DNA from: Patescibacteria group bacterium
Lineage (GTDB): Bacteria; Patescibacteriota; JABMPQ01
Length of the DNA: 58,583 bases
NCBI GenBank assembly: GCA_018818965.1
Contig: JAHJQX010000018.1
Location: 1 to 58,583, forward strand
Direction of reading: 5' to 3'
Shown in pieces: positions 1-58,583 of the stretch. Both the position numbers and the translations under genes were made by a program. Numbering within the stretch: position 1 is the stretch's first letter; every line of letters starts with the position of its first letter. A model generated the notes under the pieces. That model was given only the letters and a program-made list of their open reading frames with translations, was not told where the DNA came from and ran no database searches.

Positions 1-1813
1 AAAAGTTTTTATTAGCATCAACTTTTAAGAAAAGCACCTCAGCCGACTCGTTAAAGAGATGTTCATAGGACTGCCCTTGTTTTCTAATGGGTAGACCGAC
101 AATACCGGTGCCATCGTTTTGAGCTTTATAGGAGAAGCCGTGACTGCGCAGTTCACCTTGGGTAGCACTGGGAATGGTATAAGTGCTTTGGACACTCAGC
201 GAACGTTCCAGTTCAATGGAACTAAATTTAAGATCATAATCTGTGTTGTATGAAGAGCCGGTGCTGTTAGCAGTGCTTCCGACAACAATCGCTCCGTCAC
301 CAATAATATCAATCCGGTCAACGCTGTGGGGTAGTTCGACCGTTTGGGTCTTGTCAGAGCTGGCAAATTTTTTAGCGTACAACTTATTTTTGGCCGTGTC
401 ATCCTGGTACCAGTTGCTACCTGCTCCATATAATAAATAATCACCAACGAATCTGTTTTGCAGAGTGTAGCCGTCAGTTTTTGGCAAGGCAGTATAGTAA
501 TCCTTAGAAGCTGTAGTTGGCTTGTTGGAGAATTTGTCTAACGGTACACGAAATAGAGCCATCTCGCCGGAAGTTGTCTCTGGATTCCACATCGCATCAC
601 CGGCACTATATTCATTTACCAAGACATTAAGATAATCATTTTCCTCTTTGAATGAGAATTGGTCGATCGGGGAACCGTCAGCGCGCAGAGCCCGAGCAGT
701 CATGTCGTCAATCTTGATCATGTAGACATAAGAATCAGGTTCGTCTCTACTTTCACCTTCTGAGCTGCCATCGGTCGAATAATTAATATCAGAAACCCAG
801 GTATAAATGGCATTAGGAGAAACATAGAAATTTCGTGAGTAGGGTCCCAGGATTGCCTTCGCTGAACAATCTAGATCTCCACTAGCAATATCGCAAGAAA
901 CAACGGTATGAAGAGTAGGATTAGAAATGTCTTGAACAGGCTTATAAATATCAGTTTTCTTTAAAATATCCTGACCAGCCGATGTTTCATTGCCGCGCTG
1001 CCATTTTTTGATTTGCGGTAATTTCATTTTGCGCTTGGATTCACCGTCGGAGTAGTCCCAGCTGAAAAGGTAATAGGGCATGTAGAAAATCAGTTTGTCG
1101 TCTACCAAACGACTGGCATAGTTGCGCGAGGAGTAGTAATCGTTGGAATCAATAAAGTAGGTGTTGGCGTGCTTGAGTTGTCCTTGATCGTTAATGCCAA
1201 AAACACCGACTTCGGTGGCCTCCATAGTGTAACTATAACCGATAATCATAATTAGTTTATCATTGATCAGCATTTCGTCGTACCAAGTGCCTCCAGTGTA
1301 TCCGTCAGGGTAAGCATCAATCTGATCTATTTTTTGTAAAGTATTACTGCCGTCACCGTAATTTTTAACAGTAAATATCCGACCGCGGCGTAGTATCACG
1401 AAATAATCTTTATAGGTTTTGACGATGTCTCCCTCATCAACCCCAGTTTCTTGTACATTAGTGATTGATTCTTTGCTACCAGCAGTATCGCTCTCCTTTT
1501 TTTCTGCGCTCTGGGGGGCAGCTGTTTCGGTGAAATCACCCATGCCTAACTCGTTGTCTAGCCCTTCACTCAACTTTTCGGCCCAGGATTTCTCTTGGTC
1601 TTTCTCCAGTTTTTTTGCGTAGTCATCAAATTCTTTGTTGCTAGAGAAATTTTCCAGCGAATTAGACAGCTTGACAGTGATTTTAGTCGGACTGTCTTGA
1701 TCTTTAAAATGCTTGTAGAGGAAATAACCGACTACTCCTGCTGCACTCATCGCAATCAACACGGCGACGATGATTGCAATGATGCAACAAGCCAATTTCT
1801 TTTTAGAGGCCAT
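1..1813 (-). CDS. Secreted/membrane-anchored beta-propeller domain protein (PF09826-like), C-terminus truncated by window edge
   Basis: My translation from ATG at 1813: MASKKKLACCIIAIIVAVLIAMSAAGVVGYFLYKHF... then TNVQETGVDEGDIVKTYKDYFVILRRGRIFTVK, typical of secreted beta-propeller proteins; frame stays open to base 1, so it is absent from the ORF track. Confidence 0.8.
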   Translation of the reverse strand, partial: MASKKKLACCIIAIIVAVLIAMSAAGVVGYFLYKHFKDQDSPTKITVKLSNSLENFSSNKEFDDYAKKLEKDQEKSWAEKLSEGLDNELGMGDFTETAAPQSAEKKESDTAGSKESITNVQETGVDEGDIVKTYKDYFVILRRGRIFTVKNYGDGSNTLQKIDQIDAYPDGYTGGTWYDEMLINDKLIMIIGYSYTMEATEVGVFGINDQGQLKHANTYFIDSNDYYSSRNYASRLVDDKLIFYMPYYLFSWDYSDGESKRKMKLPQIKKWQRGNETSAGQDILKKTDIYKPVQDISNPTLHTVVSCDIASGDLDCSAKAILGPYSRNFYVSPNAIYTWVSDINYSTDGSSEGESRDEPDSYVYMIKIDDMTARALRADGSPIDQFSFKEENDYLNVLVNEYSAGDAMWNPETTSGEMALFRVPLDKFSNKPTTASKDYYTALPKTDGYTLQNRFVGDYLLYGAGSNWYQDDTAKNKLYAKKFASSDKTQTVELPHSVDRIDIIGDGAIVVGSTANSTGSSYNTDYDLKFSSIELERSLSVQSTYTIPSATQGELRSHGFSYKAQNDGTGIVGLPIRKQGQSYEHLFNESAEVLFLKVDANKNF

Positions 1814-1966
1814 GGTTTTTTGGTTAAATAATCTAATGATTGAATTCTACTATATAATACCTCTGTGGACAACAGGGCGCGATTTATTTCTTTGCTATTT
1901 GTAGTTATTTGTGATATAATATCAAAAGTATTGTAGATTCTTGGCAAAAAATAAATACATAAAAAA

Positions 1967-4900
1967 ATGGAAAAAATTACCGCATGGCCTAAAACAGTAA
2001 AGGCTTTGTTAGGCATCACATTTTCTTTCACCCTGCTGGCAGGGTTGTTTTATTACTCCCTCGCTCAACTTGATCAGTCACCGGCCAGCGTTGATAAGGG
2101 GAATAATCTAGATTTATTAGGTTTACAAGCCAAAGTAGGAAATGGTTTGGAATATTCCCTCGACAAAACCACCCAGAGAGTCAATTTTATTACCACCACC
2201 GATCGAAATTTACCCGTTAGTATGAAACCGAGCGCCAATCTCAATTCCGGTTCGGTGGCGGATCAATTTATGGCGGAGTACGGTGGGTATTTTGGTCTCA
2301 ATAACTCTTCCCAGGAATTAGTAAAAATTAGGGATGAAGCAGACAAATTGGGCATGAGCCATGTTCACTTTGGCCAAAAACACGCTGGCGTTCCTGTCTT
2401 TGGTGGGCAAGTAGCCGTCCATCTTAGTAAGGATTTGGCAGTCACTTCCGCCAATGGTCGAATGGTACCTAATATTAATGTTGACACCAAGTCTAAAATA
2501 TCCAAAGAGGAAGCGACTAGTAAGGCTAAGGGATATTGGCAACAGCAGTCTCGGCCAGGCGATCCCGAAGTACGGAAATCTAATTTATATATTTTAAATA
2601 AGGGGTTACTAGAGAACAAATCCGACAATAATAATTATCTTGTTTGGGAGGTTGATCTGTACTTGGAGGAGCCCAATGAGCATGAATATTTCTATATTAA
2701 TGCTAAAGATGGCAATCTTGTTTACCAAATTTCTGGCATCCAACAAGCTGTCAATCGACGAATTTGGGATTGTACCCTTGGTGTTTTTACAGGCGATTGT
2801 TATATAGATACTCCGTTTGGAGGCTACATATATGGTCGATCAGAGGGGCAACCGACTAGAGGAACGAATCCCGGAGTCGGTGGAACTGATACTGATGATT
2901 TATATAATTTTACTGGCAGCCTCCATAATTACTATGCCAGCAAGTTTTCTCGCAATGGCGCCAATAATCAAGGGGGGATGGGTGATGGTTCGGCCACTTT
3001 TCCTACTAGTAGCACCTCTGGTTTGACTTATATTGATTATCACTATCTTGAACCGGACGACTCGGGCAGTTGTCCCAATGCTTTCTTTAATTCTGCCAAC
3101 TCAATTCGCTTTTGCCAAACTTATGTCACAAGCGATATTGTCGGCCACGAATATGCTCACGCTGTTAATTATTTTACTATTCGCTCGGATGCTGGGAATC
3201 CCGCTGGGCTTACTTACTCTGGTGAATCGGGAGCGTTAAACGAAAATAATTCCGACGTTTTTGGTGAGGCCTTTGAATATTACTACGAAGGCAGTAACAA
3301 CTGGGAAATTGGTGAGGATCTAGCAGCCGGAGCTTCCCGCAGCATGGCCAATCCTCCTAAATATAATTATAATCTAGGAACTAGCACACCTTATCCAGAC
3401 AGATTTTATCACTCTGGCTATTATTGTGGAAGCAGCGATGGTGGCGGGGTGCACATTAACAGCTCGGTGCCTAATCATGCTGCTTATTTGCTAGCAATTG
3501 GTGGTACATTCAATGGTTGTACTATCAGTGGTATTGGTCGAGATAAAGAAGAAGCTATTTTTTACCGAGCCCAGACCAATTATTATACTACTAGCACTGA
3601 CTTCAATGGAGCTTACAGCGCGTTGCTTTCTGCTTGCGGCGATCTTTATGGATCGACCAGCGCGGAGTGTGTGGCTACGCGCAAAGCTCTCCAGTCAGTA
3701 GAAATGGATCAAGAGGGCGCTTGTAGCAGCACTGCTCGTACTACCCCGGTTTGTGCTGACACCACCGGTCCTAGTATTTCTAGCCAAAGTCCAGCCAGTA
3801 GCGCCGTCGCTGTTGCCAGTGACACCAACATTTCCTTCGAAGTAGACGATAGCGTTCCGGGGGTAAGTTTGGGTAGTTTAAGCGTGACGGTCAACGGGGC
3901 GAGCGCTGTCTCGGGAGGGGCATTACAGTCGGGTTATTCTGGCTCAGTAGATGCTGATGGTTCTGGTGGTTATAATGTTGTTATCAATCCCGATAACGAT
4001 TTTGGCAATGGCGAAACCGTTACGGTAGTTGCTAGTGTTGCTGATGATAATGGCAATGCTACCTCGGCTACTTGGTCATTCAAAGCTATCAATATTGATC
4101 CCAAAATACTTACCACCTCTGGGCCAGGAGAAGTAACTCGCTTACAAGCCTATGACCGGCGAGGGAGCGCGATTGGTTCTGAGATAGGCAGTCTTTTCCC
4201 GACAAGTTATACCGGGGGAGCCGGTATAGTGCCGATTGACCAAAGTAACAATGGCGTTAAAGACCAATTCCTCATCTTTGCCGCTAGTAATGGTGGACCG
4301 CAAGCACGCGTGATGGGATTACGAGAGGATGGCTCCACCATTCTTAAAGGTCAGATGTTTGTTTTTGATAGCAGTATCCGCGATGGTTTATCTATGGTAG
4401 CTGGTGACTTTGACAACGATGGCTACGAGGATGATGCCGCCGCCTGCCTGACAGGTGATCGGGCTCCGGTAGTCAGAATTTATAAAGATGCAACTGGCAT
4501 AGATGGCTGGGTGAAACTTGGTGAATTCACCGCTCCCTTTGGTGCGGTTGGTTGCAATGTCGGTACTTTCCAATATGATACTGACGCCCCTGAAATTTTG
4601 GTCGCTCCTCATCATGGTCCGGCCGATCCCAAAGTCTACATTTACACTACTGGTGGTACCCTGAAAAAAGAATTCTCAGCTTACGGAGCCGGTGTAACTA
4701 ATGGTCTGACCCCTTCTGGCATCGAAGACAGAATTTACACTACTCCCAATAATGGTTCTTCTCAGATCAATGCTTTTGACAGAGATGGAGCGCGCAAAAA
4801 TTTCTGGTGGGCCTATGCCGAACATGTTCGTGGTGACTTTAAAAATGTTCCGGGCGATATTGACTTGGATGGTAAAGATGAAGTCCTTATCTCTCCTATT

Positions 4901-5041
4901 GGAGCTAATGGTCCCCAGGTCTTAGCGTTTGAACCGACTGGCAAATGGCGCACTTGGCCCAATTTCTTTGCTTTTGGCGATGAGACGCTGCGCAATGGGG
5001 TGGGAATCGCTGTCGTCGATAATTTTCACGGACAGAACTAA
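1967..5041 (+). CDS. M4 family (thermolysin-like) metalloprotease: FTP-like propeptide, Ig-like domain and GGP/FG-GAP-like C-terminal repeats
   Basis: GHEYAHAV zinc motif (HExxH), ESGALNENNSDVFGE, GGGVHINSS; Ig-like DTTGPSISSQSPASS; NGGPQARV and DFDNDGYED repeats; N-terminal hydrophobic segment. Confidence 0.93.
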   Translation: MEKITAWPKTVKALLGITFSFTLLAGLFYYSLAQLDQSPASVDKGNNLDLLGLQAKVGNGLEYSLDKTTQRVNFITTTDRNLPVSMKPSANLNSGSVADQFMAEYGGYFGLNNSSQELVKIRDEADKLGMSHVHFGQKHAGVPVFGGQVAVHLSKDLAVTSANGRMVPNINVDTKSKISKEEATSKAKGYWQQQSRPGDPEVRKSNLYILNKGLLENKSDNNNYLVWEVDLYLEEPNEHEYFYINAKDGNLVYQISGIQQAVNRRIWDCTLGVFTGDCYIDTPFGGYIYGRSEGQPTRGTNPGVGGTDTDDLYNFTGSLHNYYASKFSRNGANNQGGMGDGSATFPTSSTSGLTYIDYHYLEPDDSGSCPNAFFNSANSIRFCQTYVTSDIVGHEYAHAVNYFTIRSDAGNPAGLTYSGESGALNENNSDVFGEAFEYYYEGSNNWEIGEDLAAGASRSMANPPKYNYNLGTSTPYPDRFYHSGYYCGSSDGGGVHINSSVPNHAAYLLAIGGTFNGCTISGIGRDKEEAIFYRAQTNYYTTSTDFNGAYSALLSACGDLYGSTSAECVATRKALQSVEMDQEGACSSTARTTPVCADTTGPSISSQSPASSAVAVASDTNISFEVDDSVPGVSLGSLSVTVNGASAVSGGALQSGYSGSVDADGSGGYNVVINPDNDFGNGETVTVVASVADDNGNATSATWSFKAINIDPKILTTSGPGEVTRLQAYDRRGSAIGSEIGSLFPTSYTGGAGIVPIDQSNNGVKDQFLIFAASNGGPQARVMGLREDGSTILKGQMFVFDSSIRDGLSMVAGDFDNDGYEDDAAACLTGDRAPVVRIYKDATGIDGWVKLGEFTAPFGAVGCNVGTFQYDTDAPEILVAPHHGPADPKVYIYTTGGTLKKEFSAYGAGVTNGLTPSGIEDRIYTTPNNGSSQINAFDRDGARKNFWWAYAEHVRGDFKNVPGDIDLDGKDEVLISPIGANGPQVLAFEPTGKWRTWPNFFAFGDETLRNGVGIAVVDNFHGQN

Positions 5042-5061
5042 ATAACAAATACAAAATAAAA

Positions 5062-8000
5062 ATGAAAAAATTGTCAACATCGCCCCGCTGGGTAACAATT
5101 GGTGGAAGTTTGGTTTTAGGTGCGGTTTTATTGGGGGGAGTGCTTTTTTATACTCAAGCAAGGTTATCAACCGCTCAAGCAGAGGAGTCTCTAATTTCAG
5201 CTAGTCCGGCTGTTCTGGCAAACAAAGGATTAGATTATAAAGTAGATCGTAGTACCGGTCAGGTCGATTATATCGCTAGCCAGACTGGCAGTATCCCGAT
5301 CGAGCTAACAGGGTTAGCTGAGCTAAGTTCTCAGACAGTAGCTGATCAATTCCTAGCTGAATATGGTAGCTACTTTGGCTTGCGTGATCCAGCCACAGAA
5401 CTAGCTGTAGTCGAGAACAAGCAAGACAAACTAAAGATGAGTCACGCTGTCTATAACCAGCTGTACAAAGGCCTACCCGTTTTTGGTGGTCAGCTGATCG
5501 TTCATTTAGACAGTACAAATGCAATCCAATCGGCTAACGGTCAAGTCATTCCCAATGTTGACCTTGATGTTAATCCCAAGATCAACCAGGAAAGTGCAGC
5601 CGATAAGGCCAAGCAGAAGTGGCAAGAGCAGTTTAAGCTAAATGAAGCGCAAGTAATCTCCACTGGCTTGAAAGTATTCAATAGAGGTCTTCTAGAAAAC
5701 AAATCTGGCCAACCCAACCAGCTAGTGTGGGAAATTGAATTATATGACAAAGGTTCTCACCAGCACGAGTACTATTATATTGATGCCCAGCGAGGAGATT
5801 TAATATATCAGATTACTGGTCGCAAGGATATTTATCGCCGGACCACTGATTGTTCTCGCGGTAGTTATTCCTGTGACCTTGATATTTTAAATGGCGGTTA
5901 TTACTACGGTCGTTCTGAGGGTCAACCGGTTCGGGGAGCTAATCCCTTATATGGTCTGACTGATGTTGATGATCTCTATGATATGATGGGGTCAACTCAC
6001 CAGTATTTTTCTGATACCTATGGCCGGGACGGTGCCAACGACCAAGGAGGCCTGGGTGATGATGTCTATAGCGCCTACGGCAATACCGATGGCTATACTT
6101 ATATTGATTACTATCCCATCGATCAAGGCTGTCCCAATGCCTACAACGATGGCTTTTCGATTAACTTTTGTGAAGGCTTAGTTTACAACGACGTGGTGGG
6201 TCATGAGTACGGACATGGGGTGGTGAATTTCTCTGTTTCTAATGGGTTGACATATGCTTATGAGTCAGGCGCACTTCACGAAGCTTACGCCGATATTTTT
6301 GGCGAAGCATTGGAGTATTATCGTACTGGGGCTAATGACTGGTTGATGGGAGCAGAGATAAATGTTCCTGGCTTGAGTTCGCCAATCCGTAGCTTAATTG
6401 ATCCTGGTAGTGTAAATAGTGGTCTGGGCTTTGGCCCCGAAACGTTCTACGATTCTAATTTTTACTGTGGTAGTGGTGATGGCGGTGGTGTTCATCATAA
6501 CAGCACGGTAGTATCCCACGCAGCTTATCTGATGGCAATGGGCGGCACTCATAATGGTTGTACCATTAGTGCTATTGGTCGAGACAAAGAGGAACAAATC
6601 TATTATCGAGCGTTAACTACTTATTTTACTAGCAGCACTGATTTCAATGATGCTTATACTGCGCTCAACTCGGCTTGTACTGATCTCTATGGTTCAGCTA
6701 GTGACGAGTGCGTGAATACCCGCCAAGCTTTACAGGCAGTAGAGATAGATCAGGGTGGAGCTTGTAGTAGTCAAGCGCGCACGACGCCAATTTGTGCCGT
6801 CTCTACCACTAGTTCACCCCCGACCATCACTAACCAAAGTCCAGCTGATGGTGATACTGTAGTGGACAAAGATAGTGATATTTATCTTGAAACACATAGC
6901 AATGCCATTGGTATAAATCCCAGTAGTTTAAATGTTACCATTGAAGGTCGGGCAATTATTTCCAGCGGGTTACCACAGACAGGACATGATGTAACATTTG
7001 ATTACAATAACTCCGGTGGTTATGACATCACAATTAATCCCAATAGTAGTTTTAGTTATGGACAATCAGTGCAGGTAGTAGCTAGGGCGGCTGATTATAA
7101 CGGCAACCTTGTTTCTTCTACTTGGTCATTTACTGTGGTTGATATTGATCCCAAAATTCTTTCTACCTCTGGTCCCGGCGAAATTACTCGTTTACAAGCT
7201 TATAATCGTCAAGGAAGTAAAGTTGGTTCCGAGATTGGTGGTCTTTTTCCCACTAGCTATACGGGAGGAGCCGGGATAGTAGCCATTGACCAAAGCAACA
7301 ACGGCGTTAAGGATCAATTTTTAATTTTTGCTGCCAGCAATGGTGGTCCGCAAGCGCGGGTGATGGGTTTGCGCTCTGATGGCTCGACCGTACTCAAGGG
7401 GCAAATGTTTGTTTTTAACAGCAGTATCCGTGATGGTTTATCTATGGTAGCTGGTGACTTTGACAGTGATGGTTTTGAAGATGATGTGGCGGCTTGTTTG
7501 ACGGGAGATCGTGCACCGGAGGTGAGGATTTATAAAGATGCCACCGGAACAGATAATTGGCAACTGCTTAATAGATTTACGGCTGCTTTTGGCAGTGTCG
7601 GCTGCAATCTTTCTACCTTTCAATATGACACTGGCGTTGTCGAGTTGTTAGTTACTCCTCATCATGGTCCCGCTAGTCCCAAAGTGTATATTTATACTGT
7701 CGGCGGTACTCTTAAGAAAAGATTTACTGCTTACGGATCGGGGGTAACCAATGGCCTGACCCCTTCTGGTATCGAGGATCGTATTTATACCACTCCTAAT
7801 AACGGTTCTTCCCAGGTGTTGGCGTTTGACAGAAATGGCACCCAGAAAAATTTCTGGTGGGCTTACGCTGAGCATGTCCGTGGTGATTTTAAAAACGTTC
7901 CTGGTGATATTGATTTAGACGGTAAAGATGAGATTCTAATTTCTCCGATAGGCGCAAATGGTCCTCAAGTGCTAGCCTTTGAAGCTACTGGCAAGTGGCG

Positions 8001-8091
8001 CACTTGGCCTAACTTTTTTGCCTTTGGCGATGAGACACTGAGAAATGGAGTGGGGATTGCGGTGGTAGAGAATTGGCACGGGGTGAATTAA
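5062..8091 (+). CDS. M4 family metalloprotease, tandem paralog of the preceding gene
   Basis: GHEYGHGV, ESGALHEAYADIFGE, GGGVHHNST; collinear with the 1967-5041 product along its full length. Confidence 0.93.
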   Translation: MKKLSTSPRWVTIGGSLVLGAVLLGGVLFYTQARLSTAQAEESLISASPAVLANKGLDYKVDRSTGQVDYIASQTGSIPIELTGLAELSSQTVADQFLAEYGSYFGLRDPATELAVVENKQDKLKMSHAVYNQLYKGLPVFGGQLIVHLDSTNAIQSANGQVIPNVDLDVNPKINQESAADKAKQKWQEQFKLNEAQVISTGLKVFNRGLLENKSGQPNQLVWEIELYDKGSHQHEYYYIDAQRGDLIYQITGRKDIYRRTTDCSRGSYSCDLDILNGGYYYGRSEGQPVRGANPLYGLTDVDDLYDMMGSTHQYFSDTYGRDGANDQGGLGDDVYSAYGNTDGYTYIDYYPIDQGCPNAYNDGFSINFCEGLVYNDVVGHEYGHGVVNFSVSNGLTYAYESGALHEAYADIFGEALEYYRTGANDWLMGAEINVPGLSSPIRSLIDPGSVNSGLGFGPETFYDSNFYCGSGDGGGVHHNSTVVSHAAYLMAMGGTHNGCTISAIGRDKEEQIYYRALTTYFTSSTDFNDAYTALNSACTDLYGSASDECVNTRQALQAVEIDQGGACSSQARTTPICAVSTTSSPPTITNQSPADGDTVVDKDSDIYLETHSNAIGINPSSLNVTIEGRAIISSGLPQTGHDVTFDYNNSGGYDITINPNSSFSYGQSVQVVARAADYNGNLVSSTWSFTVVDIDPKILSTSGPGEITRLQAYNRQGSKVGSEIGGLFPTSYTGGAGIVAIDQSNNGVKDQFLIFAASNGGPQARVMGLRSDGSTVLKGQMFVFNSSIRDGLSMVAGDFDSDGFEDDVAACLTGDRAPEVRIYKDATGTDNWQLLNRFTAAFGSVGCNLSTFQYDTGVVELLVTPHHGPASPKVYIYTVGGTLKKRFTAYGSGVTNGLTPSGIEDRIYTTPNNGSSQVLAFDRNGTQKNFWWAYAEHVRGDFKNVPGDIDLDGKDEILISPIGANGPQVLAFEATGKWRTWPNFFAFGDETLRNGVGIAVVENWHGVN

Positions 8092-8112
8092 GTTTTTGTG
8101 AAAGTATGAACT

Positions 8113-8142
8113 AAAGGGGCGATTATGATTTCGCCTCTTTTT
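8113..8142. terminator. Intrinsic terminator between convergent genes
   Basis: AAAGGGGCG-attatgattt-CGCCTCTTTTT hairpin with T tract. Confidence 0.6.
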
Positions 8143-9298
8143 GATTGGACAACTTTTTGCTACCGGTAAAGTATTCCTTGAGGACGAAAATTATTACTAG
8201 CATTCCGATCAGAGCAATTGGCATTACGTGGCGTAGTTCTACGCCGGAATAGACTAAGGCAGCAGCTGATAGAAGAGCAACCAGTCCACCGACATCCCAA
8301 CCCGTCTCACCAAAAGTCTGAAACCAAAGTCGGCTACGGCTTTTTTGCGCTAGGTTGTAATAGCCTGTCTCAGTCGGCACGTTGAAAAAGCAAAGAGCCA
8401 GAGCCATAACGACTTCGAAAATTATGATTGCTAGGATATCAGAAATAAAAAACGAACGAGCGATAATAACAATCGTCAGCAAGACTCCAGCGATGAGAAT
8501 ATTTATCCAACCCTTACCCTTGTCAGTCAAATGTCCCAGAAGGAGAGAGAAAACAATCATCAGTAAAAGTTCCATCCCCATTAACCAACCAAAGATGGAA
8601 ATTTCGCCTACTAGGATAAATAATACAATTATCCAGAGAAATTCGTGAGCCGTATAAAGTAAACTCCAGCCCGCGTAAACCCAAAATCCGTGATGATCAG
8701 TTTTCTTAAAAGCCTGGCTGTAGTTTAATTTTATATCTTTTGGGATATTGGGGGTAAAAAGAAGGGGGAAAATAGCCAAGATCATAACAAATATTGTCAC
8801 AAAATAGATTGCCCCAAAACCAAAACGATCAGCCAGGAAGCCACCTAAAATTGGAGCCGCCGCCGCCATTAGAGTTATAAAGGATTCACGTGCTCCTAAC
8901 TGCTTACCGCGATGTTCGTTGTCGCCTAAGGTAGTGAAAAAAACATGATAGGGTAGCCAATAGAGGTTATCGATAATGGCAAAATAGACAATAAAAGCTA
9001 ACAGCCAAAACCCTAGGCTTTCCACCTGGGCGATAATCGCAAAAATACCGGGATAGAGAAGAGTACCAATTATTAATCCCTTCTTGATACCGATTGCCTG
9101 AATTAATTTTAAGGCAAGCGGCCTAACTACCAGTCTAGCTGTGTGCACTGCTGCCCAGATTAGCAGTACTATGGGCAAAGATAAACCTTGCTGCAGGAAA
9201 TAAATTGCTCCGAAAATATAAATAACATTGTCACCAAAAGCCACCAAGCCGGCATGGAGGTTGAGAAGGTTAATATTTTTATTCTCCAGAAATCCCAT
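8123..9298 (-). CDS. MFS transporter
   Basis: 391 aa, about 12 hydrophobic segments, MFS-like loops (GGFLADRFGFG). Confidence 0.8.
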   Translation of the reverse strand: MGFLENKNINLLNLHAGLVAFGDNVIYIFGAIYFLQQGLSLPIVLLIWAAVHTARLVVRPLALKLIQAIGIKKGLIIGTLLYPGIFAIIAQVESLGFWLLAFIVYFAIIDNLYWLPYHVFFTTLGDNEHRGKQLGARESFITLMAAAAPILGGFLADRFGFGAIYFVTIFVMILAIFPLLFTPNIPKDIKLNYSQAFKKTDHHGFWVYAGWSLLYTAHEFLWIIVLFILVGEISIFGWLMGMELLLMIVFSLLLGHLTDKGKGWINILIAGVLLTIVIIARSFFISDILAIIIFEVVMALALCFFNVPTETGYYNLAQKSRSRLWFQTFGETGWDVGGLVALLSAAALVYSGVELRHVMPIALIGMLVIIFVLKEYFTGSKKLSNQKEAKS

Positions 9299-9476
9299 TT
9301 TGTTATTATATTAACAATTGTATGAGTTTTCTGGGCTTTAGGGAAGGCGTTTACCAGTTTTTTAGGCAAAGGGCGCGTAATTTACTCTAGACTAGAGGCA
9401 AGAAATATGTTATACTTACGGTAGCAGTTGAGAGTTTTCTTGTTTCCGATAAAAAACAAAAATAAAAACAAATATC

Positions 9477-12230
9477 ATGCTAAAGAAGGCTTTTTGTCCT
9501 CTGATTAGCGCTGTAATCGTTGTCGCCTTTTTGTTTAACCTGGGCTTGATAGTCACAAAACAAGCACAAGCGGCGACTGTTTATATAGATGCCGATAATG
9601 TTAATCCTGGCTCAGGCACTGCAGAAGATCCTTTTCGCTCAATTGGCCAAGCAGCGAATGTTTCTTCTGCCGGTGATACCCTTCTAATAGACGGGGGAAC
9701 TTATAATAACGCTAACCAGACGGCCAGTCCTTTTCCGATCACAATAAATAAGGAACTGATAATCCAAGGGGTAGACAGAGACTCAGTAATAATTGATGCT
9801 GGATATGGTACTAGCAACATATTTAATCTTTCCATAACCGGTGATATTTCAATCGAAAATATTACTTTTCAGGGCTACGATCAAAATATTGGTGGACGAG
9901 CGCTCAATATAACTCTTGGCGGTGGTGTTATCGGTGTTAATAATTGTAAATTTGATGGGCAGACTCTTAGTTGGTCGCCAATAATTACTAATATAAGTAA
10001 TGGAGCTACGGTCAATATTCACCATTCTGAGTTTGTGGACAATAAATCAGAAGCAGTGCATTTTAATCGTGTTACTGACAGCGCCAACGTAAATTTTTAT
10101 AACAACCTTGTACATAGTACAACTGGTTCGGTTTTAGGTATGGGGCCGATTGTTGGCGCCTTTAATCCCGATAACGGCACCTTAAACGCCTCATTTTACA
10201 ACAATATTATTAGAGACCAGGAGAAAGGAGCAGTCATTTTCAACTGGTCAGGCTCAGCTACTACTCTGGGGTCTATCTATAATAATGTCTTCATCGGTAA
10301 TACCTATGGTATTGATGTAAATGATATTAGTACACAATCAACCATCAGGAATAATATATTTATTGATAATACCACTGCCGTTAATGGTGGTAATTTTTCT
10401 GGTACTATTGGGTCAGCTACTTCAGACTTCAATGACTTTTATAACAACACTACTGACTACTCCAGTGTGACTGGTGGAGCTGGCGACATGTCTGATGACC
10501 CAGTCTTCATTAGCTATACTACAGGTATGGGGATGGATGAGATGAACCTCCGTCTTCAATCTAGCACTACTCTCATTGATGCCGGGACTAATGATGATGC
10601 TCCCACAACTGACTACGATGATAATCGTCGTCCTTTTGGCTCTGTTGTTGATATGGGAGTTTATGAAATGGACTATACTCCGCCAGAAATAGGCAGCCAA
10701 TTACCGGCTGACGGCGAGACGGGGGTTGATCGTGAAAGATCAATTTCTTTTCATGCACAGGATAATGATACTGGCTTGGATACAGGTTCAGACGCCATCG
10801 TCGTTAATGTATCAGGGTCAGTATCTGGATCTGTCGCCGGTGATATCGAAATTTTCCCTCCCACCGATGGAGCCGAGGTGACCGATGAATTTATTATAAC
10901 TTTTGTGCCACACAGCCCTTTTAGTTATAGTGAAGTAATAACAGCTGAAGTTAGTGTGATCGATATCGCCTACGAGCCTAACACTGCTACTTCTATCTGG
11001 ACTTTCACTATCGGAGATGAGCCAAGACCAGAACCAGATCCGGAGCCAGATCCAGATAATGAGGAAACAGAGAATCAGAATCAAAACCAAAATCAGCTGC
11101 CGGCGCCAGAAAATGGTTTTATTGTCACTTCACCAGCTGGCAGCGGTGGACCCCATTATCGGCTGTATAAAGCAGACGGAACTTTATTGTCATCTTTCTT
11201 TGCCTATGACCAATATTTACGTGGGGGCTTTAAAGCTTTCCCGGCCAATATTAATGGCGTTGGTGGCGATGAAATAATTACAATTCCCGGTTGGGGATTA
11301 GGGCCGCACCTACGGGCTTTCACCCAAAGTGGTCAGGAAATTACCTCCTTTATGATTTATGACCCCGGTTTTCGTGGTGGCCTCCAGGGCGCAAAGGCTG
11401 ATTTTGACGGCGATGGTCGGGAAGAAATTATCACCGCTCCCTCTGGCGAGGGTGGACCACAAGTCCGCGTTTTCCGCTATCGTAACGGCGTTTTTGAAAT
11501 AGTTACTCAGTTTATGGCCTATAGTAACGTTTTTCACGGTGGAGTGAATATAGCGACTGGCGACTTAACTGGTGACGGTGTGCCAGAGTTAATAACTGTT
11601 CCCCGCTATGGTGGTTCGGCTAACATTCGGATTTACCAATACAACAATGGCCAGTTTGACTTGCTTGATTGGGCGATTGTTTATAATGAACGTTTTCACG
11701 GTGGTGCCAATTTGGCCACTGGCGATTTAAATGGAGACGGTAGAGCTGAATTAGTGGTTGCTCCTCGGAGTCAAGGTGGACCCAATGTTCGGGTATTCAG
11801 TCTCAATGCCGATAACAAAATCCAAGAAAAAGATAATTTTCTGGCTTATGACTCTACCTACCGCGGTGGAGTCGCTTTGGCCACTGGTGATGTTGATTAC
11901 GACGGCGATGACGAATTGATTACCGCTCCGGCTAGCGCTGGTGGTTCTAATATTCGTGTCTACCAACACCGCGATGGTGATTATTCACAGTTACTCGATT
12001 GGTTTATGGTCGGGGGCGATGATAGTACTTTTCGTAGCGGTCTCAATATTCAGGCTAGCGATCTTAATTTAGACGGCCGGGCTGAGATTGTGGCTTCTCC
12101 ACTGCAGGGAGGACCACGGGTTAGAGTTTATGCTTTAACTGGCAGTGAAATAGCTTTATTACATGGATTCTGGGCCTACGACGAAGGAAGCGTACGGAGC
12201 GATATTAGTATTAATCTCGGCCAACGCTAG
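9477..12230 (+). CDS. Secreted right-handed beta-helix protein with Ig-like domain and C-terminal GGP/FG-GAP-like repeats
   Basis: Signal peptide; VYIDADNVNPGSGTAEDPFRSIGQAANVSSAGDTLLIDGGTY opening typical of DUF1565/pectate-lyase-like helices; later GGPHLRAF, DFDGDGREEI, GGPNVRVF, DLNGDGRAEL repeats; EPDPEPDPDNEETENQNQNQNQ linker. Confidence 0.85.
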   Translation: MLKKAFCPLISAVIVVAFLFNLGLIVTKQAQAATVYIDADNVNPGSGTAEDPFRSIGQAANVSSAGDTLLIDGGTYNNANQTASPFPITINKELIIQGVDRDSVIIDAGYGTSNIFNLSITGDISIENITFQGYDQNIGGRALNITLGGGVIGVNNCKFDGQTLSWSPIITNISNGATVNIHHSEFVDNKSEAVHFNRVTDSANVNFYNNLVHSTTGSVLGMGPIVGAFNPDNGTLNASFYNNIIRDQEKGAVIFNWSGSATTLGSIYNNVFIGNTYGIDVNDISTQSTIRNNIFIDNTTAVNGGNFSGTIGSATSDFNDFYNNTTDYSSVTGGAGDMSDDPVFISYTTGMGMDEMNLRLQSSTTLIDAGTNDDAPTTDYDDNRRPFGSVVDMGVYEMDYTPPEIGSQLPADGETGVDRERSISFHAQDNDTGLDTGSDAIVVNVSGSVSGSVAGDIEIFPPTDGAEVTDEFIITFVPHSPFSYSEVITAEVSVIDIAYEPNTATSIWTFTIGDEPRPEPDPEPDPDNEETENQNQNQNQLPAPENGFIVTSPAGSGGPHYRLYKADGTLLSSFFAYDQYLRGGFKAFPANINGVGGDEIITIPGWGLGPHLRAFTQSGQEITSFMIYDPGFRGGLQGAKADFDGDGREEIITAPSGEGGPQVRVFRYRNGVFEIVTQFMAYSNVFHGGVNIATGDLTGDGVPELITVPRYGGSANIRIYQYNNGQFDLLDWAIVYNERFHGGANLATGDLNGDGRAELVVAPRSQGGPNVRVFSLNADNKIQEKDNFLAYDSTYRGGVALATGDVDYDGDDELITAPASAGGSNIRVYQHRDGDYSQLLDWFMVGGDDSTFRSGLNIQASDLNLDGRAEIVASPLQGGPRVRVYALTGSEIALLHGFWAYDEGSVRSDISINLGQR

Positions 12231-12253
12231 TGTGCTAGTAAACTAATTTTTCT

Positions 12254-12288
12254 AAAGGCTGTCCTCGGCTAATTGGGCAGTCTTTTTT
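12254..12288 (+). terminator. Intrinsic terminator
   Basis: AAGGCTG...CAGTCTTTTTTT hairpin just after the stop codon. Confidence 0.6.
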
Positions 12289-12346
12289 TATTGCAAACAA
12301 TCTCTATAATGAACGTATAATATAGAGGGATTGCTGATTATACCCC

Positions 12347-12919
12347 ATGGTAAATTCTTACGATGATCTCACCGATGGCCAGCTAGTTGAGCTAGCTAAA
12401 GTGAAGGCAGATGATTTTGCGCCCTTAGTTGAGCGATACCAAGAGCGGCTTTTTCGTTTTGCCAAGCGGATTTCGTACTTTTCCGATGAGGATACCGAGG
12501 ATATTATCCAGGAAGTATTTATTAAGGTTTACCGTAATCTAAATGGCTACAATGATTCGTTAAAATTTTCTACTTGGATCTATCAGATTACACGCAATGC
12601 TGTTATAGATGCTATTCGAGCCAAACATACTCGTCCCCAAAATATCCACTTGGAAAAAGAGGAGATGGTGAATATTTTCAAGGCTAGTACTGATATTGCC
12701 AAGGAAACAATCGTTCGTGACCATTTTGATAGAGTTAAAAATATTATCGATGATTTGCCGTATAAGTATAAAGAAGTAATGATACTACGTTTTTTAGAAG
12801 AGAAAAGTTACGAAGAAATTATGGATATTATTAAGAAACCTAAGGGGACAGTAGCCTCACTGATCAATCGGGGACGAAAAATGTTGACTAAAGAGGCTCG
12901 CCAGCAAGGGTTAACGTAA
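12347..12919 (+). CDS. ECF-type RNA polymerase sigma factor
   Basis: DIIQEVFIKVYRNL and FSTWIYQITRNAVIDAIR (region 2), EVMILRFLEEKSYEEIMDIIKKPKGTVASLINRGRKML (region 4). Confidence 0.93.
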   Translation: MVNSYDDLTDGQLVELAKVKADDFAPLVERYQERLFRFAKRISYFSDEDTEDIIQEVFIKVYRNLNGYNDSLKFSTWIYQITRNAVIDAIRAKHTRPQNIHLEKEEMVNIFKASTDIAKETIVRDHFDRVKNIIDDLPYKYKEVMILRFLEEKSYEEIMDIIKKPKGTVASLINRGRKMLTKEARQQGLT

Positions 12920-12928
12920 TTTATTAAT

Positions 12929-13675
12929 ATGAGCAAAGCTGACAGTCAAAAAATTGTCTCCGAGATTAAGGAGAAAAACATCAAACCAGAATCGAAGTTA
13001 AAACTCAACTGGAAGAATTATATTTTGTGGGGGGCGTTAGGTATAGTCATTATTCTCGGAGCTTTGGTCTGCTCTTTAGCGATGTTGGATATAGCAGACA
13101 CTAATTTAAAGCTTTATAAAGGTTTAGGTTTTATGAAGTTTATCAGAATATTTGTAACTACTGCACCATATCTGCTAATAGCGCTGGCTGCTTTGATGTT
13201 GGGCCTGGGAGTGCTTTCTTGGCGGCAGACCAGACGTGGATACCGTCACAGTATTGTGGTCGTAGCTGGTATTATAGTACTAATCGTGACGGCTTTGGGT
13301 ATCTTGGGGCATCTAGCTCAAGTAAATAGACGACTAGAAAAAGATTTTGTGGGGCAATTTCCTCAATTACGGGGACCAGCCAAATTTGAAGAGGGGCGTT
13401 GGTTGCAGCCTGAGCAGGGTCTCTTGGGTGGTGAGGCAATAGTGGTGATCACAGAGAGAATTGATCTGCGTGATTTTGCTGACAAAGATTGGCAGATATA
13501 TTATTCTGAAGAAACTCATATACGTCCGGGGTATTTCCCTCGGGTAGGAGAGCGTATTGGAGTAATGGGTGAGGTGAAGGGCGAATCTGAATTTACTGCC
13601 TACGTTATTAGGCCACTGCCAGCTATGGACAAAAAGCTCTGGTGGAAACCAGGCCAGCGCCCCGGGGGGTATTAG
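12929..13675 (+). CDS. Membrane protein in sigma-factor operon, possible anti-sigma factor or regulator
   Basis: Three hydrophobic segments and a C-terminal soluble domain; 9 bp after the ECF sigma gene; no family recognised. Confidence 0.6.
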   Translation: MSKADSQKIVSEIKEKNIKPESKLKLNWKNYILWGALGIVIILGALVCSLAMLDIADTNLKLYKGLGFMKFIRIFVTTAPYLLIALAALMLGLGVLSWRQTRRGYRHSIVVVAGIIVLIVTALGILGHLAQVNRRLEKDFVGQFPQLRGPAKFEEGRWLQPEQGLLGGEAIVVITERIDLRDFADKDWQIYYSEETHIRPGYFPRVGERIGVMGEVKGESEFTAYVIRPLPAMDKKLWWKPGQRPGGY

Positions 13676-13716
13676 TGATTTGCAAACTTCTCGCCGCGTT
13701 CTCGTAGTAACTAAGT

Positions 13717-13752
13717 GGAGGCGGGTAGGACAGCTAGCGCTTGCGTGCCTCC
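13717..13752. repeat. Short inverted repeat between genes
   Basis: GGAGGC ... GCCTCC arms around GC-rich sequence. Confidence 0.4.
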
Positions 13753-13775
13753 AGCCATATAAATAATTACAAAAA

Positions 13776-14270
13776 ATGAGCAAGAACAGGAAAATCACAG
13801 CCGCCGCTTTTGCCATTGGTGCTCTCGCTCTGATGGTTGGAGTCTACGGCATTGGTACAACTTACGCCCAAGACAATGATGCCCACATCTCACTGATCCA
13901 GAAATTAGCCAGTAAGTTTGGTGTTGAAGAATCAGAGGTGCAAGCAGTTTTTGATGAGCACCAACAGGAAATGCAAACTGAGCGGCAGGCAGAGTTCTCA
14001 AATAAGTTGGATGAGGCAGTAGAGGCTGAAGAGATCACATCTGGGCAGAAGCAAGCAATTTTGGACAAGCATGAAGAGATGAAGAACAGGCACAAAGAAC
14101 TGAAAGATCTCGATCCAGAAGAGCGTCAGGCTCAAATGCGAGAATTGCGTAAAGAAATGAGAGATTGGGCAGAAGAAAATGGGATAGATATGCGTGATAT
14201 CGCTCCCAAGGGTGAAAAAGGCATACATGATGGTAAAGGAATGGGCGGGCATGGTGGTCCCCGTTTCTAA
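13776..14270 (+). CDS. Small exported helical protein, Spy/CpxP- or DUF2680-like
   Basis: Signal peptide ending YAQD; charged helices with LDPEERQAQMRELRKEMRDWAEENGID; Gly/His-rich tail. Confidence 0.6.
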   Translation: MSKNRKITAAAFAIGALALMVGVYGIGTTYAQDNDAHISLIQKLASKFGVEESEVQAVFDEHQQEMQTERQAEFSNKLDEAVEAEEITSGQKQAILDKHEEMKNRHKELKDLDPEERQAQMRELRKEMRDWAEENGIDMRDIAPKGEKGIHDGKGMGGHGGPRF

Positions 14271-14356
14271 TCGTCGGTAGCCGAAGATATGATCGAGGAT
14301 TTACTCTGATCATATCGGGAGCTTGTCCTGTCTTGACGGGTAATGGCTTCTCAGGC

Positions 14357-14389
14357 AAAAGGCTCCCTTCTGGACACGGGGGGCTTTTT
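14357..14389 (+). terminator. Intrinsic terminator
   Basis: AAAAGGCTCCC ... GGGGGGCTTTTT stem (two G-U pairs) then T-rich sequence. Confidence 0.65.
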
Positions 14390-14547
14390 ATTTTGGTGCT
14401 GGTTGCTGATAATAGTAATAAAGAGCTTTGCCTTTGTTTGCTGGTTCACTCGGAAGAATAAAAACAAGTTTTACTCTTCACTTATTCACTGCGCAAATAA
14501 AAAACAGCAACGTTGCAATTAGACGTGCTGTCTAGGGGCTATAATAG

Positions 14548-15348
14548 TCAACGAAGTTTATGCCCAATTAAGGCTGCCAGATATACCAGCGCTGCTAGCA
14601 AGATAATTACCGGTCCGGTTGGCCAATTGAGATAATAGGAGAGAAAAAGGCCAGCTACGGTAGAAAATCCACTAATAATAACTGACCAAATAATAATTCC
14701 TTTGAGTGATTTGCTAAGTAGCTGAGCGGTAGCAGCGGGCAGCGTCAGTAGGGCAATAACCAAGATAATGCCAACTACTTTGATCAGAACCACTACTGTC
14801 AGGGCGATCAGGGAAAGTAAAAATAGATAAATAGGCAACACCTTGACATTTGTTACTTGGCAGAATTCTTCGTCAAAAATTATCGCCAAGAAACGACGAA
14901 AGAAAACAACAATGCTAACTAGAACGATAACATCTAAAGTAGCTACCAGCCAGATGTCCCCAGTGGTGGTGAGTAATATATTACCAAATAAATAGCTAAA
15001 TAAATCAGATATATAACCAGGAGTGAGAAAGACAAAGATCAAGCCCACTGACATGCCGACGGCCCACATGGCGCCAATCAGCGCATCTTCGTTAGACTTT
15101 GATTTCTTACTGACAATACCAATGCCAAGAGCTGATAGCACACTAAAAATAGTGGCTCCTAGTATAGGATTAAAGCCAAAGAAATAGGCGATGCCCAAGC
15201 CACCGAATGAAGCATGTGCGACTGCGCCAGAGATGAACGATATTTTCTTTAGCACAATCAAGCTACCAACAATACCAGCGGCGATACTAGCTAGTAGGCC
15301 GATCAGAAGTGCATTCTGAAAAAAATTGTAACTGAGAATTTCGAGCAT
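14548..15348 (-). CDS. znuB: Metal (zinc/manganese) ABC transporter permease
   Basis: ABC-3 family features: KKISFISGAVAHASFGGLGIAYFFG, multiple TM segments; linked to ATPase and binding protein. Confidence 0.88.
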   Translation of the reverse strand: MLEILSYNFFQNALLIGLLASIAAGIVGSLIVLKKISFISGAVAHASFGGLGIAYFFGFNPILGATIFSVLSALGIGIVSKKSKSNEDALIGAMWAVGMSVGLIFVFLTPGYISDLFSYLFGNILLTTTGDIWLVATLDVIVLVSIVVFFRRFLAIIFDEEFCQVTNVKVLPIYLFLLSLIALTVVVLIKVVGIILVIALLTLPAATAQLLSKSLKGIIIWSVIISGFSTVAGLFLSYYLNWPTGPVIILLAALVYLAALIGHKLR

Positions 15349-15350
15349 AA

Positions 15351-16109
15351 CTAATGTTTTTTTAGTACGCGGTGGGGGATGCCGTGGCCGAGTAACTCAA
15401 TATCGCATTTATATCCAGATTTTATCATCGTTTCATTGATTTCTCCACCGTCATGCAGAAAAAGTGTTTTATTAAGACAGGCTATTTTATTGATATAGGG
15501 CGAGATCATGCCGATGTCATGTGATACGACGATAATTGCAATTTCTTGATTAAGTTTTTTGAGTAATTCAAAGAAGTCAGTTTCGGCTTTGGTATCGACG
15601 CTACTGGTCGGTTCATCGAGAATTAGTAATTTGGGATCACGTACGAGTGCACGGGCGATTAATACCCGTTGTCTTTGTCCGCCGGAGAGTTCACCGATTC
15701 GTTTTTTGGCCAAATCAACTAGGCCAACCTTTTCTAGAACCGCGGTAGCTTTTTTCTTATCCGACCCGATAAAACGCTGCCAAGTCTTTTTATTTCCCAA
15801 TAGCCCCATTAAGACCACTTCTTGTACATTGATAGGGTAGTCGAGGTCAATCTTAGCGTATTGAGGAACATAGCCGACCTGTCGTCGAGCTTTTTTTGGG
15901 CTTTGGTCGAAAACTTTCGTTGATCCCTTATCAGGCGATAATAGTCCGAGGATTATTTTCAGGAGGGTGGTCTTGCCACCACCATTAGCACCGATAATAC
16001 CCAAAAAATCTCCAGGTTTGACAACTAGGTTAATATTTTCTAGCACTTTTGTTCCCTTAACATAAGAGAAGTCTAAATTATTTATTTCTACAATATTTTT
16101 TGTTGTCAT
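15351..16109 (-). CDS. znuC: Metal (zinc/manganese) ABC transporter ATP-binding protein
   Basis: GANGGGKTTL Walker A, LSGGQRQRVLIARAL signature, LLILDEPTSSVD Walker B; ATG at 16109 preferred over the longer tracked ORF, which overlaps znuA. Confidence 0.9.
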   Translation of the reverse strand: MTTKNIVEINNLDFSYVKGTKVLENINLVVKPGDFLGIIGANGGGKTTLLKIILGLLSPDKGSTKVFDQSPKKARRQVGYVPQYAKIDLDYPINVQEVVLMGLLGNKKTWQRFIGSDKKKATAVLEKVGLVDLAKKRIGELSGGQRQRVLIARALVRDPKLLILDEPTSSVDTKAETDFFELLKKLNQEIAIIVVSHDIGMISPYINKIACLNKTLFLHDGGEINETMIKSGYKCDIELLGHGIPHRVLKKH

Positions 16110-16113
16110 CTCG

Positions 16114-17043
16114 TTAGTTATTAGCGATGGCATCACCGATTTTTTTAAGGTTGGTAATAAAATCCGCCGCCAACGGGTCAATTTGTACTACATTACCGTT
16201 GATTTCCGTAGCCACGGTCTCGGCATTTTTAGGGCTAAATTGTTTTTGAACAAAAACGGTTTCAGCCCCTTCTTTTTTAGCTTCCGCAATTAATTCTTCT
16301 AATTGAGCAGCCGTCGGTTCTTTACCGTCAATCTCCACGGGGACTTGAATTAACCCGTAGTCATCCAGAAGATAGCCGAAAGAGGGATGATAAACGATAA
16401 TCCTCTTGTTATCCAGCTGGCCGAGCTTTTCTTTCAAATAGGTATCGGTTTCACTTAATTCTTGGACGTATTCTTCTCTATTTTGCTCGTAATAGTTTTT
16501 ATTATTAGGATCTATTTCGCTAAGGGCAGCAGTGATATTTTGGGAATATATTTTAGCGTTTGTAATAGATAGCCAAGTATGAGGATCAGGTTGATCAATT
16601 TTGTCTGCGTGAGTATTATCTTCAAGTTCATGGATGCTTTCAGGTTCATCTGTATGGTGATGATTGGTTAAATCGCGCAAAGTTATCCCAACTGAACCAT
16701 CTATCACTTTCATGTTGACGTTCTGAGCGACGATCTTATCCATATTAGTTTTCTCGAATTCAACCCGACCAGCCTTAACATAGAGATCTGCTTTGGCAAT
16801 CTGGGTGAGTTGCTGGGGGGTTATTTCATAAGAGTGAGGCTCGTATCCAGGAGGGATAATAGCTTCGACTGTCACTTTGTCACCGCCGACTTGGCTGGCG
16901 AATTCAGTTAAAGGGAGGATACTGACAATGATTTTTATTTTGCTGTCAGCGGGAGACTGGCTGTTGTTTAAATTGCAGCCGGTTATTATCGCAACACTGA
17001 TCAACAGCGTTAAAATGATTATCGAATTAGATATTTTTTTCAT
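16114..17043 (-). CDS. znuA: Zinc ABC transporter substrate-binding lipoprotein
   Basis: Lipobox AIITGCN; YEPHSYEITPQQ; His-rich loop TNHHHTDEPESIHELEDNTHADK; PDPHTWLS; YHPSFGYLLDDYGL. Confidence 0.9.
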   Translation of the reverse strand: MKKISNSIIILTLLISVAIITGCNLNNSQSPADSKIKIIVSILPLTEFASQVGGDKVTVEAIIPPGYEPHSYEITPQQLTQIAKADLYVKAGRVEFEKTNMDKIVAQNVNMKVIDGSVGITLRDLTNHHHTDEPESIHELEDNTHADKIDQPDPHTWLSITNAKIYSQNITAALSEIDPNNKNYYEQNREEYVQELSETDTYLKEKLGQLDNKRIIVYHPSFGYLLDDYGLIQVPVEIDGKEPTAAQLEELIAEAKKEGAETVFVQKQFSPKNAETVATEINGNVVQIDPLAADFITNLKKIGDAIANN

Positions 17044-17121
17044 CTTTACTGATTTATAACTCCATTATTGCATTTATTGCTAATGACTGGCAATTAAATA
17101 TTTAATAGTTTCCTAACTTAA

Positions 17122-17219
17122 TTCCCCGAGCGTAAGCTCGAGGGATGCAGTTGATTCCGCCAGTAGGCGGACGAGCTTGCTCGTATTAGGGTAAAACCCC
17201 GAGTGTAAGCTCGGGGAAG
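17122..17219. repeat. REP-like cluster of four adjacent GC-rich hairpins
   Basis: CCCCGAGCgtaAGCTCGaGGG, CCGCCagtaGGCGG, ACGAGCttGCTCGT, CCCCGAGtgtaAGCTCGGGG. Confidence 0.6.
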
Positions 17220-17352
17220 TTTATGTGGTTGGCTTGTCTAAATATAAAAAAGAGGGTCTTAGCTGGTCAAACTAGCCCTCAGATTGGTTAGCGTTGTTTG
17301 AGAGAGTCCACGGGATGATATCAACATATTTATAGGCTAGAAGTATTTTGCC

Positions 17353-17401
17353 TTGACTAGGAATTACCGCCAAGGTAACATATCAACATATATTGATATG
17401 T
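17353..17401 (+). promoter_or_regulatory. Putative arsR promoter with overlapping palindromic operator
   Basis: TTGACT (17353-17358), 17-nt spacer, TAACAT (17376-17381); ACATATCAA-CATATA-TTGATATGT inverted repeat at 17378-17401. Confidence 0.6.
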
Positions 17402-17408
17402 AATAAAT

Positions 17409-17693
17409 ATGGCTGCAAAACTAGAGAATATATTCAAAGTACTGTCCGAGCCGAATCGATTGCGAATTCTAAAATGTCTGGAAGACAGTGAAAAATGTGT
17501 TTGTATGATTTATAAAAAATTAGATCTTCCCCAAAATCTGATCTCTCATCATTTGGCAGTGATGAGAAAACACAAAGTACTAAATTATCGACGAGAAGGG
17601 AAGAGTATTTATTATTCAGTAAACCAAGAAACTTTTAAAGTTTTAAATAAGTTTGTAAAGCGACTAGATAAATATCAATGTTGGATAGAATAG
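17409..17693 (+). CDS. ArsR family transcriptional regulator
   Basis: LSEPNRLRILKCLEDSEKCVCMIYKKLDLPQNLISHHLAVMRKHKVLNYRREGKSIYYSV winged-helix pattern. Confidence 0.93.
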   Translation: MAAKLENIFKVLSEPNRLRILKCLEDSEKCVCMIYKKLDLPQNLISHHLAVMRKHKVLNYRREGKSIYYSVNQETFKVLNKFVKRLDKYQCWIE

Positions 17694-18634
17694 TAGATTA
17701 TTTAGTATACAATTTATTGCCCTTGAATCCCGAAACTAGACTAGGGGAGAGCGTGAATTATTTTCTTTATGATGTGCTGAAAATATTACTCCTAATTCTC
17801 TTGGTTGTATTTGTAGTATCTTTTTTAAGAACTTATCTACCGCCGGAAAAGATTAATCGAATATACGCCAAACAGCGATTTGGCCTTGGTAATTTGATGG
17901 CTTCTATATTTGGAGCGGTAACACCCTTCTGTTCTTGCTCTTCTATTCCAATTTTCATTGGTTTTTTGCAAGCCAGGGTGCCAGTTGGGGTTGCCTTTTC
18001 TTTTATTATTACTTCACCTTTAGTCAATGAAGTAATGTTAATAATGATGGGCGGGTTGTTTGGCTGGAGAGTTGCTGTTATTTATGCGTTGGCTGGTATT
18101 TTAATTGGCACTCTGGCAGGAATTATTATTGACAAGTTAGGGTTAGGTAAAGGCATTATATTGAAGGTAAAAGAGCAAGAAAGTAAATTATTGGACTTGT
18201 CCTACATGCCCAGAGGTCTAAAGGGTAAAGGTGAATACGCTTGGGCTCAAACTAAATCTATTTTCAAGAAATTATGGTGGATCATATTAATTGGAGTGGG
18301 GATAGGGGCGATTATCCATGGCTATATACCAGCCGAAGTTTTTACTGACTATTTGCATATAAATTCTATCTTAGCAGTGCCAATTGCCGTCTTGGTGGGT
18401 ATTCCACTATATGCTGGTTGTTCAACTATGGTGCCAGTTGTTTTTGCTATCACGGCCAAGGGAATACCACTGGGGACTGCCCTGGCTTTTTTGATGTCAG
18501 TAGCTGGACTTTCTGCTCCCGAAGCAGTGATGCTAAAGAGGGTGTTGTCTTGGAAGCTACTCAGCCTTTTTTATCTGATTGTAGCAATTGGGATAATAAT
18601 AGTGGGGTATGTATTTAATCTTTTTGGTTTGTAA
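17678..18634 (+). CDS. Permease of the PF03773 (ArsP/YraQ, DUF318) family
   Basis: FGAVTPFCSCSSIPIFIGFLQARVPVGVAFSFIITSPLVNEV; overlaps end of arsR. Confidence 0.88.
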   Translation: MLDRIVDYLVYNLLPLNPETRLGESVNYFLYDVLKILLLILLVVFVVSFLRTYLPPEKINRIYAKQRFGLGNLMASIFGAVTPFCSCSSIPIFIGFLQARVPVGVAFSFIITSPLVNEVMLIMMGGLFGWRVAVIYALAGILIGTLAGIIIDKLGLGKGIILKVKEQESKLLDLSYMPRGLKGKGEYAWAQTKSIFKKLWWIILIGVGIGAIIHGYIPAEVFTDYLHINSILAVPIAVLVGIPLYAGCSTMVPVVFAITAKGIPLGTALAFLMSVAGLSAPEAVMLKRVLSWKLLSLFYLIVAIGIIIVGYVFNLFGL

Positions 18635-18676
18635 ATTGTATAGTCCGATAGCCGCTACATCTTTAAAAAAGTAAAC

Positions 18677-18705
18677 AAAAAACCCCGCGCTCGCGGGGCT
18701 TTTGT
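18677..18705. terminator. Bidirectional intrinsic terminator
   Basis: AACAAAAAACCCCGCGctCGCGGGGCTTTTGTT. Confidence 0.75.
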
Positions 18706-18716
18706 TAACACGTAGC

Positions 18717-18920
18717 TTAAGAAACTAGTGATACTTTGGTAGCGTTTGGTCCTTTTTCGCTTTCGCCAACCTCGAATTCAACTTCGTCACCTTCTTTAAG
18801 GTCATTGAACTCTACGCCTACCAGCTCGTTGGAGTGAAAGAATAGATCCTTTTCCTCACCCTCACGGGCGATGAAACCGAATCCACGATCAGTCAAGCGA
18901 GCAATCTTACCTTTTTCCAT
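18717..18920 (-). CDS. Cold-shock protein (CspA family)
   Basis: GKIARLTDRGFGFIAREGEEKDLFFHSNEL. Confidence 0.93.
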   Translation of the reverse strand: MEKGKIARLTDRGFGFIAREGEEKDLFFHSNELVGVEFNDLKEGDEVEFEVGESEKGPNATKVSLVS

Positions 18921-19049
18921 TTTGGTACGATAATCTTATAAATTAACACGCGGTATAATGCAAAGAAGAGTTCGACTATGCTATTCTCGCAAACCGTTAG
19001 CACTCTTCGATGATATAGCATAAAAGATTTTATGTCAACCCCTAATGAT

Positions 19050-19118
19050 TAGAGCTGTCTTAGAACCCGTTTAGCTTTAAGCTTAGCCTCACGGGGGTCA
19101 GATTTGGTTTATTGATCT
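19050..19118. repeat. Intergenic repeat R6
   Basis: TTAGAACCCGTTTAGCTTTAAGCTTAGCCTCACGGGGGTCAGATTTGGTTTATTGAT; similar to R3 near 25476-25531. Confidence 0.6.
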
Positions 19119-19150
19119 TTTGCCAGGCTGTGTATTGTCGTGATTTCTGA

Positions 19151-20053
19151 TTATTTTCTAATATTATAAAGTGTCTTTTTATCAAGATGCCAACGATTTT
19201 TCCAGCCACTATCATTACGACCAGCATCGAATAAAGTTGCTTTTTTTTGCCAGGCTTCCTCTAGAGCTTTAACGACAACATACGAACCTAAATTTGGTAC
19301 CTTCTCAATGTTTGATCCAGCCATAATGTATGTGTAAATGTTTTTGTATAGCAAAGAAAATGAAACCGCTTCTTTTACTCCGTCTACTATAAATGATTGT
19401 AGCGACCATTCCCAAGGTAATTGCAATAGATTACGGAATGCTTCTTGCTGTTTTTCTTCTTTGAATGATGACTCTGAGCCAAATCGTTTAACATTAAGCT
19501 CAAAAAGCAATTCCAAGTCTTTCGGCTCGTCTTTAATTATTTCAATTTGGTGTTTGTCTAGTTGGCGAATTTTTTTACGGATGTTACTTCTCGACTTTGA
19601 GCTAAATTTTTTTTGCAAGAAATCTTCAAAATCCTGATAATTTTCAAGAGACAAATAATATGTTTCGTCATAAGGTTGGTAATTTTCTAAAATTGGATCT
19701 CCATCCATAAAATCACGCAGATAAATTTTTTCGGTGATCTGACGTAAAACATGCTGGTAGAATTTAATTGCTAAAGGTTGATAATTCCTGTCTATCAGGA
19801 CGTGATTATATTCCATAAAATCCCCACCAAAATATTCTAGGAATTTATTTTTGTTATTGTATTGAAGTGGTAGTAGCCCGATTAGTTTGTTGTTAATATA
19901 ACCAGCGTAAAAAGCGAGAGGAAAATTACTAGGCGCGAAGAAAGCATATCGGAAATCCCATTCATCATAAGGGCATAGTCGTGGCGATAAACTATCCCAA
20001 CATATTTTTGCGGTGTCGATGTCAGTAACTAGTTTGAATTTTATGTCGGGCAT
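19151..20053 (-). CDS. GNAT-fold acyltransferase, BioF2/CelD (FemAB-like) type
   Basis: FSSKSRSNIRKKIRQLDKHQIEII, LFELNVKRFGSESSF, ATLFDAGRNDSGWKNRWHL; 3 bp downstream of the ATP-grasp gene. Confidence 0.7.
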   Translation of the reverse strand: MPDIKFKLVTDIDTAKICWDSLSPRLCPYDEWDFRYAFFAPSNFPLAFYAGYINNKLIGLLPLQYNNKNKFLEYFGGDFMEYNHVLIDRNYQPLAIKFYQHVLRQITEKIYLRDFMDGDPILENYQPYDETYYLSLENYQDFEDFLQKKFSSKSRSNIRKKIRQLDKHQIEIIKDEPKDLELLFELNVKRFGSESSFKEEKQQEAFRNLLQLPWEWSLQSFIVDGVKEAVSFSLLYKNIYTYIMAGSNIEKVPNLGSYVVVKALEEAWQKKATLFDAGRNDSGWKNRWHLDKKTLYNIRK

Positions 20054-20056
20054 GTT

Positions 20057-22363
20057 TTAGTTTAAAATACTGGGCTTTTCTTTATATCTTTGGATAGCAG
20101 AATTTAGCAAGTCTTCGATGAATGAAACCACTGGTATTTTAGCAATTTTTAAAATATTTTTTATTTCCTGAGTATTCCTGATCAGAGGTTGAGCTTCGAT
20201 ATTAGTGACAATTGGATTGTGATCATCATCAACTAATATTTCGACTAATGCCAAATCAGCACAACCTAGAATAGAAAATGAATCAAAAGCCATCTCGGTA
20301 ATTAAAGTATTTAACTTTCTATTGAACTTCTTCGGGGAGGAAATCTTAGCTTGGTTATTGCCGTATTGGACAATAGGGAAAGCGTTCAAATTATGAGGAG
20401 GATTTCCATAAATTAATACGTGAAAAGTTTGCCCTTTTATGTATTCTTCTAAGTAAGCTGGCGCAGTAAAGTTGTTGGTGATACTTCTGATTTTTGAAAC
20501 TACTTTATTTTTGGTTTTAATAATTTGCCAGGAGTTATTATCCATGGTGCGGGGATAATTTTGTTTTTCTCGTACTTTGACAGGAAAGTTCAGATCAATA
20601 TCAAAAGCATCAGATTCAGAATTAATAAATTCCCATTCAATAATGGGTATTTCGTGAAAGCTGAGCAGCTTTCTTGTTTTTAACGAGTCTTTTGTCAATT
20701 TGTCGCAGAATAGATCTGATCCAATAATCGGAATATTCAGAGGTTCGATCAAGGCTTGAATAGCTGATGATTCCTTATTGTAGTCATCTGTTAAATTAAG
20801 GAGTAAATGGATATTATATTCTTTAACCTTCTGTCCAAAATTGGTAAGGTCGTTAAAGTCTAGAAAAAATAATTTAAATCCCTTATTTTGCAGTTTGGTT
20901 TTTACGGATTGAGTCAATAATGAATCGGTAGCCCGACCATTTTTTTTAGGATTAATAATCCCAATATTTATACTTTGATATGCATTATGTTTTATTTTTT
21001 CTAACTTCGCTGCCTTGACGAGAAATTCTTTTTTAAAAGTAGCGGCGGCGAATTTGTTTTTCCTTTCTGTCTTACCGATTGAAGACAGTGAATGAAAACG
21101 AGCGATCTCGTAGTGCACACATTTTATTGCTTCTTCAAGATTGTCTTGAGCATCATTAAAATTATCTCCTTTAGTAGTTATCCAACCGAGAAATTCGTAA
21201 CCGTCAGGAGGGGACAGAACCGGGTCACCAATTTTTTTGTGAAATTTTAGTTCGAGAATATTTTTTTGTTTTTTAATTTCCGAATCAATTTCAAATTGCG
21301 ATAAAATTCCGGAATGTTCAGGGAGAAAGTCTTGGCTAATCAAGTAGTCGAAAGGTTTTTGGGGCTTAATTATTTTAGGAAAATTAACGCCGAGAGCAAT
21401 TTTAGCGGCGTATTCAATTAAATCAACGTGCCAAGCATAATTGATAAAAGCATGGATTTCATCTCCACCCATCCGTAGATTTACTTCAATTGGTACCGGT
21501 CCTTCATTAGTAACTTTAGCCTCAAAGTGGATGCAGCCGTTTTGGATATTAAGTTTTTCTAATGTCTCGTCAGCCATAGCAATCAGTGCCTCCTGATCAT
21601 CAATCGGTAAGTTGGAAGGGATTGAATGTCCAGTTTCCAAAAAATATGGCTCAGCTGTTTTGTCGTTATCAGAGACAGAAAAAAATTTCATTCGACCATT
21701 TTGCAATAAAATGTCGATATCAACTTCGTCTCCATCAATATATTCTTCTACTATAATGTCTAAGCCGTCAGTCAGAGCTGATTCTACTTCAGTAGAAAGA
21801 GATTTTTTGATGTATAAATAAGCGTCTTCTAGCTCCTGGGGGTTATTTATTTTAATAACATAGGCGCTACTTGAACCATAAGCTGGCTTGATAACTAAGG
21901 GAAAACGTAAATGTTTTTTTACATAATTTAGATCCTTTTTTGTCCTAACTAATTGATTTTGTGGAGTTGGTAAATTATTTTGCCGACAAAAATCGCGGAA
22001 AAGATATTTATTCCTAGCTTTTTGAGCAGTTGCGTGAGGGATGCCAATCAGATTAAAAGCGTCAGATATTTTGGAGGTTAATAGAACATCATCTTCCCAA
22101 AAGGTAATGACCCCTTCAAACATTAAATTGGGATGCTCGGAAGCAAAGGCTTTGGCTGCTTGCAAAGATTCCTGATGATTGGCGGTGTCAGCCAAAATCC
22201 AATGATCAACGTATGGCTTAGCCCAGTTTATTTCCTTATTTAGGGCAATAATAGTTAACCCGAGTTTCTTGAGTCTTTCAACAGTGAATTTTTTTTTGAT
22301 AGAGGAGCCGGTATTTACCAAAAGGATTTTTTTCCCTAAAAATTCCTTTTTGCTGTTACTCAT
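20057..22363 (-). CDS. Fused double ATP-grasp ligase: carnosine-synthase/biotin-carboxylase-like N-half and D-Ala-D-Ala-ligase-like C-half
   Basis: N-half FPLVIKPAYGSSSAYVIKI, IIVEEYIDGDEVDIDILLQNG, IEVNLRMGGDEIHAF; C-half LLLNLTDDYNKESSAIQALIEPLNIPIIGSD, FPVKVRE, PAYLEEYIKGQTFHVLIYG, IVTNIEAQP. Confidence 0.8.
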   Translation of the reverse strand: MSNSKKEFLGKKILLVNTGSSIKKKFTVERLKKLGLTIIALNKEINWAKPYVDHWILADTANHQESLQAAKAFASEHPNLMFEGVITFWEDDVLLTSKISDAFNLIGIPHATAQKARNKYLFRDFCRQNNLPTPQNQLVRTKKDLNYVKKHLRFPLVIKPAYGSSSAYVIKINNPQELEDAYLYIKKSLSTEVESALTDGLDIIVEEYIDGDEVDIDILLQNGRMKFFSVSDNDKTAEPYFLETGHSIPSNLPIDDQEALIAMADETLEKLNIQNGCIHFEAKVTNEGPVPIEVNLRMGGDEIHAFINYAWHVDLIEYAAKIALGVNFPKIIKPQKPFDYLISQDFLPEHSGILSQFEIDSEIKKQKNILELKFHKKIGDPVLSPPDGYEFLGWITTKGDNFNDAQDNLEEAIKCVHYEIARFHSLSSIGKTERKNKFAAATFKKEFLVKAAKLEKIKHNAYQSINIGIINPKKNGRATDSLLTQSVKTKLQNKGFKLFFLDFNDLTNFGQKVKEYNIHLLLNLTDDYNKESSAIQALIEPLNIPIIGSDLFCDKLTKDSLKTRKLLSFHEIPIIEWEFINSESDAFDIDLNFPVKVREKQNYPRTMDNNSWQIIKTKNKVVSKIRSITNNFTAPAYLEEYIKGQTFHVLIYGNPPHNLNAFPIVQYGNNQAKISSPKKFNRKLNTLITEMAFDSFSILGCADLALVEILVDDDHNPIVTNIEAQPLIRNTQEIKNILKIAKIPVVSFIEDLLNSAIQRYKEKPSILN

Positions 22364-22374
22364 TTTTTAAGATA

Positions 22375-22527
22375 TTAACTAATTTCAAAAATAAATAAAA
22401 AAGGCCAACACAAAATCGGCTTCTTTTGGTAAGAATTATTTAGTTGTAATAGTTCGCTTCGTTGCTTAGCCGAAAGCGGGTCAAAAAAACCTCTTCCCGG
22501 AGGTTCATCATTTTCACCCTGATTCAT
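22375..22527 (-). CDS. Small ORF (50 aa) upstream of the ATP-grasp ligase; candidate precursor or leader peptide
   Basis: Translated by hand: MNQGENDEPPGRGFFDPLSAKQRSELLQLNNSYQKKPILCWPFLFIFEIS*. Below the track's length cutoff; same strand; in-frame TAA upstream; promoter-like sequence about 37 nt upstream. Confidence 0.45.
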   Translation of the reverse strand: MNQGENDEPPGRGFFDPLSAKQRSELLQLNNSYQKKPILCWPFLFIFEIS

Positions 22528-22563
22528 TTCTGTTTTAGTAGAAGTAAATTATTCAGTACCTGA

Positions 22564-22592
22564 ATTTTAGCTAGTATTCATTCAACCGTCAA
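22564..22592 (-). promoter_or_regulatory. Sigma70-like promoter for the sORF/ATP-grasp/GNAT operon
   Basis: Minus strand TTGACG - 17 nt - TAAAAT. Confidence 0.55.
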
Positions 22593-22619
22593 TGTTATTT
22601 TAAATTTATTGTCCCACAA

Positions 22620-22707
22620 TCCGACCGTCTAACTTCTTCCAAAAACCTGTTTAAGCCTTAAAATATCTCAACTCCAGGAGCTATAGAGGGTTAGAATTTG
22701 TTTCAAC
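22620..22707. repeat. Intergenic repeat R1
   Basis: TTTAAGCCTTAAAATATCTCAACTCCAGGAGCTATAGAGGGTTAGAATTTGTTT; shares core with R2, R3 and R5. Confidence 0.5.
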
Positions 22708-22770
22708 GATTAAAATAAAAATATTTCAATATAAAAATTTTGGTATATAATTAATATATATCAAAAAAAT

Positions 22771-23169
22771 ATGGAAGAAGAAGTCGATATTAAACAATTA
22801 ATTGCTTCAGTCCCAGAATTCAAATTTATTTGTTGGCAAAAGCAGAAAAGGGAATTTATCCAAAATATTTGGCAGCGAATGTCGATTATTTCTAATCAGC
22901 CAAGTGACATCATTGCCGAAGAGTCGACCAGCGATGAATTGGATCGTTGGCTAGATATCTGGGAACAGAAAATTAGTATAACAAGTAGAATTGGAATTAA
23001 TATTAATTCAGCAGATCCCTGGGCATTAATTCGTGTGCGGAAGGGGTGGTTGAAATCTTTTTGGCATCGATTGATCAATAAAGATTTTCTTATAAAGGTT
23101 GATGATAAGTACTACGGTATCCAAGAGGAAGAACACTGGTACGGAGTCCATATCATAGACTACAAATAA
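22771..23169 (+). CDS. Hypothetical protein
   Basis: 132 aa; stop overlaps the next start (TAATG). Confidence 0.6.
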   Translation: MEEEVDIKQLIASVPEFKFICWQKQKREFIQNIWQRMSIISNQPSDIIAEESTSDELDRWLDIWEQKISITSRIGININSADPWALIRVRKGWLKSFWHRLINKDFLIKVDDKYYGIQEEEHWYGVHIIDYK

Positions 23170-23480
23170 TGAATAAGATAAGCAGTAATTTAATCTACGA
23201 TTATAAAAAAGCAAGAACCGATGCCCGATTAGATATTTCTCGGGGCAAAGTTAAAATATTTTACCTTGCTGCAGGAATTGTACCGATCCCTTTTGGTATT
23301 AAATTAGGGCAGAATTTACCAAAACACGAAAGGGCATGTTTTGGTACAGGCTGTACAGATCAAATTAATTCTCCTGATTGTCCCAAAGATTATAAAAGAT
23401 ATATGAAAGCCATAGAAGGATATGCTGGGAATTATAATTCAGAGATCGCTAGGTATTATGGGTTAGATCTGCTCGAATAA
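23169..23480 (+). CDS. Hypothetical protein with Cys motif CFGTGCTDQINSPDC
   Basis: 103 aa; translationally coupled to the preceding ORF. Confidence 0.6.
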   Translation: MNKISSNLIYDYKKARTDARLDISRGKVKIFYLAAGIVPIPFGIKLGQNLPKHERACFGTGCTDQINSPDCPKDYKRYMKAIEGYAGNYNSEIARYYGLDLLE

Positions 23481-23495
23481 ATAAATCTTTTCTAT

Positions 23496-23714
23496 TCAGA
23501 CGAAAAATCTAGATGTAATAAATAAAATCCCGAAGAGAAAATAATAAAATATTGATAGCCAGAAAAAGCCACTACGCTGTTTTCCATAGATCGGAGCAAA
23601 AAATGCACCAACGCCAAATCCGCCTATTTTTCCTTTAATTATTCCTTTAGTATCAGCAGTTAAGATAATTATGCCAATAATTTCTATAATTATTGATTGT
23701 AGTATTTTCGTCAT
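23496..23714 (-). CDS. Small membrane protein
   Basis: 72 aa, two hydrophobic segments. Confidence 0.45.
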   Translation of the reverse strand: MTKILQSIIIEIIGIIILTADTKGIIKGKIGGFGVGAFFAPIYGKQRSGFFWLSIFYYFLFGILFITSRFFV

Positions 23715-23792
23715 TTATTATTTCCTCAGAAACGCAATAACTTTTAATAAAAAAACCAGTGCAATGTTTTTGACTGGGATTAAAATGATCAC

Positions 23793-24050
23793 TTAATATT
23801 TAATTTTTGGAGCAACAAAGTATGAGATCACAGAAAAGAGCAATGGCAACACAAGATGCCGCCAATTTATCACCTCAGAGAATGATAGCATTGCGACGAT
23901 TGCAATCATCGCTACTCCTGAACATGACCCCCAGATTATTATTTTCTTGCCCGATATTATTTTTTCTGAGCAAGATTTTGATAGAATGGAGAAAATGCCC
24001 ATGGCTCCCAACATTAGGGCGCTGGAGCATAGATAGTAAAGAGCTTCCAA
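23793..24050 (-). CDS. Small membrane protein
   Basis: 85 aa, three hydrophobic segments. Confidence 0.45.
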   Translation of the reverse strand: MEALYYLCSSALMLGAMGIFSILSKSCSEKIISGKKIIIWGSCSGVAMIAIVAMLSFSEVINWRHLVLPLLFSVISYFVAPKIKY

Positions 24051-24180
24051 GGGTCACCTCCGTTTTAGTATGATCATAATAGTTCACTTTGATACATTGT
24101 CAAGGGTCGTTGCATTGCGGCGTCAAGTTTACACTTGAGAGTCACTGAGTTCACTTCGATGGCATTTGGATTGTATGTCA

Positions 24181-24240
24181 TTTCAACTCTTAAAATGGAT
24201 TTACTCCGCGTGTTAGAGCGTGTTAGAACCTGTTTGGTAT
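24181..24240. repeat. Intergenic repeat R2
   Basis: CTTAAAATGGATTTACTCCGCGTGTTAGAGCGTGTTAGAACCTGTTTGG. Confidence 0.55.
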
Positions 24241-25329
24241 TTTATCCCCGACCATCTTGTCATTAGGCCGCATAAACCATCCCTTAGTCCTATTTGCCAC
24301 CTTAACTAAGGCCAGCATAACTGGCACCTCCACTAAGACACCAACGACCGTGACTAAAGTTGCCCCTGAACTTAGACCAAACAAGACAATGGCCACCGCC
24401 ACCGCTAATTCAAAGAAATTACTAGCTCCGATCATACTAGCGGGAGCAGCAATGTCATGAGTAACCCGCCATATTTTGGCCCAAACGTAGGCCAGGAAGA
24501 AAATAAAGCAGGTTTGGATTATCAACGGCACCGCTATTAAGCCGATGTGTAGTGGATTGCTTAAAATAACCTCACCCTGAAAAGAAAAAATAATGACTAG
24601 GGTAAATAGTAAGCCTACTTCTGTAATCCCTTTAAATTTTGGGAGGAATTGCTTTTTAAAATGCTCACTACCGTTTTTCTTTATCTGTCCCTTTCTTGTT
24701 AAGTAGCCTGCTAAAAAGGGGATGACCACAAACAATCCGACCGACAAGGCTAGAGTGTCATATGGGATAACAACGCCGCCAATACCCAAAAGAAGCGAAA
24801 CGATAGGCGCAAAGGCTACGAGAATGATAAGATCATTGATGGCCACCTGGATTAAAGTATAAGTAGCGTTACCTTTAGTGAGATGGCTCCAAACAAAAAC
24901 CATGGCTGTGCAAGGGGCGGCTCCTAAAAGTATTGCTCCCGCGATATATTCTTTGGCTAAAGCATCGGCGATATAATTTTGGAATATTATGTTGAAAAAC
25001 AGGAAGGCAAAAAAATACATGGTGAAAGGTTTGATTAGCCAGTTTGTCACTAGAGTAACAGTTAGACCTTTCGGCTGCTTAAAACATTTTTTAACACAAG
25101 AGAAATCAACTTTCAACATCATCGGGTAGATCATCAGCCAAACCAGAATGACTATTGGCAGAGATACACTAGCGTATTCGAATTTACCTAATGTTGTAGG
25201 GACGATAGGTAAGTATTTACCTATCAAGACCCCCGTGACAATACACAAGAATACCCAGACGGAAAGATATTTTCCGAATAAACCAAGCGCTTTTTTAGTG
25301 TTACTAGAATTTGTAGTATTTTTACTCAT
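24223..25329 (-). CDS. ACR3-family arsenite efflux transporter
   Basis: GAILLGAAPCTAMVFVWSHLTKGNATYTLIQVAINDLIIL with the family Cys; 10-TM pattern; SMIGASNFFELAVAVAI. Confidence 0.92.
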   Translation of the reverse strand: MSKNTTNSSNTKKALGLFGKYLSVWVFLCIVTGVLIGKYLPIVPTTLGKFEYASVSLPIVILVWLMIYPMMLKVDFSCVKKCFKQPKGLTVTLVTNWLIKPFTMYFFAFLFFNIIFQNYIADALAKEYIAGAILLGAAPCTAMVFVWSHLTKGNATYTLIQVAINDLIILVAFAPIVSLLLGIGGVVIPYDTLALSVGLFVVIPFLAGYLTRKGQIKKNGSEHFKKQFLPKFKGITEVGLLFTLVIIFSFQGEVILSNPLHIGLIAVPLIIQTCFIFFLAYVWAKIWRVTHDIAAPASMIGASNFFELAVAVAIVLFGLSSGATLVTVVGVLVEVPVMLALVKVANRTKGWFMRPNDKMVGDKIPNRF

Positions 25330-25391
25330 GCTGCTAAATTATATACTGTGCATATTAGTTAGACAAGATTGATACAAGCCGTATCCTATCC

Positions 25392-25533
25392 CAACCAAAG
25401 AAGAGGCCTCACACCTCTTTTTCTATTACCTAAATTAAGCTAGCTTAAGCCTAAAACTCCGCGGGCTAGACTACGTTAGAACCTGTTTGGCACTTTAAAC
25501 TTAGCCGCACAGGGTCAGATTTGGTTTATTGAT
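25392..25533. repeat. Intergenic repeat R3 with GAGGCCTC hairpin
   Basis: AGAAGAGGCCTCACACCTCTTTTTCTATTACCTAAATTAAGC..TTAAGCCTAAAACTCCGCGGGCTAGACTACGTTAGAACCTGTTTGG; similar to R5 and, at its 3' part, to R6. Confidence 0.6.
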
Positions 25534-25535
25534 TG

Positions 25536-26411
25536 CTATTTAATAATACTTTCTAAACCCTCCACCCACCCTAAACTTCCACATTTTTCAGTGACAAATA
25601 TCTTTTTAACTAAGCCTTGAGTGTCGTCTACACTTAAGCTATTTTTGAACTTTTCTATTATGATGCCAGGATTAACCTCAGAATTTTTTACAAGCATAAA
25701 CTTTCTACTAACTCTGATTAGCTCAAGATCAGCCAAAGAATCACCGACAGCCATTGTTTCATTATGGGAACAATTTAACCTTTTTTGGATTATTTCTGCT
25801 GCTGAACATTTATTTGCGCCTTTAATAACTAGATGGTAAGCATGATCTCGCGTCTCATCGGAATTTGAAATTTCAATGAAGCCGTTGTCTACAATTTCCA
25901 GATAGGGAAAATTATTAAGCAAAAGCTTGTTGAATAATTTAAGGTCTATATTTCCTCTCAAAAGAACCGTGCCTCTTTTGTTCATAATATTGTTTTTTGG
26001 ATCACCTGGCCGACCGTCCTTAGGAGTGAAAATTAAAAGTTTTTCTTTTCTTGTTTTAGCCTTCTCTAACAGTAAGTCTACAGCGCCGACTATATACATC
26101 GCATCATGACTATTTGTCTCGGATAAACAGTTCAAAAAGTTATCATTATCCTCATAGCTTTTTAGATCTCCATGGTTGATGATTTCTTCCTCTCCATAAG
26201 ATATGATAGCTCCTAATTCAGCAATAAATATAGGAGAAAGTTGGTTTTCCTTAACTATTTTACTAGCTTCTTTTATTGATCTTCCAGAAACCAATGAAAC
26301 AGTAATACCTTTCTTTTGAAGGATCTCTTTTAGCTTTCTGGCTGGTGCTAAAACTTTACCCCCTTGGTTTGCATAGGCGCCATCATAGTCGGTAAGTATT
26401 AGTTTAATCAT
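25536..26411 (-). CDS. HAD-superfamily phosphatase (Cof/MPGP-like)
   Basis: MIKLILTDYDGAYAN, VSLVSGRSIKEA, NETMAVGDSLADLELI; internal ATG at 26411 preferred because the homologous N-terminus starts there. Confidence 0.75.
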   Translation of the reverse strand: MIKLILTDYDGAYANQGGKVLAPARKLKEILQKKGITVSLVSGRSIKEASKIVKENQLSPIFIAELGAIISYGEEEIINHGDLKSYEDNDNFLNCLSETNSHDAMYIVGAVDLLLEKAKTRKEKLLIFTPKDGRPGDPKNNIMNKRGTVLLRGNIDLKLFNKLLLNNFPYLEIVDNGFIEISNSDETRDHAYHLVIKGANKCSAAEIIQKRLNCSHNETMAVGDSLADLELIRVSRKFMLVKNSEVNPGIIIEKFKNSLSVDDTQGLVKKIFVTEKCGSLGWVEGLESIIK

Positions 26412-26499
26412 AAAGTGGATGTTATCTAATTGCTTAGATGCATTATATATGAGCAGCCTGGCTAAGTCCATCACAATCGGTTCGACCGTCCGATCCCCG

Positions 26500-26655
26500 T
26501 CCAAAACAAAAAGGCTTAAACAAGCCTTAAAATGGATTTACTCCCGGGGTCGGGCAGGTTCCGAACTCTAAATTGGGGTAAAATAGCAGATAATTTGGCT
26601 TTGGTGCAGAATCAGGCTTGTTTTACAGCGGTAGATTTGGTTTATTGATTGGCCG
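26500..26655. repeat. Intergenic repeat R4 with tRNA-3'-end-like segment
   Basis: AAGGCTTAAACAAGCCTTAAAATGGATTTACTCCCGGGGTCGGGC; ACTCCCGGGGTCGGGC equals the 3' end of tRNA-Asn at 29347-29362; ends TAGATTTGGTTTATTGATT as in R3/R6. Confidence 0.5.
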
Positions 26656-26724
26656 TCGCATTAATTATACAATCCCTGTCATATTTGCTACAATCAATGT
26701 AACTTGCTAATTAAAAATAAAAAA

Positions 26725-28611
26725 ATGAAAACTAAAGTATTCGCCAAGAGATACTCCGCCGGAGTTGCCGTGTTTATTTTCACTTTTGTTGGTTTTCTGG
26801 TTCTCTTCTGCCCCGGTCTCTCTTCAGCCGCTTCTATTATTACCGGTGCTGGCTCGGGCGGCGGTCCGCACGTACGGTCTTTTGACGAAATTGGCGATGT
26901 TGAAGATGAGCCGGATAAGCTCATGGCCTATGCTAATTCTTATCGGGGTGGAGTACGAGTAGCCACGGGTGATATTGATGCTGATGGCGAAGATGAGATA
27001 ATAACAGGGACAGGTGAAAACGGTGGTCCTCATCTGCGGGTCTTTGAAAAGGATGGTACTCAACGGGGGATAGAATTCTTTCCCTTCGATAGTAAATTCC
27101 GTGGTGGCATGGACGTGGCAGCTGGTGACTTTGATGACGATGGCAAAGAGGACATTGCGGTTTCCCAGTTCTCCAATGGTCAGGCTTGGGTTAAGGTCTA
27201 TCGTTATAATACTGCCAAAACTGTTCTTTTCGAGGCTAATGTTTTTGGTAATATAGAATGTGGAGCGACGGTGGCGATGGGAGATGTAGATGACGATGGC
27301 AAAGATGAGTTAATCGTCGGTGCTGGTACCGGGGGTGGACCTTTAGTACGGGTTTATGATTATAATGAAAACAGCCAAACCGGCACTCTCAAGCCGATCC
27401 AATTCTTTGCTTTTGCAGAAACTACCAGAACAGGCGTGGATGTGGCGGCCGGTGATACTGACGATGATGGGAAAGCAGAAATAGCAGTTTCCCAGTTGAA
27501 AAATGGGCAGGCCTGGGTCAAGGTTTATCGCTATAATAATGAGCAAACAGTGTTAGGCAACTGGAATGCTTACGGTGACCCGGCGGTAGGAGCGAACATC
27601 GACATGATTGATATTGATGACGATGATGAAGCAGAGATCATCACTGGTGCTGGTAATGGCGGTGGGCCACAAGTGAGAGCCTTTGAGGAAGATGGCACTC
27701 TCAGCGAAGAAATGGACGACTTTTTTGCATATGATTCTAAATTCCGTGGTGGGGTGGATGTAGCCGGCTTTACGGAAGAGTCCACTTATACTAGCCCCTG
27801 GAATGTTGAGGGCGAAAAAATTATCGCCGAGCCTCATTTTTTTGATGTTAGCGTCGTTCAACTTAGCGATGGTAGATACCGAATGTATGGGGAATTGTAT
27901 GGTTCTATTAAAAGCTACGTTTCAGATGATGGGCTTGATTGGAGAGCAGAGGCAGGAACCAGAATGGAGAGCGCTGCTTTTCCTTATGTGACTGGAATTA
28001 CTGGTGGATGGCGGATGTTCTATGTTCCCGCAGGAGGAGGGCTAGAGCAGAATCAGTTTTTGAGCGCAGTTTCATCTGACGGTTTGACTTTTACCCAAGA
28101 GGATGGGATTCGTTATACAGCGGGGAGTGAATGTGATACCATCAGCGGTCCTAGGATTATAGAGCTGGACAATGGATCTTCTCGACTTTATTATACCGGA
28201 GTAAGTGGTTCTGGAAGTTCAGAGCGGTCAGACATTTTTAGCGCTGTAGCTAGTGATGGTTTAAATTTTACTCACGAGAATGGGATGAGGATAAATTCTA
28301 CTGTTTCTCCTCTAATTGGTTCGCGGGCTGCCCACGCTTTTCCTATTGAAAATTCGGCAGGGGAGATCGAGCTTTACTTTGCCGGGGCGACTGGCAATGG
28401 TGGGGGGATTTTTTCCGCTGTCTCTAACAATGGACTTGATTTTACTATAAATCCTTACCCACAAATTCAAGAGTTAGGTAATAGTATTTCTCCGCAAGAT
28501 CCCTACATTATAGAGACAGGGAATAATTGGCGAATGTATTATGGTCTTTATCGAGGAGCTGAAGTAGTTACTGAATCAGGGATTTACTTAGCCGATAAGG
28601 CGACTGATTAA
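26725..28611 (+). CDS. Secreted protein with N-terminal GGP/FG-GAP-like repeats and C-terminal glycosidase-like propeller
   Basis: ITGAGSGGGPHVRSFDE, GDIDADGEDEIITGTGENGGPHLRVFEKDG repeats; C-half repeats of FSAVASDGLNFTHENGM type; ATG at 26725. Confidence 0.82.
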   Translation: MKTKVFAKRYSAGVAVFIFTFVGFLVLFCPGLSSAASIITGAGSGGGPHVRSFDEIGDVEDEPDKLMAYANSYRGGVRVATGDIDADGEDEIITGTGENGGPHLRVFEKDGTQRGIEFFPFDSKFRGGMDVAAGDFDDDGKEDIAVSQFSNGQAWVKVYRYNTAKTVLFEANVFGNIECGATVAMGDVDDDGKDELIVGAGTGGGPLVRVYDYNENSQTGTLKPIQFFAFAETTRTGVDVAAGDTDDDGKAEIAVSQLKNGQAWVKVYRYNNEQTVLGNWNAYGDPAVGANIDMIDIDDDDEAEIITGAGNGGGPQVRAFEEDGTLSEEMDDFFAYDSKFRGGVDVAGFTEESTYTSPWNVEGEKIIAEPHFFDVSVVQLSDGRYRMYGELYGSIKSYVSDDGLDWRAEAGTRMESAAFPYVTGITGGWRMFYVPAGGGLEQNQFLSAVSSDGLTFTQEDGIRYTAGSECDTISGPRIIELDNGSSRLYYTGVSGSGSSERSDIFSAVASDGLNFTHENGMRINSTVSPLIGSRAAHAFPIENSAGEIELYFAGATGNGGGIFSAVSNNGLDFTINPYPQIQELGNSISPQDPYIIETGNNWRMYYGLYRGAEVVTESGIYLADKATD

Positions 28612-28699
28612 TTAATTGAAAATCATTTTCATGTAGTCATCAGGCGATTTGTCATCATGCTAGTAATTTCACATACTAAATCTCCGGACGTGGTTTTTT

Positions 28700-28806
28700 A
28701 TTACCAAAAAAGAGGCCTCAGAACCTCTTCTTTTATTACCTCAATTAGGCTAATTTAAGCCTAAAACTCCGGGAGATAGAGATGATTAGAACTTGTTTGA
28801 TATAAA
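28700..28806. repeat. Intergenic repeat R5 with GAGGCCTC hairpin
   Basis: AAAAAAGAGGCCTCAGAACCTCTTCTTTTATTACCTCAATTAGGC..TTTAAGCCTAAAACTCCGGGAGATAGAGATGATTAGAACTTGTTTGA. Confidence 0.6.
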
Positions 28807-29151
28807 CTAGCCAAGCTCTTTTACCTCTTCGAGAACTTTTGCCTCATGACCAGTTCTAGCGTAGTCTCTAATGGTAAATTCGACTCTTGTATCATTTCCA
28901 TTAATATTGATCTCTCTAGTCAGCTTACGAACCTCTGCTTCACTTGCTCCAGGATTTTTCATGTCTAATATTATGGTAGGACGTTCAGAAGTAAAATAAG
29001 CATTATCTGTTAGCGCTAGATGTAATTCTTTTGTAGTTTTAAATTGACGATTCTCTAACAAACTATTCAAGGTTTGATCTAATAAAAAATCAAGACTTAG
29101 ATTTGGTTCCCCGACTTCTCCTTTGCTAGGTGTATGACGATCTCCAGCCAT
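28807..29151 (-). CDS. Hypothetical protein
   Basis: 114 aa ORF, plausible composition, no family recognised. Confidence 0.45.
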   Translation of the reverse strand: MAGDRHTPSKGEVGEPNLSLDFLLDQTLNSLLENRQFKTTKELHLALTDNAYFTSERPTIILDMKNPGASEAEVRKLTREININGNDTRVEFTIRDYARTGHEAKVLEEVKELG

Positions 29152-29347
29152 AGTATATTATAATTAAAAATAAGATAACTTTATTATACAAATGTATTTT
29201 TTTCATAACAAGAGAATATATTGTTTTATGGTGGACATTTTTTTATTACATCAGGTTCGAACTCTAGCTCGAGGGCGCCAAAGTTAGAACTTCTCCCAAA
29301 CAGAAATACCCCTTAAATTAGGGATATTTTCGGAATATAAATTTCAA

Positions 29348-29419
29348 CTCCCGGGGTCGGGCTCGAACCGACAACCTACTGGTTAACAGCCAGTTGCTCT
29401 ACCATTGAGCTACCCGGGA
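29348..29419 (-). tRNA. tRNA-Asn (anticodon GTT)
   Basis: TCCCGGGTAGCTCAATGGTAGAGCAACTGGCTGTTAACCAGTAGGTTGTCGGTTCGAGCCCGACCCCGGGAG; cloverleaf arms complete, anticodon loop CTGTTAA. Confidence 0.96.
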
Positions 29420-29671
29420 TTAATTTAGTGTGTTTTTTAGATGTCTTCCAATGTATTTTCTTCCTGCACAAGATTTATAGTATTTCTCCTTCTTTGTCGC
29501 ATCCTTTTGTGATGTAAAAGCTTCATAATAAATCAACTCCAACTTACCCCGATGCTTAGTAGATTTAACTTTTCCATCTCCATGTTCTTTTATCCTCTTT
29601 TCTAAATTCCCAGAATAACCTACATATAGTCTGTCGTCTTTGTCGCATTTCAAAACGTATACGTAATACAT
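29420..29671 (-). CDS. GIY-YIG endonuclease-domain protein (UPF0213/YhbQ-like)
   Basis: YYVYVLKCDKDDRLYVGYSGNLEKRIKEH; stop codon directly abuts tRNA-Asn. Confidence 0.92.
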   Translation of the reverse strand: MYYVYVLKCDKDDRLYVGYSGNLEKRIKEHGDGKVKSTKHRGKLELIYYEAFTSQKDATKKEKYYKSCAGRKYIGRHLKNTLN

Positions 29672-29688
29672 AATTATAACACTATAGT

Positions 29689-29759
29689 CAGTTGCTCCCC
29701 GCCTCGCTTCGACTACGCCGAAGGCGAGTCGAGGCGGGTACCATTGAGCTACCCGGGAT
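29689..29759 (-). pseudogene. tRNA-Asn 5'-half fragment interrupted in the D-loop by a palindrome
   Basis: Minus strand TCCCGGGTAGCTCAATGGTA-[41 nt]-GAGCAACTG, identical to nt 1-29 of the intact tRNA apart from the insert. Confidence 0.85.
29698..29738. repeat. GC-rich palindromic element, copy A
   Basis: CCCGCCTCGcttcgactacgccgaaggcgagtCGAGGCGGG. Confidence 0.8.
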
Positions 29760-29808
29760 TATTTAGTTGTAAAACCCTGCTCATCAACGAGATGAGCGCA
29801 ATTTCCTC

Positions 29809-31170
29809 CTAATACTCTTCTAGCTTCCTAACATACTCGTGTTCGCGAATCTTTTCAAGAGCTTTGGCCTCAATTTGACGAATACGTTCACGCGTCACTC
29901 CAAATTCTTGCCCCACTTCTTCTAAAGTATGGGCAACACCATCAGCCAAACCAAACCGCACTTCCAAAATCTTCTGTTCACGTGGAGTAAGATGTTGCAC
30001 AATTTCTTTAATGTGATCTTTCAATAAGCGGCGCGAAGCAGAGTGATCCGGCGCGATACTCTTCACGTCCTGGATAAAATCACTGAGTGTACTGTCATCT
30101 TCTTCTTCACCAACTGAAGCGTCTAGGGAAACCGTCTCTTGCGAAATTTTAATTATGTGCCGCACCTTAACAATCGGTAATCCCATCTCGGCGGCGATTT
30201 CTTCTGGGGTAGGCTCACGACCCAGCTCTTGCACCAAGTGTCGCTCAATTTGCGTAAATTTATTAATGGTCTCAACCATGTGCACTGGAATACGGATAGT
30301 GCGAGATTGGTCAGCTAGTGCTCTGGTAATCGCTTGTCGAATCCACCAGGTAGCATAGGTAGAAAACTTATAGCCTTTCTTGTAGTCAAATTTTTCTACT
30401 GCCCGGAATAGACCAAGATTACCTTCTTGGATCAGATCGAGTAGAGTCAGATTACGGCCGACATATTTTTTAGCGATGCTAACAACCAAACGCAAGTTAG
30501 CTTCAATCAGTTTTTGGAAAGCAAATTCGTCCTCGGCATCTTTTTTCTTAGCCAAGAATACCTCTTCTTTAGCAGTCAAGAGAGGAACTTTGCCAATCTC
30601 ACGCAAGTACATCTGGATTGAATCAGAGCTGATGGCGACCAAATCCATCCGCGAAGGCCTCTTCTTTACTTGTTTTTTCTTTTCTTCTTCAGTGAGAAGT
30701 TTGGCTATTGGCTTGGTTATTTCAACGTTATATTTATTAAACAATTCGATAAGATCCTCTAGCTCATTAAGGTGGTTTTCTATTTCGGGGATAGCATGCA
30801 GAATTTCTTCTTCAGTGACAAAATTTTGATCCCGCCCTTTGCTTATTAAATATTCAATTTTTGCGGGATCCAATTCTGGGGAGGGGATAGTGAGTACCTG
30901 ACTGGTTATTTTTCTACTGGCAGTTTTTGGGGACGGTTTAGTTTTTGCCCCTTCACTTTTGGGCTTGCGATGTTTTTTCCCAATCGTCGATGTTTTAGAA
31001 TGATAAATCCGACAACTGCGGCAGTAATATTTTTCGCCCGCTGTTTTTTTCTTGGCTCGAATTTTGTTCACCGATTTACGCATCGTTTTTTTACGAGAAA
31101 CTTTTTTCTGAGGTGAGCGGCGAGCTTCCCCCTTTTTTGTTTTGCGAGAACGTTTTTTTGCTCTAGACAT
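29809..31170 (-). CDS. rpoD: Primary sigma factor RpoD (sigma70) with basic N-terminal extension
   Basis: [94 protein letters not shown]. Confidence 0.97.
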
Positions 31171-31196
31171 AGTAAGTGGAGATAGTAAAAATAAAT

Positions 31197-33002
31197 TTAG
31201 TTGATTTGAGCTAGTTGATCAGAAAATTTGTTAAATTCTTCGGTTAGTTTTTCCAAAGCCGACTGGTTTTTTACTTCTTCAGCTTGTTTGATTTCGGTTT
31301 GCAGCTGCTTCATCTGCTGTTGCAACCAACTTTTCTGTAAGTTGGCGATTGACTGTTCTGTTTCTGTTATTACGTCTGCGCTGGAAAAATCTTCCGGTAG
31401 CATATCTTTTTGTAAATACAACTCAACCACCGCTGTTTGCTCAGCCGCCTTTTCATTCTTACTTTTTAGTTTTTCCAGAAATTTAGTAAACTGGAATTCT
31501 GACCTGTTCTCAGTATAATATTTTTTTAATTCGGCGTAAACCTCTTGTAGAGAAGGATGGATGTGTTTTTCATCTATCGCTGGGATGATTATTTCTAAGC
31601 TGTTCGGGAAATTAAAGGCGAGACTAAGAAGTTGGGTAGAGAATAATTCGTTCTTATTTTTCTTTAAGGGAGCTTCAATTTCGGGAGCTTGTCCTCGACC
31701 TGTTTCAAAGGTTGCTTGAGTTTTTACTTTAGCTAGGTAGTCATGTAAAATATCTTCAGTCACGGCTAGTTTCTGTGCTAGTTTCTGAATATAATGCGCT
31801 TTTTCGACTTCGTCGGTCAGGTTGGCAATAACGGGAATTAAAGCAGCTGTAGCCTTCTTTTTGTCAGCCACAAGGCTAAAGTCAAGATCTTGAAAAGTAG
31901 TAGTAAAGTAGAATTCCATAATAGCCTTAGCCTCTCTAAGTGTTTTTTGCCAAAGCTTAGGATTTTTCCGGACACAATCATCCGGATCCATCCCCTCGGG
32001 CATAATAGCTACTTTCACATTTAATCCTTGGGCGAGAGCGATATCAATGCCGCGCTTGGCTGCTTCATTACCAGCTAGATCCATATCAAAAGCGAGAATG
32101 ACATTGCTAGTATAGCGTTTAATTAAGTTAATTTGCTCTAGCGTCAGGGCGGTGCCGGAGGAGGCAACGACGTTTTTAACGCCAGCTTGGTGAGAAGCCA
32201 GAGCGTCCATGTAGCCTTCAACGATCACGGCATAGTCTAAGCGGCGCATCTCACTTTTAGCTTTATCAAGGGCATACAGGATACGTGATTTGTCGTAGAG
32301 CATTGTCTGCGGAGAATTAATATACTTGGCACCCTGATCCTCGTCTGGTCCGGGCATAATGCGTCCACCAAAACCAACAATATTGCCTTGCCCGTCGGCG
32401 ATGGGAAACATCAAGCGATGACGAAAACGATCGTAAAAGCCGGACTTGTTTTCGCGCTTAATAATCAAGCCAGCGTCGAGGATATCTCGATCTTGGAAGC
32501 CTTTCTGGTGTAGAAAGTTACTGAGCGCATCCCAGAGATTGGGAGAGTAGCCGAGCTTAAAGTTGGTGATGGATTCCTCGGATACCTGGCGAGTTTTTAG
32601 ATAATCGCGAGCGGCTTGGCCAGCTTTACTTTTCAGCAAAGATTGATGGAAAAACTCAGTCGTCAACTCCAGGATTTCTAGCAGCTTAGAGCGTTTACTC
32701 TGTTGCTCGGGATTGGCGGGGGCACGCAACTGCACGCCCGCTTTGCGCGCCAGCATTTTGAGGGCGTCGATGAACTCTAACCCTTCCATTTCCATCACGA
32801 AAGCAAAGATATCACCACCCTTGGAACAGCCGAAACAATGCCAAATCTGCTTATCGACGGAGACCATCAGCGACGGTGTTTTTTCATTATGAAAAGGACA
32901 GCAGGCCTTATAATTGGCGCCCGCTTTCTTGAGGGGGATATATTCTTGAATCAGCTCGGCGATGTCGAGACGATCCTTAATGTCTTCAGAGGGCTTGTTC
33001 AT
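31197..33002 (-). CDS. dnaG: DNA primase
   Basis: [35 protein letters not shown] zinc motif; [26 protein letters not shown] toprim. Confidence 0.97.
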
Positions 33003-33264
33003 GGGGGATTGAGAAGAAGTATTTAAAAAACTCAGCAACATATCTTTGCATTCCGCTAAAATTATATACTGGATATGGTATTATTACAATGAGATAAAGG
33101 TGGTGAGCGTACATTGCCCGAACATCCTTGACAAAACATGATCTTATTGATATATTACACTCTTAAAACATAGCTTGGTGTAATTACCCCAAGCAACTCG
33201 ACTCTTTTTGTGTCATAGTGTGACCTCTAAGAACGCCGGGTTACACATTATTTGTTACAAATTT

Positions 33265-34545
33265 ATGACACAAAGAGAGCAGTCTATCGGTCGTTTTAGC
33301 GATCTAGGGATAAAAGAAAAATTTCTCGCTATTCTCGCCCAAAAGAAATTTGCTGTCCCTACCCCAATCCAACACCAAGTTATTCCTGGCGCTTTGGAGG
33401 GAAAAGACGTTGTTGGTATTGCTCAAACTGGAACAGGAAAAACCCTAGCGTTTGGTATTCCGATGATCCAGCGCATTGCTTTTCATAAGGGACAGGGATT
33501 GATTCTAGTTCCCACCCGCGAACTCGCGTTGCAAGTAGAAGAAGCATTCAGGGATATTGGTGCTCCACTGGGACTACACACAGCAGTAGTTATTGGGGGA
33601 ACTTCTCAGCACCCTCAAGTAAAAGCCCTCAAGCGTAATCCCCACGTGGTGATTGCTACCCCCGGGCGTTTAGTTGATTTAATGGACCAAGGAGCTTATA
33701 AGCTCGATCGTGTAAATATTGTCACTCTCGACGAAGCCGATCGCATGCTCGATATTGGTTTTTTGCCACAAATCAAACGAGTTCTACAAACTATACCAAA
33801 AGAGCGACAAACAATGTTGTTTTCGGCCACTATGCCGAAATCAATTTCATCGCTGGCCAGTACGTTTATGAAATTGCCCCTGCGGATTGAAATTGCCCCT
33901 CAAGGAACAGCCGCCGAGAATGTAGAGCATGAAGTATTTGTTGTTACCAAGGATGATAAAATGCGTTTGCTTGATTCTTTACTGCAACAGTACCAAAAAG
34001 GTAAAATTCTTATTTTTTCGCGAACAAAACATGGCGCGAAACGGATTACTCGCGATATTCGCAATATGAGTCAAACAGTAACGGAAATTCATTCCAACCG
34101 CTCTCAATCACAACGAAAAGCAGCTCTGGCGGGATTTACTAGCGGTAAATTTCGCATCATGGTTGCCACTGACATTGCTGCGCGCGGTATTGATGTTCAA
34201 GATATCTCACTGGTGATTAATTTTGACCTTCCCGATGACTGCGAAAATTATGTCCACCGTATCGGTCGAACTGGACGCGCCGGACGCAACGGGAAGGCTA
34301 TCACTTTTGTCACCTCGAACCAAAGAAATGATGTTCGAAAAATTGAACGACTGATCCGCCAATCATTGCCGATCGTGTCTTTACCAACCCTCCCCCCGGA
34401 AAGAAAAAAACCACCCCATGAAGCACAATCTCAGGCTCGGGGTCGGAAATACTATTCTCAGCGAGGTCGTGGTGGACAGAATTCTGCCAGAAAACACCGA
34501 CAATCATATCGAGGTCAGCGCAGTAGCTCTCGTCACCGGGGATAG
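33265..34545 (+). CDS. DEAD-box RNA helicase
   Basis: AQTGTGKT, LDEADRML, FSATMP, HRIGRTGRAGRNG; ATG at 33265 preferred (MTQREQ). Confidence 0.97.
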   Translation: MTQREQSIGRFSDLGIKEKFLAILAQKKFAVPTPIQHQVIPGALEGKDVVGIAQTGTGKTLAFGIPMIQRIAFHKGQGLILVPTRELALQVEEAFRDIGAPLGLHTAVVIGGTSQHPQVKALKRNPHVVIATPGRLVDLMDQGAYKLDRVNIVTLDEADRMLDIGFLPQIKRVLQTIPKERQTMLFSATMPKSISSLASTFMKLPLRIEIAPQGTAAENVEHEVFVVTKDDKMRLLDSLLQQYQKGKILIFSRTKHGAKRITRDIRNMSQTVTEIHSNRSQSQRKAALAGFTSGKFRIMVATDIAARGIDVQDISLVINFDLPDDCENYVHRIGRTGRAGRNGKAITFVTSNQRNDVRKIERLIRQSLPIVSLPTLPPERKKPPHEAQSQARGRKYYSQRGRGGQNSARKHRQSYRGQRSSSRHRG

Positions 34546-34602
34546 TCTCTATTATTTAGCCTGTTTTCCCAGGTAATTTATTTTTATTAAATCCCAAATT
34601 TC

Positions 34603-36459
34603 ATGGAAATCAGAAACATTGCCATTATTGCTCACGTTGATCACGGCAAAACAAAGATTACTGATGCTCTGATGCGTCAAACGGGAGCGACGACTGATGA
34701 ATCCGTCAGTATGGATAGCAATGCCCTCGAACAAGAGCGTGGTATTACAATTTATGCCAAAAACGCTTCTATGTTTTACCCTTCGGCCAGCCCGCCTCGT
34801 CCCGATCGGATTGGGACGGGCGTGGCAGGCTCAGGGCGGGCAGTCACCAAGATTAATATCGTTGATACACCCGGACATGCGGACTTTGGTTCAGAGGTAG
34901 AACGGGTTTTGCGCTCAATTGATTCTGTGTTGCTAGTGGTGGATGCACAAGAAGGTCCCATGCCGCAGACAAAATTTGTTTTGAAAAAATCCTTGGAGAT
35001 AGGTCTCAAGCCGCTAGTGGTGATAAATAAAATTGACAAACCGGCTGCTCGACCAGCCGAAGTCGTGGAAGAGGTACTTGAGCTATTTATGGATCTTGGC
35101 GCCAATGATGAACAATTGGATTTTCAAACAGTTTATACCAATGCCAAAGAAGGGATAGCTAAAAAGGAGTTGGATCCTCCCTCCGTCCCGCTCAGCGGGG
35201 CTACGAAAGATAAGCAGGATCCCCAGGATATGACACCATTACTTGATGCGATATTAGCCAATGTTGCTCCTGCCCCAACGGAAGTAGATAAGCCGCTGCG
35301 CATGCAGTCGTTCAACTTAGATTATGATAATTATTTGGGACGTCTCGCGATCGCGCGAATTTATGAAGGAACAGTGAAAGAAAAAGACCAACTTTTTATC
35401 AAGCGAGTCGATGGGACTGTGCAAAAGGGAACGGTTACCAACCTTTTCACTTTTGAAGGTTTTACCAGAAAGGAAGTTCAACAGGCTGAGGCCGGAGATA
35501 TTATTGTGGTGGCTGGATTTCCGGAAGTCTACATTGGTGACACCATGACCACCGATGAATCAGCTGAACTTTTACCGCACATTGCTGTCGATGAGCCGAC
35601 TATTTCTTTGGGATTTATGATCAATAACTCACCCTTGGCTGGGCAAGCCGGGAAATTTGTTACAAATTCACAACTAAAAGAACGTTTAGCCAAAGAATTA
35701 GAGGTGAACGTCGGAATCAAAATAGACTTTTCACAGGCAGATCAGTATATCGTTCACGGACGGGGAGAAATGCACATTGCCATCCTCTTGGAAAACATGC
35801 GACGTGAAGGGTATGAGGTGCAAGTTTCTCAGCCAAAAGTAATTTTGCAAGAAAAGGCGGGACAAACTCTCGAGCCGTTTGAAGAACTCATTGTTGATGT
35901 GCCAGAGTCGATGTCTGGTCTCGTTATCGAAAAAATTGCCAAGCGTAAAGGAACCATGATGGATGTAAAAACGAATCAGGCCGGCACGCGGTTAATATTT
36001 GAAATCCCCACCCGCGGTCTCTTGGGACTGCGTTCAGAATTTATGACGGAAACGCGCGGTGAAGGAATTATGTCTTCCCGTGTCATTGGTTTTCGACCCC
36101 ACGTTGGTGAGATCAAACGTCGAGCAGTTGGCTCGATGGTTTCCATGGCAACGGGCAAAGCCCTCGGATTTTCTCTTTTTAATTTGCAAGAACGCGGCGT
36201 CCTTTATATTGGACCGACTACCGAGGTCTATGAAGGTATGGTCATTGGTAATGTCAGTAAAGGCGAAGACATGGCTGTCAATCCAACTAAGGGCAAACAA
36301 TTAACTAATATGCGGGCGTCTGGATCTGATGAAGCTTTGAATTTAACACCTCCCGTTAAGCTTACACTAGAGCTGGGCTTAGAGATTATCGCCGATGACG
36401 AACTATTAGAAATTACTCCGCAAGCTGTTCGACTGAGAAAAAAAGAATTAAAACAGTAA
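34603..36459 (+). CDS. typA: Ribosome-associated GTPase TypA/BipA with extra internal segments
   Basis: [62 protein letters not shown]. Confidence 0.97.
34787..34850. repeat. GC-rich palindromic element, copy B, in frame inside typA
   Basis: AGCCCGCCTCGTCCCGATCGGATTGGGACGGGCGTGGCAGGCTCAGGGCGGGC; encodes [19 protein letters not shown]. Confidence 0.7.
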
Positions 36460-36527
36460 ACTAAAATTTGGTCTTTTGCTAGTCGCTGGATCTAAACTTC
36501 AAAAAAGATAATCCGCGGGCTCAATCG

Positions 36528-37814
36528 ATGAAAAGCAATAAACCCTGCCCATCCCGATCCGATCGGGACGAGGTGGGCGGGTACAATTTAGCGGTAATTG
36601 GTGGTGGACCAGCTGGAATGATGGCGGCCGGCCAGGCGGCCGAGCTTGGCTCTCGAGTTGTTTTGCTGGAAAAAAATGAGCAGCTAGGGATAAAACTTTT
36701 ACTGGCTGGCAAAGGTCGATGTAATATTACCAATGCTGAAGAGGATTTGTCGAAGTTTATAAATAGTTATGGACGAAATGGCCGATTTTTATATTCGGCT
36801 TTGCATAAATTTTCCAACCGAGAGGTGGTGGAATTTTTTGTCGATCGGGGAGTTAAAACAAAAATAGAAAGAGGGGGGAGAGTCTTTCCCGCCTCCGATA
36901 ACGCTCGAGAGGTTGTTAGCTGTTTAGAAAAATATTTGGCAGATAACAGGGTAGAAATCAAGTTTAATAGTGCAGTGGAAAAAATAATCATCGGTTCGGG
37001 AAATAAAAAAATAGCTAAAGTTATTTTAAAAAATGGCGGGGAAATCGTGGCTGACAATTTTGTCTTGGCCGCGGGCGGAAAGTCTTACCCGGGAACGGGT
37101 TCTACTGGTGATGCCTACAAATGGCTTAAAGAAATGGGGCACACTGTAGTAGAGCCAAGGCCAGCTCTTACCCCCGTTATTGTCAAAGAAAAAATAGTTA
37201 AAAAACTAGAAGGCTTGAGTTTAAAAAACGTAGAGGTTAGTTTATGGGGAAAACGTAAACTTGATTCCTGCTTTGGCGAAGCACTTTTTACCGGCAATGG
37301 CCTGAGCGGCCCGATAATATTGAATCTAAGCGAAAAAGTGAGTGAAAATGAAGCGAAAGATTTAAAAATAAAAATAGATTTCAAACCCGCCCTTGATTAC
37401 CCGACTTTGGACAAAAGAATTCAGAGAGATTTTGCTGAGCAAAATAATAAACAATTTAAAAATAGCTTGAATAAACTGCTGCCGCAGAAACTAATTCCGG
37501 TTATTATTGAGTTATCGGGGATTGAAGGAAATAGGAAGGTAAACGAAGTAACCAGAACCGAAAGAAAGAAAATCGTGAAGCTACTAAAAGAATTTGAGCT
37601 TAGCGTTGTGGGATTGGTCGGCTTTACTAAAGCAATTGTGACTTCTGGTGGGGTGGAATTAAAAGAAGTTGATCCCCAGACAATGAAGTCAAAAATAATA
37701 GACAATCTGTATTTTGCTGGCGAAATTCTGGATATTAATGGTCCGACTGGTGGGTATAATTTGCAAGTCGCCTGGAGTACGGGGTATTTGGCCGGCGAGA
37801 GCAGTTTGCGGTAA
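36528..37814 (+). CDS. NAD(P)/FAD-dependent oxidoreductase (HI0933/BaiN-like)
   Basis: NLAVIGGGPAGMMAAGQAAELG; LLAGKGRCNITNA; FAGEILDINGPTGGYNLQVAWSTGYLAG. Confidence 0.93.
   Translation: MKSNKPCPSRSDRDEVGGYNLAVIGGGPAGMMAAGQAAELGSRVVLLEKNEQLGIKLLLAGKGRCNITNAEEDLSKFINSYGRNGRFLYSALHKFSNREVVEFFVDRGVKTKIERGGRVFPASDNAREVVSCLEKYLADNRVEIKFNSAVEKIIIGSGNKKIAKVILKNGGEIVADNFVLAAGGKSYPGTGSTGDAYKWLKEMGHTVVEPRPALTPVIVKEKIVKKLEGLSLKNVEVSLWGKRKLDSCFGEALFTGNGLSGPIILNLSEKVSENEAKDLKIKIDFKPALDYPTLDKRIQRDFAEQNNKQFKNSLNKLLPQKLIPVIIELSGIEGNRKVNEVTRTERKKIVKLLKEFELSVVGLVGFTKAIVTSGGVELKEVDPQTMKSKIIDNLYFAGEILDINGPTGGYNLQVAWSTGYLAGESSLR
36544..36582. repeat. GC-rich palindromic element, copy C, in the oxidoreductase N-terminal coding region
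   Basis: CCTGCCCATCCCGATCCGATCGGGACGAGGTGGGCGGG. Confidence 0.65.
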
Positions 37815-37839
37815 GTTTTAATAAATAAAAAAAACCAAA

Positions 37840-38433
37840 ATGATTAAAAGAGAAACAGTTTTGTTTGTTCTACTAGCAGGCTTCCTAGTTGTTTCCTTGG
37901 CGGGAGCGGGTTGTTCTCAGTCAGAAACCGAGGAAGCAGTCGAGGAGGAAGATCAGGCAGTCGAGACTACAGAAGAAACCGTCGTCAAGACTGATACCAC
38001 TGACAAAACTATCGAAAAAACAGAGGCCACCGACTCCACGGAAAAAACCGACACCACCACAGATAAAAAAGTGGAATGGAAATTAGTATCTGGTGATCCC
38101 AGCGATACCTGCTCGGCTCCTACCTATGAGGGGGAAGTTGAAGTAAGTGGTTGGTATGTTTATGACTACAGCTATGTCGAGAAAACTTGGCTACTCCAGA
38201 TAATTGACGAAGATGTTAGCAAAATTCCGATTAAAGAAGTGTATGGCGAGGAGAGCTATAATCAGTGGGTAGAAAAGCCACAGTTTCTGTTCGATGCGAC
38301 AGCGGAACAGGTCGAGGAGCTCAAAAAAGCTTCGGAAGACAAGCCGGTGAAAGTGACCATCAAAGCTTTTCGGGCATATTGTGAAGGTGCGCCGCAGCTT
38401 AGCCAAACGGGATTTGGTAATATTTGGCAATAA
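37840..38433 (+). CDS. Lipoprotein with Glu/Thr/Lys-rich linker
   Basis: Lipobox LAGAGCSQ; acidic ETEEAVEEEDQAVETTEETVVK linker. Confidence 0.75.
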   Translation: MIKRETVLFVLLAGFLVVSLAGAGCSQSETEEAVEEEDQAVETTEETVVKTDTTDKTIEKTEATDSTEKTDTTTDKKVEWKLVSGDPSDTCSAPTYEGEVEVSGWYVYDYSYVEKTWLLQIIDEDVSKIPIKEVYGEESYNQWVEKPQFLFDATAEQVEELKKASEDKPVKVTIKAFRAYCEGAPQLSQTGFGNIWQ

Positions 38434-38448
38434 TAAAAACTGGGAAAC

Positions 38449-38492
38449 ATAAAAACCCCTGCTAGAGTGTTCAATAACTGGCAGGGTTTTTT
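38449..38492 (+). terminator. Intrinsic terminator
   Basis: AAAACCCCTGC ... GCAGGGTTTTTTG. Confidence 0.65.
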
Positions 38493-38514
38493 GTTTGCTG
38501 CTAATATGTATTTA

Positions 38515-38676
38515 GGAGCTGTCGCCGAACACCATTTCTGCTGCAATTTCTCAATTTCGGCTATAATCATCGTAAAATCTTTTGGCTTATCCTAGCAGAT
38601 AGGCCGCAAGATTTTACGGTGATTCTATCTCAAAATTGAGAAATTTCGCAACGAAAGCGTGTTCGGCGACAGCCCC
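38515..38676. repeat. MITE-like/structured-RNA-like long imperfect hairpin, copy 1
   Basis: Outer arms GGAGCTGTCGCCGAACAC / GTGTTCGGCGACAGCCCC; inner arms CGTAAAATCT / AGATTTTACG. Confidence 0.8.
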
Positions 38677-38725
38677 ATTTAGAGACAGTGATTTTTAGAT
38701 AAGTAAATATACGAAAGTAAAAACT

Positions 38726-39844
38726 ATGGCTATCATCAACCCAAAACAAACAGTCCTGGATCTTATTGGCTATGCCGATATTAAAATAAATGGCGATCGT
38801 CCTTGGGATATTAGAGTGAAAAATGAAGATTTTTATAAGAGGATATTAAGTCAGGCTTCACTTGGTCTGGGCGAGTCGTACATGGATGGTTGGTGGGAGA
38901 CAGAGGCACTTGATGTTTTAACGGACAAGCTTTTGCGAGCGGGAACAGATAAAAAAGTTATTAGTTTCAAGGCGCTGACTAATGTCGTGAAAGCGCGGAT
39001 TACCAACCGGCAAACTAAGGCAAGATCGAAAAAGGTCGCCGAAATACATTATGATCTGGGTAATGATTTTTACAGTCAGATGCTAGACAGTCGGATGCAA
39101 TATACTTGTGGGTATTGGCTGCAGGCGGAAAATTTAGAAGAAGCGCAAGAACATAAATTGGATCTAATATGTAAGAAATTAAATTTAAACCCTGAAGACC
39201 ATGTGCTAGAACTTGGTTGTGGTTGGGGTGGCTTTGCCAAATATGCGGCGGGGGAATACGGCTGTCGGGTTACTGGTTATAATATTTCGCAGGAACAGGT
39301 CAAGTATGCCCGAGATAATTGCCAAGGGTTACCAGTAGAGATTGTTGAAAAAGATTATCGAGAAGCTACCGGTTCTTATGATAAAGTGGTAGCGATTGGA
39401 TTGTGCGAACATATTGGTTATAAAAACTATCGCGGGTTTATGGAAGTTGCCCATAAATCCCTCAAGGATGGTGGTTTATTCCTAGTTCATACTATCGGTG
39501 GTCTCAAATCAGCTACCTCTACCGATCCCTGGATAGAGAAATATATCTTTCCCAATTCGATGCTGCCTTCCCCGGCTCAGCTAGCTGAAGCGTTGGAAGG
39601 TCTCTTTGTCTTGGAGGATTGGCATAGCTTTGGGTCGGATTATGATAAAACGCTTATGGCCTGGTTTGCTAATTTTGACCGGAACTGGCCAAAGCTGCGT
39701 GAGCAATACGGCGAGCGATTTTATCGGATGTGGAAATTTTATCTGCTCATCTGTGCTGGTTCTTTTCGGGCGCGAAAAAATCAGTTGTGGCAGGTGGTGT
39801 TGTCCAAGGGAGGTGTAACGGGCGGTTATCAGTCAGTGCGATAG
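38726..39844 (+). CDS. cfa: Cyclopropane-fatty-acyl-phospholipid synthase (SAM-dependent)
   Basis: DIRVKNEDFYKRILSQASLGLGESYMDGWWE; VLELGCGWGGFAKYAA; GYNISQEQ. Confidence 0.94.
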   Translation: MAIINPKQTVLDLIGYADIKINGDRPWDIRVKNEDFYKRILSQASLGLGESYMDGWWETEALDVLTDKLLRAGTDKKVISFKALTNVVKARITNRQTKARSKKVAEIHYDLGNDFYSQMLDSRMQYTCGYWLQAENLEEAQEHKLDLICKKLNLNPEDHVLELGCGWGGFAKYAAGEYGCRVTGYNISQEQVKYARDNCQGLPVEIVEKDYREATGSYDKVVAIGLCEHIGYKNYRGFMEVAHKSLKDGGLFLVHTIGGLKSATSTDPWIEKYIFPNSMLPSPAQLAEALEGLFVLEDWHSFGSDYDKTLMAWFANFDRNWPKLREQYGERFYRMWKFYLLICAGSFRARKNQLWQVVLSKGGVTGGYQSVR

Positions 39845-39883
39845 GAATGACCCAGTTAAGCCGCGCTAGAAATTAGCAAAATT

Positions 39884-41239
39884 ATGGAATCTATCGAATC
39901 GTACAACCAGAAAAAGGCTGAGCTAATCAGAGAGTTGCAACTAGCTGGCGGTCAAGCGATTGGCTTGGCCAAATCAACTTCTAATCTATTTCGGCAACGT
40001 CAAAAAACAAAAACACACAAAATAGATGTCAAACATTTTAACAACGTCATCAGTATTGATAAGGAAAATATGGTTGCGAAAGTGGAGGGGATGACGACTT
40101 ATGAGGCTTTGGTTAAAGAAACGTTGCGGCAGGGGTTGTTGCCGACCGTTGTGCCAGAATTAAAATCGATTACTATCGGAGGAGCTGTCTCTGGCGTGGG
40201 GATTGAGTCCTCGTCTTTTAAGTACGGCTTAGTCCATGAAACAGTTTCGGAGATTGAAGTTTTGCTCGGGGATGGTCGCGTAGTTGTCTGCACGCCAAAC
40301 AACGAATACCGCGATTTGTTTTATGGGTTTCCGAATTCGTATGGTACATTGGGCTATATTCTTAAGCTAAAAGTAAAATTACGACCGGCGCCGGAATATG
40401 TAAGGCTCGAGCATCGGCGGTATGACCAAGTGGAAAAATATTTTAGGGATTTGCAGCAATTTTGTGCAGCCGCTCGAGCGGGGAGTGGTGGCTATGACTT
40501 CATCGATGGCACTATTTTTAGTCCCGGCGAACAATATATTACGCTGGGTACTTTTGTCGCTGAAGTACCATTTATCAGCGATTATACTTACCGCAATATT
40601 TATTTTCGATCGTTACAAAAGAAAAAAGTGGACTATCTGACCACCCACGATTATATCTGGCGTTGGGATTCTGATTGGTTTTGGTGCTCCAAGCATTTTT
40701 ACATGCAAAATTCGTTGATGAGATTACTGTTTGGCAAATTTGCTCTGCGCTCGACAGTCTATTGGAAAATTAGCGCCTGGAGTAGTAAGTTGAAGGTATT
40801 GGGCTTCATTCAAAAGACGCTTGGCCATCGGACAGAGTCAATTATCCAGGACGTCCAAATTCCGTTGGAGAATTGCTCCGCTTTTATGGATTTTTTCCAT
40901 CAAGAAATAGGGATCAAGCCGGTTTGGGTTTGTCCGGTGACAGCCTATGATAAAAAAGTTAGCTATGATCTCTATCCAATGGATTCTGCCAAGTTGTATG
41001 TTAATTTTGGCTTTTGGGATACGGTGAAGAGTGATCAAGCGGAGGGATATTATAATAAAATGATCGAGGCGAGGGTTGAGGAGCTGGCGGGCAAGAAATC
41101 GCTCTACTCGACTTCGTATTATTCGCCAGAGAAATTCTGGGAATTATATAATAAGAAGGCGTACGATGTTCTCAAAGCTAAGTATGATCCGACGAAGAAA
41201 TTTCGGGATCTATATGCTAAGTGTGTGAAAAGAAAATAA
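39884..41239 (+). CDS. FAD-binding oxidase (FAD_binding_4; DHCR24/TmsA-like)
   Basis: GLAKSTSNLFRQR, VKVEGMTTYE-type core (VAKVEGMTTYEALV), ITIGGAVSGVGIESSSFKYGLVHETVSEIEVLLGDG. Confidence 0.85.
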   Translation: MESIESYNQKKAELIRELQLAGGQAIGLAKSTSNLFRQRQKTKTHKIDVKHFNNVISIDKENMVAKVEGMTTYEALVKETLRQGLLPTVVPELKSITIGGAVSGVGIESSSFKYGLVHETVSEIEVLLGDGRVVVCTPNNEYRDLFYGFPNSYGTLGYILKLKVKLRPAPEYVRLEHRRYDQVEKYFRDLQQFCAAARAGSGGYDFIDGTIFSPGEQYITLGTFVAEVPFISDYTYRNIYFRSLQKKKVDYLTTHDYIWRWDSDWFWCSKHFYMQNSLMRLLFGKFALRSTVYWKISAWSSKLKVLGFIQKTLGHRTESIIQDVQIPLENCSAFMDFFHQEIGIKPVWVCPVTAYDKKVSYDLYPMDSAKLYVNFGFWDTVKSDQAEGYYNKMIEARVEELAGKKSLYSTSYYSPEKFWELYNKKAYDVLKAKYDPTKKFRDLYAKCVKRK

Positions 41240-41256
41240 TTATAATCTAAAAGAAA

Positions 41257-42528
41257 ATGAAAAAGCAAAAAAATTTGGTTTTAGTGATGACTGGCCTAGT
41301 TTTGGCCGGCGTTGTCTTAGTCGGTGGCTGTGTGATGAAGCCCGATAAGGACGACGAGGGTTCAGTCGAAGATGGTCAACAAGGTGCTGGTTGGCAAACG
41401 GAAACTGTCGATGACAGCGGCTGGGTCGGCATTGATCCGTCAATTGCTGTTGATAGTTCCAGCAATCCCAGTATCAGCTATTACGATGAAGATAATCACG
41501 ATCTTAAGTATGCTTGGCGCCAGGATGGTTCTTGGCAAAGTGAAGTGGTTGATTCGACTGGGGATGTTGGCGAAGAGAGCAGCTTGGTGATTGACGGTCA
41601 AGGAACAGTTCATGTCAGTTACGTCAATCATGATAAGGGTGCGTTGAAATATGCCCGCAAATCTGGCGGGTCATGGGATATTAGCACGATTGACGATGAT
41701 AATAGTCATCACGTGGTAGCTACTTCAATTGTTTTGGACGGCCAGGGCTATCCGCACGTTGCTTACAATTGGGAGGGGGGAGCGGAGTATAATAATGGCA
41801 ACAATGATGAGGGCGATGGTAAAGATGTTGGCAATGAGGGTATGGATGATGATAAAGACGTCGACGACAAAAATAATGGCGTTGTTGATGGCAATAATAA
41901 TAAGAATGACAACGATAGCGGCTTTATTAAATTTGCTTCCTGGAATGGGAGTTCTTGGGATATTGAGGAGGCAGCGCCGGGCGGCTCCGATGTTTATTTA
42001 GCCCTGGACAACAAAGATCAGCCCCATGTTTGTTTTATCAAAGGCGACCCTAATACTGACCCGCGTATTCACTATGCCAGCCAGATTGCTGGTAGTTGGC
42101 AGACAGAGATTGTCGATTCGGCCACCAAGTCGGGTGGGGATTGTGGAATAGACGTTGATTCGAGTGGCGGTATTCATATCACTTACCACGATTACGGCCA
42201 GGGCGCAATTAAGTATGCTAAGCAGGAAGGTGACACCTGGGAAACTCAGACGGTCGTGACAGGTACTGGGAAGCAGGAGGGACTGAGAATGGTGGTCGAT
42301 TCGGCGAGTCAGCCGCATGTTATTTTCGTCAACGATCAAACAGAAAAGTTGATCCATGCTATATTAACAGGTGACTCTTGGACACAAGAAATTATCAATA
42401 AGATGGGTATCCCATCGGTGGCGATTGATGGTAATGACCGCTTGCACGTTGCTCATGGGTATTCAGTGGAGACTGACAAGCTGGAAGATGAGACGGAGAT
42501 TATGAGGTATTCGACAAGGGAATATTAA
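41257..42528 (+). CDS. Lipoprotein with propeller-like repeats and an Asp/Asn/Gly-rich insertion
   Basis: Lipobox LVGGCVMK; repeats SISYYDEDNHDLKYAWRQDGSW, HVSYVNHDKGALKYARKSGGSW, HITYHDYGQGAIKYAKQEGDTW. Confidence 0.8.
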   Translation: MKKQKNLVLVMTGLVLAGVVLVGGCVMKPDKDDEGSVEDGQQGAGWQTETVDDSGWVGIDPSIAVDSSSNPSISYYDEDNHDLKYAWRQDGSWQSEVVDSTGDVGEESSLVIDGQGTVHVSYVNHDKGALKYARKSGGSWDISTIDDDNSHHVVATSIVLDGQGYPHVAYNWEGGAEYNNGNNDEGDGKDVGNEGMDDDKDVDDKNNGVVDGNNNKNDNDSGFIKFASWNGSSWDIEEAAPGGSDVYLALDNKDQPHVCFIKGDPNTDPRIHYASQIAGSWQTEIVDSATKSGGDCGIDVDSSGGIHITYHDYGQGAIKYAKQEGDTWETQTVVTGTGKQEGLRMVVDSASQPHVIFVNDQTEKLIHAILTGDSWTQEIINKMGIPSVAIDGNDRLHVAHGYSVETDKLEDETEIMRYSTREY

Positions 42529-42538
42529 CCGAAAGGGG

Positions 42539-42919
42539 GTGGATGGTATGAATATTAAAAGACTAGTAATCGCCTTAGTGGTGGCGACTTTTTTCGGTTT
42601 CGGCTGTGCCTACGGAACCTCAACCGTCGAGATTCCTGGTTTTGAGATGACTATGGCTTATCTGCTAACGGTTTTTTATGCTCGGGTTTTAATTGGCTTT
42701 TTTGTCGGACTGAGTGGTAATCTCAAGTTACTAAAAGGAAAATATGCCAATGCGGCTTTACGGGGAGCTATCTTTGGCGTGATTACTAGTGTGGTGATAT
42801 CTTTTTACGGCGGTGCCTTAATTTTTATTATCGCTGGTGTGATCTACGGGGTAATTACGGATTTATTGGCTACAAGATTCAGTGAGCAGAAGGCAAAAAA
42901 TATTAGAGAGGAAAAATAG
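42539..42919 (+). CDS. Small membrane protein
   Basis: 126 aa, about four hydrophobic segments. Confidence 0.65.
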   Translation: MDGMNIKRLVIALVVATFFGFGCAYGTSTVEIPGFEMTMAYLLTVFYARVLIGFFVGLSGNLKLLKGKYANAALRGAIFGVITSVVISFYGGALIFIIAGVIYGVITDLLATRFSEQKAKNIREEK

Positions 42920-42956
42920 CGACGCGAGAAATCTCCGAATTTATATAGTCTAGAGT

Positions 42957-42992
42957 AATAGGCAAGGTGAAAATACCCTGGCCTATTTTTTT
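42957..42992 (+). terminator. Intrinsic terminator
   Basis: AATAGGC ... GCCTATTTTTTT. Confidence 0.65.
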
Positions 42993-43085
42993 ATTTGTAT
43001 TATTGCGTAGTGCTTATTCTTAGATGGAGCCTTGTGAATAGCCAGTAGTTTTTAGTACAAAAAATACTGCGTGGTTAGTGGTAGC

Positions 43086-44246
43086 TTACCTTAACAGGTT
43101 TTGTCTTTTTCTCCCCCGATTGGCAAAGCGGTGCGCTTCGTCGCGAGCCTGGAGAAGTATTGTTTTACTGGTTTGCGCTAACTCTTGCAGCGCTTTTTTT
43201 GTTTGGGGCGGAAAAACGAGTTTGTCATTTTGCAGTTTTGAAATACCGAGCAAAGGTGACTTAGCTTGGTGTTTGGTGAGAATTTTATAAATAAAATCTA
43301 CTTGCGGCTTGCCCCCGTCGACCAGCCAGAGATCGGGCAAAGGCCACTCAGGGTGTCTCAGCCGGCGCTCAATTATTTCAGCCAGAGCAGCCAAGTCATC
43401 AGCTTTACCTGCCGTGCGGATTTTAAAAAGACGATACTGCGTTTTATCTGGCACTCCGTTTGTAAATACGGCCATTGCTCCGTAAGTTTCTTTGCCGGAC
43501 AGGTGAGAAATATCGTAGGCTTCAATGCGATTAAAATGCACTTGGGTATCTGGTATTTCACTGCGGGAGATTAAAGCGACGTCTTTGATGTGTTGGAGAG
43601 CGAGGGCTGTCTCGGGACTTTCTTTGCCAAGTTTCTTTGCCAGCCGTCTTTTTTCGCCTTTTAGCAGCATGATAATGTTATTTATTTGCTTCTGGTATTT
43701 AGCTGGTGTTATTTCTCCCGTACAAGCGCCGGGACATAGTCCTATTTGATAATTAAAGCAATGTTTGCCACTGAGAGGTGTGCAAGTACTATAGGGGAAT
43801 ATATGACGGATTACCTTCAGCGCCTGTTTGACTAGCGAATATTTCTGGTATGGACCAAAAACATGTGCTTTTTGGGTAGGATATTTTTTCAAGTCTCTGG
43901 CGCGGACGACTAGCAATTTGGGGTAGTCAACTTTTTTAGGAATAACGATATAGATAAATGATTTATCGTCTCGATCTTTGATATTGTATTTTGGTTGATG
44001 CTTTTTTATCAGATTGGCTTCGAGGATGATGGTCTCCAGTACCGTGTCGACTTTTTCATGCTTGATCGCGCGTGCTTGCTCGACCATCTCGGTCAGGCGT
44101 CGGTCAAGATCAGGTCGAAAGTATTGTAAAACCCGTCGGCGGAGGCTGGTTGCGCGGCCGATATAAAGCGGCTTACCATTTTTGTCTTGCCAGGTATAAA
44201 CTCCGGGCGTAAGCGGGAGCTTTTTGGCTTGGGATTTGAGGGTCAT
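43086..44246 (-). CDS. uvrC: Shortened excinuclease ABC subunit C
   Basis: GIY-YIG start GVYTWQDKNGKPLYIGRATSLRRRV; RIEAYDISHLSGKETYGAM; LWLVDGGKPQ; RDEAHRFA; ends shortly after. Confidence 0.9.
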   Translation of the reverse strand: MTLKSQAKKLPLTPGVYTWQDKNGKPLYIGRATSLRRRVLQYFRPDLDRRLTEMVEQARAIKHEKVDTVLETIILEANLIKKHQPKYNIKDRDDKSFIYIVIPKKVDYPKLLVVRARDLKKYPTQKAHVFGPYQKYSLVKQALKVIRHIFPYSTCTPLSGKHCFNYQIGLCPGACTGEITPAKYQKQINNIIMLLKGEKRRLAKKLGKESPETALALQHIKDVALISRSEIPDTQVHFNRIEAYDISHLSGKETYGAMAVFTNGVPDKTQYRLFKIRTAGKADDLAALAEIIERRLRHPEWPLPDLWLVDGGKPQVDFIYKILTKHQAKSPLLGISKLQNDKLVFPPQTKKALQELAQTSKTILLQARDEAHRFANRGRKRQNLLR

Positions 44247-46741
44247 AAGTACTCCTTCAAATACAACCCCGTATACGAGCGATCACTTCGCGCCACCTCC
44301 TCCGGTGTCCCGTAGGCAACGACTCTTCCACCCTGCTCGCCGCCTTCCGGGCCGAGATCGATGACATAATCGACGGATTTTATAATATGCAGATTATGTT
44401 CGATAAGGATAACGGTATTTCTCTTGTCGACTAGCTTGTTCAAAACTTTCAGTAGTAATTCCATGTCATAGTAATGCAGGCCGACCGTTGGCTCATCTAG
44501 TAAGTACATCGTTCTTTGACCGAGGGGTGCAGTAAGTTCGCGTCCTAATTTAATTCGTTGCGCTTCTCCACCAGAGAGAGTGGTGGCGCTTTGTCCAAGC
44601 TTTAAGTAGCCCAGACCCACTTCTTGGAGTACTTTGAGTTTGTCAGTAATAGTATAAATGTCTTTAAAAAAAGGCAAAGATTCGTTGACTGTCATATTAA
44701 GCACCTGGCTGATATTTTTCTTTTTATACAGCACTTGCAGAGTCTCGCGGTTGAAGCGCTTGCTTTTGCAGACGTTGCAGGGGACAAGAACTGGTGGGAG
44801 GAAGTGCATCTCGACTAGATTGGCTCCCGCTCCTTTACAAGCCTCGCAGCGACCTCCTTCGACGTTGAAGGAAAATCGGCCAGGTTTGTAGCCACGGGTG
44901 CGTGATTCTTCCAGGCTGGAGTAAAATTCCCGAATGGGCGTGAATATCCCAGTGTAAGTAGCCGGGTTAGAGCGGGGAGTGCGGCCAATCGGTGATTGGT
45001 TAACGATTACAATTTTATCAACATACTCAGTACCAGTGATTTTGGTCACGTCCTCGAGATTCTGGTCACGATTCTTTAGCTTTATTATATTCTTATATAG
45101 TACGTCGTAGAGTAGGGTAGACTTGCCACTACCAGAGACGCCAGTCACACAGACTAGCTTGCCGGTAGGAATGTCAACTCGTACATCCTTGAGATTGTGA
45201 GCGCTGGCACCAGTGATGGCAATCTTCGGGGTGCTTTTTTTGCGGCGCTTTGGGGGAGTGGTGATTTGTCGAGTGCCATTTAAGTATTGCAGAGTCAGGG
45301 AATCTTTGTTTTTCTGAGCGGCATCTTTAGTTAAAGCTGTTTTGGTATCTCCTTGATAGACAATCTCTCCGCCGTGTCGGCCAGCCTGAGGGCCAAGGTC
45401 TACCAAGTGGTCGGATGACTTGATAGTTTGTTCATCGTGCTCGACCACTAGTACAGTATTGTGCATGTCACGTAGGGCGATCAGTGTCTTGATCAAGCGA
45501 TCAGTGTCACGCTCGTGCAGGCCGATAGTGGGTTCATCGAGGACGTAAAGAGTATTGGATAACTTAGAGCCAATCTGGGAAGCCAGGCGAATGCGCTGCG
45601 CTTCACCGCCCGAGAGAGTTTCCGCCTCACGAGTTAGGGTCAAATAGTCGAGTCCAACCTCGAGCAGGAAATTGAGGCGATCATTTATTTCTTTGATAAC
45701 ATTTTCCGCGACTAGTAGTTTGCGTTTATCTAGCTTCTTCTTATAATCTTGGAAAAATTTTTGGGCTTGGGCGATGGTAAGACTTGATGTTTCCTGGATA
45801 TTTTTTCCGCCAATTCGTACCGCTAGAGCAGCTGGCTGCAGGCGCTTGCCTTCGCAGTGGGTGCAAATAACAGCTTCTTTCCAAAAACCAAGTTTACCCA
45901 AGCCTTTACATTCCGGGCAGGCTCCGACGGGGCTATTGAAAGAAAATAGTCGGGGTTCGATCTCGGGAAAGGAATAACTATCTTCTGGGCAAGTCCAGCT
46001 GCTAGAAAGTAGTTTCTCTGTTTTTTCAAATAGAGCGATCACTAGTCCTTTGCTGTGATCAATGGCGTCTTCTACTGCTTCGGCCAGACGACCTTTATCA
46101 GAAATCAATACCTTATCAATCACCAGGTCGATAGTATGTTTTTTGTTGCGTTCGAGCTCTATTTTATTATTCAGCGAATACATTTTCCCATCAACTCGCA
46201 CTTGGTCGTAGCCTTGGCCTAGGTAGTCATAAAGCATTTGATAATATTCACCTTTGCGACTGCGCACTACGGGAGAGAGGAGAGTGACATATTCTTCTTT
46301 TACTTTCTCGGCCTGTTCTATCACGATATCGACCATTTCGTCAGCAGAGAGGCGGGCAATATGAGTATTGCACTGAGGACAAAATACTTCACCAGTGCGC
46401 GCGAATAAAATACGTAGATAATCGTGGATCTCAGTTAAAGTCCCAACGGTTGAGCGAGGATTGTGGCTCAGGGCTTTCTGGTCAATGGCAATAGCAGGGG
46501 AGAGACCGACGATCTCTTCAACATCCGCACTCTTCATTTGTCCCAGGAACTGTCGAGCATAGGGAGAAAGCGATTCTATATAACGTCGTTGACCTTCAGC
46601 GAAGATGGTATCAAAAGCCAGTGACGATTTGCCACTGCCAGAAACACCACTGAAAACAGTTATTTTATTTTTAGGAATATCTAGCGAGACATTCTTTAGA
46701 TTATGGACTTTGGCGCCCTTGATGATTATTTTATCTGGCAT
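44243..46741 (-). CDS. uvrA: Excinuclease ABC subunit A, compact
   Basis: [35 protein letters not shown]; two LSGGEAQRI(R/K)L signatures; CxxC zinc motifs. Confidence 0.97.
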
Positions 46742-46757
46742 TGTTTATGGATTACTT

Positions 46758-46901
46758 AGGCTTCTATGGTGTACTTCTCAAACACGTCGGATTCCCCCGG
46801 CGAGGGAATCTGACTCCGTGATCGGCTTCGCTCTCCCGCTCCGCGTGACCCGTGCCTGCTCAGCCGATCAAGGGTTTTCGAAGTACGCTATAGAAGCCTT
46901 A
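46758..46901. repeat. 144-bp imperfect inverted repeat between uvrB and uvrA
   Basis: Outer arms TAGGCTTCTATggTGTACTTC / GAAGTACgctATAGAAGCCTTA; nested GATTCCC/GGGAATC and GATCGGCT/AGCCGATC. Confidence 0.75.
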
Positions 46902-46906
46902 TTGCA

Positions 46907-48730
46907 TTATATATCTAAATATTCTTCAATTTCTTTCTCTACACTGCGTGGTTTGATGTCATGTTTTTTATTGTAGGCGCGCTGAATTTCTCGTCGCCTA
47001 TTGACCTCATTGATCGCCCTTTTCATCGAACCAGTCACCTCATCGGCGTAGAGGATTACTTTACCGCGTACATTTCTAGCAGTACGACCCATTGTCTGGA
47101 TTAGCGATGATTCACTGCGGAGAAATCCTTCCCGGTCAGAATCCATAATGGCTACCAAGGTGACTTCAGGCAGATCAAGTCCCTCACGCAGTAAGTTAAC
47201 ACCGATCAAGACATTAAATTTACCTCGACGAAAATTGGTCAGTATTTGGCCACGCTCAGTTGTCTTTATGTCAGAGTGGATATAATTAGCCTTAAATCCC
47301 TTCCGTAGCAGATATTCGTATAAGTCCTCAGCCATTTTCTTAGTCATGACATTAATGATTGCTCGCTCGCCGGCAGCTGATATTTTCTTAAGCTCGCGCA
47401 TAATGTCATCAACCTGGCCTTCGTTCTTATTTTCTTCATAAACTGGGCGGATTTCGATCGGTGGATCAATCAGGCCAGTGGGACGGATAATTTGTTCAAT
47501 GGTTTGCTTGGAGTGTGCTGACTCATATTTTCCCGGAGTGGCGGTAGTGCAAATTACTGGCCCGACCCGCTCTTGCCATTCGGCAAATTGCAGTGGTCGA
47601 TTATCGAGGGCGGAAGGCAGACGCCAGCCATATTGAATTAATGTCTCCTTGCGGCTGCGATCACCAGCGTACATACCGCCGATTTGCGGGAGAGTGATGT
47701 GAGATTCATCGACAATGGTGAGGAAATCTGGTTGGCCATTTTTTTGTGGGAAATAGGCCAGCAGCGAATCAGGTGGCTCGCCAGGCAGCTTGCCCGTCAA
47801 GTGCCGAGAATAATTTTCGATACCGTGGCAGTAGCCGAGCGTCTGCATCATTTCGATGTCGTAACGGGTGCGACGCTCCAGGCGTTCAGCTTCCAGATAG
47901 AGCTTTTTCTTTTTAAAATAGGCCAGTCGTTCACGTAATTCTTGGCGAATATTCTCAATCGCTTCTTTGATCTCGGGAAAGGTAGAATTAAAATGTTGAG
48001 GCGGGAAGATGATGATCTCGTTAAGATTTTCTGCCTTACATAGTTTGCGAGTCAGAGGATCAGCAATGCCAACGCTAGCTATCTTTTGCCCATCAAGCTT
48101 AATGCGGTAAAGTGCTTTTTCGGAGGCGGGCATAATTTCGAAGTTGTCGCCCCGGACGCGGAAACGACCTCGCTCTAGTGCGCCGGCAGTCCGTTCAAAT
48201 TGGATTTTAACTAACTGTCGGATGAGATCACTGCGAGTCAGGGATTGACCAATAGTCAGTCGCAGTGACGACTTAGTATAATTTTCGGGCGTGCCAAGGT
48301 TATAGATACAAGAGACAGAAGCGACGATGATCACGTCATCGCGAGTAAGAAGGGCGCTGGTGGCTTCATGTCGCAGACGATCAATCTCTTCGTTAATCAT
48401 CGCTTCTTTATCGATATAGGTATCAGTATTGGGCATATAAGCCTCGGGCTGGTAGTAGTCGTAATAGGAAACAAAATAATGAACGGAATTATCCGGGAAA
48501 AAGTTCTTGTATTCGCGGTAGAGCTGGGCGGCTAGTGTTTTATTGGGAGCGATAACTAGAGTTGATTTCCCGTAGGCAGCAATAATATTAGCAACACTAA
48601 AAGTCTTCCCGGAGCCAGTGACGCCGAGGAGGGTTTGGTAGTCATATTTTTTGTCCAAGCCAGCGGTGAGTTTCTTGATTGCTTGGGGTTGGTCACCAGT
48701 TGGCTGGAAGGGGGATTTGAGGGTGAACAT
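46907..48730 (-). CDS. uvrB: Excinuclease ABC subunit B lacking C-terminal UVR segment
   Basis: [43 protein letters not shown]; ends at [24 protein letters not shown]. Confidence 0.97.
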
Positions 48731-48779
48731 ATATTGAAATTATCTTTACCACGACAAAATCGCCGGCATTCCAGCTTTA

Positions 48780-48943
48780 GGGGTCTATTGTCGAATACCA
48801 TTTCGACTGCAACTTCCCAATTTTGGTCAGAATCACGGTAAAATTTCTTAGCTTATCTTGGCAGATAGGCCGCAAAATTTTACCGCGATTCTGACTTAAA
48901 ATTAGAAAGTTTCGTTACGAAAGCGCATTCGACAATAGACCCC
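48780..48943. repeat. MITE-like/structured-RNA-like long imperfect hairpin, copy 2
   Basis: Outer arms GGGGTCTATTGTCGAAT / ATTCGACAATAGACCCC; inner arms CGGTAAAATTT / AAATTTTACCG; shares GCAGATAGGCCGCAA centre with copy 1. Confidence 0.8.
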
Positions 48944-49034
48944 TTATAGGGTAGCAGAAGGGGAGTTAGTTGCCAATAAATACTTGATTGAAATATAGAG
49001 CATAATCGTCTACAATGGATGAAGATAAGAAAAT

Positions 49035-50042
49035 ATGAATTTAAACGAAAGTTTAGTAAAAAATCTAGAGCAAGCTAATCTCCAAGACAAAAAAGTAGTC
49101 CTTTTGCCTCATTTTTGCCTTGATCACTCAGTGAAGGTCAATGGTAGTCCGCAGGCATTTCTCCAAGAAGCTATCCAGGTAGTCCAACGAGGCGGTGGCA
49201 ACATTGTTACGGAAAATCGTCTGTCGGCAGGCGGTAAAGCTGTCAATTGCGCTAAGGCCTTAGCCACTCTAGGTGTGCCGGCAAGCATAATTGTTAAAAC
49301 CAGCCCCTTAGGCTATAAATTATTACAAGAATTACTGCCGAGCCAGAATATTGATCTTTCCCATGTTAGTCAAGATGGCAAATTGGCCTCAACGGCCGTT
49401 ATCGAGCTCGAAGGAGCAAATGTGATGCTCAGTGATCCAAGTTCGACGACAGAATTTGAACCGGAACAGCTAACTGATCAGGACTGGGAACTAGTTAAGA
49501 CAGCTGACGCAGTTATGATTTCCGATTGGGGATTGAACGGTCGAGGGACAGAATTAGCTAGGAAAATATTCCAGATTGTAAAACAAGGCGGTAAAGGCAA
49601 GACATTCTTTGATCCGGGTGATCCAGTAGTGAAAGGCGATAAAATGGCAGAAGACATTACTAGATTACTAAACGAAGTTCTAGGAAAAGACTTGGTTGAC
49701 AGTCTGAGTGTAAATGAAGCTGAGGTGGATCAATATGGCGGGCGAGATAATCTACGCAAGTTAACCCGAGTTGACTTACATACCAAGAGCTTTGGTCAGA
49801 GTATTGAAGCTGAGCTAGAAACAGACCAAGTGGCGACTTTCGATATCCAGCCATTACGCCTGACGGGCGCCGGTGACAGTTGGAACGCGGGTAATATATT
49901 GGGCGAGCTGATAGGTCTAGAAAATGAAGAGCGGTTGTTATTGGCTAACGCGGTGGCAAATTATTATATCGCCAGCCAAGATGGCCAGCTAGCAACAAGA
50001 GACGAATTGATTGAGTTTTTAAAGCAAAATAAACAGATATGA
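49035..50042 (+). CDS. PfkB-family carbohydrate kinase
   Basis: GGKAVNCAKALATLGVPASII, VNEAEV, LTGAGDSWNAGNILG. Confidence 0.85.
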   Translation: MNLNESLVKNLEQANLQDKKVVLLPHFCLDHSVKVNGSPQAFLQEAIQVVQRGGGNIVTENRLSAGGKAVNCAKALATLGVPASIIVKTSPLGYKLLQELLPSQNIDLSHVSQDGKLASTAVIELEGANVMLSDPSSTTEFEPEQLTDQDWELVKTADAVMISDWGLNGRGTELARKIFQIVKQGGKGKTFFDPGDPVVKGDKMAEDITRLLNEVLGKDLVDSLSVNEAEVDQYGGRDNLRKLTRVDLHTKSFGQSIEAELETDQVATFDIQPLRLTGAGDSWNAGNILGELIGLENEERLLLANAVANYYIASQDGQLATRDELIEFLKQNKQI

Positions 50043-51253
50043 ATAACCTAGAACAGTACGAATCGATAGTCGGCTCAGAAGTCATTGTCCGGATCAAAGA
50101 AAAAGCTAAACCGCTACTAAACAGGCACATCGTTTGCATTAATTCTACTTTTTCAGGCGGGGGAGTGGCGGAGATGTTAAATAGCGCGGTGTTTTTATTC
50201 AATAAACTAGGCCTTCGTTTTGGTTGGCGCATTTTGCAGGGGTTTCCCAGCTTTTTCAATATCACCAAGAAACTCCATCATGCTTTGCAAGGAGAAAAGA
50301 TCAATCTTTCCGAGGAAGAAAAGAAAATATTTTATGAGACCAACGAGCGTTTTGCCGCTTTCACTCATTTACCTCACGATTTGGTCATTATTCATGATCC
50401 CCAGCCCTTACCTTTAATAGATTTTTTCGAGAAAAGCCAGCCTTGGATCTGGCGCTGTCACGTGGACATGTCCGAGCCAGATCCTGCTACTTGGAATTAT
50501 CTTAAGGGCTTTGTTGAAAAATATGACGAAATTATCGTCTCACAAGAAGAGTACAAACAGAATTTATCAATTCCCCAGAACCTTATTCATCCAGCTATTG
50601 ATCCGCTGACGCAGAAAAATGAAGATATTTCTGAGATTGAGGCCGAAAAATATCTAAAGAAGTTTGGCATTAATCTTAATAAGCCGATTATCACTCAGGT
50701 CTCACGCTATGATAAATGGAAGGATCCTAAGGGGGTAGTAGAAATATTTAAAAAGGTGCGTGCACAGGTTGATTGCCAGTTGGTTTTATTGGGTTCATTT
50801 GCGGCTGATGATCCGGAAGGACAGGAAACATTCGAGGAAATTGAAAAATGCATCGCCGACTGCGGTTACGAGGATGATGTCATTCTGCTAACGGTCAGTG
50901 ATGATATCTTAGTAAATTGCTTACAACGAGCCGCCGCCGTGGTGATCCAAAAATCTCTGCGCGAAGGGTTCGGTCTGACGGTAGCGGAAGCACTTTACAA
51001 GGGTACGCCGGTAATAGCTTCTCGAGTTGGTGGCATACCACTGCAGATAACTGATGGCAAGAGTGGCTTTTTGCACGAACCGCAGGACTTAGAAGGCTTT
51101 ACTGCCAGCGCTATAGAACTTATTAAAGATACCGATCTACAAAAAAAACTAGGAGAACAGGGCAAAAAACACGTTACAGAGAATTTTCTTATCACCCGCT
51201 ATATTGAAGATTGGCTAGATTTGTTCAACCGGCATTTGTCAACCAGCAATTAA
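50039..51253 (+). CDS. treT: Trehalose synthase-type glycosyltransferase (GT4, TreT-like)
   Basis: INSTFSGGGVAEMLN, HDPQPLPLIDF, WIWRCHVDMSEPD, VSRYDKWKDPKGV, SLREGFGLTVAEAL; 4-nt overlap with pfkB gene. Confidence 0.85.
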   Translation: MNNLEQYESIVGSEVIVRIKEKAKPLLNRHIVCINSTFSGGGVAEMLNSAVFLFNKLGLRFGWRILQGFPSFFNITKKLHHALQGEKINLSEEEKKIFYETNERFAAFTHLPHDLVIIHDPQPLPLIDFFEKSQPWIWRCHVDMSEPDPATWNYLKGFVEKYDEIIVSQEEYKQNLSIPQNLIHPAIDPLTQKNEDISEIEAEKYLKKFGINLNKPIITQVSRYDKWKDPKGVVEIFKKVRAQVDCQLVLLGSFAADDPEGQETFEEIEKCIADCGYEDDVILLTVSDDILVNCLQRAAAVVIQKSLREGFGLTVAEALYKGTPVIASRVGGIPLQITDGKSGFLHEPQDLEGFTASAIELIKDTDLQKKLGEQGKKHVTENFLITRYIEDWLDLFNRHLSTSN

Positions 51254-51262
51254 CTACTACCC

Positions 51263-53443
51263 ATGGGACGAACAATTATTGTTACCAATAGATTACCAGT
51301 TACGATTAAAAAGAACCGGGGAAAATATATTTTTGAGCACAGTATCGGAGGAGTAGCTACGGGGCTGGCTTCTGTTTGTAACCGGAGAGATTGTTTATGG
51401 ATTGGCTGGAGTGGTTTATCTGGTCAATCTCTGGGTGATTATGACAAGCGCAGTATCAGGACAAAACTGGCTCGACAGCATAATTGTCACCCTGTTTTCC
51501 TGGACAAAAAAGATGTCAGGGACCACTATTATGGTTTTTGTAATAATACTTTGTGGCCCCTGTTTCATTGTTTTACACAATATACTATTTATCATAAGCA
51601 GTGGTGGGAATCTTACCGGCGGGTTAACAAGCTATACGCTGAGGCGGTATTAGCTAAGGCTAAACCGGGGGATACAATTTGGATTCATGACTATCATCTC
51701 TTTCTCCTGCCGCAATTAATTAAGGATAAGCTGCCGGGGATATCGATTGGTTTTTTCCTCCACATTCCATTCCCACCCCTGGAGATATATCGAATGTTGC
51801 CCTGGCGAGAGGATATTTTAATCAGCCTCCTATCGGCTGACCTGGTTGGTTTTCATACTTATGATTATGTGCAGAATTTTCTGGATAGTGTTCATCGTTT
51901 GTTGGGGCACGAACATCATTTGGGCAGTATTGATTCGGGAGATAATGTTACCAAGGCCGATGCTTTCCCGATGGGGATCGATTACAGCCGCTTTACAGAA
52001 GTAGCCCGATCTCCCCGAGTGATTAAAGAAGCTGACAAGATCCGCCGTAAAGCTGGTAAGCGTCAGATAATATTGTCGGTTGATCGTTTGGACTATACTA
52101 AGGGAATTTTAGAACGTCTCAACGCTTTTGATTATTTCCTCAACCAGAATTCGCAATATATTGGTAAAGTAACTTTAATTTTGGTGGCTGTTCCTTCTCG
52201 TACCCGGATTGAAAATTATGAATTGCTGAAAAAACAAATAGATGAACGTATCAGTCAAATCAATGGCCGATATAGTGAGGTGGATTGGATTCCCATTTGG
52301 TATTTATATCGTTCGTTACCGCTTGAGAAGCTGGTTGCTTTTTACCGAGCAGCTGATGTTGCTCTGATCACTCCTCTACGGGATGGGATGAACTTAATTG
52401 CCAAGGAATTTATTGCTGCTAAGAGAGATGGACAAGGGGTGCTGATTTTAAGTGAGCTAGCAGGAACGGCTAATGAGCTCCGAGAGGCTTTAATAATTAA
52501 TCCTAACGACAAGCGACAAATAGTCGCTGCCTTGCGTCAGGCTCTGGAAATGCCAGCCGATAAACAGGAAGAGCATAATCGTATTATGCAAAAAAGATTA
52601 CAAAGTTATAACGTAACCAAGTGGGCACAGGATTTTCTGAGCAATCTAGCTGAACTAAAAAAGACCAAAAACCAGATGCAGACAGAACTGGATGAGAAAA
52701 ATCGGGCCGAACTAAATAAAAAGTATCGTCGTAGTCGCCGCCGCCTTATTCTACTTGATTACGATGGTTCCCTGGTTTCTTTTGTTGACGACCCCGATAA
52801 GGCTCAACCAGACAAGGAACTTCTTAAAATTATTGAATCTTTGACCAGTGACAGGAATAATAAAATAGTAGTAATTAGTGGTCGCGATCGTCACACTTTG
52901 GATAAGTGGTTGCAAGAGACAGGAGTGGAAATGAGTGCGGAGCATGGGGTATGGGTCAAAGAAAAAGACCGGTGGCAAAAAACTGTGGATTTGTCATCTG
53001 CGAGCTGGAAAAATAAAATAATGCCAATTCTAGAACAATACGTTGATCGTACGCCTGGTTCATTTGTCGAGGAAAAAGATTATTCCTTAGCTTGGCATTA
53101 CCGTAAAGCTGATTCTAAACTAGCGTTAATTAGAAGAAAAGAGTTAGTAGAAAGTTGTACCCAGGTAACCGATACTTTGGGCTTAGATATTTTAGAAGGG
53201 AATAAAGTGATAGAAATTAAGAGCGCTGAAATCAATAAAGGTCGGATTGCTTCCCGCTGGCTGGGCAAGCGGCATTGGGATTTTATTTTTGCGTTGGGCG
53301 ATGATCGCACGGACGAAGATATGTTTTCCGTTATGCCTAAAAAGGCCTATACTATAAAAGTAGGGGCTGAACACTCGCAAGCCAGGTTCAGAATAAAGTC
53401 GGTGGCCGAAGCAAGAAGTCTGTTGAAGAAATTAAGCCAATAA
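51263..53443 (+). CDS. otsA-otsB: Bifunctional trehalose-6-phosphate synthase/phosphatase (OtsA-OtsB fusion)
   Basis: [60 protein letters not shown] and [10 protein letters not shown]. Confidence 0.9.
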
Positions 53444-53446
53444 GGA

Positions 53447-54010
53447 ATGCAAAGACTTTTCAACCGGGCAACAAAGATTTTACTAAGTACGGATACCGTT
53501 GTTTTGGTTGCCATTGCTATGCTCGGACCTTTCTACACCATGTTTGTGGAAAAAATTGGCGGTCATCTTTACGATGCTAGTTTAACGATAGCTGTTTTTG
53601 CCTTTTCGGCTGGATTGACCACGATTTTTGTGGGTAAATATACTGACAAAGTTAAGGAAAGCGAGTTATTAGTTGTCGCTGGGTATGTGCTGATGGGGAT
53701 CGGTTTTGTCTTGTACAATTTCGTTGATTCTCTAGCTTTATTGTTTGTTGTCCAAGTGTTGGTTGGTATCGCTGGTGCGATATACACACCAGCTTCAGAA
53801 GCACTACACGTCAAACATTTTAAAAATTGTCGTGCGGGTAAGATTTGGGGGACGGAGAAGGCAGTCAGCTATTTTGCGGCAGCAGCGGGAGCGATTATTG
53901 GCAGTTTAGTTATAGTTGAGTTTGGTTTCAATACCCTGTTTATCGCGATGGCCGTTTTTTGCTTTGCCAGTGCGACCTATATTTACTTCTTGCCCCGTAA
54001 AGTTTTGTAG
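53447..54010 (+). CDS. Half-size MFS-like membrane protein (about 6 TM)
   Basis: GKYTDKVKESELLVVAGYVLMGIGFVLY loop pattern of an MFS N-half; stops after about 6 TM. Confidence 0.65.
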   Translation: MQRLFNRATKILLSTDTVVLVAIAMLGPFYTMFVEKIGGHLYDASLTIAVFAFSAGLTTIFVGKYTDKVKESELLVVAGYVLMGIGFVLYNFVDSLALLFVVQVLVGIAGAIYTPASEALHVKHFKNCRAGKIWGTEKAVSYFAAAAGAIIGSLVIVEFGFNTLFIAMAVFCFASATYIYFLPRKVL

Positions 54011-54046
54011 CCAAAACAGTCTCTAGAATTATTAATCGTAATCGTC

Positions 54047-54475
54047 ATGAAGATTGTTATTTGCGCTAGTCTGGATTTCACGGAGGAAATAAAAAAAACA
54101 GCTGATAAACTGGCGGAGTTAGGTCACCAGGTTGTTATCCCTCGTACATCAGAAATGATTCTGAGTGGCGAGGTGACTTTGGCACAGATTAAAGAAGAAA
54201 AAAACAATGGCCAGATATACAAAAGAGCCATTCGCCAAGATGCTATTCGCTCTTATTTCCAAGAAATAGAAAAATCAGAGGCGATCCTAGTGCTGAATCT
54301 CGACAAAAAAGGCGTCAAAAATTATGTCGGTGGCAATACTTTTTTGGAAATAGGCTTAGCCTACTATTTACGGAAAAATATTTTTTTCTACAATCCAGTT
54401 CCTAAGATGTCTTACTCCGCTGAAATTAAGGTGATGCAGCCCGTTGTAATTAATGGAGATTTGGGTATACTATAG
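54047..54475 (+). CDS. Nucleoside 2-deoxyribosyltransferase-like protein
   Basis: KIVICASLDF start, SEAILVLNLDKKGVKNYVGGNTFLEIGLAYYLRKNIFFYNPVP. Confidence 0.5.
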   Translation: MKIVICASLDFTEEIKKTADKLAELGHQVVIPRTSEMILSGEVTLAQIKEEKNNGQIYKRAIRQDAIRSYFQEIEKSEAILVLNLDKKGVKNYVGGNTFLEIGLAYYLRKNIFFYNPVPKMSYSAEIKVMQPVVINGDLGIL

Positions 54476-54509
54476 AGCTGTTGTAAAATTCAGAATATAA
54501 AACCGGAAC

Positions 54510-55934
54510 ATGAAAATAGTAAATTATAACGAGAAAATTAAGTCTTTCCTCGAAAGTAATTCGGCTGTTCCTCCAGAGAAACTTGGTTTGTTATTGATGA
54601 TTGATTCTCTGTATGAAGATGTACCTAAAAAAGATGTTGACGAGTTCCGCAGCATCTACGCTCATCTGAATCCAAATGTTGTTAATGGGGTAGTTGAAGG
54701 GATAACCTTTATTCAAATAGCCAAAGCTCTCAAACCTCCCTCTGGTTTAAAAGAAAAACTAAATGATTATCTCAATGTAAAATTTAATGATATTGAGCAT
54801 TGTAAATCTTATAGTCAGAACATGGAGATATTTGCTCGTTACGCTGACCTTGCTTCCCAGGTAATCACGGAAATTCTGCGTGTGGCAGTTTTTCCTCCCG
54901 AGATAGCGACGGTTTTGCAAGAGAAAGAAGAAGTGAAAAAATGCCGCGATATTTATCAAATGTTGGTTCATTACAAAAACACTAAGGATAAGAGAATCAG
55001 ATTTGAGATCCTACGTAAATTAGGCCTGATAGTTTTAATTTCACGCATTAACCGTAGTCAAAATGTAGATGAGATTGATCAAGTAGTACGTCAAGTGGTC
55101 AATGCTTTTGCTGTGGGTCTGGGTTTTAATAAAGAAAGTAGTAATAGTTACTACCTATGGCTTGACCGTACTAATCGCGTGATCTTCAATAACAATAAAG
55201 CTAGATCCAGACTGTTGTATAGTTTTGCTACCAAAAAGAGAAAGCAATTAGCCCTCGATATTCATCCCCTGCAAGAATGCCAGTGTGATTCCTTTCGTAC
55301 CCATAGAGGTAATAAAGTTGTTCATTTTGAATTTCGTAATAAGTTTAAGAAGTCGGGGCAAATTTCCTACGCTTCTTTTATTGAAAAAATGTTCCGTAAA
55401 AATTTAGAGTTTCCCAGCCAAATTCATGATACAGTGGGAATCAAGCTAGTAGTAGACTCAGAAAATGATATTCACAAAATTGTCGCCGATTTGGAAGGAT
55501 TTTTAGGAGGCAGCTCAACTCGCAAACGTCAGAAAAACACTTACCATCGTTTTGATCAGCGTAAGATGAACAGTTTTGCAGCTGAGGGATATACCGTCTG
55601 GAAAGCAATTTATGACATTGCCTTAACTAACCCGGCCATTGATAAGATTAAAAAATTGATTAAAGCCACCAGTGGAAACGACCAGGTGCAGCAAGAGCTG
55701 AAGGAGCGATTACATTATTTATTACAGAAACCCCAAGATTTTGTGGTTGAAGTACAATTACAAGACATCAGTTCTTATTTGCTTAGTGTTGCTGAAGGAA
55801 GTGTGACTAATCACGCTTTACTCAAGGCTAGGCAAATAAGATTAAATTCTTTTTATAAATTTTTCCCCCAAGAAATCTATGAATCTGAAGTATTACAGCT
55901 CAAGCAGGATATTCTACGGGGCAACGATAATTAA
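54510..55934 (+). CDS. Divergent RelA/SpoT-fold nucleotidyltransferase-like protein with N-terminal helical region
   Basis: YASFIEKMFRKNLEFPSQIHDTVGIKLVVDSENDIHKIVADLEGFL; FVVEVQLQDISSYLLSVAEGSVTNHALLK, collinear with RelA/SpoT synthetase motifs. Confidence 0.5.
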   Translation: MKIVNYNEKIKSFLESNSAVPPEKLGLLLMIDSLYEDVPKKDVDEFRSIYAHLNPNVVNGVVEGITFIQIAKALKPPSGLKEKLNDYLNVKFNDIEHCKSYSQNMEIFARYADLASQVITEILRVAVFPPEIATVLQEKEEVKKCRDIYQMLVHYKNTKDKRIRFEILRKLGLIVLISRINRSQNVDEIDQVVRQVVNAFAVGLGFNKESSNSYYLWLDRTNRVIFNNNKARSRLLYSFATKKRKQLALDIHPLQECQCDSFRTHRGNKVVHFEFRNKFKKSGQISYASFIEKMFRKNLEFPSQIHDTVGIKLVVDSENDIHKIVADLEGFLGGSSTRKRQKNTYHRFDQRKMNSFAAEGYTVWKAIYDIALTNPAIDKIKKLIKATSGNDQVQQELKERLHYLLQKPQDFVVEVQLQDISSYLLSVAEGSVTNHALLKARQIRLNSFYKFFPQEIYESEVLQLKQDILRGNDN

Positions 55935-55942
55935 TAAAAATT

Positions 55943-57583
55943 ATGGAGCTAGCAATCGAGTTGCAGAAGATTATTAGTGAACATAAAAATGTGCAAAGTA
56001 ATTTAGGGCGTTCCTCACTTATCGAGGAAATAATTGATCGTCAGGAAGCCTTCGTTTCCTTTTCTGGCGCTTTGGTGGCTTGGACCCCTCCGGAATCGAC
56101 CGGTCGTAGTCCGGAAAACACCTATGTAGTCAAGTATCAAACCAGCCAAGATAAAATTGACTGGGACTCCAAAGCTAATAATTCCCTGGCGCCAGAAGTT
56201 TTCGATAGCTTATGGCAAGATGCGATAGAGGTACTAGCGAAAAAGAAAAAAATTTATGAGTTGGACCGGGTGGTAGGAGCTGACAGTAACTATGCCCTTC
56301 CGGTTAAAATAGTATCCGATCGCGCCTTGACGGTTATATTTGCTGACAATATGTTTCGGCCTGTTCCCAACGATATAAAGCAAAGTGTGTTTGCTAACGC
56401 CGGTTTTACTTTGTTAGTCTTACCCTATGACAAGGTTGAAAACAAACTATATCGTCAAAGCGTACAAAAACGAGGAGAAGGAGAAGACAAGATAGTAATT
56501 GTTGCGGATATGGATAGAAAATTAGGCTTGGTATACGGCTCTGCTTATTGTGGTAGTGCCAAGAAATTGATTTTTACTGTCATGAATTATTTATTGCCTG
56601 AGCAGGGGATTTTACCCTTACATTGTTCTGCCAACGAGGGGAGAGATGGCAGAGTGGCCTTATTGTTGGGGCTGTCTGGTACAGGCAAAACTACTCTTTC
56701 GATTGATCCGAGGCGTAAATTAATTGGTGACGATGAGCATGGTTGGTCAGATAATGGCGTTGCTAATTTCGAAAATGGCTGTTACGCCAAACTCATCAAT
56801 CTTAACCCTAAAAAAGAACCCGGTGTTTACAAAGCCACTTTCGGCAAGAGAAAATATACTAGTAATGGTTGTATTATCGAAAATACCATGATGTATCCCG
56901 ATGGCACTTTTGATCTGGATGATGAACGGCTGACTCCTAATTCTCGCGCTTCTTTTCCACTGGAATTTCTGGATAATATCAAAGAAGGTGTAAAAGGAGA
57001 TCATCCCCAGACAATTTTATTCTTGACTGCCGACGCTAATGGAGTATTGCCGCCAGTGGCCAAGCTTACAGCTGATCAAGCGATGCTCTGGTTTCTAATG
57101 GGATATACTAGTAAGTTGGCGGGTACGGAAACAGGAGTAATCAAACCGACAACAACTTTCTCGCGCTTCTTTGGTGAGCCATTTATGCCACGTAACCCTA
57201 GCGATTATGCTTCTCTATTGGGTGAGAAAATAGCTAAGTACAAAGCAGAGGTGTATTTAATTAATACCGGCTGGAGTGGAGGACCTTATGGAGTAGGCGA
57301 GAGAATGGATATTACGGTCACGCGGAGCATTGTCAATGCTGCCCTCACTGGTCAGCTCGAAGATGTCGAATACGAAGATGATACCTTGTTTCATATGATG
57401 GTGCCTAAATCTTGCCCCGGAGTGGATAGTACTATTCTTCGGGCGCAGAATACTTGGCAGGACAAAAAGACGTACCAAAAAAGAGCCGACGTTTTGGCTC
57501 AAGAGTTCTCTGATTATTTTGATAAGATGTACAAAGGGAAAGGAATAGCTAAGACAGTGGAAGAGCAGTGCCCCGGCAAATAA
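55943..57583 (+). CDS. pckA: Phosphoenolpyruvate carboxykinase (ATP)
   Basis: LLGLSGTGKTTLS, LIGDDEHGWSDNGVANFENGCYAKLINL, INTGWSGGPYGVGERM. Confidence 0.95.
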   Translation: MELAIELQKIISEHKNVQSNLGRSSLIEEIIDRQEAFVSFSGALVAWTPPESTGRSPENTYVVKYQTSQDKIDWDSKANNSLAPEVFDSLWQDAIEVLAKKKKIYELDRVVGADSNYALPVKIVSDRALTVIFADNMFRPVPNDIKQSVFANAGFTLLVLPYDKVENKLYRQSVQKRGEGEDKIVIVADMDRKLGLVYGSAYCGSAKKLIFTVMNYLLPEQGILPLHCSANEGRDGRVALLLGLSGTGKTTLSIDPRRKLIGDDEHGWSDNGVANFENGCYAKLINLNPKKEPGVYKATFGKRKYTSNGCIIENTMMYPDGTFDLDDERLTPNSRASFPLEFLDNIKEGVKGDHPQTILFLTADANGVLPPVAKLTADQAMLWFLMGYTSKLAGTETGVIKPTTTFSRFFGEPFMPRNPSDYASLLGEKIAKYKAEVYLINTGWSGGPYGVGERMDITVTRSIVNAALTGQLEDVEYEDDTLFHMMVPKSCPGVDSTILRAQNTWQDKKTYQKRADVLAQEFSDYFDKMYKGKGIAKTVEEQCPGK

Positions 57584-58583
57584 TTATTCCAATCCTTTCA
57601 TTGCTGCTCCTACCGCCACTGGGAAAAAATGGGAGATTTCTGCTAGTAAAGGTTTAATACTGTTTTGGTAAGCAACTCTTCCCCAAGGGTTGCCAGGGTA
57701 GGTTTTAATACCCAGCGATTTTTCTAACCAGGAAACAAATTCTTGATCATAAGCACAACCTCCACTGACGATAGTTTTATCTACTTTAATGTTTTTTCGA
57801 AGGGCAGCCGCCAGGATTTCCCTAAGCTCTTGCTGTAGTTGCTCTCGTTTTTTAGTAATTGCCTGATCCAACGAGTCGTTGTTATTTCCCGTAGCTGTTA
57901 ATTGGCGATCTTTTTTAAATTGTTCGGCTTCCTTTATTCCAATATTGAGATGTTTGGCGATGGTGTTGGTAATTTCCTGTCCCCCAAATTCTAGGCTGTG
58001 CGTGATTAGAGGATGACCATGCTGAGTGATAATCACGTCAGTGTTTTTATTGCCAGCAGCAATAATCATTGCGGGGCGATGGTCGGAACCAGCCAGTGAA
58101 CGTCCCAGAGCATGGAAAACTGTTTCCAGCCCTTGTAAATCCAAGCCAGCTCCTTTCAGTAAATTCTGGTAGTGGCTGATAACATGTTTGGCAGCGGCGC
58201 TGGCGTGTACCGTATCTGTTTTTCCTCCCGTGCTAGTGTTTATTTTCTGCCATTTTATCAGGGGGCTAGCACCTAAATGTTTAGTTGGCATGTTATCTGC
58301 CAACCATGATTCTATCACCGTTTTTGGAGTTTGTTGGTCAAAATTATATATTTGGTTGGCGGCACAGTGTCCGGGGATGACACTATAAGCCTTGGTAGTA
58401 GAAAATTTAGCTTGGCGGCATATTTCGCTAAGCGCTTTTTGAACAGTCTGACGTTCTTGGTTGGAGGGAAGGCTAGTGTCTATTGCCTGTGGGAAAGCCA
58501 GATAGCCATAATTAGAAAGCCAGGCGTGATGATCGCGCTCTGTTATTTCTGCAATTCGAGCACCGCTTGCTCCAATGTCAACC
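57584..58583 (-). CDS. pilM: Type IV pilus assembly protein PilM, N-terminus cut by window edge
   Basis: Frame open to 58583 (VDIGASGARIAEITERD at edge); IIAAGNKNTDVIITQHGHPLITHSLEFGGQEITN; ends FPVAVGAAMKGLE. Confidence 0.85.
   Translation of the reverse strand, partial: VDIGASGARIAEITERDHHAWLSNYGYLAFPQAIDTSLPSNQERQTVQKALSEICRQAKFSTTKAYSVIPGHCAANQIYNFDQQTPKTVIESWLADNMPTKHLGASPLIKWQKINTSTGGKTDTVHASAAAKHVISHYQNLLKGAGLDLQGLETVFHALGRSLAGSDHRPAMIIAAGNKNTDVIITQHGHPLITHSLEFGGQEITNTIAKHLNIGIKEAEQFKKDRQLTATGNNNDSLDQAITKKREQLQQELREILAAALRKNIKVDKTIVSGGCAYDQEFVSWLEKSLGIKTYPGNPWGRVAYQNSIKPLLAEISHFFPVAVGAAMKGLE

Follow-up and report, generated by a model that had tools for sequence, protein, structure and literature searches.

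On the minus strand of the 58,583-nucleotide stretch of DNA analysed here (the window), which belongs to a 1.2-Mb Patescibacteria MAG, lies a two-gene operon that encodes a 768-amino-acid double ATP-grasp protein (20057-22363) and a 300-amino-acid double-GNAT protein (19151-20053). We read this operon, with confidence that is evenly balanced, as a lineage-specific, reduced form within a family centred on Patescibacteria that makes small peptides without the ribosome and is marked by an enzyme in which an L-amino-acid-ligase (LAL)-like half is fused to a Ddl-like half. The operon itself is real: just 3 bp separate the ligase gene from the downstream GNAT gene, as the first-pass annotation had it, and family and fold matches support that annotation's broader proposal of a peptide-ligase operon with LAL/carnosine-synthase-like and Ddl-like halves and perhaps a di- or tripeptide product. 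The features of the locus are as follows.

19151..20053, minus strand: Fem-like double-GNAT transferase, predicted to be aminoacyl-tRNA-dependent (PF13480, AlphaFold model, Foldseek)
20057..21061, minus strand: C-half of the double ATP-grasp protein (residues 435-768), Ddl-like (PRK01372) and catalytically degenerate (column loss)
21062..22363, minus strand: N-half of the double ATP-grasp protein (residues 1-434; PF13535, PF18603 and 3vot matches)
22375..22527, minus strand: 50-aa ORF, putative leader or detached tail, whose start resembles the ligase tails of relatives
22404..22505, minus strand: leader region with two weak hairpin-plus-T-run elements inside the 50-aa ORF (folding z -3.3)
22564..22592, minus strand: sigma-70-like pattern TTGACG-17-TAAAAT, not beyond chance

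The letters of the proposed promoter are present, but such patterns are no more frequent than expected (2 sites observed versus 1.9 +/- 1.5 in shuffles), and the promoter call is not confirmed. PADLOC gave no match to a defence system. Elsewhere in the window, two divergent small ORFs of 132 and 103 aa without a Pfam match occupy 22771-23480 (+), and seven relatives from the order gave no homologue of the former; two neighbouring paralogues of ~1000 aa at 1967-8091 (+) are apparently secreted thermolysin-type metallopeptidases with C-terminal repeat regions; and adjoining genes at 50039-53443 (+) resemble a trehalose-synthase-type glycosyltransferase and a fused OtsA-OtsB trehalose-phosphate synthase/phosphatase.

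Judged by its sequence, the N-half is probably an L-amino-acid ligase that joins amino acids into a dipeptide. It matches ATP-grasp_4 (PF13535, 6.5e-28) and LAL_C2 (PF18603, 2.1e-11), thus combining an ATP-grasp fold with the LAL C-terminal subdomain, and it resembles the ligase structure 3vot in sequence (phmmer, 1.7e-28) and fold (Foldseek TMt 0.88), with further matches to BacD and RizA. The conserved ATP/Mg residues are all in place (K159, E206/E207, E281, E293, N295 and R297), and 100% of 61 near-invariant family columns are retained both in the window protein (L001) and in its 53%-identical relative L002.

The C-half matches the Ddl profile PRK01372 over residues 485-755, so that the earlier claim of two different ATP-grasp ligases stands for fold, but not for catalysis. 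Across 59 aligned full proteins, both halves mostly keep their ATP-grasp residues, and the window protein and L002 are the clear exceptions. In the window C-half, the replacements K598>R, R706>L, E721>N and N723>E remove the catalytic Lys, Arg, Glu and Asn of the Ddl ATP-grasp site and the glycine-rich loop is altered, while in L002 E721 and R706 are gone and position 598 is S. Only 57% of the 54 near-invariant C-half columns survive in these two proteins, compared with at least 83% in other family members, and strong degeneration is limited to this pair, which share 65% identity in the N-half but 36% in the C-half. The tree groups them with L023 and L016 (support 100/100), which also belong to the members with the next-highest degree of C-half alteration. 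Catalysis by the C-half has thus probably been lost in the window lineage; because its reading frame is intact in both proteins, the domain itself appears to have been retained after the probable loss of its chemistry.

The 300-aa partner is predicted to be an aminoacyl-tRNA-dependent Fem-type transferase. Sequence searches match it to broad families only (Acetyltransf_6, PF13480, 4.2e-10, with a FemAB_like match below cut-off), and a profile of its family found no Fem protein among PDB sequences. Its AlphaFold model (pLDDT 94.9) has the double GNAT fold of the FemABX family, with FemX as the top Foldseek match (9.4e-12) and the highest TM-scores to the aminoacyl-tRNA-dependent peptide synthases Sba18/Sbb17 (Sba18 TM 0.66/0.69); by fold it resembles FemX-type aminoacyl transferases, in keeping with the suggestion of a FemAB-like GNAT. 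Near the C-terminus, a W284-K285 pair that is nearly invariant in the family lies, by inspection, at the motif position where Fem enzymes have F-K and where the catalytic lysines FemX Lys305 and DhpH-C Lys329 act (PMC12945691). We infer a possible equivalence of K285 and FemX Lys305 from motif position; the hhalign alignment to the genome's own FemX homologue is not significant (probability 5.7). An alternative interpretation takes the GNAT for an ordinary N-acyltransferase that uses acyl-CoA to cap the ligase's dipeptide product, as might be suggested by a best Pfam match to the broad Acetyltransf_6 family and by the presence of acyl-CoA-using tandem GNATs among the fold matches, but we consider this unlikely, given that FemX and the aminoacyl-tRNA-dependent synthases rank above those GNATs or exceed them in TM-score and that the W-K pair occupies the site of the Fem F-K.

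A scan of 85,462 species genomes recovered ~60 near-full-length relatives of the fusion, nearly all from Patescibacteria, the other carriers being a few archaeal and Elusimicrobia MAGs; among sampled Patescibacteria genomes, 15/381 have it. No published description of the family was found in literature that lay largely outside subscription journals, and the LAL-Ddl fusion family is apparently widespread and undescribed. Gene neighbourhoods were compared in 66 loci, four of which are duplicate records. The same GNAT family occurs near the ligase in 17 of the 66, directly downstream in 14 of those 17, and its distribution on the ligase tree needs 7-9 changes, so it has been joined or lost repeatedly. 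Other recurrent neighbours are a MurL-like protein (13 loci; NF041275, 5e-7), a SET-domain protein (10), a LysA-like PLP decarboxylase (8), a CPS/PylC-like ATP-grasp protein (8), an L-Ala-D/L-Glu-type epimerase (6; 2.5e-59) and a DegT-like protein (3). Further LAL enzymes are clearly present beside the fusion in L013, L039 and L057; the corresponding cluster of eight loci also includes a second fusion copy (L018) and probable split-fusion pieces (L025 and L063). At L018 (Magasanikbacteria), the two fusion copies (5995-8376 and 10917-13304) flank a MurL-like gene and are followed by a SET-domain gene. These neighbours probably form a toolkit for ribosome-free short peptides, probably containing D-amino acids, and the free-peptide epimerases in particular argue for free short peptides and against a ribosomal precursor. 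From this set of neighbours the window operon has the GNAT only.

The Fem fold of the GNAT, and the fact that Ddl, MurL and L-Ala-D/L-Glu-epimerase relatives are wall enzymes (PMC5808125), could instead indicate that the operon makes or edits peptidoglycan peptides, such as a cross-bridge or stem variant, with the Fem-like enzyme adding to a wall peptide. We regard this as improbable, because the host genome already holds Mur ligases, a MurI-like glutamate racemase, a canonical FemX homologue (6snr, 9e-33) and a separate tandem Ddl with HGxxGEDG motifs, and because the operon is patchy within the phylum and absent from the same-genus genome G001 (79% complete, with a contig that ends at the would-be site). 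The tandem Ddl also rules out the 768-aa ligase as the genome's Ddl; it is a 772-aa fusion with one HGxxGEDG-like motif per domain, encoded at L101:4720-7038 (-) on contig C18, where a riboflavin-biosynthesis gene flanks it on one side and a glycerol-kinase-like gene on the other. The host genome showed no ordinary single Ddl, and neither did G001, G003, G005 and G007.

Upstream of the ligase, the 50-aa ORF is present with exactly the sequence first proposed. Its length is borderline with respect to chance, as an ATG-started ORF as long arose in 38/1000 dinucleotide shuffles of the 407-bp intergenic stretch and one with any start codon in 99/1000, and its codon usage is gene-like (0.138 nats/codon in frame, with the other two frames negative; the GNAT gene averages 0.129). 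The first-pass annotation had named lack of the ORF in homologous loci as a refuting outcome, and this outcome was observed: tblastn detected no homologue as a separate gene in 84 loci, including that of L002. The start of the ORF (GENDEPPGRGFFDPLSAKQ), which contains DEPPG, is similar to the tails found at the N-termini of ligases in relatives (in L043, for instance, ...DQDEPPGGNSF...), and its best tail-similarity score was reached by 0/500 shuffles and 1/446 other gene starts. [DE]-rich tails with PPG, PPD or PPS precede the first ATP-grasp domain in L011, L012, L022, L026, L035, L043 and L064; PP[GSDPN], a motif picked post hoc, occurs in the first 40 residues of 7/66 ligases versus 10/455 other genes (Fisher p 0.003), and these tails possibly act as a translation-stall or docking motif. 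Since its start is similar to ligase tails and it has no separate homologue, the 50-aa ORF is better read as a detached ligase tail or leader ORF than as a substrate. A simple frameshift or assembly error is an unlikely cause of its separation from the ligase: an in-frame TAA stands 6 nt ahead of the ligase ATG, so that joining the two would take more than one change.

Predicted folding of the leader is stronger than that of shuffled sequences (z -3.3), and the two weak hairpin/T-run elements lie at 22488-22505 and 22404-22420. In L002, the leader holds its own sORF, unrelated to the 50-aa ORF (282/1000 shuffles score as well), and after it, immediately ahead of the ligase, a terminator-like hairpin; translation-linked attenuation is possible for this reason. 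A conserved attenuator was rejected, terminator-like hairpins being no commoner before relatives' ligases (4/65) than before other genes (31/422), as was a known RNA element, every Rfam match being far below the gathering score.

The microviridin-type logic raised by the first-pass annotation, under which an ATP-grasp enzyme would cyclise the 50-aa peptide through side-chain esters or amides and the GNAT would acetylate it, draws on the small ORF with gene-like codon usage just upstream of the ligase and on the occurrence of graspetide clusters in CPR bacteria (PMC8939145), but it is very improbable: the 84 loci searched yielded no conserved precursor and no leader/variable-core pattern, GNAT-linked Falkowbacteria-type loci leave no room for a precursor (a few to ~50 bp separate the ligase start from the upstream gene), both ligase halves fall into free-amino-acid ligase families of LAL and Ddl type with MvdC/MvdD (MdnB/MdnC) absent among the 11 Pfam and 25 NCBIfam matches listed, the GNAT is Fem-like, and relatives' neighbours are free-peptide epimerases and a decarboxylase.

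Under the preferred reading of ribosome-free small-peptide synthesis, family, fold and conserved residues suggest that the N-half would use ATP to turn an amino-acid carboxylate into an acyl-phosphate and couple it with a second amino acid, so that a free dipeptide results. Most relatives have an intact active site in the C-half; here that half has lost its ATP/Mg-binding residues and may be kept as a structural or substrate-docking domain. The Fem-like GNAT, with its predicted fold, would then move a further amino acid from aminoacyl-tRNA to the dipeptide amino group, and the 50-aa ORF would supply no substrate, being either a leader or what is left of a ligase N-terminal tail after its detachment. 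The analysis itself establishes homology, predicted fold, loss of residues and the conserved adjacency of the two genes; the substrates, the use of tRNA, the order of the steps and the product are conjecture. More tentatively, the LAL-Ddl fusion may define an undescribed, Patescibacteria-wide class of ribosome-free pathways to short D-residue peptides that draw on MurL-like and dipeptide epimerases and on Fem-like tRNA-dependent enzymes, with the window C-half a pseudo-enzyme whose step has been taken over by the Fem-like partner.

The genomes of Patescibacteria are very small, most of these bacteria are uncultured, and to our knowledge few of their metabolites have been described; a recurrent locus that combines a peptide ligase with epimerases and a Fem-like partner would give the group a concrete peptide product open to testing. 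A fused tandem ligase with one degenerate half also provides a clean case for how pseudo-enzyme domains arise.

Among known systems, microviridin-type graspetide clusters likewise pair an ATP-grasp enzyme and a GNAT with a nearby small ORF, but the window lacks their conserved precursor, its ATP-grasp families differ and its GNAT is Fem-like. The window C-half matches Ddl profiles and relatives' C-halves keep the ATP-grasp residues, whereas in the window the HGxxGEDG region is replaced and the catalytic K, R, E and N are lost. With FemX/MprF-type and Sba18/Orf11-type transferases the GNAT shares the predicted double-GNAT fold and, close to the C-terminus, a Lys that follows an aromatic residue; in contrast to them, it is encoded beside an amino-acid ligase, and it is 9-14% identical to them. 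The enzyme classes of the engineered route that combines TabS with a T. maritima epimerase (PMC13338154) recur beside the fusion in relatives, there as natural Patescibacteria gene clusters, although the window operon holds no epimerase. The N-half is like the L-amino acid ligases BL00235/3vot, BacD/YwfE and RizA in sequence, fold, LAL_C2 and ATP/Mg residues; unlike these ligases, the window enzyme is fused to a Ddl-like second half and stands in a gene context with a Fem-like GNAT, to which relatives' loci add peptide epimerases.
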